Below are positions 1 to 39,433 of a DNA stretch of 39,433 nucleotides, one piece after another. A model generated the notes under the pieces. It made no database searches. It was not told the origin of the DNA and worked only from the letters and a program-made list of their open reading frames with translations. The position numbers and the translations under genes were made by a program. This DNA is from Planctomycetota bacterium (lineage in GTDB: Bacteria > Planctomycetota > Phycisphaerae > WQYP01): contig JAKBMM010000026.1 in NCBI GenBank assembly GCA_021831565.1, positions 1-39,433 on the forward strand, given 5' to 3'. The stretch's first letter is position 1, and the number at the start of each line of letters is the position of its first letter.

Positions 1-570
1 CTGGCGGGCCAGATCGCCCACTGGTACGACCGAGTCCGTCAGACACGCGCTTTGATCACCGGCGCCAATCTGGCCTTGGTGCTGGCCATGGCCAAACGCG
101 TCCGCATGGCCGATGTTGATTTCGGCGAACTGATTTCCGAAGGCAACATGGCACTGTTGCGCGCCGTGGAGAAGTTTGACACCGCCCGCGGCTTCAAGTT
201 CAGTACCTACGCCTGCCGCGCCATTCTTAAAGCCTTCAGCCGCATCGCCGGAAAAGCCGGCCGATACCGAAATATGTTCCCCACCGAATTCGATCCCTCC
301 ATGGAGAAATCCAATGAAATGGAGTACCGCCGTCAGACCAGGAGCCGTGACGCCATAGAGGAAATCCGGTACGTCATCACTGACAACGCCGCCAATCTGA
401 CCGATGTGGAACGGCGCGTCATTGGGGCGCGTTTTGCTCTTAACCATAACCAGGACGCGGCGACAATGACTCTTGAAGAAGTCGGCCAAATGATCGGCGT
501 AACCAAGGAGCGTGTCCGGCAGATTCAAAACCAGGCTCTTGAAAAACTCCGCCGGACGCTGGAGACATAG
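1..570 (+). CDS. Sigma-70 family RNA polymerase sigma factor (5' end outside window)
   Basis: The reading frame is open from the first base, so the start lies outside the window; an internal TTG at 52 is probably not the true start. The visible 189 residues contain a sigma region 2 core (DFGELISEGNMALLRAVEKF, followed by FSTYA), which contacts core polymerase and the -10 element. They also contain a C-terminal region 4 helix-turn-helix (TLEEVGQMIGVTKERVRQIQ), which reads the -35 element. The linker between them is short, so region 3 is reduced or absent. The VTKERVRQIQ signature is typical of group 1-3 sigma factors rather than ECF factors. Missing upstream sequence prevents telling a primary from an alternative sigma factor. 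The gene ends just before an intrinsic terminator. Confidence 0.9.
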   Translation: MAGQIAHWYDRVRQTRALITGANLALVLAMAKRVRMADVDFGELISEGNMALLRAVEKFDTARGFKFSTYACRAILKAFSRIAGKAGRYRNMFPTEFDPSMEKSNEMEYRRQTRSRDAIEEIRYVITDNAANLTDVERRVIGARFALNHNQDAATMTLEEVGQMIGVTKERVRQIQNQALEKLRRTLET

Positions 571-629
571 CGCCGGCGGAATACATTTCGTGCGGTGTAA
601 CTCCGGCCGCGTGGCCGGAGGTTGTCATC

Positions 630-666
630 GGCCCAGGCGCGTTTGGTGCGGTGCCTGGGCCTTTTT
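630..666 (+). terminator. Intrinsic terminator of the sigma-factor gene
   Basis: GGCCCAGGC (630-638) pairs with GCCTGGGCC (653-661) and is followed at once by TTTTT (662-666). This is a classic rho-independent terminator in the plus direction. A second perfect hairpin, CTCCGGCC/GGCCGGAG (601-620), precedes it without a T-run. On the minus strand the 630-661 stem has no U-tract after it, so it is not an obvious terminator for the converging operon. Confidence 0.8.
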
Positions 667-678
667 ACCCGTGAACAG

Positions 679-1485
679 TTACGGCTTTTCCTCTATCACA
701 GGATTCCGCAGGACGCCGATCTTTTCAATCTGTATTTCCACGTTATCCCCGGCAACCAGCCAGCGCGGCGGCCGGCGGGCCATACCCACACCCTCCGGCG
801 TGCCGGTGAGAATCACCGTTCCCGGCAAAAGCGTGGTGGAGCCGGAAAGAAATTCAATCAATTCCGGCACCTTAAAAATCATGTCGGCGGTGTTGGATTG
901 TTGGAGAATCCGGCCATTGACACGCGTTTCAATCGCCAACGCTTGCGGATCGCCCAATTCCTCGGGCGTAACCAGCGCCGGCCCTAATGGGCAGAACGTA
1001 TCAAAACTCTTGCCACGGCACCACTGTGAGCCGCCCCACCGAACCTGCCAGTCCCGCGCGGATACATCGTTAGCGGCGGTAAATCCCAGCACATAATCCA
1101 ACGCCCGCGCGGCGCGCACATTTTTGGCGCGCTTTCCAATCACCACCGCCAATTCCGCTTCATAATCCACCTGCGAACTAGCCAAGTGGCGCGGCAACTC
1201 GATGGGATCATCCGGATTCTGCACGGAGGAGGGATTTTTTAGAAACAAAACGGGATACTCCGGCAGGGGGGCTTTGGTTTCCGCCGCGTGCCGACGATAA
1301 TTCAGACCGATACACAAGATGGCTGTGGGAACTACCGGGCAAAGGAGTTTGGCTACCGCCAATTTTCGACGGGTCGGCACAAACTTGCCGAAGATATCGC
1401 CTTCCAGGCGCAGAGCCGCCCCGTCCGGTTGCAGCGCTCCGGTTTGGATGTGGCCGGCGGAATCCTCAAAACGGATGATTTTCAT
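679..1485 (-). CDS. Fumarylacetoacetate hydrolase (FAH) family protein, acylpyruvase-like
   Basis: A 268-residue protein with the C-terminal FAH fold. The metal-binding E-x-E pair is in DYEAEL (E109, E111) and the third ligand is D140 in NDVSARD; the TGTPEGVG motif near the end is typical. The family hydrolyses C-C bonds of acylpyruvates or isomerises and decarboxylates related oxo-acids. Close relatives act as 2,4-diketo-3-deoxy-sugar-acid hydrolases in non-phosphorylative L-rhamnose and L-fucose pathways, which would fit this locus. The start at 1485 is chosen because AGGAG lies 10 bases upstream and MKIIRFED is a normal family N-terminus; longer in-frame starts overlap the next gene. It is the last gene of the minus-strand cluster. 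The substrate is not determinable from sequence. Confidence 0.88.
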   Translation of the reverse strand: MKIIRFEDSAGHIQTGALQPDGAALRLEGDIFGKFVPTRRKLAVAKLLCPVVPTAILCIGLNYRRHAAETKAPLPEYPVLFLKNPSSVQNPDDPIELPRHLASSQVDYEAELAVVIGKRAKNVRAARALDYVLGFTAANDVSARDWQVRWGGSQWCRGKSFDTFCPLGPALVTPEELGDPQALAIETRVNGRILQQSNTADMIFKVPELIEFLSGSTTLLPGTVILTGTPEGVGMARRPPRWLVAGDNVEIQIEKIGVLRNPVIEEKP

Positions 1486-1526
1486 CGGGAAAATACTCCT
1501 TGCCACCGCTATCCAATGACGGAGAG

Positions 1527-2468
1527 CTAAAATATAGCCAGCGGGTTGACCGGCGATCCTGTGCCACCTTCCACGGGCAGCGGGGCCGCCACGAAGAGAA
1601 AATCCCAGCGCCCGAGTTGTGCCGCCACCCGGCTGATTGGTTCCAGATCGCAATTGTCGATGATCGGAATGCCCATGGCCACGATGGCGACCAAGTGGAT
1701 GGGCATTTTTATTTGCGCGACGCCCGAGGGCATGACATCAGCGGCCAAATCACTGGCCAGCACGGCCACATCCCGTTCGCGCAACCAGGGCAGCGCCGAG
1801 GCGTGCAGGCCGGCCGAATTCATCTCAATCGGCCAGGAACCCTGTTCCGCACGCCGCGCCCAACGCCCCGTCCGCAGGACGATGGCATCACCCGGTTCGA
1901 CTTGCATGGAACTGAACCGCTCCCATGCCTGAAGATCTTCACGGTAGACCGGCTCGGCCCCGCTTAAATAAGACTTCCCCCGCAAGGCGGGGATATCCAC
2001 CAATATGCCGCGCGTGAAGATTCCGTTTTTCAGCGCCGTCACCGCCAACCGTTTGGCTCCGTCCGACGTGACCTCCCGGGCAGAAAAACCATTGTACATA
2101 CGTCCCTTGTGGAAAACGTGGCACAGAGCATCCAAGTGGGTCACGGTGTATCCATGATAGGCGACGCCGTACCAGTCTGTGGCGGCGGTGGCATTCTTGC
2201 CGGCGCCCGTTTGGATCATCTTATGCTCAAAAGGCGCGGAATTGTCCGTCGCCTGCCGGCTGGTATTGCGCGCCAGGGAAAGGCCAATTCCTTCGCGCAC
2301 CAGAGAGGCGGCGCCGGCCCGCTTGGCGTTCGTGATCAGATTGGGAGCACCCAGCTCGTCGGATTTTCCCCAGCGTTTCCAGTTGGAAAGCACCCTGAAC
2401 ATTTTCTCCACGGCGGTTCTGGAGATGGGGCGCCGGGCGGGCATAGCCGGCGGAGATCTTTCGGGCAT
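1527..2468 (-). CDS. Cyclase / kynurenine-formamidase-like metal-dependent hydrolase
   Basis: A 313-residue member of the cyclase family (PF04199 type). The metal-binding motif is seen as THLDALCH (H111, D113, H117), corresponding to the family pattern H-x-D-x-x-x-H. A late G-A-P-L-P-V-type segment (FVAAPLPVEGGTGSPV) is also typical. Family members hydrolyse amides or lactones or cyclise polyketides. In a sugar-acid pathway a lactonase-like role is conceivable but unproven. ATG 2468 is preferred over TTG 2474 because GGAG sits 7 bases upstream of it and almost touches the TTG. The FAH gene follows after about 40 bases, so the two are probably cotranscribed. Confidence 0.85.
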   Translation of the reverse strand: MPERSPPAMPARRPISRTAVEKMFRVLSNWKRWGKSDELGAPNLITNAKRAGAASLVREGIGLSLARNTSRQATDNSAPFEHKMIQTGAGKNATAATDWYGVAYHGYTVTHLDALCHVFHKGRMYNGFSAREVTSDGAKRLAVTALKNGIFTRGILVDIPALRGKSYLSGAEPVYREDLQAWERFSSMQVEPGDAIVLRTGRWARRAEQGSWPIEMNSAGLHASALPWLRERDVAVLASDLAADVMPSGVAQIKMPIHLVAIVAMGIPIIDNCDLEPISRVAAQLGRWDFLFVAAPLPVEGGTGSPVNPLAIF

Positions 2469-2545
2469 AACCAAGCTCCATTATGATGAATATCAATATA
2501 TATGTTATTATACCAGATTACTTTTCGGCACGGAATCGCCGCTGC

Positions 2546-3655
2546 TCAATGCGTGAACATCGCGTTTCCTTTGCCCAAAATGGCCATGGCCAGAACAAGA
2601 ACACCCAAGCCGGTAAAAAGCGCCCGGCGTGCGCCCGGCGGGGCCGCTTTCCATTCGCCGGTTAAAAAACCCAAGACGTTGGCCACAATTAAAGATGAGG
2701 CAATATCCACGGCCCATCCTACGGATGTTCCGAGTTGTCCGAGGCAATAAGCGCCCATTCCATAAGGAATCATGGCGAGAAACCATAATACCCCCATAAC
2801 CAAGGCGAGTCCCCAGTCATGCCAAGCGCCCGGCCCCACATTTTTTCTCCAACTCTTCCTGTTCACCTGCAATCCGCCAAACCAAAGCAGCGTCGCCGCG
2901 AAACCACCCCAGTACACGGGGAACCAACTGCCCAGGCTGGAAATGATCGGCTGGCCGCCGAGCTTTTGAGCCGCGGCGGCGATCTGTGAAGTAAAGGTGA
3001 ATCCCAGGTTTGCGCACGCGCTTAGAACACCGGAGATCACGCAAAGCGTCAGTCCAAGACGAAAGTTTTTCGAAGACGCCGGCGGGCCTGTTTCCCCTAG
3101 CGCGGCCGCGGGGAGCGAATCCGGCCTTATCGAGGCGTCATTGCGGTCGGGTTGTCGCCGCGCGCCATTGGAACGGGATTCGCCGTGTTCCCGCAAAAAT
3201 CCGGCCCGGCCACAGATCGCCACGCCCACAATGCAGGCGGCAATCCCGCCCACGATCACCAACCCGCCCGCCGTGTGCAATTCCCAGGGAGAGCGAACCA
3301 AGATCGGAAGCATGGAACCCACGGCGGTATTGATCCCCATGATTACCGCATACCCCAGTGAAAGGCCAGCCAAATTTACCCCGTATCCAAAAGTGACGGC
3401 GCCTATACCCCAAGCGAAGCCAAAGCCCAGTCCCACCCATAGCACCTTGGGGGGAGTCCGCATCATGGCTTCATGCCAGGAGGGCAGAAACAGCGATCCG
3501 ACCACAAGAGGAAGAAGGATCATCGTGACCGCTCCGGCGATCACGTAAAGATTTTCCAGCTCAAAGCGACGCCGCAGTTTGATCGGAACGGCAAAGGCGC
3601 CGCCACATACCGCCGCGAAAAAAATCAACAAGAAGCCGGTTAACAAAGAGTTCAT
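2546..3655 (-). CDS. RhaT-family L-rhamnose/proton symporter-like permease
   Basis: A 369-residue, highly hydrophobic protein with about ten predicted membrane segments in two halves, split by a polar loop near residues 155-200 (GESRSNGARRQ and following). The overall layout and segments such as GVLSACANLGF and GEWK match the RhaT drug/metabolite-superfamily permeases (E. coli RhaT has about 344 residues). Characterised RhaT imports L-rhamnose with a proton. Homologues in Planctomycetota and Bacteroidota lie in varied sugar loci, so the solute here may differ. The start has AAGGAA about 8 bases upstream. It is the only transporter in the cluster and is encoded 18 bases after the Ldh2-type dehydrogenase. 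Confidence 0.85.
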   Translation of the reverse strand: MNSLLTGFLLIFFAAVCGGAFAVPIKLRRRFELENLYVIAGAVTMILLPLVVGSLFLPSWHEAMMRTPPKVLWVGLGFGFAWGIGAVTFGYGVNLAGLSLGYAVIMGINTAVGSMLPILVRSPWELHTAGGLVIVGGIAACIVGVAICGRAGFLREHGESRSNGARRQPDRNDASIRPDSLPAAALGETGPPASSKNFRLGLTLCVISGVLSACANLGFTFTSQIAAAAQKLGGQPIISSLGSWFPVYWGGFAATLLWFGGLQVNRKSWRKNVGPGAWHDWGLALVMGVLWFLAMIPYGMGAYCLGQLGTSVGWAVDIASSLIVANVLGFLTGEWKAAPPGARRALFTGLGVLVLAMAILGKGNAMFTH

Positions 3656-3673
3656 GATGCGGTTCCTTTCTTC

Positions 3674-4738
3674 TTATTTTTCAGACGCCTCTGGCGGAAC
3701 CGGGATGGGTCCACAGCCCAAGTCCCGCGCGGTCTGAACCACCTGCCGCCAGGTGGCGTCGTCAATCGGAATGCCATTGGCTTGTCGTTCCCGACGGATA
3801 TTCCGCTCAAGTTCTCCGGGCAACAGCACGGGGTTTTCCGGATCAACCGGACGGGACGACTTGACGTAGGTCGCCAGTTGTTGCAGCAACTCGTTATAGA
3901 GGCCGCGCTGCACGAAGGCCGCCGGATCCAGGGTGATAAACGCCAATCCATTGCCGGCGCGTTCGCTGGTGGAGTCTTCCCCGGCGAGTGTGGTAGCCAT
4001 GATTTCCACCAACAACCCCAGAGCGTAACCCCGGTAGCCCATCCTGCCGCCGAACGGCAGAATGGCTCCCGGAGGCGGCCCATAGAAATTGTCCGGTGAT
4101 GTGCTGGGACGCCCATCGGCATCCACGATCCAGCCATCCTCCAACGGAAGGTTTCGGGATTTGTACAGACGGATTTTTCCCTCCGGGACCTGGGAGGTGG
4201 AAAAGTCGGATACAATCGGCGGCTGTTGGCCGTTCGGGACGGCGAACGCAACCGGATTGGTCGCCAACCGCCCCTGCTTGCCACCCCATGGGACCACGAA
4301 ATGGCCATGCCGCGGTGAACTACAAAATCCCAATGCGATCATACCCTGCATAGCCGCCCACTCCACGTAGGCGCCCAGGCGACCGGCATGATTGCAGCAG
4401 CGCGTCACGACCATCCCCAGCGAGTGCGCCTTGGCCTTGGCCAGAGCGGTTTGGATCGCGCGAAGGCCACCGACCATACCAAAGTTCCACCCGCAGGCGA
4501 CCACAGCGGTGTTGGCCGTTTCCCGCACCAGCTCCACGGGTGCGCCGGGACGTATCGTGCCATCGCGCACCGCCTGGACATATTGTGGTATACGCATGAT
4601 TCCGTGAGAATCGACGCCGCGCAGATTATTTTCCACCAGATGATCGCTCACGATTCGGGCGTCCCCCGGCGGAGTTCCGCAGGCCGCCAATACCTGCTGC
4701 GTCCACGAGCACAATACTTGTGAATTAAATGTCGGCAT
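3674..4738 (-). CDS. Malate/L-lactate/ureidoglycolate dehydrogenase (Ldh2) family oxidoreductase
   Basis: A 354-residue protein with the Ldh2 fold (PF02615). The family signature DSHG is at residues 43-46, with a candidate catalytic His at 45. There is an N-H-x-G segment (CCNHAGRLGAY) and a Pro/Gly-rich nucleotide-binding region (ATNPVAFAVP). These NAD(P)H enzymes interconvert 2-hydroxy and 2-oxo acids; members include 2,3-diketo-L-gulonate reductase and sugar-acid dehydrogenases, so oxidation or reduction of a sugar acid is the likely role here. The start is supported by AAGGAG 10 bases upstream (4749-4754). The gene lies 29 bases downstream of the SDR gene. Confidence 0.88.
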   Translation of the reverse strand: MPTFNSQVLCSWTQQVLAACGTPPGDARIVSDHLVENNLRGVDSHGIMRIPQYVQAVRDGTIRPGAPVELVRETANTAVVACGWNFGMVGGLRAIQTALAKAKAHSLGMVVTRCCNHAGRLGAYVEWAAMQGMIALGFCSSPRHGHFVVPWGGKQGRLATNPVAFAVPNGQQPPIVSDFSTSQVPEGKIRLYKSRNLPLEDGWIVDADGRPSTSPDNFYGPPPGAILPFGGRMGYRGYALGLLVEIMATTLAGEDSTSERAGNGLAFITLDPAAFVQRGLYNELLQQLATYVKSSRPVDPENPVLLPGELERNIRRERQANGIPIDDATWRQVVQTARDLGCGPIPVPPEASEK

Positions 4739-4767
4739 GTCTTAATAACTCCTTGGGGAATAGCTTC

Positions 4768-5574
4768 TTACTTCTCCAAGCCCGATTGGTTCAGCGCCAG
4801 AATTTCCTCATCTTCGATCATTTTCAGCGGTCGCAGCGCCAATCCGCCGTCCACGAGCAGATCCGCTCCGGTGATATAAGAACTCAGGTGATTGGAAAGA
4901 AGGAAGGCGGCGGCAGGGCCGCACTCCAGGGGCGAGCCCGGACGTCGGAGCGGAATTTCACTTAGCTGCAGCGCCTGCCGCCGGGCGGACATGCCGGCGG
5001 TGAGGCGAGTGGAGAAATATCCCGGCGTGATCATGTTGACCCGAATTCCGAAGGGAGCCATTTCCACAGCCAGTGTTTCCATGTACATTTTAAGCCCCAT
5101 CTTGGAGATGCGATAGACCGCCTCCCCATAAGCCGGGCATATCCGCACCGTCGAGCCGATGATTAAAATACTCCCCGCCCGCCGCGGGAGCATGTGTCGG
5201 CTGATCTCCCGGCAGGCCCAGACGCATGCGCCCAGATTGATATCCATGACTTCGTGAAAAGCCGGCGCGGTCACTCGCGTTACCGGTTCGTGGCGGGCGA
5301 TGGCGGCGTTATTGACATACAGATCAAGCCCATCCCAGCGACGTATAGCCCGTTTAACCGTCTCCACCACCGCCGCCTCGGTGCGCAAATCAACCTGGAT
5401 TAATTCGACTTCGGCTCCCATCTCGCCCAGTTCCGCCAAGGCTTGCGGATAATCATCCCGGCTGGCGATGATTAATCGCACCCCCTCCCGCGCGAGTGTT
5501 TTAGCGATACCAAGACCGATGCCACTATTTCCACCAGTAATCAGGCAGCGTTGGCCATGCAGTTGTGTGTCCAT
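4768..5574 (-). CDS. Classical short-chain dehydrogenase/reductase (SDR)
   Basis: A 268-residue Rossmann-fold enzyme. The NAD(P)-binding motif TGGNSGIG is at residues 13-20, NNA at 88-90, and the catalytic Ser141, Tyr154 and Lys158 (YRISK) are all present. The C-terminal half has the usual PGYFSTR and a late DLLVDGG stretch. Relatives oxidise sugars at C1 or sugar acids, or reduce keto-sugars (gluconate 5-dehydrogenase and L-fucose dehydrogenase types). The start at 5574 is chosen because MDTQLHGQ begins just before the first beta strand; the open frame extends 13 residues further without homology support. The gene sits within the sugar-catabolic cluster. Confidence 0.88.
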   Translation of the reverse strand: MDTQLHGQRCLITGGNSGIGLGIAKTLAREGVRLIIASRDDYPQALAELGEMGAEVELIQVDLRTEAAVVETVKRAIRRWDGLDLYVNNAAIARHEPVTRVTAPAFHEVMDINLGACVWACREISRHMLPRRAGSILIIGSTVRICPAYGEAVYRISKMGLKMYMETLAVEMAPFGIRVNMITPGYFSTRLTAGMSARRQALQLSEIPLRRPGSPLECGPAAAFLLSNHLSSYITGADLLVDGGLALRPLKMIEDEEILALNQSGLEK

Positions 5575-5644
5575 AACGAAGTTCCCTTTTGCAAACCGCA
5601 TTCCTGCAGCCATTCATCCGACCATTCGTACCGAGAACCTATTC

Positions 5645-6466
5645 TCAATCCTGCAGACCCAGGAATTCGACCGCGGCGCGGAGAGCAGGAAGACTCCGCT
5701 TGGCCGCTTCTATGGGGGTGGGATGGCCGTACAGGTCGAGGGTGATTTTTCCATCGTAGCCGGTCTCGCGCAGTGCTTGTAAAACCGCCTTCGTGTCCAT
5801 CTTTCCGTCGCCGGGCGCAAAATGCAGCTCGGAACTTTTCTGATCGGAATCAGAAAAGTGAACATGTCGGATGCGCCGCGCGAGTTGTCGAACCACCTGG
5901 ACATAATCATGCGGGCGCCCCACCCCATAATGGCAAAAGTCATAGGTAACGCCGAAATACGCACTGTCCAACTGGTCATAGAGCCGCGAGAGCAACCGCA
6001 CGCTCATTCCCACAGTGAAAGGATGAGGTTCCACGAGAAAACGAACCTGCCGGGGTTCCGCATAGGCCAATGCGGCCCGAAATAGAGTGAGCAGCCGCGG
6101 CAGCAGTTGCCTGATCCAATACTCCTCGGTGGTACCCTCCGGAGCCCGCCCTTCCCAGACCAGCACGTCTTTAACTCCCAGCGAGAGCGCGTAATCAACA
6201 TCTTGGCACAGACCCTCCACCGTGGCCGCAAGCTGCGCCTCATCGCCAAACGGCTGGAAATAAGATTCCCCCACCACGTTGAGTCCACCCATTCGAATTC
6301 CCAGATCGCCCGCCTGTTTGACAAAACTCGCCCGCAACTCCGGCGTCCGGCACCGCCGCAAGTGGGGCTTGTTCATTTCCACGCCGACAAAACCAGTCTC
6401 CCTCAATATTCCCAGCAGGGATTCCAAAGAGTAGTCTTCAAAGGTGATGGAACTGGCCCACATCAT
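5645..6466 (-). CDS. Sugar phosphate isomerase/epimerase-like TIM barrel
   Basis: A 273-residue protein of the xylose-isomerase-like TIM-barrel superfamily (PF01261). Likely metal ligands are E146 (LVEPHP), D176 (TYDFCH) and H203 (HVHFSDS), followed by the family hallmark HFAPGDGKMD. The usual fourth acidic ligand is D244 (ITLDLYG) rather than the more common Glu. Members include hydroxypyruvate isomerase, 3-epimerases of keto-sugars and inosose dehydratase, so the exact reaction is open. GGAG lies 4 bases before ATG 6466 and 7 bases before a second ATG at 6463, so either may be used. Confidence 0.82.
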   Translation of the reverse strand: MMWASSITFEDYSLESLLGILRETGFVGVEMNKPHLRRCRTPELRASFVKQAGDLGIRMGGLNVVGESYFQPFGDEAQLAATVEGLCQDVDYALSLGVKDVLVWEGRAPEGTTEEYWIRQLLPRLLTLFRAALAYAEPRQVRFLVEPHPFTVGMSVRLLSRLYDQLDSAYFGVTYDFCHYGVGRPHDYVQVVRQLARRIRHVHFSDSDQKSSELHFAPGDGKMDTKAVLQALRETGYDGKITLDLYGHPTPIEAAKRSLPALRAAVEFLGLQD

Positions 6467-6524
6467 TAATTCTCCAATATTCCGGTTTTTTCCGAAGTAA
6501 CCGCCAGACCGGCGCGGCGGGTCT

Positions 6525-6542
6525 TCCCGCCGGAAGTCGCCG
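6525..6542. other. Intercistronic hairpin
   Basis: CGGCGGG (6525-6531), a TCTT loop and CCCGCCG (6536-6542) form a perfect 7-bp stem two bases after the BKACE stop codon, in the 78-base gap before the isomerase gene. No T-run follows on either strand. It looks more like an mRNA-stabilising or processing stem than a terminator. Confidence 0.45.
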
Positions 6543-6544
6543 TT

Positions 6545-7420
6545 CTACCGTGCCGGCAACCCCGTTATCGCCCGCGCTTCCTGTGGGGAAGCTATTTCCC
6601 GGCCCAATTCACGGGCGATTCGCACGATCTTTTCCACCAATTCGGCGTTGCTGCGGGCAAGAGTGCCACGCAGATCGAGATACGGGTTATCTTCCATGCC
6701 CACACGCACGTGACCTCCCAAGAGTATTGCCTGCGTGAGCATCCGCCAATGCGTCCGGGGGTCCATGACACTGACGCTGTAATTAAAGTGGGCGGGCCGA
6801 TGCTGGTCCATGTAAAGCAGCGCCGAAACCGTCGGGGGAGTCCAGCAACCGCCCGGCCAAGCCAAGAAAAAGGTCGTCCAAACAGGCGTATCGAGCAAGC
6901 CCTTTTCGATCAGGCGCTGCGCGTTCCAAACGGCCCCATAGTGAAAGGATTCGACCTCGGGCTTGACACCGTGCCGGCGTGCGTGCACGCAGTAGCCTTC
7001 CAACTCCTCGCGGGAGTGAATGCCATAGAGTTCCACGGGCGGATAGGCGGGATCGGGTTGGAAACACTCATCATGCGCGTTGAAACAAATGGACATCATA
7101 TCCGGCTGCTGTTTCATCAGCTCGATCCGCTGCGGATAACGGCCATTGGCGATTCCGTACTGAATCACCGGCCGGCGGACGGCGGTAATGGAGTTCTTGA
7201 GCCGTTCCCAGCCCGGCAGGTCGAGATCGGAGAGTTTCGTACCGTCAGCCTGGATTTTCTCATCGACGGTGTAGGGACCATGCAGATGGCAGATGGCGGC
7301 GCCCGCATCCACGGAGCGCACATATTCCTGGGCTATAGCCTCCCGGGATTTAGGGTTGAAAGGATTCCGGGGATACGACATGGTGGAATCACAGGTAACG
7401 GTGATAATTAATTTGTCCAT
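6545..7420 (-). CDS. BKACE family (DUF849) beta-keto acid cleavage enzyme
   Basis: A 291-residue protein with the BKACE TIM-barrel features. ITVTCDSTMS lies at the N-terminus, the metal ligands H45-L-H47 are in ICHLHGPY, a KPEVESF segment carries E155/E157, and HVRVGMEDN carries E243. Characterised members (3-keto-5-aminohexanoate cleavage enzyme and others) transfer acetyl-CoA onto a beta-keto acid and release acetoacetate plus a new CoA ester. Start 7420 is chosen because GGAG lies 8 bases upstream and MDKLIITVT is the canonical N-terminus; the long upstream extension overlaps the alcohol dehydrogenase gene and is not coding. A BKACE inside a sugar locus is unusual and suggests that a beta-keto acid intermediate is formed. 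Confidence 0.88.
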   Translation of the reverse strand: MDKLIITVTCDSTMSYPRNPFNPKSREAIAQEYVRSVDAGAAICHLHGPYTVDEKIQADGTKLSDLDLPGWERLKNSITAVRRPVIQYGIANGRYPQRIELMKQQPDMMSICFNAHDECFQPDPAYPPVELYGIHSREELEGYCVHARRHGVKPEVESFHYGAVWNAQRLIEKGLLDTPVWTTFFLAWPGGCWTPPTVSALLYMDQHRPAHFNYSVSVMDPRTHWRMLTQAILLGGHVRVGMEDNPYLDLRGTLARSNAELVEKIVRIARELGREIASPQEARAITGLPAR

Positions 7421-7491
7421 ATCAATGTCTCCAGAGTAAAAGGTCATCGTTGGGGCGCCCGGCGGTATATCAAAAAATCCGGACGCCTGGT

Positions 7492-8514
7492 TCAATCGTC
7501 GCGCACCACAACAACGACGCGCCCCAGGGGATCGGATCGCACCAGACCCAAGGCGGCATTTATGTCCTCCAGCGGAAAACGCGCGGCGATCGGCGGCCGA
7601 ACCGCGCCGCATTGGACCAACCGAATCGCCTCCACGAAGTCTTGCCGAGCACCGTTCCGCGAGCCGATGATTTCCAGTTCGCGCTGCGCGATTTCCGTAG
7701 ACGTAATGGCCGGGGGTTGTCCGCTTTCCCCGATGACGACTACGCGCCCGCCATTGCGGACCCAACGGCAGGCGGCGGCCAGCGACGGCGTCGATCCCAC
7801 GCAATCGAATACGGCCGCGACACCATCCGAATCGGCAAGATCGTGAATTGCGGCATCGACCTGTTCCACGGCAAACGGATACGTCCAGGTCGCGCCGAAA
7901 TGGCGCGCCAGTCCCAGCTTTGCCTGGACCCGATCAATCGCAACCACCCGGACACCGGCATTTACCAGAACCTGAATCAGGGATAATCCCACGCCGCCGG
8001 CGCCCAATACAATAGCGCTCTGGCCGGCGTACAATCCCGCCCGCCGCGCGGCATGCACGGCCGTTACCACCGCATCAGCGATCAAGCCGCCGATATCGAA
8101 GGGTACGTTGTCGGGAAGGCGAAACAAATTTCCGGCCGGCGCTTTAAAGTACTCCGCAAAGCCGCCGTGGCACATCACCCCTAAAATGCCGCCCAAATGA
8201 AGACATTGTTGGTGTCGCCCGACCCGGCAATAGTAACAGTCATGGCAATTGAAAAAGAGATACGGAACGACACGGGTACCCGGGGTAAGATTCCGCACCG
8301 CCCGGCCGACACGCACGACCACGCCAGCCGGCTCGTGACCTAAAATATGCGGCAGCTTCGGAACATAGGCCGCCCCCGCGAGGATGTGCAGGTCCGTGCC
8401 GCAGATTCCGCTGGTGCGGGTCTCCACGAGCACCTCATCATCGGCGATTACCGGCAGAGGCATATCGCAGACTCGCAAGGGCTGGTTGATGTCCAACATG
8501 ACAGCGGCTTTCAT
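7492..8514 (-). CDS. Zinc-dependent medium-chain alcohol dehydrogenase
   Basis: A 340-residue MDR enzyme. Catalytic zinc ligands are C38 (SGICGTD) and H60-E61 (LGHEPAG). The structural zinc is held by C90, C93, C96 and C104. The NAD-binding turn is VLGAGGVGLS. It resembles threonine, sorbitol or galactitol dehydrogenases and probably oxidises a secondary hydroxyl of a sugar or sugar acid to a ketone. Such a step could produce the beta-keto acid for the BKACE enzyme encoded 71 bases downstream. Its ATG overlaps the TGA of the upstream GH116 gene as ATGA, a sign of translational coupling. The product is cytoplasmic, with no signal peptide. Confidence 0.9.
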   Translation of the reverse strand: MKAAVMLDINQPLRVCDMPLPVIADDEVLVETRTSGICGTDLHILAGAAYVPKLPHILGHEPAGVVVRVGRAVRNLTPGTRVVPYLFFNCHDCYYCRVGRHQQCLHLGGILGVMCHGGFAEYFKAPAGNLFRLPDNVPFDIGGLIADAVVTAVHAARRAGLYAGQSAIVLGAGGVGLSLIQVLVNAGVRVVAIDRVQAKLGLARHFGATWTYPFAVEQVDAAIHDLADSDGVAAVFDCVGSTPSLAAACRWVRNGGRVVVIGESGQPPAITSTEIAQRELEIIGSRNGARQDFVEAIRLVQCGAVRPPIAARFPLEDINAALGLVRSDPLGRVVVVVRDD

Positions 8515-10736
8515 CGGACCTTCCCCTCCGGCGGCGATTCCCGCGGGAACGTGGACGTCTCACCGGCTTGTGGTTCTTGCCCCTTCGCCGCGGCAAGCAG
8601 GTTCCAGATCACCCCTTGCGAGCAGGCACGGTGGATGTCTTCTCCGGCGATGGCCAAAGGCAGCAGCCACAGGATCATCATCTGATAGAAGTCCGTGCCG
8701 TGAAGAATAGCGCCGGTGTCGGCATTGAGAATATTGGGCATGTCCCAGGCGGCCGCCTGCCCAATGACAATATCTTCCAGCAAGGCGTGGGCAGTGGTTA
8801 GCGCCGCCTTGGTCTTACCGGCGTAAGCCAAGGTGGCGGAGACGGCAACTGATTCTCCCGTGAAGATGCCGTCGGATTGCGGCGGAGCGGCGCGGTCCCA
8901 GCTTCCGTCCGGACGCAGCGCGTTGGCGATACCGTAACGGCTGGCGCGGCCGCACAAGCGCAACACGGAATCGAGGGTTGCAGCTATCCGCTCGCGTGGG
9001 AATATCGCGGCAAGGCCATGCAGATCGGCGCATAACTGGCCGGCAAGCTGGTTGGCCAGCACCGTATCGGATTGTTCGCCGGTGGCGCAGTCTTTAAAAA
9101 GAAGATAATGGCCGCCCGCCCATAGTTTCTCCTCAACCGATTGGTCGGCGACTTTTTGCCATAGCGCACAATCGGCGACGAACGCCCGATCTCCAATGCC
9201 GTGGGCCATACGCTGCGCCATGGCCAAGGCGGCCAGCCAAAGCCCGTTGACATGAATGGAAGTCCCCCGCCAAGTCCACTTGCCATAAAACTGATTGGGG
9301 GCCGGGTCCGGGTCCAAATCGGGCAGGGCGTCGCTATCGCGATCCAGCCCCTGGGTGAACTGGATGGCCCGCTTCACACTGGGATAAAATTCCAGCAGTG
9401 TGGCGCGGTCACGATCGCGCTGCCAGAGCCGATCCACCAGATGCACGAAGATGATGCCGTTGAGCGTGTGCAGCGTGCGATAGACGGGATTGGCTAAATC
9501 AGCGCCTTGGCCGATACCCAGGGGAATCTCCCCGGTGGGCAGTTGGAAGTGGACATAGGCGCGCAGCAAGGAAGCCGCCAATTCGGGGAAAAAGAAAACA
9601 ATTGGCAAGCCGCCATACCAGTCGCTGGGATTGCACACGTGCGGGGTGGTACGGGGGCTTTCTGTAAGCGCGAAAATTCCAGTTTGACCATACCAGTCTT
9701 CGGCTGGGATGCTCTGGCAAGCCCAAAAACTATCTTTGGCGATGGTATGGAGAATGTTGACCAGTTGATCGCGCAGCCAAACCGGAAGATTCTCCAAGGC
9801 ATACACCCGCGATTGCCATTGGAAGACGCGCTCCAACAGACGCGTGTGACGTCCGGCGACGAACTCGGCCACTTCCTGAACGGAACGGAAACGGCGGGCG
9901 TAGGCATGACGGTAATGGTGACTGGTACTGCCGGCCCAACGCGGGCAATACCACGCCAGGACAAATCGTACGAGGCGATGTTCGGACGCAGCCAGCTCCA
10001 AATCCGCGGCGAGCGTGACGCCCGGCCGGCTGGTTTCAAACGGGACCGGGGCGACAAAATGACGACCCGCCGTTTCCAGACCACCGGCATGGAGTTGGAC
10101 CGCATCGGGCGTGCCGAGGAGCAGCCCCGCTTCACCCCACGTCATGCCGCCGCCGCGCACCGCGCCATCATAAAGCTGAAATTCGAGCGCGTTTGGGCCT
10201 CGTTCTTCCGGTGTGGGACCGGGGAAGGCGAGCGTAAGACGGCAAGCTTGCGCGGCGGCGGTGCAGTTGCGCAGATGAACCTCGAAGATGACGGCCGGGG
10301 TGTTTGAGGATTCGGCGTCACCGAGGATGAACGGCGACCAGGCGCGCAGGCCCACGCCGACGGGACCGGCAAGATCATATTCAATATCCGCCACCGGATA
10401 GTGCCCCCAGTAACTCATCGCGCGGGGGCGATCCAGCCCGGGCGGCGGGCTGCTGCTTAAAGCCCAGGTATGATTCGCAACCGTCAGGGCCAAAAAAGAA
10501 AAATTCAGTTCACGGGGCGGAGCAAAGCTGTTGAACAAGGAAGAGCGCCCCAGCCGGCCGTCGGTATTTAAATCCACACAACCGGTTCCGAGGCCGCCCA
10601 GGGGAATTCCGCAGCGGGCGCCCGCCGGATCGAAAATAATGCCCGGGACCGGTCTGGAGAAACCGGCTGCGGTAAATTCCCGCCATTGTTTCCGCGGTGC
10701 GGCAACGTCAAACAGATATGTAGTTTTCTGATCCAT
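8511..10736 (-). CDS. Cytoplasmic GH116/DUF608-like glycoside hydrolase
   Basis: A 741-residue protein without a signal peptide, related to the two Tat-exported proteins encoded upstream. It has an N-terminal beta-sandwich with the GIPLGGLGTGCVDLNTDGRLG motif and a C-terminal (alpha/alpha)6 barrel ending TDFYQMMILWLLPLAIAG. GH116 enzymes (human GBA2, Thermoanaerobacterium TxGH116) cleave beta-glucosides or beta-xylosides. The nucleophile position appears to be E359 (FALTESPR). The position I align with the acid/base Asp is G485 (FYGKWTWRG), so mechanism or activity may differ. The start is set at 10736, where the homologous region begins; the longer frame overlaps the aldolase gene. It begins 10 bases after the aldolase stop and overlaps the alcohol dehydrogenase start by ATGA. 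Confidence 0.82.
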   Translation of the reverse strand: MDQKTTYLFDVAAPRKQWREFTAAGFSRPVPGIIFDPAGARCGIPLGGLGTGCVDLNTDGRLGRSSLFNSFAPPRELNFSFLALTVANHTWALSSSPPPGLDRPRAMSYWGHYPVADIEYDLAGPVGVGLRAWSPFILGDAESSNTPAVIFEVHLRNCTAAAQACRLTLAFPGPTPEERGPNALEFQLYDGAVRGGGMTWGEAGLLLGTPDAVQLHAGGLETAGRHFVAPVPFETSRPGVTLAADLELAASEHRLVRFVLAWYCPRWAGSTSHHYRHAYARRFRSVQEVAEFVAGRHTRLLERVFQWQSRVYALENLPVWLRDQLVNILHTIAKDSFWACQSIPAEDWYGQTGIFALTESPRTTPHVCNPSDWYGGLPIVFFFPELAASLLRAYVHFQLPTGEIPLGIGQGADLANPVYRTLHTLNGIIFVHLVDRLWQRDRDRATLLEFYPSVKRAIQFTQGLDRDSDALPDLDPDPAPNQFYGKWTWRGTSIHVNGLWLAALAMAQRMAHGIGDRAFVADCALWQKVADQSVEEKLWAGGHYLLFKDCATGEQSDTVLANQLAGQLCADLHGLAAIFPRERIAATLDSVLRLCGRASRYGIANALRPDGSWDRAAPPQSDGIFTGESVAVSATLAYAGKTKAALTTAHALLEDIVIGQAAAWDMPNILNADTGAILHGTDFYQMMILWLLPLAIAGEDIHRACSQGVIWNLLAAAKGQEPQAGETSTFPRESPPEGKVR

Positions 10737-10746
10737 GTTGATGTTT

Positions 10747-11598
10747 TCAGCTAGAACCGGCGCCGCCTTTGGATCCAATCGCCCCGGCGCGATGGCGTGG
10801 GGGAGTGACCTGTTCCGGGGCGCCCGCGTGGGTCCCTTTAAGCTCCCGCATGGCCGCGCGATAACCTTCCAGCAGGACGCTTGTATCATTGGCGTACATT
10901 AACAAGCGGGCGCCGCATTCACGGGCGCGGCGCAACATCGCAAGCGAGGAAGTCTGCAGCCCTCCGGCAATCCCAGCCCTGGAGCAGGCCTGCAACACGC
11001 GTGCGACCGCTTTCCAGAAGCGGGGGTGTTCAAACTGACCCACGATGCCCATGGAAAGCGTCAGGTCATAGGGACCGATGAACAGGGCGTCCACTCCCGG
11101 CACGCGGGCAATTTCCTCCACGCGGTTCAGACCGGCTTCGCACTCAATCTGGATGACGGTCATGGTTTGGCGATTGCACGACTCGAGTTCTTCCGTCGCC
11201 GGACGGGAACAAAAGTCGGTGACGGTGCTGCGCAGCCCGTAGCCACGGCAACCTTCGGGCGGGAATTTGACCGCCCGCACAATACCGGCGGTTATTTTCG
11301 GCGAATGTACATGCGGGACGATGACGCCCATGGCGCCGATATCAAGAGCCCGGGTAATCAGGTGCGCATGGCTGTCGGTTACGCGCACCAGCGGCGTAAG
11401 AGCCGCGCCCTTGGCCACACGGCAGAGGGATTGGATCACGGGATAATCGGCGGCAGAGTGTTCGGTATCGACAAAAAAGAAATCGAACCCCACCGTCTTA
11501 AGCAGCAAGGCCATCTCCGGATGGAAGCAGTCGTCCAGGGAGGTTCCATAGACGATTTCGCCGGCACTGAGTTTGTGTTTAGTGGCATTGATTTGCAT
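10747..11598 (-). CDS. HpcH/HpaI family class II aldolase
   Basis: A 283-residue TIM-barrel aldolase. DTEHS (44-48) carries the likely catalytic H47. The metal ligands appear to be E152 (IQIECEAG) and D178 (IGPYDLTLSMG). VPHVHSP and GCRGYG are further family signatures. HpcH, GarL and RhmA relatives cleave 2-keto-3-deoxy acids to pyruvate (or a related oxo-acid) plus an aldehyde, which would be a terminal C-C cleavage in a non-phosphorylative sugar-acid route. The start at 11598 has AGGGA 7 bases upstream and gives the normal N-terminus; the longer frame overlaps the preceding gene. The last 20 or so residues (PPRHRAGAIGSKGG) are a low-complexity tail. Confidence 0.87.
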   Translation of the reverse strand: MQINATKHKLSAGEIVYGTSLDDCFHPEMALLLKTVGFDFFFVDTEHSAADYPVIQSLCRVAKGAALTPLVRVTDSHAHLITRALDIGAMGVIVPHVHSPKITAGIVRAVKFPPEGCRGYGLRSTVTDFCSRPATEELESCNRQTMTVIQIECEAGLNRVEEIARVPGVDALFIGPYDLTLSMGIVGQFEHPRFWKAVARVLQACSRAGIAGGLQTSSLAMLRRARECGARLLMYANDTSVLLEGYRAAMRELKGTHAGAPEQVTPPRHRAGAIGSKGGAGSS

Positions 11599-11629
11599 AA
11601 GCAATTCCCTGTGTTGGGGCAAACCGGGC

Positions 11630-12835
11630 CTACGGGCGCCCGGGAGCCAACAACTCCGCACCGGTTGTTCCTTGAATTAGTTCGTTCGGCGAATCGCTGT
11701 GATTCGTAAGCGAAATCGGCTTGGCGGAAATGACGATGTTGCCTTTGGCTCCCGGTTCAAGAATCATCGCGCGGCCGGGCGGAAATCCAAAACAATCCAG
11801 AAAAAATATGTTGTAGCTGCCGGCCGTGATAACCCCACTTCCTGGCTGAGAGTCGGTGGCGGCCGTCAGGTGAAAAATATTGCGATTGGAATACCGGCTT
11901 AATTTAACTTCCGCTTTGGCGGCCGCATGAAGGTGCGCCACCTGTATCGTGTTGGCCAAGACGCTGTGACTCGGAGAGGCGCCGGCCAGCAGGATATTGT
12001 CCTGGTAGCTGATGATTGCTGTTGCGTACACACGATTAAACAGAATCGGTCCGTGGCGGGCATCAAAAAATAAACCGGCTAAGGGGGTGCTGACGGAGGG
12101 TCCGCCAAGAGAGGGGGGGAGAGCGGAGCCGGCGGTGGCGATGCTCGAAAAACGGAACGAGCTATCCGTAATGACGGTGATGCCGTCAATCGGGGTCGGA
12201 TGCATGGGCCGGAAACGTACGGCGCAGCCGTTCGCCGCGCCGGTAACCAACAGGCCAAAGCGATAATGACAATCCTCACAACTGTCGATGGTCAGGAGAG
12301 TCCCCCGCAACGGGTCGTAATTGATCACGTATTCGCCGCCATCAATACGAAAATCCTGCGCCGCGGGAATGACGATGGGCGCGTCAACGCGATAGACGTT
12401 GTTGTTGGTGCGCCCGATCGCGCTTCGGCCCTCGATGTAAATATCCGCCCCGGTAGCCAGAGCATAGGTGATGGCTTCCTGAATTCCCGCCGTTCGCGTG
12501 AAACCTCCCACGGCGCCAGCTTGGGCATTGAGGATTTTCCCTCTTGCGGTCACAATCACCCGGCCGGTGGGCGAGAGCACCATGGGTTGAGGTTTCCCCG
12601 TGGCGGTTTTCGCGAATTCCACGAGCACATAGGGGTGAAGCGCTCCGCCGGCAGTGCGCCTGGCCGGAGGGGGATTGCCTCCCCGAATAACCATCGCCCC
12701 GGCCGGCGCCATTACCAGAGCCGGAATCACGGCGACGCCGACAAACACCAGCAAATTCGAGAGCCTGAATCCACAGCGCCGATTATGGTTAGGCGATAGG
12801 AGGACCGACTCCAACCCTTTACGCAGCCATTGCAT
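11630..12835 (-). CDS. Exported protein of unknown function, possible right-handed beta-helix
   Basis: A 401-residue protein. The first 27 or so residues are positively charged and are followed by one hydrophobic stretch (LLVFVGVAVIPALVMAPAGA), read as a signal peptide or membrane anchor. The body contains pectate-lyase/beta-helix-like features: a GIQEAITYALATGADIYIEG stretch, as in proteins that open with an axial repeat, then many short beta-strand and Asn/Gly turn segments (RIDGGEYVIN, ITVITDSSF, NTIQVAHLHA, NIFFLDCFG). No catalytic residues are recognisable. GGGGAAA lies upstream of ATG 12835. It sits between an exported GH116 gene and the aldolase gene on the same strand. A role in glycan binding or cleavage at the cell surface is inferred from context only. 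Confidence 0.6.
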   Translation of the reverse strand: MQWLRKGLESVLLSPNHNRRCGFRLSNLLVFVGVAVIPALVMAPAGAMVIRGGNPPPARRTAGGALHPYVLVEFAKTATGKPQPMVLSPTGRVIVTARGKILNAQAGAVGGFTRTAGIQEAITYALATGADIYIEGRSAIGRTNNNVYRVDAPIVIPAAQDFRIDGGEYVINYDPLRGTLLTIDSCEDCHYRFGLLVTGAANGCAVRFRPMHPTPIDGITVITDSSFRFSSIATAGSALPPSLGGPSVSTPLAGLFFDARHGPILFNRVYATAIISYQDNILLAGASPSHSVLANTIQVAHLHAAAKAEVKLSRYSNRNIFHLTAATDSQPGSGVITAGSYNIFFLDCFGFPPGRAMILEPGAKGNIVISAKPISLTNHSDSPNELIQGTTGAELLAPGRP

Positions 12836-12865
12836 GTTGTTTCCCCTGTCGTAAGTGCGAATTAA

Positions 12866-15379
12866 TCAGCTCGAAAGAGGGTGAGTCCGCCGCCCCGCGT
12901 CGATAACCCGTTGCACCAGGCTTCCGGGAGCGGTCGCCCGCCGGATGTCATTTCCCGCCAGCGCGGCCGGCAGCGCCCAGAGCATCATGTTCTGATAGTA
13001 ATCGGATCCGTAGATTCGCTGGCCCGTCTGGCCATTTACTTCGTTCGGCTGCATCCAAGTGTAACCCCATTTGACAATTGCTTCCAAAGAGGTTTTGGCC
13101 AGTCGCAACCCGGTGGTTCGCTGACCGTTGTAGATGTAAGTCGCCGCCAGCATAAAAACTTCCGGCGGAAAGTATCCGTACGTGCCATAGACCACCGGTC
13201 CCGCCACCGGCTTGCCATCAGCCTGGGCGAAATTCGCGGCGCCATAGCGGTCGATGGCCATACACGTACGCTTAATGGTGTCGAGCACCACCGGCACCCG
13301 GCTCTTCTCAAAGACCCCCGGCAAACCGTGGTACTCGGTCATCCATTGCCCGTCGAGCTGGCAGGCGAACACCCGATCCGACTTCTTATTCGTTTCCGGT
13401 TCGTAATAAGCCAAATAGTATTTACCCGCCCACAGCTTCGATTCCAAAAGTTCGCTTCCCTCCCGGATCCACGCGGCGGATTGCCGGGCGAAGGCCTTGT
13501 CTTGGATATGTTCGGCCATCCGGTTCGCCATCCGCAGCATCGCCAGGTGAATTCCGCCCACGTGCGGCGTCATGCCAAACCAGGAATTTCCCTCGAACCA
13601 GTCCAAACCTTTACCGCGCGGCGTACGCGGCTGCGTTGGGTCCACATCGCCCGCCGGCACACTGATGATCCCCTGTTTGCCGGGTCGCAAATTTATGGTG
13701 TAGATCACCGCGCGTTTAATGGATGGATAAAATTCCCGCAACAGAGCGTCATTTCCACCTTCCCGCATCCAGTATCTATCAAACATATCAATATAACATG
13801 GACCATCTAGCGTACTCTGCGGTTCAACCAACAATGGTGTCGCCATATCCGCCCCGGATCCGAATATCCACGGCGGCGCTCCGTGGGGATGCTGATACGC
13901 CTTGTAGCCGCGCAAGGTGGAAAGCGCCAGTTCCGGGAAAAAGTAGACCACCGGCACATTGCCATAGAAACTGCAGGGGAGGCATTCAATCTGTGGCCAA
14001 CCCCGTGGACATTCGTTCATCCCAAACAGGCCGTCCTGCGGTTGGCACCAATCCCCCAACGGTTTGTGAGCTGCCGCCCAATATCCCGTCTTGGTGATCA
14101 AGTGCAGGATATTCACCAGAGATTCCCGCAGCCACACCGGCAATTCATCGGCTGTATATACCGCCCCCTGCCAGGCCAATACCCGGCGCAATAACGATTC
14201 GTGATTCTCCGCAACCATCTCCGCAACGGATAAGGCATTTTTGTGTTGTTGCGTATACATCCGAACAAAATAATTATCTCCCAGCCCCGGCCATACCGGC
14301 GAGTACCACGCCACCACTATTCGAATCACCCTTTCCGCCGCGGGAGCCAATTCGAAATCCACCGCTACCGAGGCGCCAAAAGTTTCCTCCGTTACTTTCG
14401 GTAATGTATGCGTAATACCGCTCCAGGAACTTGCCGTTTCATAATCGTATCCATCTATCCAAAGACCACCTCCATACCTGATATGCTGATTTTCAGGTTC
14501 AATAATACCCAACACATACCCCACGTTTGTTTCTGCGCTCAGAGCAACGCCATTAAGATTTTTTCCTTGGACTAAATTACGCCGCGCCTTCGTCAATCCT
14601 TTCGCCAATGGCCTATTGGCCAAGAATGGCCAATCACCGATGTAGCATGGTTCCACTGCACTCCCTGGCGCAATTTGCGCCTCCGCTTGCGTGGGCCCCG
14701 GAAAACTTAGCGCCACCGTACCTTTCTGCACCTGCCGCGAGCAGTTTCTCACGTGTACCTCAAACACCGCGACCGGTATATTTGACGCCTCGACATCACC
14801 CGGGATAAACGGCGTCCACGCCCGCAATCCCACACTCACGGGAGATCCCGGTGTTTCGTATTCGAGGTCGGCTATGGGATAATGCCCCCAGTAAGCGATG
14901 TCGCTGGGCTGACTTACCACCGGCAGTGTCCCAGATGCCGTGGATGGTGTGGTCAAAACCCAGCACGGACCACCCGCCACGCTCACTCCCAAAAACCCCA
15001 TTTTCAGAGGCCCTCGCGTCGGCACACCGGAGTTAAACAACGTACAATAGCCAAATGTTCCGTCCGTTTGCAGGTCGAGGCAGCCGGTGGCCACCCCGCC
15101 CAACGGCATTCCATTAGGAACCACGTCATCCCGGCGATAGATGATTCCGCACGCCGGACGCGAAAATCCTTCGGCGCGAAACCGCGCCCATTGCTTGGCC
15201 GGCACGTCGGTCGGAAACAATGTCGGCCCCGTTTTTGCGCGATAAATTTTTTCGTCCACCGGCGCGCTGCCCGCACCATGGACACTTCCCTGGCGGACAG
15301 CGGCCAAGCCGCCGCCTGCGCCCACCGCACCAACCGCCGCCGCTCCCGCCAACTCCTTGAGAAACTCCCGTCGATCCAT
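12866..15379 (-). CDS. Tat-exported GH116/DUF608-like glycoside hydrolase, paralogue A
   Basis: An 837-residue protein that opens with a Tat signal (MDRREFLKELAG and a long Ala/Gly-rich hydrophobic stretch), so it should be exported folded. The mature part has the GH116-type beta-sandwich (MPLGGVATGCLDLQTDGTFG) and an (alpha/alpha)6 barrel ending GSDYYQNMMLWALPAALAG. The putative nucleophile is E456 (GMNECPRG). The canonical acid/base Asp position aligns with E596 in LDWFEGNSW, with D593 three residues away. It is closely related to the protein encoded at 17688-20216, with near-identical first 100 and last 350 or so residues and a more divergent middle. The substrate is unknown; beta-glucosides or xylosides are typical for characterised members. 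Confidence 0.85.
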   Translation of the reverse strand: MDRREFLKELAGAAAVGAVGAGGGLAAVRQGSVHGAGSAPVDEKIYRAKTGPTLFPTDVPAKQWARFRAEGFSRPACGIIYRRDDVVPNGMPLGGVATGCLDLQTDGTFGYCTLFNSGVPTRGPLKMGFLGVSVAGGPCWVLTTPSTASGTLPVVSQPSDIAYWGHYPIADLEYETPGSPVSVGLRAWTPFIPGDVEASNIPVAVFEVHVRNCSRQVQKGTVALSFPGPTQAEAQIAPGSAVEPCYIGDWPFLANRPLAKGLTKARRNLVQGKNLNGVALSAETNVGYVLGIIEPENQHIRYGGGLWIDGYDYETASSWSGITHTLPKVTEETFGASVAVDFELAPAAERVIRIVVAWYSPVWPGLGDNYFVRMYTQQHKNALSVAEMVAENHESLLRRVLAWQGAVYTADELPVWLRESLVNILHLITKTGYWAAAHKPLGDWCQPQDGLFGMNECPRGWPQIECLPCSFYGNVPVVYFFPELALSTLRGYKAYQHPHGAPPWIFGSGADMATPLLVEPQSTLDGPCYIDMFDRYWMREGGNDALLREFYPSIKRAVIYTINLRPGKQGIISVPAGDVDPTQPRTPRGKGLDWFEGNSWFGMTPHVGGIHLAMLRMANRMAEHIQDKAFARQSAAWIREGSELLESKLWAGKYYLAYYEPETNKKSDRVFACQLDGQWMTEYHGLPGVFEKSRVPVVLDTIKRTCMAIDRYGAANFAQADGKPVAGPVVYGTYGYFPPEVFMLAATYIYNGQRTTGLRLAKTSLEAIVKWGYTWMQPNEVNGQTGQRIYGSDYYQNMMLWALPAALAGNDIRRATAPGSLVQRVIDAGRRTHPLSS

Positions 15380-15515
15380 TTTTTACATCCTCATCCATGA
15401 AATCCATGGCTCTTTTCCTGCACCGCCCAAAGAGCCACAACACTTTGAATTGCCGGGGATGCACCCAGTACCGAAAAGCTGATTTTCTGAAACCTCTCCA
15501 ATGAATTCAAATGGG

Positions 15516-17615
15516 CTAATGGCTTGACAACTTTACGATTGTGCCGGCGCCAGGTTTAAGCAGCAGACGCGGGCCAACAGGCTGATTCCATGGAACGTTA
15601 ACTCCGCCTTTTATCCGCCAGGGTATCGAGATGGCTCGCTTTACATCCGTGTTGACTAAAATAACATACCGATTTTCCGCCCTATCCGTAAACTCCTTTT
15701 CGACAATCTTTTTTACTTTTATAGGAAAAGAAACGGGAAAGCGGGCAGGCCGCCATTGTAAAAAGAGGGGCGCCAGCTTGTAAAACTCCACATTGAGACG
15801 GCCCACTGTGGTCCAACGTCTGCTTGATTCCAAATGGTGTCCATTAACCAATCCCCCGTGCGCCCCGTTCCCTTGATAGCCAAACCAGATCAATCCTTTC
15901 GCTCCATAGGCCAGCGCCAGCCATGCCTGCGCTCGGATCTCCGCGGGGGTGGGTATTCTCCATGTTCCTCCCCCAAATGCTTGTGGCGCCACCCATAATG
16001 GCCGGCCTTGGGCATCGCTGCGTGAGGCCTTGAGTGCGGCGATGTATCCGGAGAAATTACCTTTAAAGTTTGTTACGATCGGATAAATATCCACTAAATA
16101 AACCGGCAGATCAACGGTATCCGTAAATTTCTTAAATAAGGCGGTGTCCGGAGTTTGCGTAAATGTCGCAAAACATGGATGTTCCGGATCTTCGGATTCA
16201 ATGACCTGGTTTATCAATTTCATTCTTGCCGCCATCGCCGGCCCGGGTTCATCAACAATATAATAACCCATAAGCGCGGGATAGCACATGGAATCCTTGA
16301 TGGCATTAAAAACAAAACTATAGATATCTTCACCATTTAGAGAGATATCACCATCGATAAAACTGCCCGTTCCAACCGGCGATATTAACACACGTATCCC
16401 ATTCTTATACGCGGCATCCAGGAGGAAAGGCAGAGAATCCACCCAGTTTTTATATACATATACCAATACTATATTAATTCCATGTTGACGCAAATCTTTC
16501 ATGGTACGTTCATAATATTTGCGCCGATGCGATCCCAGCCAATCATACACCCCCCGGGCGAAGAAATGATTAAGCCCGGGCTGGGGCTTGGATTTGCTCC
16601 ATCGCCAACGCGTGTCGACCCAAAATGTCACCTCTCGCGTGATCCGCCTGGACCCGTAATGTATGCGCAATCGCAATTGATACCGGCCATCCGCCAGACC
16701 ATGGGCATGCCAGATCAGCGAATGATTGCCGCTTGCCTGTTCCTCAGGCGCGATCAACGTTTTGACGATGTGGGAATCCCTGGTCAGCACGGCAAGCGTG
16801 ACCTTGCCTGGCCCCGCCAACTCATAACGGATCATTGTCTTGTCCAGCACTCCACCGCCGTTGGGGTTCACCGTGTACGAAGACATCCCCAGGTGGTTTA
16901 TATAGATACCACGCGCGGTGAAATTCTTTATCCGCATGGTTGCCGACTGTGTCCACCAATCATTGTAACCAATCGCTTTAGGAATTTTTGCCAAGCCGGA
17001 GGCGCAGTTATCACGGGCTTCTAATAGGCCATTGACTTTCAGGCGCATTCCCCCCGGCCCGTATTGCAGGCAGATATGATACCATCGGCCGGGAGTCCAA
17101 TTTCTTGTCTTTGAATATAACCATTTCCAAGTTCCATTGTGAACGTGCGGTTGCCCAATACCGGAACAGGATATGCGCCCCCCGGCATCACATATTCCAT
17201 AAGCAAGTTCTCCTTGGGGACCACCTTTGCGGAAACCAACGATGATCGATCCACGGGGATAGAAACCGCGGCCCCAAGCCGGCCCATCAGCAAAAATATT
17301 CCAAAACGTCTTGTTCGAGTTGAGCAATGGGGCCAGCGGCTTCCAACTGTAATCGAACGAGATGGAGCCGGCATATTGGCTAAAATCACCAGGCGGATAT
17401 TCAATGGCATCACCGGGCGGATTTTCAAGGGTACTGGCCGATGAAAACACTGCGGCTTTACCGTCTTTGATTGCGGCATAAGTAACCCTGATTGCCTTGC
17501 CCTTAGTGTTACCATTCAATTTATCTTGCAATAATATTTTTCCTTGCGCACGCAGGGGGATCACCGCTGTCAGCATCAAAAATCCCGTTGCAATTGACAG
17601 TGCGGTGCTCCTCAT
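15516..17615 (-). CDS. Secreted multidomain glycosidase-like protein (ConA-like + TIM barrel)
   Basis: A 699-residue protein with a typical Sec signal peptide (hydrophobic core ALSIATGFLMLTAVIPLRAQG). Residues about 30-230 look like a concanavalin A-type jelly roll (GTWKWLY, WTPGRWYHICLQYGP, MRLKVNGLLE). Residues 255-330 resemble an FlgD-type Ig domain (GPGKVTLAVL, ADGRYQLRLRI). Residues 340-640 form a TIM-barrel-like domain with MGYYIVDEPGP and GAKGLIWFGYQG, as in clan GH-A glycosidases. The Glu in VDEPGP is a candidate acid/base. I do not recognise a specific CAZy family. The coding sequence looks more A+T-rich than its neighbours, hinting at separate acquisition. It lies between the two GH116 paralogues. 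No strong ribosome site precedes ATG 17615. Confidence 0.72.
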   Translation of the reverse strand: MRSTALSIATGFLMLTAVIPLRAQGKILLQDKLNGNTKGKAIRVTYAAIKDGKAAVFSSASTLENPPGDAIEYPPGDFSQYAGSISFDYSWKPLAPLLNSNKTFWNIFADGPAWGRGFYPRGSIIVGFRKGGPQGELAYGICDAGGRISCSGIGQPHVHNGTWKWLYSKTRNWTPGRWYHICLQYGPGGMRLKVNGLLEARDNCASGLAKIPKAIGYNDWWTQSATMRIKNFTARGIYINHLGMSSYTVNPNGGGVLDKTMIRYELAGPGKVTLAVLTRDSHIVKTLIAPEEQASGNHSLIWHAHGLADGRYQLRLRIHYGSRRITREVTFWVDTRWRWSKSKPQPGLNHFFARGVYDWLGSHRRKYYERTMKDLRQHGINIVLVYVYKNWVDSLPFLLDAAYKNGIRVLISPVGTGSFIDGDISLNGEDIYSFVFNAIKDSMCYPALMGYYIVDEPGPAMAARMKLINQVIESEDPEHPCFATFTQTPDTALFKKFTDTVDLPVYLVDIYPIVTNFKGNFSGYIAALKASRSDAQGRPLWVAPQAFGGGTWRIPTPAEIRAQAWLALAYGAKGLIWFGYQGNGAHGGLVNGHHLESSRRWTTVGRLNVEFYKLAPLFLQWRPARFPVSFPIKVKKIVEKEFTDRAENRYVILVNTDVKRAISIPWRIKGGVNVPWNQPVGPRLLLKPGAGTIVKLSSH

Positions 17616-17687
17616 GGAACCAAATGGGGACCATACCGATCGGTAACTTAGATACGCTTTTATGAAAAGCTCCTGATTTGCGCGGCG

Positions 17688-20216
17688 TTATACTCCGCTT
17701 GGCCGCCCCGCGTCGATAACCCGTTGCACCAGGCTTCCGGGGGCGGTCGCCCGCCGGATGTCATTTCCCGCCAGCGCGGCCGGCAGCGCCCAGAGCATCA
17801 TGTTCTGATAGTAATCGGCCCCGTAGACGCGTTGGCCCGTCTGGCCATTCACAACGTTCGGCTGGGTCCAGGTGTAGCCCCACTGCACGCAAATCCCATC
17901 CAAACAGCGCTTCGCCAGACGCATGGCCAGCTCCTGCTGGCCGTTGTACGCATAAGTTGCCGCCAGCATAAAAACTTCCGGCGGGAAGTATCCGTACGTC
18001 CCGTATCCCACTGGTCCCGCCACCGGCTTGCCATCAGCCTGGGCGAAGTTCGCAGCGCCATAGCGGTCAATGGCCATACACGTATGCTTAATGGTGTCGA
18101 GCACCACCGGCACCCGGCTCTTCGCAAAGACCCCCGGCAAACCGTGGTACTCGGTCATCCATTGCCCGTCGAGCTGGTAGGCGAACACCCAATCCGACTT
18201 TTTATTCGTTTCCGGTTCGTAATAAGCCAGGTAATACTTACCCGCCCACAGCTTCGATTCCAAAAGTTCGCTTCCCTCCCGGATCCACGCGGCGCATTGC
18301 CGGGAAAATACCTTGTCTTGGATATGTTCGGCCATCCGGTTCGCCATCCGCAGCATCGCCAGATGAATCCCGCCCACGTGCGGCGTCATGCCAAACCAGC
18401 CATTGCCTTCAAACCAGTCCAAGCCGCCGCCCGGGGAGGAGTTCGGTTGCGTGGGGTTGCGGTCGCCCGCGGGCACGCTGATAATTCCTTCCGGTCCCGG
18501 ACGCAATTGCAAGGTGTACAACACCGCTTTTTTTATTGAAGGATAAAACTCGCGCAGTACGGCGTCACTGCCGGTGCGCTGCCAATACCGATCCAGCATA
18601 TCCACATAACAAGGACCGTTGAGCGTGTTCTGGTAGCCCGGCGACGGCGTGTCCATATCGGCGCCGTCGGTTGCCTGGTAGCCCTGGGCCGCCCCCGCCG
18701 TACAGCCGCCGAATACCCACGGCGGGGCGCCATTTTTAAATTGATACGCCTTATAGCCGCGCAGAGTCGATAGCGCCAGTTCCGGAAAAAAGTAAACCAC
18801 CGGCACATTGCCATAGAAACTGCAGGGAATGCACTCGATTTGCGGGCACTCGCGGGGGCATTCGTTCATCCCAAACAAGCCGTCCTGCGGTTTGCACCAA
18901 TCCCCCAGTGGTTTTTGCGCCACAGCCCAGTAGCCGGTCTTCGTGATCAGATGCAGAATGTTTACCAGCGACTCCCGCAGCCACTCCGGAACTTCTTCCG
19001 CTGTATAGATGGTTTGTTGCCAGGCCAGCACCCGCCGCAGCAATTCCTCATGTCGCTGCGCCACGGCAAGCGCCACGGCGGCGGCATCCTGGAACTGACG
19101 GGTGTACATGCGGCGGTAGCAGTTGTTTCCCTGCCCCTTCCAAATCGGCGAATACCATACCAGCACGATCCGCACAATCTTCTCTTCGCCGGGTTGCAGG
19201 TTCACGTCCACCGCCAGGGAGGCCCCCATCTCGTATTCCGCAGTCAGGGGGAGGCTGTTGGCTATCGCCTGCATTTGGATAGCTGTTGCATATTCGTAAC
19301 CATCAATCCATAACGGGCCGCCAAATCGAACCGGCTCCGCCCCGATCACACCCAGGGCGTATCCCGTGCCAGCAGGCGATCGCAGATGTAAACCGGAAAA
19401 CCCCTGGCTGGAGATCGGCTTCCGCTCCGCCGCGACCAAACCATTCATCACCGGGCGATTCACCGTAGGCCACCCGACATACTGGGGCTCCCGCAAACTG
19501 GTGGGCGAAATTTGCGCCTCCGCTTGCGTGGGCCCCGGAAAACTAAATCCTATGGTCGCCTTCTGCTGCTTCCGGGAAAGGTTGCGTACGTGCACCTCGA
19601 AAATTGCGGCCGGTATATTCGACGCGTCGACATCACCCGGGATAAACGGCGTCCACGCCCGCAATCCCACGCTCACGGGAGCCCCTGGCATATCGTACTC
19701 AAGGTCGGCTATGGGATAATGCCCCCAGTAAGCGATGTCGCTAGGCTGACTTACCACCGGCAGCGCCGCGGCCGCCGTGGATGGTGTGGTCAGCACCCAG
19801 CACGGACCGCCCGCCACGCTCACTCCCAGATACCCCGTTTGCAGTGGTCCCCGCGTCGGCACACCGGAGTTAAACAGCGTACAATAGCCAAACGTTCCGT
19901 CCGTTTGCAGGTCGATGCAACCCGTGGCCACCCCGCCCAATGGCATTCCATTGGGAACCACGTCATCCCGGCGATAGATGATCCCGCACGCCGGCTGCGA
20001 AAAGCCCGCGGCGCGAAACCGCGCCCATTGCTTGCCGGACACATCAGTCGGAAACAATGTCGGCCCCGTTTTTGCGCGATAAATTTTTTGGTCCACCGGC
20101 GCGTTGCCCGCACCATGGACACTTCCCTGGCGGACAGCGGCCAAGCCGCCGCCTGCGCCCACCGCACCAACCGCCGCCGCTCCCGCCAATCCCTGGAGAA
20201 ACTTTCGTCGATCCAT
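17688..20216 (-). CDS. Tat-exported GH116/DUF608-like glycoside hydrolase, paralogue B
   Basis: An 842-residue paralogue of the 12866-15379 protein with the same Tat signal (MDRRKFLQGLAG), the MPLGGVATGCIDLQTDGTFG motif and the C-terminal YGADYYQNMMLWALPAALAG. The putative nucleophile is E452 (GMNECPRE). E603 in LDWFEGNGW occupies the canonical acid/base position, with D600 nearby. It carries an extra loop around CTAGAAQGYQATDGADMD that copy A lacks. AGGAG lies 7 bases before ATG 20216, which decides the start; the 42-residue upstream extension is not supported. It is separated from the GH-D gene by about 220 bases that contain no recognisable gene. Confidence 0.87.
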   Translation of the reverse strand: MDRRKFLQGLAGAAAVGAVGAGGGLAAVRQGSVHGAGNAPVDQKIYRAKTGPTLFPTDVSGKQWARFRAAGFSQPACGIIYRRDDVVPNGMPLGGVATGCIDLQTDGTFGYCTLFNSGVPTRGPLQTGYLGVSVAGGPCWVLTTPSTAAAALPVVSQPSDIAYWGHYPIADLEYDMPGAPVSVGLRAWTPFIPGDVDASNIPAAIFEVHVRNLSRKQQKATIGFSFPGPTQAEAQISPTSLREPQYVGWPTVNRPVMNGLVAAERKPISSQGFSGLHLRSPAGTGYALGVIGAEPVRFGGPLWIDGYEYATAIQMQAIANSLPLTAEYEMGASLAVDVNLQPGEEKIVRIVLVWYSPIWKGQGNNCYRRMYTRQFQDAAAVALAVAQRHEELLRRVLAWQQTIYTAEEVPEWLRESLVNILHLITKTGYWAVAQKPLGDWCKPQDGLFGMNECPRECPQIECIPCSFYGNVPVVYFFPELALSTLRGYKAYQFKNGAPPWVFGGCTAGAAQGYQATDGADMDTPSPGYQNTLNGPCYVDMLDRYWQRTGSDAVLREFYPSIKKAVLYTLQLRPGPEGIISVPAGDRNPTQPNSSPGGGLDWFEGNGWFGMTPHVGGIHLAMLRMANRMAEHIQDKVFSRQCAAWIREGSELLESKLWAGKYYLAYYEPETNKKSDWVFAYQLDGQWMTEYHGLPGVFAKSRVPVVLDTIKHTCMAIDRYGAANFAQADGKPVAGPVGYGTYGYFPPEVFMLAATYAYNGQQELAMRLAKRCLDGICVQWGYTWTQPNVVNGQTGQRVYGADYYQNMMLWALPAALAGNDIRRATAPGSLVQRVIDAGRPSGV

Positions 20217-20437
20217 TTTGTATCTCCTAAATAAAGCATGACGCCGTCGGCCAAGTCTGCTTGCGGCCTTTGCCATGTTCCCAAGTGGCACGGTCCATAA
20301 ACTCTTCGTATGGAACGCTACCAGATGCGAGCGGCGCGCCAATGCGCATTTTTGTCAAATACCTGCGTTTTTTAAGCAAGCGTTATTGAGACTTCCATAT
20401 CTCTTTCCCGCCACTTGCGTGTGAAACGCACGCCCGG

Positions 20438-22678
20438 TTACGCCGCAAAAAACAGCAGCTCGGATCGCACCGCGGCGGTGGCCGAGATCGTCAGGCCCTC
20501 GCGGGTGAGGGCCGCGCCGCGCAGCAACTGCCGCCGGCCGGTGTTGTCACTCGTGACGCGATACGTCAACCGCGGATCTAAACCCGCGGGCGCGAAATGG
20601 CAGGTAGAAGGACCGGCTGCGTTTAATTGGATAAATATAGCCCAGCCGTGCCGGCGATCAGGCGCTACGAACTCCAGGGCCAGCCAATCACCCGAGTCGA
20701 CCCCGCCGGTGGCGTTGATCGGCGCATGATGGTAGACGAGGCAGGTAGCCAGCAGGGGTCGGATGAAACGCTTATAAAACGTAGCGTAATGCAGAAGCTT
20801 GCGTCGCACCTCCGCCGACATCTTCTCCAGACTCTCCGGCAACATCCCGTTAAAGAGCATCGGAGTATTGCCCAGGGCGTACGTGGCGCGCAAGATCGTC
20901 TCGTAGTCGGGCTGATTCGAGCCGGACATACCATTGGGAAAAACCAGTGTTTCAGACGGCAAACAGGTGCTGACACCGTTAAGTATCTCGTAACCGGACG
21001 GACAACTTGCGTCATCGGTTACATAATTTTCGTTGAACGCTCCGGCGGTCGCGAGGTCCAGTCGCGTGCCGCCCGCCGATGCCTGCTGGAGAATCAGCTC
21101 CGGATGACGCCGCCGCGCGCGGTGGAAGGCGTCGTAAAAAACTTCATACTGACGCCAGTAGTCGCATTCCAGGAATCCATGTCGCAATGTGGACGGACCG
21201 TCGCCCAGGAGCGGTGCGTTGAAATCGTGCCGGTACAGGTCCAGCCGATAGAAATCAATTACCTGGTTCAGGGTCTGATTAAAGTACTCGGCTGCCGCCG
21301 GAATCGTGAGGTTGACAATCTTCTGGGGTTCGATGAACCAATCTGGATGTTGCTTGTAGACCGCGCTTTCGGCCCACCCGCCGATGGAGGCCCCGAATGC
21401 GCTGTAGCCGCGCCGCCCGCCTTCCAGCTCAAAGTAAAGCCCAAATAACATTCCCTTTTGGTGCGCGTATTTGCGGACGGGAGACAGCCCGTGGGGAAAA
21501 CGCCTGGCGTCCGGCTTCAACCAATCGCCGTAAGTACCGGTCCACAGCGCGTCCAAGATGAAGACTTCCAGACCGGCCGCGGCGGCGACATCAATACATT
21601 TCTTGACATTGGTCTCATCGAAGGCCGCGCCCTTGCACACGGAAAGAGGCTGATCACCAGGCAACAGATATTGGCTGCGGTAGGCTCTTTGCGGGTTAAG
21701 CGAAGGGACGACGGAGCGGCGCACGTGCGCCTGCATCGCCTGCACCGCCGCGTCGAAAGTTCCCTGCAGGTAGGCCAGATGCGTCGCCGGCGTGGTTACG
21801 GTTTCGCCGGCCGCCAGCACGCGCAGCGCATGATACGCCGCCGGCCCCATCTGAAAGGTCAACCCCCCGGCCCCCCGGTCGAATGCAATCCGAAAATTCA
21901 CCGGCCAGCCCATCTGGGCGAAGATGTATTCACCCCGCCGTGTGTGCTGCAAAAGAAAATAGGGCTTTTGATAAGTCAAGCCATGCGTCTGCTCCAAAAC
22001 GGTCTTGCCGGGCTGCAGCGGCGACCATTGAAGCCAGCCCGCCCATTGCGGCAGCCAACGTGTGGGGTGGCCGAGTTTCACCGCCTCACCCACATCCCCC
22101 TCCCACAGCCGCCCTGACCAGGGGCATAGCTCGGTAAGCGCATTGGCATGATCGGCCAGATTGGTGATCTCCAGCCAACGCGTCAGAACCGGCGTTCCAT
22201 CTAGCAGGGTAAGCAACCTGACCCGGAGCGCCTGCGCGGGATTTTCCAGTTCCACCGCAAATACTGTCGCCCCAGCCTTCGCTCCCGGAACCTCCCGCCC
22301 GGAGACCCATTGCCAGCCCGAAACAACCTTAGTCCCCGGCTGCTGCGGCGGCGTGGGCTTTGTCTTGATCCCAATGGCAAACGCATCGGCAATCCGCCAA
22401 GCCACCCCGGCCGGCGCCGCGCCCGTGGCGCTCCAAAACTTCGTCACCCAGCGACCGCCGACCAACCCCTCGACATACACAGTCCGCCCCGAAGCATAAT
22501 GCACTTCGGGACCTTGCGCCGTGTGGCGGACGGAAACGTCCATGTGCGGTATCGTACGCGCGGCATAATCCGTAAACGGCCCACATAGTTCCGTAACGGA
22601 TGGAGCCTTTCGCAAGCCCAATGCCGCCACGCCGCCAACGGCCAAATTCTGGAGCGCTTCTCGGCGATTGAGTTGCAT
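20438..22678 (-). CDS. Exported clan GH-D (GH36/GH27-like) alpha-galactosidase-like protein
   Basis: A 746-residue protein with an N-terminal Tat-like signal (LNRREALQNLAVGGVAALG). It has an N-terminal beta-supersandwich (residues about 40-330), a TIM barrel and a C-terminal beta domain, the GH36 layout. The likely nucleophile is D485 in LYRHDFNAP. The likely acid/base is D541 in SAGGTRLDLATAG, followed by VTDDA, matching the family pattern of a Gly-Gly-x-Arg-x-Asp motif and a later acidic pair. GH-D enzymes remove terminal alpha-galactose, alpha-N-acetylgalactosamine or related residues; the exact sugar is unclear. AGGGGA upstream of ATG 22678 supports the start. It is the first structural gene after the regulator, with a 305-base control region between them. 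Confidence 0.83.
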   Translation of the reverse strand: MQLNRREALQNLAVGGVAALGLRKAPSVTELCGPFTDYAARTIPHMDVSVRHTAQGPEVHYASGRTVYVEGLVGGRWVTKFWSATGAAPAGVAWRIADAFAIGIKTKPTPPQQPGTKVVSGWQWVSGREVPGAKAGATVFAVELENPAQALRVRLLTLLDGTPVLTRWLEITNLADHANALTELCPWSGRLWEGDVGEAVKLGHPTRWLPQWAGWLQWSPLQPGKTVLEQTHGLTYQKPYFLLQHTRRGEYIFAQMGWPVNFRIAFDRGAGGLTFQMGPAAYHALRVLAAGETVTTPATHLAYLQGTFDAAVQAMQAHVRRSVVPSLNPQRAYRSQYLLPGDQPLSVCKGAAFDETNVKKCIDVAAAAGLEVFILDALWTGTYGDWLKPDARRFPHGLSPVRKYAHQKGMLFGLYFELEGGRRGYSAFGASIGGWAESAVYKQHPDWFIEPQKIVNLTIPAAAEYFNQTLNQVIDFYRLDLYRHDFNAPLLGDGPSTLRHGFLECDYWRQYEVFYDAFHRARRRHPELILQQASAGGTRLDLATAGAFNENYVTDDASCPSGYEILNGVSTCLPSETLVFPNGMSGSNQPDYETILRATYALGNTPMLFNGMLPESLEKMSAEVRRKLLHYATFYKRFIRPLLATCLVYHHAPINATGGVDSGDWLALEFVAPDRRHGWAIFIQLNAAGPSTCHFAPAGLDPRLTYRVTSDNTGRRQLLRGAALTREGLTISATAAVRSELLFFAA

Positions 22679-22849
22679 GTTTGTTCCCCTGGTCTGAGCA
22701 GGAAATTTTCCCTGTGCGGCGGCGCTTGGCAATTTCTTTGGCCAAGGCGGACTATCTAAACCTGCCTGCCGGGCGTATAATCCCGGCGCGATGGGAAACG
22801 CCGGCTAAAAAATCGCCACGTTCCGCAAGTCGCAACCTTGCATGCTGAA

Positions 22850-22903
22850 TTTATATCCCGCAAAGACCTGGAACAATGCGTATTTTCGTCATACGATTTC
22901 GTC
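22850..22903 (-). promoter_or_regulatory. Candidate operator/promoter for the glycosidase operon
   Basis: The 305-base gap 22679-22983 between the regulator and the GH36-like gene has no gene. It contains a TATAAA-like -10 on the minus strand (22850-22855) with a weak TTGTTC -35 at a short 15-base spacing. Just upstream are a 5-bp inverted repeat CGTAT...ATACG (22879-22895) and TTTCGTC repeated directly at 22884-22890 and 22897-22903, a 13-base period. Direct repeats abutting a poor -35 are typical of AraC/XylR-type activator sites. The assignment rests on position and pattern only. Confidence 0.35.
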
Positions 22904-22983
22904 TTTTTATCACGTATTAGACTTCCCGATGGTCCGAGGCATGGCCGCTCCAGGTCATGGGGCTTGTAGCATCAATCGCTAAG

Positions 22984-24177
22984 TCAGGCGACTGGCCGCG
23001 GTCGCTGACGGACTCCCCCCGGCGTTTGGCCAAGCCTGCGCTTGAACAGCGAGTTCAAATGGGACGCGGTCGCAATCCCCACTTGTTTGGCGATCTGTTC
23101 CAGCGACAAGCCGGTTTTCCGCAGAAGTTCCTGGGCCCGAAACAGACGGATGCGGAGGATTTCCTCTTTCGGCGAACGATTCAAATGCCGGCGGAAACCG
23201 CGTTCCAGAGTGCTGCGCGAAACGTTCATGTCCTGGTCCGCCAGATGTTCCAGCACCTGCCCCACGTCGATGCCCTCGCAGGCATGCAGGTGAATGAAAC
23301 GCACCGCTTCGGCCACATAACGGTCCGCCACCATCAGCGTCTGCGTTGAGGTCCGCTCCACCACCCCTTCCGGCGGAAACACGCGCAGAGTGCTCGGGCG
23401 TTCGCCGGTTTGAATCATCTTCTCCAGCAGCACCATAGCTTCAAAGCCGATTCGTACCGCGGCCTGTTGCACGCTGCTCAGGGACGGATTGGAAAGCTCG
23501 CAGAGCGTTTGGTTGTTGTCCACGCCCAGCACGCCCACCTCGTCCGGAACGCGGATTCCCTGGCGCCGGCACGCGGCGAGCACCACCAGACCGCAGGCGT
23601 CGTTACAGGCCATCACGCCGCATGGTTTGGGCAAGGACCGAACCCACACATCCACGTCCCGGTGCCGGAGCATGGAAGTAGTTTCAATCTCGGAGGTGAT
23701 CAAATCACTGGAAGCAGGTCCGGTTTCATGGACCGCCGGTACATAGCCACGCCGTCCCAGGTACGCGACAAATTGATCCCGCCGCGGCGCGGACCACGAA
23801 ACGGAGGCAAATCCGCAAAAGGCAAAATGCCGAAGGCCACGGCTAAGAAAATGCTCCGCCGCCATCCGGGCGATGACACTCTCATCGCTCAAAATGCGGG
23901 GAATCCCGGGGGCTGCGTAACGGCAGGAGAGATTGACCACCGGCAGCTTCAGGGAAACAAGTTGATCGAGAAGCCGGCGGTTTTCGATACGGGCAATCAC
24001 ACCGTCACAATTTTTTCGCGTTAACCAGGCGGGAATATCGCCGGCAAGACTCCGGACCGGATCGAGTATCGTCCACTTGGGGTGTATCCGCAAATACTGC
24101 CCCACGCCGCGCAGCAGCATACCTCCGTAGCCACGCGAGGATTCCACCAGCAACGCCACAGTGAATTCTGATCGCAT
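22984..24177 (-). CDS. XylR-type transcriptional regulator (LacI-like sensor + AraC HTH)
   Basis: A 397-residue protein. Residues 1-270 form a periplasmic-binding-protein-like sugar sensor (VALLVESSRGYGGMLLRGV at the start; GVMACNDACG and DEVGVLGVDN later). Residues about 290-390 form an AraC-type double helix-turn-helix (SRSTLERGFRRHLNRSP, LSLEQIAKQVGIATASHLNS). This is the architecture of E. coli XylR, an activator that binds its sugar directly. Start 24177 is chosen because MRSEFTVALLVESSR matches the usual family N-terminus; an alternative ATG at 24222 adds 15 residues, and neither has an ideal ribosome site. It lies at the head of the minus-strand catabolic cluster and probably senses the released sugar. 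Confidence 0.88.
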   Translation of the reverse strand: MRSEFTVALLVESSRGYGGMLLRGVGQYLRIHPKWTILDPVRSLAGDIPAWLTRKNCDGVIARIENRRLLDQLVSLKLPVVNLSCRYAAPGIPRILSDESVIARMAAEHFLSRGLRHFAFCGFASVSWSAPRRDQFVAYLGRRGYVPAVHETGPASSDLITSEIETTSMLRHRDVDVWVRSLPKPCGVMACNDACGLVVLAACRRQGIRVPDEVGVLGVDNNQTLCELSNPSLSSVQQAAVRIGFEAMVLLEKMIQTGERPSTLRVFPPEGVVERTSTQTLMVADRYVAEAVRFIHLHACEGIDVGQVLEHLADQDMNVSRSTLERGFRRHLNRSPKEEILRIRLFRAQELLRKTGLSLEQIAKQVGIATASHLNSLFKRRLGQTPGGVRQRPRPVA

Positions 24178-24209
24178 ATCTTGTTGATGCCTCAAGGCAC
24201 TGTTGCTTC

Positions 24210-24413
24210 CTATTCTAACCATTTTTTGACCGTGTTTGGCCGCGGCAATATTTCGTAACCGTTCCGGATGTTTTTTGCGTACATCCCTGCGGGCACGGGT
24301 TTTCCCGAGACACGCAGCCGCGTGGTGGAATCCAACAGCCGTTTTTCGTCCACCTCCGGGCGGCTTTTCACGGTCGTGGATGGTAATAGAGTGGTGGTTG
24401 GATTACGAGGCAT
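24210..24413 (-). CDS. Small hypothetical protein
   Basis: A 67-residue reading frame just upstream of the regulator, starting with ATG and ending 32 bases before the regulator start. The composition is protein-like but low in hydrophobic residues (RLRVSGKPVPAGMYAKNIRN; C-terminus VKKWLE). No ribosome-binding site is evident, and an overlapping plus-strand frame of 110 codons also exists, so it could be chance. No family is recognised. Confidence 0.25.
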   Translation of the reverse strand: MPRNPTTTLLPSTTVKSRPEVDEKRLLDSTTRLRVSGKPVPAGMYAKNIRNGYEILPRPNTVKKWLE

Positions 24414-24606
24414 GATGGTTTACGGTTACGGAAGGACGGCCGTGGATTTCTATCCACGGCTGCGGGGGATGGCGACCATGGGGCAACCGCGAGGATCGCA
24501 ATCCCGCGGCCGTTTTGTGCGCCGCCGTGAACGGTTACCGGGCACGCGTGTGACGCGCCGGCCTCCCGATAGCCATCGGGATCGGGACTATGGATGGTGA
24601 GAGGTT
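24414..24606. other. Gene-free stretch with hairpins between mfd 3' end and regulator side
   Basis: No convincing gene. A perfect 9-bp stem GCCGTGGAT/ATCCACGGC with a TTCT loop spans 24439-24460. CCCGAT/ATCGGG (24565-24580) forms a second short palindrome. Neither has a T-run on the minus strand after the mfd stop, so termination there may be factor-dependent or absent. Confidence 0.4.
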
Positions 24607-27600
24607 CTAAGAACCTGCCGGCCGGGACGGGCTGGTGGCGGCGGATTTGTTCCCGTGTCGGGAATTATTTTCGGGCTTGGGCACAAGCAGATTCCGCAAC
24701 AGAGTCAGCAGCGTATCACCATCGAAATACGCCGGCGGCAGGCGAAGATGGATCGACTTGTGGTCCACCGGCCGCACCGATCCCGGAGCCTTGCTCAACA
24801 GCGGTCCGAGTTTGGACAAATCTTCCAGTGCAAAGATCAAGTCCGGCTTGCGGCTGATGATGCTTTGGATACTCCAGTCCGCGGCGGCGATACGCAACTC
24901 GGTAAGCGCGAAGAGCGTTTCGGCCGCCTTGGGTAAAGGACCGAAGGCGTCGATAACGTCCTGCCGCAGCAATTCAAGCGTTTGCAGGTTATGGCAGCAC
25001 GAAAGCCGGCGATACAGGTCCATACGCTGTTTTTCGCCACCGACATAAGCGCGCGGCAGACCACCGGTGATGCCGATATCCATGTTCACCTCCGGCGGCT
25101 TATCCAGCGGCAAATTCTTCACCCGCTTTACCGCCTGCGCCAACAACTGGCAATAAAGTTCGTAACCAACGGCGGAAATATGTCCCGACTGTTCCTGTCC
25201 GAGCAAATTGCCCGCCCCCCGTATTTCCAGGTCGCGTAGCGCGATCTTAAAGCCCGCCCCCAGCGAGGCGTATTCCTCCATGGCCTTGAGGCGTTTGGCG
25301 GCGGGACCACTGATAACCTTGTCCGGGCTTAACACCAGGTAGCAGTAAGCGCGATGCCGGGAACGTCCCACGCGCCCGCGAAGCTGGTGCAGATCGCTTA
25401 GGCCGAAGTTTTCCGCCTCGTGAATGAAAATGGTGTTGGCGGAAGGAATATCCAGCCCGCTCTCAATGATGGTGGTGGATACGAGAATGTCCGCCTGGCG
25501 GTTGACAAACCGATGCATGATATCTTCGAGTTCGTGATCGGGCATTTGCCCGTGACCAATGACAATACGGGCCGTGGGCGCCAACCGCCGCACCTGGTCG
25601 GCGATGGTCTGAATATTCCAGACGCGGTTATGCACGAAATACACCTGGCCGCCGCGGGCCAACTCCCGTTCCACGGCCTGCTTGATCCGTTGCGGATCCC
25701 AGGGAATCACTTCCGTCACGACGCTGCGGCGGTCGGCCGGCGGGGTGGCGAGGTTGGAAATGTCGCGGATACCCAGCAGACTCATGTGCAGGGTGCGGGG
25801 TATGGGCGTGGCCGTCATGGTCAACACGTCCACGGTCAACCGCAGACGTTTGAGCCGTTCCTTGTGTTCCACGCCGAAACGCTGCTCTTCATCGATAACC
25901 ACCAGCCCCAGATCGGCGAATCGCACATCGTGACTGATAAGCCGATGCGTGCCAATGAGTACGTCCACCTGTCCCCGGGCGGTGCGCGCGATAATGTCAC
26001 GGAACTGCCCGGGCGTTTTGAAACGTGAAATACTCTCCACCACGAACGGATAATCGGCCATGCGCTGGCGAAATGTGTTTTCATGCTGCTCCACCAGCAC
26101 GGTGGTGGGCGCCAGAATGGCCACCTGCTTGCCGGATTCGCACACTTTGAAGGCGCTGCGGATGGCCAACTCCGTCTTTCCGTAGCCCACGTCTCCGCAT
26201 AACAGGCGGTCCATGGGCCGGGGCTTGCGTAAATCGTTTTTGATTTCACCGATGCAGATCACCTGATCCGGGGTCGGCTCAAAAGGAAAGGCGTTCTCAA
26301 ATTCCTTCATCCAGAGCGTATCTTCCGGATAAGCCACGCCGGGGAATTGTTCGCGCGCGGCCTGCGTTTCGAGCATTTCTGCGGCAAGTTTTTCGACCGC
26401 CTCGGAAACTTTTTCCTTCTGCCGCGACCACATCGTTCCGCCCAGAGTCGACAGCGGAGGACGGCCCTGGGCGCCGCCGACGTATTTCTGCACCAGGTGA
26501 ATCTGCGTGATCGGCACGTGCAGAGTGGCTTGCCGGGCAAACGCCAGCGTAAGGTATTCCACGGATCGCCCGTCGCGGTTCAAGTTCGTCACGCCCTGGT
26601 ACTGGGCGATGCCGTGTTGCACGTGCACCACGTAATCGCCCGCCCGCAAGTCGAGAAAATAATCAATGGGTCGGGCGCCCTGGATGCTCCGCAGGCGTCG
26701 CTTCAGGTGGTAACGGTGGAACAACTCATGATGGCCCAGGAGCACGAGCCATTGCCCGGAATCGCCATCGTCACTATCGGCGCCGGCAGCGGACTTGTCC
26801 GGCGCGGTCGATTCCGTTTCGGAAAGCCGCCAGCGAAAACCCATCGCCAAATCGCCGATGAGAATGGTTACTTTTTCCATGATGTCGGGATGTTTTACAT
26901 GCAGCAGATCAGTCAGACGGATGCGCTCTGAGGCATTCCGGCATACCACCACCACCTGGTGTCGCCGGGCCAAGACCGCAAGTTCCGCCAGCGCCGCGTC
27001 TGGCTGGGTGTCGAATTGCGCCACGGACCGGCAAGGCAGGCGGAGGACCGAATCGCCGGGGGGATCAAACCGGTGTATTTCGGCCCAGGCGAATTTCCGC
27101 GCCTGACGAAACACGGCCTCCGGTGGATAGACGCCGCGGGCATCCGCCAGGCGGTCAAAATAGCCGCGGCCCTGCTCCTGGATTTCCGCCGGTTCGATAA
27201 ACCAGATAATCGTATCTTCCGGCAGCCAGGAAAGAAAACTCACCGTTCTTTCATGGGGCCAGGCGGCGTTTTTTCCCAGGGCGGCCAGACGCAAAACGTC
27301 GATATCCCGTGTCGGCCCAAGAGTTTCCAGATCGAAACCGCATATTCGCTCGATCTTGTCTGCGAAGAAATGAATCCGCACCGGCTGCGGCTCGCCGGCG
27401 GCCCAGACGTCGAGGATTTCGCCGCGGGCGGCAAAATCGCCGGGATTCTCCACCGCTTCCAGGCGAGTATAACCATGCGCCGCAAGCCACGTGAGCAAGG
27501 CGTCGCGGCCGGGCACGAGAGCCCCCTTGGGGAGTGCGACCAATTCCTCGGATAGAAGTTCGCGGTCGGGGCAGGGCTGCATCAGCGCCGGGATGGGAGC

Positions 27601-27972
27601 GAGAAGGAAATCCGGCCTGGCGCCTCCGGCAAGCTCCGAGACCAATTCCAGCCGCTGTGCGGCCAGCTCATCCGAAACGTTTGACTCTCCCGGCAAAATC
27701 TCCTGGGCGGGAAAGAGACGGGCCTTGGCGCCCGGACAAAAAAATTCGAGCTGATCCACGGCGTCATCGGCTTCGTCCAGATGCGCCGTAACCAGCAGCA
27801 CGGGCCGGTTCAGGCGTGTCTGGATCGCCGCCGCCGCCAGCAGCGCGCAGGATCCCCATTGACCGGTGGCGATGGCATGGCGCTGCGCAACGAGATCCTC
27901 GGCGATGCGGGCGAGAATGGGAGAATCGAAAATACCGCGCAATTCCGCGGGGATGGCTGGTTTTTCCGTCAT
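24607..27972 (-). CDS. mfd: Transcription-repair coupling factor Mfd
   Basis: A 1121-residue protein with the full Mfd layout. It has a UvrB-homology N-terminal region (FPAQEILPGE; FAARGEILDVW), then the RNA polymerase-interaction domain around residues 470-540 (LRAGDYVVHVQHGIAQYQG). The RecG-like helicase follows, with Walker A (GDVGYGKTE), the DEEQ box (VIDEEQRFGVEHK), motif III (TMTATPIPRTL), motif VI (QLRGRVGRS) and a C-terminal TRCF domain. Mfd removes stalled polymerase at lesions and recruits UvrA. The C-terminal 25 residues (SRHGNKSAATSPSRPAGS) are a non-conserved tail. The start at 27972 has only a weak GAAG-type ribosome site. A palindromic element sits 17 bases upstream. Confidence 0.97.
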   Translation of the reverse strand: MTEKPAIPAELRGIFDSPILARIAEDLVAQRHAIATGQWGSCALLAAAAIQTRLNRPVLLVTAHLDEADDAVDQLEFFCPGAKARLFPAQEILPGESNVSDELAAQRLELVSELAGGARPDFLLAPIPALMQPCPDRELLSEELVALPKGALVPGRDALLTWLAAHGYTRLEAVENPGDFAARGEILDVWAAGEPQPVRIHFFADKIERICGFDLETLGPTRDIDVLRLAALGKNAAWPHERTVSFLSWLPEDTIIWFIEPAEIQEQGRGYFDRLADARGVYPPEAVFRQARKFAWAEIHRFDPPGDSVLRLPCRSVAQFDTQPDAALAELAVLARRHQVVVVCRNASERIRLTDLLHVKHPDIMEKVTILIGDLAMGFRWRLSETESTAPDKSAAGADSDDGDSGQWLVLLGHHELFHRYHLKRRLRSIQGARPIDYFLDLRAGDYVVHVQHGIAQYQGVTNLNRDGRSVEYLTLAFARQATLHVPITQIHLVQKYVGGAQGRPPLSTLGGTMWSRQKEKVSEAVEKLAAEMLETQAAREQFPGVAYPEDTLWMKEFENAFPFEPTPDQVICIGEIKNDLRKPRPMDRLLCGDVGYGKTELAIRSAFKVCESGKQVAILAPTTVLVEQHENTFRQRMADYPFVVESISRFKTPGQFRDIIARTARGQVDVLIGTHRLISHDVRFADLGLVVIDEEQRFGVEHKERLKRLRLTVDVLTMTATPIPRTLHMSLLGIRDISNLATPPADRRSVVTEVIPWDPQRIKQAVERELARGGQVYFVHNRVWNIQTIADQVRRLAPTARIVIGHGQMPDHELEDIMHRFVNRQADILVSTTIIESGLDIPSANTIFIHEAENFGLSDLHQLRGRVGRSRHRAYCYLVLSPDKVISGPAAKRLKAMEEYASLGAGFKIALRDLEIRGAGNLLGQEQSGHISAVGYELYCQLLAQAVKRVKNLPLDKPPEVNMDIGITGGLPRAYVGGEKQRMDLYRRLSCCHNLQTLELLRQDVIDAFGPLPKAAETLFALTELRIAAADWSIQSIISRKPDLIFALEDLSKLGPLLSKAPGSVRPVDHKSIHLRLPPAYFDGDTLLTLLRNLLVPKPENNSRHGNKSAATSPSRPAGS

Positions 27973-27989
27973 TTTCTTCAGTTCTCAAC

Positions 27990-28156
27990 TTAGGGGCCGT
28001 CAAGAAATAACCTTTCCAATCTGACTTGGTCTTTTGGCCTCTGGCTTCGTTGCTCGCTCGTTACAGATCCCTGCGGATATGCTCCTCGCTGGCGCCTTGC
28101 CAGAGGCCAAAATCCCCGCGTCATATTTGTAAACCTTATTTCTTGATGGCCCCTTA
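27990..28156. repeat. 161-bp palindromic MITE-like element, copy 1, with TTA flanks
   Basis: An element at 27993-28153, flanked on both sides by TTA (27990-27992, 28154-28156), has imperfect terminal inverted repeats. The left end reads GGGGCCGTCAAGAAATAA and the right end, inverted, GGGGCCATCAAGAAATAA. An inner pair TTTTGGCCTCTGGC/GCCAGAGGCCAAAA makes the whole unit a long hairpin. A near-identical copy lies at 37432-37597. No transposase is encoded. The structure fits a non-autonomous miniature transposable element with a 3-bp TTA target duplication, or a TA target. It sits directly 5' of mfd, in the intergenic region shared with the divergent kdoO gene. Confidence 0.85.
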
Positions 28157-28169
28157 TTCCGGCGGGTAA

Positions 28170-28199
28170 ATTATAATTATCATACGGGGACAAGGTGAA
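28170..28199 (-). promoter_or_regulatory. Candidate promoter for mfd
   Basis: On the minus strand, TTCACC (28194-28199) and a perfect TATAAT (28170-28175) are spaced 18 bases apart. Transcription from here would read through the whole palindromic element before reaching mfd, placing the element in the mRNA leader. This is by motif only; the A/T-rich stretch also contains TATAAT on the plus strand at 28172-28177 without a -35. Confidence 0.35.
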
Positions 28200-28225
28200 G
28201 GGGCAAAATGTGAAGGGACAAAATT
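28186..28225 (+). repeat. Imperfect 14-15-bp tandem repeat between mfd and kdoO
   Basis: Three successive units start GGGGACAAGGTGAA (28186), GGGGCAAAATGTGAA (28200) and GGGACAAAATT (28215). They overlap the candidate mfd -35 region and precede kdoO. They may be binding sites or slippage products; function is unknown. Confidence 0.5.
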
Positions 28226-28261
28226 AGGTCCGGTATCAAACGCGGCTTATTCAGGAACGTA

Positions 28262-29146
28262 ATGGTTATGGAAAGAATTGTGAGTTTCCCTGGCAGGCAG
28301 TGGAACGAATCATGCACGCCCCAGCAGCAACAACAGGCGATGGAATCGCTGGAAAATGGTTGCGTGCTGTTTTTTCCCCACCTCGATTTTGTTTTTTCTC
28401 AAACGGAACAAAAATTTCTCACGCCCGCATGGAGCAACGGAACCCGCAAAAACATAAGTTACAACGCGGCGACGGGGAAAATCCTGGGCGTACAGGGCGA
28501 TCCGGAATCGCGGCGGGAATTGGCGGCGCTGCTGCGGCGTTACGCCGATTGCACACAGACGCTGCTGCACAATTTGTTCGGGCAATACCGGTCGGCCCTG
28601 CTGCGCGCACGAACCAGTTACCGACCGATGCAAATCAAAGGACGCGCCAGTTCCACGACCAAGGATGACACGCGTCTGCATCCGGATGCGTTTCCTTCCC
28701 GCCCCACCGGCGGCAAGCGAATCCTTCGCGTGTTCTGCAATGTCAATCCGCACGGCGCGGGACGCGACTGGCGGATCGGCGAAGCCTTTGAAACATTCGC
28801 CGGCCGGTTCATGCCGCGGAGCCAACCGCCGTTTCCGGGCAGCCGGGAACTGTTATACCTGCTGCGTGTGACGCGGACGCCGCGGACGCTTTATGATCAT
28901 TACATGCTGGCTTTGCACAACACCGGAAAAATGGACGAGTCCTATCAGAAGACCGGCATCCAGAATTCCGTAAGTTTTCCGGCGCGGAGTGTCTGGATTT
29001 GTTTTACCGACGAAGTGCTGCACGCCGTGGACGCGGGGCAATATCTTCTGGAACAGACTTACCTGCTGCCGGTGGAGGCGATGCAATCTCCTGAAAAGTC
29101 GCCGCTGCGGGTGCTGGAACGCATCACCAAAAGGCCGCTGACGTAG
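28262..29146 (+). CDS. kdoO: Kdo 3-hydroxylase, Fe(II)/2-oxoglutarate-dependent
   Basis: A 294-residue protein matching the Kdo hydroxylase family. The conserved block runs from RPMQIKGRASSTTKDDTRLH through PDAFPSRPTGGKRILRVFCN to VNPHGAGRDWRIGE. The facial triad is H140 and D142 (LHPDAF) plus H254 (DEVLHAVDAGQ). The enzyme adds a 3-hydroxyl to Kdo in lipid A-linked LPS core, giving Ko. It implies Kdo-containing LPS and acts at the inner membrane. Start at ATG 28262 (AGGAA just upstream) or ATG 28268. It is divergent from mfd and followed 173 bases later by pyrD. Symbol assigned from motif recall, not a search. Confidence 0.88.
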   Translation: MVMERIVSFPGRQWNESCTPQQQQQAMESLENGCVLFFPHLDFVFSQTEQKFLTPAWSNGTRKNISYNAATGKILGVQGDPESRRELAALLRRYADCTQTLLHNLFGQYRSALLRARTSYRPMQIKGRASSTTKDDTRLHPDAFPSRPTGGKRILRVFCNVNPHGAGRDWRIGEAFETFAGRFMPRSQPPFPGSRELLYLLRVTRTPRTLYDHYMLALHNTGKMDESYQKTGIQNSVSFPARSVWICFTDEVLHAVDAGQYLLEQTYLLPVEAMQSPEKSPLRVLERITKRPLT

Positions 29147-29254
29147 TTTTCGCCCACGGCTGGGAAGACCTCAACGATCATCAGACGCTGTGGAACGATC
29201 TGCTGTGGCAGATCGTGACCAAGCGAGGTGTAAATGCCGATAAGCCCTTGGCCG

Positions 29255-29280
29255 CCCTCGCCGTCGACCCTCGCCGTCGA
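29255..29280 (+). repeat. Exact 13-bp tandem duplication upstream of pyrD
   Basis: CCCTCGCCGTCGA occurs twice back to back (29255-29267, 29268-29280). Since 13 is not a multiple of three, it argues that the open frame upstream of ATG 29320 is not conserved coding sequence. Confidence 0.7.
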
Positions 29281-29319
29281 CGCTTTACATATTCGCCGGG
29301 GCGCGGCACACTGGAGAGG

Positions 29320-30309
29320 ATGAACAACATCGCCGCCCCTCCCCCCACCGGTGAACCGGACCTTTCCGTACGACTGGGAAACATGCTGCTGGCGAATCCC
29401 GTGATGACCGCCTCGGGAACCTGTGGATATGCCGACGAATATGCCGACTTCACCGATCTGAGCCAACTGGGCGCGTTTGTCACCAAGGCGATCAGCAAAA
29501 CACCGCGCAAAGGAAACGAAAGTTATCGCGTAATCGAAACCCGCGCCGGGCTGCTCAACGCCATTGGTCTGGCCAACATTGGCTTGGCGCGGTTTTTGAA
29601 GGAAAAAATACCACTTCTGGAAAAAATGGGCGTGCCGGTGATCGTCAACGTTCCCGGATGGCAGATAGAAGATTACGCCGACGTGGCGGAACGGCTCGAT
29701 CACGAATCGCCGGTCGTGCGGGGAATTGAGCTGAACGTAAGCTGCCCGAACGTCAAGAGCGGCTTGAGCTTCGGCACAGATGCGGTCCGTCTGGCCCAAC
29801 TGGTCGCGGCGGTGCGCCGGCGCGTATCGCGTTGCACGTTGATCGTCAAACTCTCGCCGAACGTGACGGATATCGCCGTCACGGCGCGGGCGGCGGTGGA
29901 GGCCGGCGCGGACTGCCTGTCGTTGGTGAACACGTTTACCGCCATGGTGGTGGACATTGAAAAAGGCCGCCCCTGGCTCGCCAACGGCGTGGGCGGTTTA
30001 AGCGGGCCGGCCATCAAACCCATCGCGGTTTACATGGTTCACCGCGTCTACTCACAGGTGGCCAGGAAGCATCAGATTCCCCTGATCGGCATGGGCGGAA
30101 TTCAAAGCTGGTCGGACGCGGTCGAATTCCTGCTGGCCGGCGCCACCGCCGTAGCCGTCGGCACCGCCCTGTTCATTGATCCGGCGATCCCGCTGAAAAT
30201 TTGCGAAGGCCTGCGGGAATATCTGACTCGCAAAGAGAAAAAGAACGTAATCGAAATCATCGGCGCGCTGGCGATGCCGGAGGAAGGCCGGGCCGGCGGC
30301 AATTCCTGA
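29320..30309 (+). CDS. pyrD: Dihydroorotate dehydrogenase, class 1B catalytic subunit
   Basis: A 329-residue FMN TIM barrel oxidising dihydroorotate to orotate in pyrimidine synthesis. The catalytic base is C142 in ELNVSCPNVKSG, the class 1 signature (class 2 uses Ser). The FMN-binding features ASGTCGYADEY, TKAIS and IGMGGIQSWSDAVEF are all present. KGRPWLANGVGGLSGPAIKP is typical of class 1B, which normally works with the PyrK flavoprotein; no pyrK is in the window. ATG 29320 is chosen because MNNIAAPP begins just before the conserved region. Its GGAG (29313-29316) is rather close, and a GTG at 29215 is an alternative. Confidence 0.93.
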   Translation: MNNIAAPPPTGEPDLSVRLGNMLLANPVMTASGTCGYADEYADFTDLSQLGAFVTKAISKTPRKGNESYRVIETRAGLLNAIGLANIGLARFLKEKIPLLEKMGVPVIVNVPGWQIEDYADVAERLDHESPVVRGIELNVSCPNVKSGLSFGTDAVRLAQLVAAVRRRVSRCTLIVKLSPNVTDIAVTARAAVEAGADCLSLVNTFTAMVVDIEKGRPWLANGVGGLSGPAIKPIAVYMVHRVYSQVARKHQIPLIGMGGIQSWSDAVEFLLAGATAVAVGTALFIDPAIPLKICEGLREYLTRKEKKNVIEIIGALAMPEEGRAGGNS

Positions 30310-30407
30310 TCCATGTCGTTGGAACACACCATAAATTTGGATATGACAACTGATATCTCCTGATATTTCCAGAATTTCCCGGACCGCGGCGCGCCGGCGG
30401 GCTGTTG

Positions 30408-30447
30408 GCGCCGCCGGCGAAGCTCTCCGCGCAGGCGCCGGCGGCGC
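30408..30447. other. Perfect 12-bp inverted repeat downstream of pyrD
   Basis: GCGCCGCCGGCG (30408-30419) and CGCCGGCGGCGC (30436-30447) pair perfectly around a 16-base loop, about 100 bases after pyrD. There is no T-run, so it is not a standard intrinsic terminator. Confidence 0.5.
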
Positions 30448-30634
30448 ATTGCAACCGAAACAGGAAAATCGCCAATGCCCCGGATCGTCCCCCGCAATTG
30501 ACGCGATTCGCCCGTTTTTATACGGACAAATTGCGTCCCCACCGGCCGCACAACCCATAATGAAAAAAAAATTCCGCGTGGTCGATTTTTCTTCTCACCG
30601 CCGGCGCGGAGCGCCGATGAAACAACAGGTCGCA

Positions 30635-30661
30635 ACGTCCGGCGGATCGCCCGCCGGACGT
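30635..30661 (+). other. 11-bp hairpin in the leader of the subtilase-like gene
   Basis: ACGTCCGGCGG (30635-30645) and CCGCCGGACGT (30651-30661) form a perfect stem with a 5-base loop. A second palindrome CCTCCGGAGG (30673-30682) follows directly and contains a GGAGG ribosome site, so folding could hide or expose it. The surrounding interval 30310-30691 otherwise shows no gene. Confidence 0.45.
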
Positions 30662-30691
30662 CCGCTAAAAACCCTCCGGAGGAGTCCACCC

Positions 30692-30763
30692 ATGCCCAAC
30701 GGCACAAGAGCCTCCCACCCGCAAAGCGTGAGTAAAGTAGTAGTGATAATTATATGTAGGTGA
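30692..30763 (+). CDS. Possible 23-residue leader peptide
   Basis: A 24-codon frame starts with ATG 30692, preceded by a strong ribosome site (AGGAG, 7 bases upstream). It encodes MPNGTRASHPQ followed by a hydrophobic run ending VVVIIICR. It stops 3 bases before the ATG of the subtilase-like gene, so ribosomes could reinitiate. No homology is recognised; it may be a regulatory leader or chance. Confidence 0.35.
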   Translation: MPNGTRASHPQSVSKVVVIIICR

Positions 30764-30766
30764 ATT

Positions 30767-32293
30767 ATGATAGCTCCGCATTTCGCCCGCCGCGGCGGGC
30801 CATGCGGAGGGAAGAGAGTCGGAGGCTTTCTGGCCGTGGCGATGTCGCTGGCCGCCGCGGCGAGCCTGCGGGCCACCATTCTGGACCAGATCGGCGTGAC
30901 GCAGTTGCTGCAGGTCAACCCCACGTTGACCGGCGCCGGCGTGAGCGTCGCCCAGGTGGAGGCGTCCGCGGGTTATGGCGATCTTTTCGAGCCGAATCCC
31001 GCCGACCAGAACACCAGTTCCAATGCGCCGGGCTACACTTTCATCAACGATACCGGCACAACCAGTTCCACTTTCGACCCCGCCGAATATTCGAGCCACG
31101 CCGACATGGTCGCCTCTGATTTTTATGGGGCCGCCGGCGGCGTTTCGCCGGGCATCGCGCATGTGGATGTCTGGGACGCCAGTGAAGAATACACCGTTTT
31201 GGCCAACGGTGGGAAGCTTATTCCCGCCGGCCAGACTGCAGCGCCCGCCGTGGTCAATCAGAGTTTTATTTTTGAGGATGAAAGCGCCGGGGAAGACGCC
31301 TACCTGACCATGCTCTACGACAGCTACGCCACCACGAACAACACCCTGTTCGTTTCCGGCGTAGGAAACGGCGCGAGTATGACAACGGCAACCACACCGA
31401 CCAGCCAGATCAATCCGCCCTCCGACGCCTACAACGGCCTGGCCGTCGCCGCTTATGGCGGATCCAGCGGTGTAGGACCCACCTGGGACGGACGCTCCAA
31501 ACCTGACATCACCGCGCCCGGCAGCGAGACCAGTTTCACCACCCCCTTGGTGTCAGGCGTCGCAACCATGCTGGTACAGGCGGGAAATGAAGGAGTAGGC
31601 GGGTCCGGCACGCAGGCCGCGGCTACGAACATTCGAACTCTCAAGGCCCTGCTGCTCAATGGCGCCGTCAAACCGGCGGGGTGGTATCACACCGCCACCA
31701 GCCCGCTTGACCCGCGTTATGGAGCCGGGATCGTTAATGCTTACAATTCCTACGTCCAGCTTGCGGCCGGAATGCACCCCTACAGCGCCGCCACCAGCAC
31801 GGCTCTGGGCGCAACGCCGACGTTTGACAGCACCGCGCCGCTTCAAACCAGCCCGACCGGCTGGAACCTGGCTTCGATCACCAGCAGCACCAGCGCCAAC
31901 GGCGTGGATCACTACATGTTCAACCTGCCCGCGAAAGGGAACAACGTCTATGACCTTACCGCAACGCTGGTCTGGAATCGCCAGGCGGGTCAATCCAAGA
32001 TCAATAATCTCGATTTGTACCTCGTCAACTCGGCCAATGATGCGGTCGCCGTAAGCGATAGTTCCATCGATAATGTCCAGCAACTGTTTATCGGCGATCT
32101 GCTACCCGGCCAATACGATCTGGTGGTGATGAAACTTGGCGGCACCAACGAAATATCCCCCACCAGCACCTATTCCCTGGCGTACCAGTTTACCGATCCA
32201 GTCGGCACGCCCGAACCGGCCACACTGACGCTGCTTTTGCCCGTCTTGGCGCTCCTGCCGCGCCGCGCTCCACGAAAGCGTCATGGAAAGTAA
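30767..32293 (+). CDS. S8-like (subtilase) secreted protein with PEP-CTERM tail
   Basis: A 508-residue protein. An N-terminal signal peptide (VGGFLAVAMSLAAAASLRA) is followed by a subtilase-like core. H111 (SSHADMVAS) matches the catalytic His, N201 (SGVGNGA) the oxyanion-hole Asn, and S256 (TSFTTPLVSGVATML) the nucleophile, with KPDITAPG before it. The usual catalytic Asp of V-x-D-T/S-G is E65 (VAQVEAS). After about residue 340 comes a beta-rich P/proprotein-like domain (DLYLVNSANDAV, LPGQYDLVV). The C-terminus TPEPATLTLLLPVLALLPRRAPRK is a PEP-CTERM sorting signal (PEP motif, membrane segment, Arg-rich end), implying exosortase processing and exposure in exopolysaccharide or on the surface. 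Confidence 0.82.
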   Translation: MIAPHFARRGGPCGGKRVGGFLAVAMSLAAAASLRATILDQIGVTQLLQVNPTLTGAGVSVAQVEASAGYGDLFEPNPADQNTSSNAPGYTFINDTGTTSSTFDPAEYSSHADMVASDFYGAAGGVSPGIAHVDVWDASEEYTVLANGGKLIPAGQTAAPAVVNQSFIFEDESAGEDAYLTMLYDSYATTNNTLFVSGVGNGASMTTATTPTSQINPPSDAYNGLAVAAYGGSSGVGPTWDGRSKPDITAPGSETSFTTPLVSGVATMLVQAGNEGVGGSGTQAAATNIRTLKALLLNGAVKPAGWYHTATSPLDPRYGAGIVNAYNSYVQLAAGMHPYSAATSTALGATPTFDSTAPLQTSPTGWNLASITSSTSANGVDHYMFNLPAKGNNVYDLTATLVWNRQAGQSKINNLDLYLVNSANDAVAVSDSSIDNVQQLFIGDLLPGQYDLVVMKLGGTNEISPTSTYSLAYQFTDPVGTPEPATLTLLLPVLALLPRRAPRKRHGK

Positions 32294-32345
32294 TGGAAAA
32301 CCCAGACCGTTCCCACCGCCCGCCGGCGAAATGCTTTTTTTTCTT

Positions 32346-32373
32346 TTGACACGCCTTCGCGGCGGTCTATAAT
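32346..32373 (+). promoter_or_regulatory. Consensus sigma-70 promoter upstream of the HEAT-repeat gene
   Basis: A perfect TTGACA (32346-32351) and a perfect TATAAT (32368-32373) are separated by 16 bases. The spacer contains the inverted repeat CGCC...GGCG, which could be an operator. The predicted leader to GTG 32544 is about 165 bases and can form a long-range 7-bp pairing GAGATAA/TTATCTC (32393-32399 with 32448-32454). Confidence 0.7.
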
Positions 32374-32543
32374 CGGCAACAATCCGGGCTTGGAGATAAC
32401 CGCCGAGCGCGACGGGAAGCGTTTGGAGACGATCGGACGGAAAACCATTATCTCTCTGCGGTGGTTTGTTGAAACGCCGTCCTGGCGCAGAGGATTCGGT
32501 CGCGAACCCTGGCGGGGGAGACCGGAAATTCGGAGGTTTTATC

Positions 32544-34922
32544 GTGTTGAGTCCGCTGCGAAAATCAGTTGTCGCAAGGTCTACCGCACCATGGCGCCGG
32601 GGTGAAAAATATGACGGGGGCGTCTGTGTCCGCGAGCAGCCGGCCACGGTCAGCCGCACTTCGAAGCCGGCGGTCAAAGGCCACCGGTGGTTCCTTTTGA
32701 CGCGCTCGCCTGGCGCCCGTTCGCGGCTCGCCATAGGGCCCATGCTCATCGCCGCCGTTGCGGCCATCGGAGCGGTGGGCTTCTCCAGCCGACCCTGTCC
32801 AGCCCGGCCGGCGAGCGCGACGACCCAAGCCCTACCCTCGCAACTGGTGAACCAGGCCGATCTATTCATGCATTATTCATTGATGGGCGATCAAAAACTC
32901 GCCCACGCTTACGGCGAAGCGATTCTTCAGGCAAAACCTTCGCCGGTGGAACTCCTGCGCGCTTTCGAGAAGGCGTCCAATGGGCGGCGAATTTCACAGA
33001 TTCTTGTAGACAACCAGCAAAACAAGAAATTGCGCCCTGTTTCCACCCGTATCGCGGCACTGCTGGAAGCAGGCCATATTGCCCTGGCTCGGAACGCCAA
33101 TCGCATCCGCGCGGCCATTCTGGCTATGAGCCGCAGTCCGCGGGCATTTGTTGTTTCCCGCCAACGGCTCACGGCGGCGGGAGAATTCGCGGTTCCCTTC
33201 TTCATCCACTACCTGAACAACCCGGCTGACAAGGCGCTGGCGCCATATATCATTCAGATGATGAGCGACATCGGCAAACCACTGCTCAACCCGCTGGTCG
33301 TACAGCTTCAAACGCCGGTAGTGTCGGAAAAAATCCAGCTTGTCAACGTATTGGGCAACATCGGTTATCCCCAGGCTTTACCGTATCTGAAGCAGATACT
33401 CGAGGCGCCGGCTTCCCCGCCCGCCCTGAAACAAGCCGCCCGGAGAGCCATCGCCAAGGTGGATCCGACGGGTCAGTTCTCACGGATGAGTCCCGCGCAG
33501 CTTTACCTCTGGCTGGCCTGGACCTATTTTCGCAATGAACCATCGGTGGCGGCAAACTATCCAGCGGCGGCGACCAACCCCATCTGGTATTACGATAAGG
33601 GGCTGCACGATGTAACCGGCGTGATGGTTCCCACCCCGATTTGGAAAGACATCCAGACCATGCGGGCCTGCAAGGACGCTCTGAGGCTGGCACCTGAGAG
33701 CTCCCCGGCTATCAGTCTGTGGCTGACGGCGAACCTGCAGCGAGAGGTGGACCTGCCCCCCGGCCAGAGCGATCCAACGCTCCCGGCTCATGCGCCGGAT
33801 GCCCAGTATTACGCCGTGGCGGCCGGTCCAGTTTATCTCAATCCCGCCCTGACCATCGCCCTGCGACGGGGCAACAGCCGGCTTATTCTTAAGATTATCA
33901 ACGCCCTGGCGCGGACCGGCGGAATTCGGGGGCTTATAGGCAACGGCAAGTTGCCGACACCGCTTATTCAAGCGATGTCCTACCCCGATCCGGAAGTGCG
34001 CTTCGCCGCCGCTTACGCGCTGGCCGCGGCCAACCCCGCCCGCGCGTTTACCGGAGCGCACCGGGTAACGCCAGTCCTGGCGGCGACCATCGCCCAAACC
34101 AGCAAACCCGCCTTGCTGCTGGTCGATCCGAATGCGCAGAACCGCAATCGCCTGACGGCGGAGCTGCGCGCCGACTTCCATCCAATTGCTTCGGCCACGC
34201 TCTCCCAGGCGGTGCGGAAAATGCGCCGTGTGCCATACGTGGCTCTGATTATTGTTCCCGGTGGTCGACCCGCCGAACATTTGCTCGCACTGGCGGCGAG
34301 CAATTATCGCCTGCGCTACACGCCGGTGCTTGTGACCTGTCCCGCAGCGCGGCTGGCGGCCCTGCATTTGAAATATGTCGCGTACCGGACCTTTGGAGAA
34401 ATTCCGCGCCATGCCAACAAGCAGACCGTGCTGGCGGCTTATCACCAGATTCTTGCCAGAATCCCGATCTCTCACGAAACTCCCGCAAAACGCCTGCAGC
34501 ACGCTCTGCAGGCAACTCATCTGCTCAAGCTTATGGCCATCAACCGCGCCTGCATCTACAGCGTGAATGCGGCGCTTCCCGCCCTGCGCCTGGCCCTGAG
34601 GAATTCGCACCGCCGCGTGGTCATGGCGGCGGCCGGGGTGCTCGGCCGCATGGAAAACCCGCAGGCGCAGCATATCCTTGCCCGGGCCGTTTTGCAGGGA
34701 GCCAGCACCGCCACCGCGGTACGGGAGAAATTGTTCGCTGATCTGGCGGAGTCGGCGCGCAACGTGGGCGATCATTTAAGTCCACGGCAGATTCACCGGC
34801 TTATTGAGATAGTCGCGACCGAACCACACGCCGGCATCCGAAATGCCGCAGCGCAGACCTTAGGCTCTCTAAATGTACCGAGCAATCAGATTTCCATTTT
34901 GATTCGGCGGCAGGCGCACTAA
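32544..34922 (+). CDS. HEAT-repeat protein with degenerate receiver-like domain, membrane-anchored or exported
   Basis: A 792-residue protein. Start GTG 32544 is chosen because GGAGG lies 7 bases upstream; the longer ATG frame lacks one. A basic, low-complexity stretch of about 65 residues precedes a hydrophobic segment (MLIAAVAAIGAVGF), so the protein may be anchored with its bulk outside; an alternative start at ATG 32742 would make this a plain signal peptide. HEAT-type alpha repeats follow (IQLVNVLGNIGYPQALPYLK; DPEVRFAAAYALAAANP; RRVVMAAAGVLGRMENPQA). From D528 (LLLVDPN) to about residue 640 lies a response-regulator-receiver-like domain. Its phospho-acceptor position reads LIIVPGG, with Pro in place of Asp, so it is probably a pseudo-receiver used for binding. 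No enzymatic motif is seen. Confidence 0.65.
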   Translation: MLSPLRKSVVARSTAPWRRGEKYDGGVCVREQPATVSRTSKPAVKGHRWFLLTRSPGARSRLAIGPMLIAAVAAIGAVGFSSRPCPARPASATTQALPSQLVNQADLFMHYSLMGDQKLAHAYGEAILQAKPSPVELLRAFEKASNGRRISQILVDNQQNKKLRPVSTRIAALLEAGHIALARNANRIRAAILAMSRSPRAFVVSRQRLTAAGEFAVPFFIHYLNNPADKALAPYIIQMMSDIGKPLLNPLVVQLQTPVVSEKIQLVNVLGNIGYPQALPYLKQILEAPASPPALKQAARRAIAKVDPTGQFSRMSPAQLYLWLAWTYFRNEPSVAANYPAAATNPIWYYDKGLHDVTGVMVPTPIWKDIQTMRACKDALRLAPESSPAISLWLTANLQREVDLPPGQSDPTLPAHAPDAQYYAVAAGPVYLNPALTIALRRGNSRLILKIINALARTGGIRGLIGNGKLPTPLIQAMSYPDPEVRFAAAYALAAANPARAFTGAHRVTPVLAATIAQTSKPALLLVDPNAQNRNRLTAELRADFHPIASATLSQAVRKMRRVPYVALIIVPGGRPAEHLLALAASNYRLRYTPVLVTCPAARLAALHLKYVAYRTFGEIPRHANKQTVLAAYHQILARIPISHETPAKRLQHALQATHLLKLMAINRACIYSVNAALPALRLALRNSHRRVVMAAAGVLGRMENPQAQHILARAVLQGASTATAVREKLFADLAESARNVGDHLSPRQIHRLIEIVATEPHAGIRNAAAQTLGSLNVPSNQISILIRRQAH

Positions 34923-34954
34923 CTATCTCAATAGACTGGCCCTAATTATATGGG

Positions 34955-35272
34955 TTAACCGTTGATTGCTTCGATCTGTACGGCCAGATAGCGCTGGCGA
35001 TGCCCTACCCGCCGATGGAAACCCTTGCGACGGGTGAAGCGTTCCACGTAAACCTTCTCATTCTTTACTTCACCGAGTATTTTCGCCGTCACGGTGGCGC
35101 CCGCCACCAGGGGTTGGCCGATTTTGACGCCGCTATCGTTGGAAATCAGAAGAACTTTGTCAAAGGTGATGGCAGCCGCATTCTCCGGCAATGGTCGCAG
35201 ATCGATCTCGAACTTATCGCCCGGCTGCATTTTGAATTGCACTCCGCTGTCTTCTACAACTGCATAAGCCAT
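34955..35272 (-). CDS. rplU: Large ribosomal subunit protein bL21
   Basis: A 105-residue protein of normal bL21 length. It starts MAYAVVEDSGVQFKMQPGD and carries the C-terminal rRNA-binding signature RRKGFHRRVGHRQ. It binds 23S rRNA in the 50S subunit. GGAG lies 8 bases before ATG 35272, which sets the start; the 28-residue upstream frame is leader. In most bacteria rpmA (bL27) follows directly, but here the downstream neighbour is the convergent HEAT-repeat gene with only 32 bases between, so rplU stands alone. Confidence 0.95.
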   Translation of the reverse strand: MAYAVVEDSGVQFKMQPGDKFEIDLRPLPENAAAITFDKVLLISNDSGVKIGQPLVAGATVTAKILGEVKNEKVYVERFTRRKGFHRRVGHRQRYLAVQIEAING

Positions 35273-35344
35273 GATTTCATCTCCGATTCTGGTCCGGAAT
35301 TTTTCCGTAACAATTCTGACCACTAGCTGCGACAGAAAGATAAT

Positions 35345-35373
35345 AATGTAGTACAATCATGCGGTTGAATCAA
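35345..35373 (-). promoter_or_regulatory. Candidate rplU promoter
   Basis: On the minus strand, TTGATT (35368-35373), a 17-base spacer and TACATT (35345-35350) give a good sigma-70-type promoter about 70 bases ahead of rplU. It lies in the intergenic region shared with the divergent NHL-repeat gene. Confidence 0.5.
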
Positions 35374-35430
35374 GTTGGTACGCACGACAGGCAGGCATTC
35401 GCAAAAAATGCCATGCCCGGGAGAAATGTA

Positions 35431-36522
35431 ATGGAATCCTCCCAACCATCACGAAAATCGTCATTCTCGACCGCCGGCGCCAAGCCTCCGGCCGACAACC
35501 AGGTCCCCGCCATCGTCAAGACCAGCGATAAGGCCGGCGCCAAGCCGGTTCTCATCGGCTCCGGCGAACACACCTATGAATGGATCGATCATTGGGCCAA
35601 ACTGCCCGCCGGGATGAGTTTTGGCAACACGCACGCGGTTCAGGAGGCGGCTGACGGCCGGATTATAATCCATCATACCGGCCACGACTCCACGGCGATC
35701 TTTGACGCCACCGGTAAATTCATTGAAGCCTGGGGCGGCGCTACTTACCTTGGGCACGGCCATGGCTTGGACTTGCGCCTGGAAAATGGCCATGAGACGC
35801 TTTATCTGGCCCCCACGGGTCTGCACAAGGTTGTCAAAACGGACCTGAAGGGCAACGTGCTGATGACTATTGAATATCCCCGGCCGGCACGCGATAAATT
35901 CGGCAACGCCTGCTATACCAATTCCGAATCTTATGTACCCACGTTCACGGCTTTCTCTCCCAACGGCGATTTTTACGTTACCGACGGCTACGGTAAGGGC
36001 TGGATTCACCATTATGACATCCAGGGAAACTATATTCAGAGCTTCGGCGGGCGCGGCGAAGCGCCAGATCAGACTCATGGTCCGCACGGTATTTGCTGCG
36101 ACACGCGCCGGCCGGATCGACCGATGATTGTCGTGGCCGACCGCGAACATCATCGTCTGCAATATTTCACTCTCGACGGCCGGTTGGACCACCTGGTTGC
36201 CAACGACACACCCCGGCAGAACAGCGATGGAACCGGCAAACTTCGGCAACCGTGTCATTTCAGCCAGCGGGAAGAGTTGTTGCTGATTCCGGACCTGCAG
36301 GGACGGGTTACCATTCTGGATAAGAACAATGCCGTGGTCGTTCACCTGGGCGATAATCCGAATATCGCCCAGAGAGCCAACAACGGAGTTCCGCCCGGCG
36401 ATCTTATTCCAGGCCATTTTTGCTGCCCGCACGGCGCCACATGGGATCATGAGGGGAATATTTATGTGGTGGAATGGCTTCCTTACGGCCGCGTGACCAA
36501 ACTGCGGTGCGTCGGCGCGTGA
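35431..36522 (+). CDS. NHL-repeat beta-propeller protein
   Basis: A 363-residue protein made of repeated NHL/propeller blades (GNTHAVQEAADGRIIIHHTG, TAFSPNGDFYVTDGYG, GPHGICCDTRRPDRPMIVVA, HGATWDHEGNIYVVEW). The repeats and the His-rich loops recall the lyase domain of peptidyl-alpha-hydroxyglycine alpha-amidating enzymes, but activity is not established. GGGAG lies 7 bases before ATG 35431; earlier in-frame ATGs have no ribosome site. No signal peptide is present: the N-terminus is Ser/Lys/Ala-rich and polar. It stands alone between rplU and lpxI. In Planctomycetota such proteins often bind or process carbohydrate, but nothing here specifies a role. Confidence 0.75.
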   Translation: MESSQPSRKSSFSTAGAKPPADNQVPAIVKTSDKAGAKPVLIGSGEHTYEWIDHWAKLPAGMSFGNTHAVQEAADGRIIIHHTGHDSTAIFDATGKFIEAWGGATYLGHGHGLDLRLENGHETLYLAPTGLHKVVKTDLKGNVLMTIEYPRPARDKFGNACYTNSESYVPTFTAFSPNGDFYVTDGYGKGWIHHYDIQGNYIQSFGGRGEAPDQTHGPHGICCDTRRPDRPMIVVADREHHRLQYFTLDGRLDHLVANDTPRQNSDGTGKLRQPCHFSQREELLLIPDLQGRVTILDKNNAVVVHLGDNPNIAQRANNGVPPGDLIPGHFCCPHGATWDHEGNIYVVEWLPYGRVTKLRCVGA

Positions 36523-36572
36523 AAGTTCCATCGCCCTCTCACCCACGCGCGGATGCCGTGGAGTTCTTCTCA

Positions 36573-37445
36573 TCACGCGGGCGGTACATCGGCGGCCGGC
36601 CGGTTCGTCCGCCCCAGCACCACGATGTTCATCCGGTCCGCCAGTTCCAGCAGGGCCGGTTTATCCAGCATGATGGTCCGCCCGGCTTCCAGCACCAGCG
36701 CGGCGGCGTGGTGGCGTTTAAGATTTTCAATGGTGGCCGGTCCGACCGTGGGCATGTCGAAGCGCAAGTCCTGGTTGGGATTGCTGGCCTTGCAGAGCAC
36801 CCAACCGCCGCGGCGGCATAACGCGCCGGCGCGTTCGATCAGGCGATCCGTTCCTTCCATCGCCTCCACGGCGATAATTTCACCGTCTTTGCAGGCCAGG
36901 CTCTGGCCGATCAGCAGGGCGTTGATGCGCTGCAACAGCGGCCAGGCGAAATCGATGTCCCGCAGGATCTCGGCGCCCGGCTGCCGGACCGTGAGCACGC
37001 CTTCCGTGGCGAGCAATTCCGGAATATAAGGGGAAACATCAATAAGTGTTACTCCGGCACCGGCCAATTCGTCAGCCACGGCGCGCAGCAGTTGATTGCT
37101 GCGTTTGTCGCGCCGGAGGCGCCTAAACCATAGCCGTGCGGCGCGCCAGTCGGGCACATAACGGAACATATAATAACGATCATAAATTCGTTCCTTGGCG
37201 ACCCGGCCCACCATGATCGCCCGGACCGCGCCATGCCGCCGCAACAGCCGGATCCACTGGTTGATCCGAATCAGGCCCACCCGGAAAAAAACGTCGCACA
37301 AAGGCCGGAGCAAATCCTCGCGGCTCTGACCGGCCAATCCCAGGCAGATTACGCGGTGCCCCGCAGCCCGGAGATTGCGGGCGACGGCAACGGGCAGCAA
37401 GCCCTCTCCTGCGATGATTCCGATCGGTTCCTTAGGGGCTGTCAA
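36573..37445 (-). CDS. lpxI: LpxI-type UDP-2,3-diacylglucosamine pyrophosphatase, start rewritten by a repeat element
   Basis: A 290-residue protein with LpxI hallmarks: IGIIAGEGLLPVAVARN at the start, then the C-terminal block IGQSLACKDGEIIAVEAMEG, DLRFDMPTVGP and LVLEAGRTIMLDK. LpxI hydrolyses UDP-2,3-diacylglucosamine to lipid X and UMP in lipid A synthesis. Its present first codons (TTG ACA GCC CC) belong to the palindromic element, which also gives GGAAAGG 7 bases upstream as a ribosome site. The likely ancestral start is ATG 37617, inside the 3' end of hisD with AAAGGTG just before it. That frame, reading MNQRERAK, now enters the element and stops at its far border. Expression from TTG is an inference, but the coding body looks intact. 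Confidence 0.85.
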   Translation of the reverse strand: MTAPKEPIGIIAGEGLLPVAVARNLRAAGHRVICLGLAGQSREDLLRPLCDVFFRVGLIRINQWIRLLRRHGAVRAIMVGRVAKERIYDRYYMFRYVPDWRAARLWFRRLRRDKRSNQLLRAVADELAGAGVTLIDVSPYIPELLATEGVLTVRQPGAEILRDIDFAWPLLQRINALLIGQSLACKDGEIIAVEAMEGTDRLIERAGALCRRGGWVLCKASNPNQDLRFDMPTVGPATIENLKRHHAAALVLEAGRTIMLDKPALLELADRMNIVVLGRTNRPAADVPPA

Positions 37446-37597
37446 GAAATAACCTTTCCAATCTGACTTGGTCTTTTGGCCTCTGGCTACGTTGCTCGCT
37501 CGTTACAAATCCTGCGGATATGCTCCTCGCTGGCGCCTTGCCAGAGGCCAAAATCCCCGCGTCATATTTGTAAACCTTATTTCTTGACGGCCCCTTA
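37432..37597. repeat. 160-bp palindromic MITE-like element, copy 2, with TTA flanks
   Basis: The element spans 37435-37594 with TTA at 37432-37434 and 37595-37597. It is nearly identical to the copy at 27990-28156 (one base shorter at the CCTGCGG stretch, with a few substitutions) and lies in the same orientation. Its right TTA is the hisD stop codon read on the minus strand (TAA). On the minus strand it carries an open frame along its whole length that joins the former lpxI start to a stop at the left TTA. No transposase is encoded. Confidence 0.88.
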
Positions 37598-38986
37598 GCG
37601 CGTTCCCGCTGGTTCATCAACACCTTTCCCGGCGGAATATCCATGGGGCCGCCGGACCTCCACCGAACGGGCATGGGCATCGAACCCCTCCGTCCGGGCC
37701 AACGTCGCAATCGCCGGGGCAGCATGATTCAAGGCGGCGGCGTCGAATTCCACGATGCTGATTCTCCGGCGAAAACTTTCCGCCGCCAGGCCGCTGAAAA
37801 ACCTTGCCGTACCGGAAGTCGGCAGCACGTGCGAAGGCCCGGCCAGATAATCGCCCGCGGCCACGGGCGTAAACGGTCCGATGAAAATTGCGCCGGCGTT
37901 TTTGATTTTATCCGCATCCGCGGCGGAATGCCGCGTGCAAATCCGCAAGTGCTCGGGAGCAAAATCATTGACCAGATTCAGGGCGTCGTCATGACTGGGA
38001 ACAACGACCAACGCGCTGGTGCGAGGCAGCGTCTGGATGATCAAATCGCGGCGGGAAAGAGTTTGTAACTGTTGATCCACCTGTCCGTGAACCGCCCGGG
38101 CCAGCGCCGCGTCGGCGGTAATCAGCAGGCAGCTTCCGGGGGCATGTTCCGCCTGGGCCAGCAGCTCCGCCGCCACTATTTCGGCGTCCGCCGAATCATC
38201 CGCCAGAACGATCACTTCGCTCGGACCGGCAAAACCGTCGATATCCACCAAGCCGAAAAGTTCTTTCTTGGCCAGTTGGACGTAGCTGTTGCCCGGACCG
38301 ACAATTTTTTCCACGGAGGCGACGGTAGAGGTGCCAAAGGCCATGGCCGCAATGGCTTGCGCGCCGCCCAGCGCGTACACCTCGTCAACGCCGAGTCGTC
38401 CCGCCGCGGCCAGGACCGCCGGTGCAACCCGGCCGTTTCGCATGGGACTGCATAAGCAGATGCTTTTCACCCCCGCCACCTGCGCCGGCACAACGGTCAT
38501 CACCACGCTGGATGGATATGCCCCCGCCCCGCCGGGAATGTACGCGCCCACGCGGTGGAAAGGTTCGTACCGCACCGCCAGACGGGCAGAGCTTCCGAGC
38601 GAAGCGCCCACCGGCGCAATGGCGGGCGGCGTGGGCGGCAGCATTGCCTTTTGATAGCGCCGGACATTTTCAATGGCGACGTCCAACGCCTGCAGGAAAG
38701 ATCGGTCCGCCTGGTGCAGCGCTTCGTCGATCTGCCGCCGGTGCACACGCAACTGGTCGGCCGCAAGCGATACCCGATCAAACTTACGTGTGTATTCGAG
38801 CACCGCCGCGTCGCCGCGTCGCCGCACATCGGAAACAATCCGGGCTACTTCGGCGGCCAGGTTCCCACTATTGCCGGTGGGAAGTTCCGGCAGCAGCATG
38901 GACCCAAGCGAAAGCCGCCGTTTGACGCCATCCAATTCTTTGGATCCTTCCGGCGTGGAGGAAAAGATTATCGGTATCGCACTCAT
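37595..38986 (-). CDS. hisD: Histidinol dehydrogenase
   Basis: A 463-residue enzyme performing the last two NAD-dependent oxidations of histidine synthesis. Recognised segments are RVGAYIPGGAGAYPSSV, EKIVGPGNSYVQLAKK, DIDGFAGPSEVIVLADD (zinc/substrate site), LAQAEHAPGS and NDFAPEHLRI with the catalytic Glu-His pair. The last 16 or so residues (HGYSAGKGVDEPAGTR) extend past the usual family end (HARSVEVR) and exist because the gene overlapped the lpxI start. Its TAA coincides with the TTA flank of the repeat element. ATG 38986 is chosen as the family-like start; a TTG 24 bases earlier is weaker, and no clear ribosome site is visible. Confidence 0.95.
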   Translation of the reverse strand: MSAIPIIFSSTPEGSKELDGVKRRLSLGSMLLPELPTGNSGNLAAEVARIVSDVRRRGDAAVLEYTRKFDRVSLAADQLRVHRRQIDEALHQADRSFLQALDVAIENVRRYQKAMLPPTPPAIAPVGASLGSSARLAVRYEPFHRVGAYIPGGAGAYPSSVVMTVVPAQVAGVKSICLCSPMRNGRVAPAVLAAAGRLGVDEVYALGGAQAIAAMAFGTSTVASVEKIVGPGNSYVQLAKKELFGLVDIDGFAGPSEVIVLADDSADAEIVAAELLAQAEHAPGSCLLITADAALARAVHGQVDQQLQTLSRRDLIIQTLPRTSALVVVPSHDDALNLVNDFAPEHLRICTRHSAADADKIKNAGAIFIGPFTPVAAGDYLAGPSHVLPTSGTARFFSGLAAESFRRRISIVEFDAAALNHAAPAIATLARTEGFDAHARSVEVRRPHGYSAGKGVDEPAGTR

Positions 38987-39291
38987 ACTTTTGGAAGTTC
39001 CCCTGGCCAAGACTGATCCCGATAAGCCCCCATTCGTCCCTGGGAACGAGTCAAGGCGCTATCGGAATACGGAACGAATTATACTTCGCGGCGCCTTTTT
39101 ATACATTTCCGGAATGCCACCGAGTGGAATTCCCGCAACCGGCAGGCCGGCGCGGGCACGGGCGCCCCGCTTCCCGGCGCCGGTATTGCGCCTGACCCGT
39201 AACGGGACGATTCTACTTTCCCGGCTCTTTGCGGCTCCATTTACCAAAATCACCCTGCTAGTGCTCTGTCAGCCGTGTAATGATGGATTGA
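38987..39291 (-). promoter_or_regulatory. hisD upstream region
   Basis: This 305-base stretch shows no convincing gene. A perfect TATAAT on the minus strand at 39078-39083 could be a -10 box, but the -35 at 17 bases (ATGTAT) is poor. Beyond it the sequence leads into the palindrome at 39292. Confidence 0.3.
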
Positions 39292-39391
39292 TTGGCCGGA
39301 AACGGACCAGATGCAAGGAGCCAGCGGCGAAAACCGGGTCCGTAGACCCCTTGAGCCGCTGCGACGCCGCAGATGGCCCGTTTCCGGCCAA
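39292..39391. repeat. Nested 100-bp palindrome at the window end
   Basis: TTGGCCGGAAACGGACCA (39292-39309) is inverted at 39374-39391 with one mismatch in 18. Inside are AGCGGC/GCCGCT (39323-39328 with 39355-39360) and GGGTC/GACCC (39336-39349). The nested arrangement resembles a second family of mobile palindromic repeats, or the end of an insertion element continuing past 39433. Only one copy is seen here, so its repeat nature is not shown. Confidence 0.5.
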
Positions 39392-39433
39392 CCCTGCGGG
39401 CGGGGGCCAGAGGGCCGTGGGCTTTGTCGCTCG

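Follow-up and report, generated by a model that had tools for sequence, protein, structure and literature searches.

A 39,433-nucleotide stretch of planctomycete DNA, referred to here as the window, appears to encode three glycosidases of the GH116 fold (a reading to which we give a probability of about 0.6) whose sugar-binding residues are unlike those of the characterised GH116 enzymes, with a glutamate as the putative acid/base in two of them, P_B and P_C, and a glycine in its place in the third, P_A, which has nevertheless been retained. P_A is a protein of 741 amino acids without a signal peptide (positions 8511–10736, minus strand), in which E359 is the predicted nucleophile and G485 occupies the acid/base column. 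P_B (837 amino acids; 12866–15379, minus strand) and P_C (842 amino acids; 17688–20216, minus strand) both carry a twin-arginine signal and have E456 and E452, respectively, as the predicted nucleophile, E596 and E603 at the acid/base column and D593 and D600 three residues earlier. The chemistry and the substrates discussed below are what we infer from the residues, phylogeny, conservation, predicted fold and selection that were observed.

The GH116 family is the one to which human GBA2 belongs. All three proteins score above the cut-offs of the Pfam entries PF12215 and PF04685, both of which are GH116 domains, and the 2.8 Mb planctomycete MAG contains exactly three PF04685 genes, all of them within the window; NCBIfam has no name for any of the three. 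AF2 models of P_A and P_C have pLDDT values of 92 and 91, and the top PDB fold matches of both models are all GH116 structures, with an N-terminal beta-sandwich and an (alpha/alpha)6 barrel. The best match for P_A is TxGH116, with a TM score of 0.79, whilst P_C matches TeGH116 and TxGH116 at 0.69–0.73 by query length; the confidence of the P_A model drops in the acid/base loop, which has low-scoring blocks at 68 and 71, and the PDB entries 12ri and 12rj, labelled GH116, gave a weak match only, short of a residue comparison. TxGH116, a beta-glucosidase of GH116 subfamily 1 (PDB 5bvu), has in common with the window proteins the two-domain fold, the glutamate nucleophile column and the position of the acid/base loop, but differs in its aspartate acid/base and in four glucose contacts that are replaced in the window proteins, with an identity of about 18–20%. 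ExoMA2, an exo-beta-D-arabinofuranosidase of subfamily 4 (PDB 8ic6), also has the fold and the nucleophile glutamate in common with them but keeps Asp557 (PMC10509167), and its sequence groups with proteins of the HNTYD/HNTLD type rather than with the window clade. It provides an example of a GH116-fold enzyme with a changed sugar specificity.

The translations agree, down to the numbering, with the first-pass annotation in the residues at the acid/base column, in the nucleophile glutamate kept by all three proteins and in the aspartate three positions ahead of the glutamate in P_B and P_C. Alignment of the translations to TxGH116 and ExoMA2 also bears out its central observation that the canonical acid/base aspartate (D593 in TxGH116, D557 in ExoMA2) is absent from all three proteins. 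The register has two anchors: E441 and D593 of TxGH116 align with E359 and G485 of P_A, and E431 and D557 of ExoMA2 lead to the same columns via a planctomycete subfamily-4-like protein. In crystal structures this ExoMA2 pair coincides with the catalytic pair of TxGH116 (PMC10509167). G485 lies within PAPNQFYGKWTW, where codons 482–487 (9276–9293, minus strand) read CAG TTT TAT GGC AAG TGG, or QFYGKW, so that the glycine codon GGC (9282–9284, minus strand) falls at the site of Asp593 in TxGH116. At this column relatives carry ANQFYDMWPWYGTS and ANQFYDIWPWQGTS, against PNQFYGKWTWRGTS in P_A, and it is because these aspartate-bearing relatives have the same flanks (ANQFYDMW and ANQFYDIW; NQFYD against NQFYG) that the glycine column is unambiguous.

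For P_B and P_C one profile alignment placed gaps in the catalytic loop, and the register of the glutamate pair is therefore taken from the alignment of many sequences and from conservation. In the larger alignment the glutamate falls in the D593 column, directly after the hydrophobic residue that precedes the aspartate elsewhere. That the substitutions are an artefact of alignment, with a different aspartate truly filling the acid/base site, is highly improbable: the displaced loop of the Glu pair in that one profile alignment and the presence of Asp477 on the same flexible loop of P_A would fit such a reading, but the shared flanks fix the glycine column, and the glutamate is nearly invariant and comes after a conserved hydrophobic position. 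Chance and sequencing error are ruled out for the glutamate, which is found in dozens of proteins across many phyla.

The acid/base column was followed through a set of about 100 usable homologues, obtained from a scan of GTDB contigs and sampled phyla, and a tree was built from 98 of these proteins with the catalytic loop (residues 583–599) removed. The identity of the acid/base residue is accounted for by five changes on this tree, namely a single origin for the main Glu clade, another for the Gly clade and isolated cases of Cys, Gln and Glu among paralogues. The main Glu clade comprises 48 proteins with glutamate and one with glutamine from many phyla (support 99), and the Gly clade three proteins, two of them close (support 99). 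The two clades are separate and both are nested among relatives that keep the aspartate, which is thus the surrounding state. The earlier suggestion of a single altered subfamily therefore stands only in so far as the change does mark phylogenetic groups; the tree rules out one subfamily for all three proteins and places the Asp-to-Glu change and the Asp-to-Gly change in different clades, as distinct events.

At the thresholds used, matches were found in 11 of 392 sampled Planctomycetota, 1 of 297 Acidobacteriota, 12 of 201 Armatimonadota, 2 of 289 Verrucomicrobiota and 2 of 201 Chloroflexota, some of them of the Asp type. With few candidates scored per genome, this sampling of five phyla yielded no Gly-type members past the three lineages. 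Two MAGs hold many paralogues of the GH116-like clade: a groundwater Armatimonadota MAG (G450, L128–L143) has 43 matched stretches, or roughly 20 paralogous genes, and a planctomycete MAG (G444, L144–L149) has 21, or roughly 10 genes. At the acid/base column these paralogues have Asp, Glu, Cys (ANHYLC) or Gln (DHWFQ), and one of them (L140:307-3423) has an aspartate at the nucleophile column (FFSVTDS) in place of the glutamate.

Reduction of the Glu-type set at 70% identity left 38 proteins with a mean pairwise identity of 45%. Within these, the nucleophile glutamate and a tryptophan two residues before the acid/base column are present in all 38 and the glutamate at the acid/base column in 37, whilst 34 have an acidic residue at the –3 position. 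The prevalence of this –3 acid means that it may share or take the acid/base role, and the first-pass annotation had raised a shifted acid/base, in which D593 of P_B and D600 of P_C would be the true proton donors and the glutamate structural. The flexibility of the loop in TxGH116 (PMC10167657) would also accommodate such a shift. Nonetheless, this arrangement is quite improbable for the Glu pair, as several members have His, Gln, Leu or Thr at –3 and still keep the glutamate, and the position is Gln, Asn, Ser, His or Cys in most Asp-type relatives. Two further Armatimonadota proteins outside the 38 read GDTWHE, with no acid at –3. Moreover, the D593E variant of TxGH116 remains active, with hydrolysis 36-fold slower, no pH shift and an unchanged mechanism (PMC10167657).

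It is most likely, from the position and conservation of the glutamate and by analogy with D593E, that P_B and P_C are ordinary retaining glycosidases with a glutamate acid/base. Such exported enzymes would operate by double displacement with the glutamate in place of the aspartate as general acid/base, the nucleophile glutamate attacking the anomeric carbon and Glu596 or Glu603 protonating the leaving group and then activating water. P_B and P_C look like duplicates of one another, being 78% identical with a dN/dS of 0.23, and they flank a 699-residue exported protein with a lectin-like domain.

The sugar pocket has also changed. In TxGH116 the residues D452, T591, E777 and R792 hold the 3-, 4- and 6-hydroxyls of the sugar (PMC10167657), and these glucose contacts of subfamily 1 are absent from the window proteins. 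Throughout the whole clade D452 is replaced by Pro, T591 by Trp or Phe, E777 by Asn and R792 by Gln, the last two columns having been read via a close relative of TxGH116. With these contacts gone, the substrate sugar is unlikely to be glucose held in the TxGH116 manner. The laboratory mutants D593E and D593G of TxGH116 have the residues that are natural to P_B/P_C and P_A, respectively (PMC10167657), but the mutants sit within an otherwise glucose-specific site, whereas in the window proteins the surrounding site is altered too.

P_A presents a different problem. Glycine at the acid/base column recurs in its counterpart on contig L004, a contig 86–97% identical to the window, where the protein is 87% identical to P_A, and in a distant planctomycete (L005/L081) at 51%. 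Between P_A and the L004 protein, dN/dS is 0.23 for the whole sequence and 0.16 for the catalytic domain, in comparison with 0.15 for P_C and 0.09–0.15 for the operon neighbours. This recurrence together with the dN/dS values rules out chance, sequencing error or a pseudogene as the source of the glycine, and the purifying selection and the operon position identify P_A as a kept, altered protein and not a relic.

A kept protein need not be an enzyme, and P_A could be a pseudoenzyme that serves the operon by binding a glycan or by regulation, with no catalysis. The glycine, the loss of several sugar-contact residues and the near inactivity of the equivalent TxGH116 mutant, D593G, which suffers a 3300-fold loss on 4NP-glucoside (PMC10167657), are all in keeping with this. 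However, every Gly-type protein has the nucleophile glutamate, and between species the catalytic domain is better conserved (94%) than the N-domain (81%). The sugar-contact losses, furthermore, are common to the Glu-type clade, which indicates a different substrate rather than decay, and the pseudoenzyme reading is thus rather unlikely. Selection on the catalytic domain makes it seem more likely that the reaction has changed, or that another residue substitutes, than that the protein has decayed, and the altered or non-hydrolytic chemistry that had been proposed for all three proteins may apply to P_A, but not to the Glu pair.

As an altered enzyme, P_A would be a cytoplasmic relative that lost its aspartate to glycine and was retained by selection, with a glycosyl-enzyme most likely still formed through E359. 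The role of the missing carboxylate could then be met by another residue, by a substrate with a good leaving group or by an anionic acceptor. Candidates for the residue are His366, in the Tyr447 column, and Asp477, in the catalytic loop, which in the Gly-type proteins are ionisable, near the site and mostly missing from relatives. With regard to the acceptor, acid/base mutants of TxGH116 transglycosylate, and azide or formate rescues them (PMC10167657). If P_A were a natural transglycosidase or phosphorylase, handing the sugar to an anion, for instance phosphate, with no acid/base, this would fit both the behaviour of the mutants and a cytoplasmic P_A, without a signal peptide, beside exported hydrolases that have one, and the clade-specific histidine aligns with the +1-subsite Tyr447. 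The analogy is one drawn from mutants, though, and the first step would have no route for protonation and the acceptor no recognised phosphate site, which leaves this proposal distinctly unlikely. The wider idea that the Gly type is a natural retaining-fold enzyme without a carboxylate acid/base, whether with phosphate or some other anion as the sugar acceptor or by means of a relocated residue such as His366, is somewhat less doubtful but still unlikely.

Downstream of P_A lie closely spaced catabolic genes (679–8514, minus strand) for a Zn-dehydrogenase, BKACE, a xylose-isomerase-like protein, an SDR, Ldh2, a RhaT-like transporter, a cyclase-family protein and an FAA hydrolase, with the P_A stop overlapping the Zn-dehydrogenase start by 4 bp. 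An HpcH/HpaI aldolase-family gene (10747–11661, minus strand) is immediately upstream of P_A with a gap of 10 bp, and further upstream in the cluster are a GH36-like protein with a twin-arginine motif (20438–22732, minus strand) and, at its head, a regulator with sugar-binding (XylR-type) and AraC-family domains (22984–24222, minus strand). Counterparts of the window's dehydrogenase, BKACE, cyclase-family, SDR and Ldh2 genes adjoin Glu-type genes in two Bacillota MAGs, in one of which (L048) an ABC sugar importer is also adjacent, and a Pirellulales MAG has part of the catabolic set beside its Glu-type gene, again with an importer. These neighbours and importers support a role for the Glu-type/Gly-type cluster in the uptake and degradation of a glycoside.

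BKACE cleaves 3-keto-2-deoxy sugar acids. Its presence hints, by analogy, at sugar-acid chemistry like that of oxidative deoxyribonate catabolism, of which BKACE forms part (PMC6365646). The set of Zn-dehydrogenase, BKACE, cyclase-family protein, HpaI aldolase, Ldh2, SDR and isomerase-like protein (window 679–8514) occurs wholly or partly beside Glu-type genes at L048, L014, L015 and L045, and this recurrence across several phyla may reflect an undescribed sugar-acid pathway; a literature search found no paper on an inositol-type pathway for the neighbour genes. A 401-residue protein without a Pfam match (window 11630–12835) also has relatives, at 27–35% identity, near Glu-type genes in several phyla (L008, L009, L012 and L032).

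With the glucose contacts gone, annotation of this clade as beta-glucosidase or glucosylceramidase is unsafe. A literature search found no paper on a glutamate acid/base in GH116, and of the two types the Glu type is of modest interest and the Gly type the interesting one. The latter, if the wider idea above is true, would perform in nature the reactions of laboratory acid/base mutants. Protonation by the GH116 acid/base comes from a perpendicular direction, which is unusual (PMC10167657), and an aspartate swapped once for glutamate and kept so across many phyla, together with a small clade that has no carboxylate at all, offers natural experiments on the requirements of that position.
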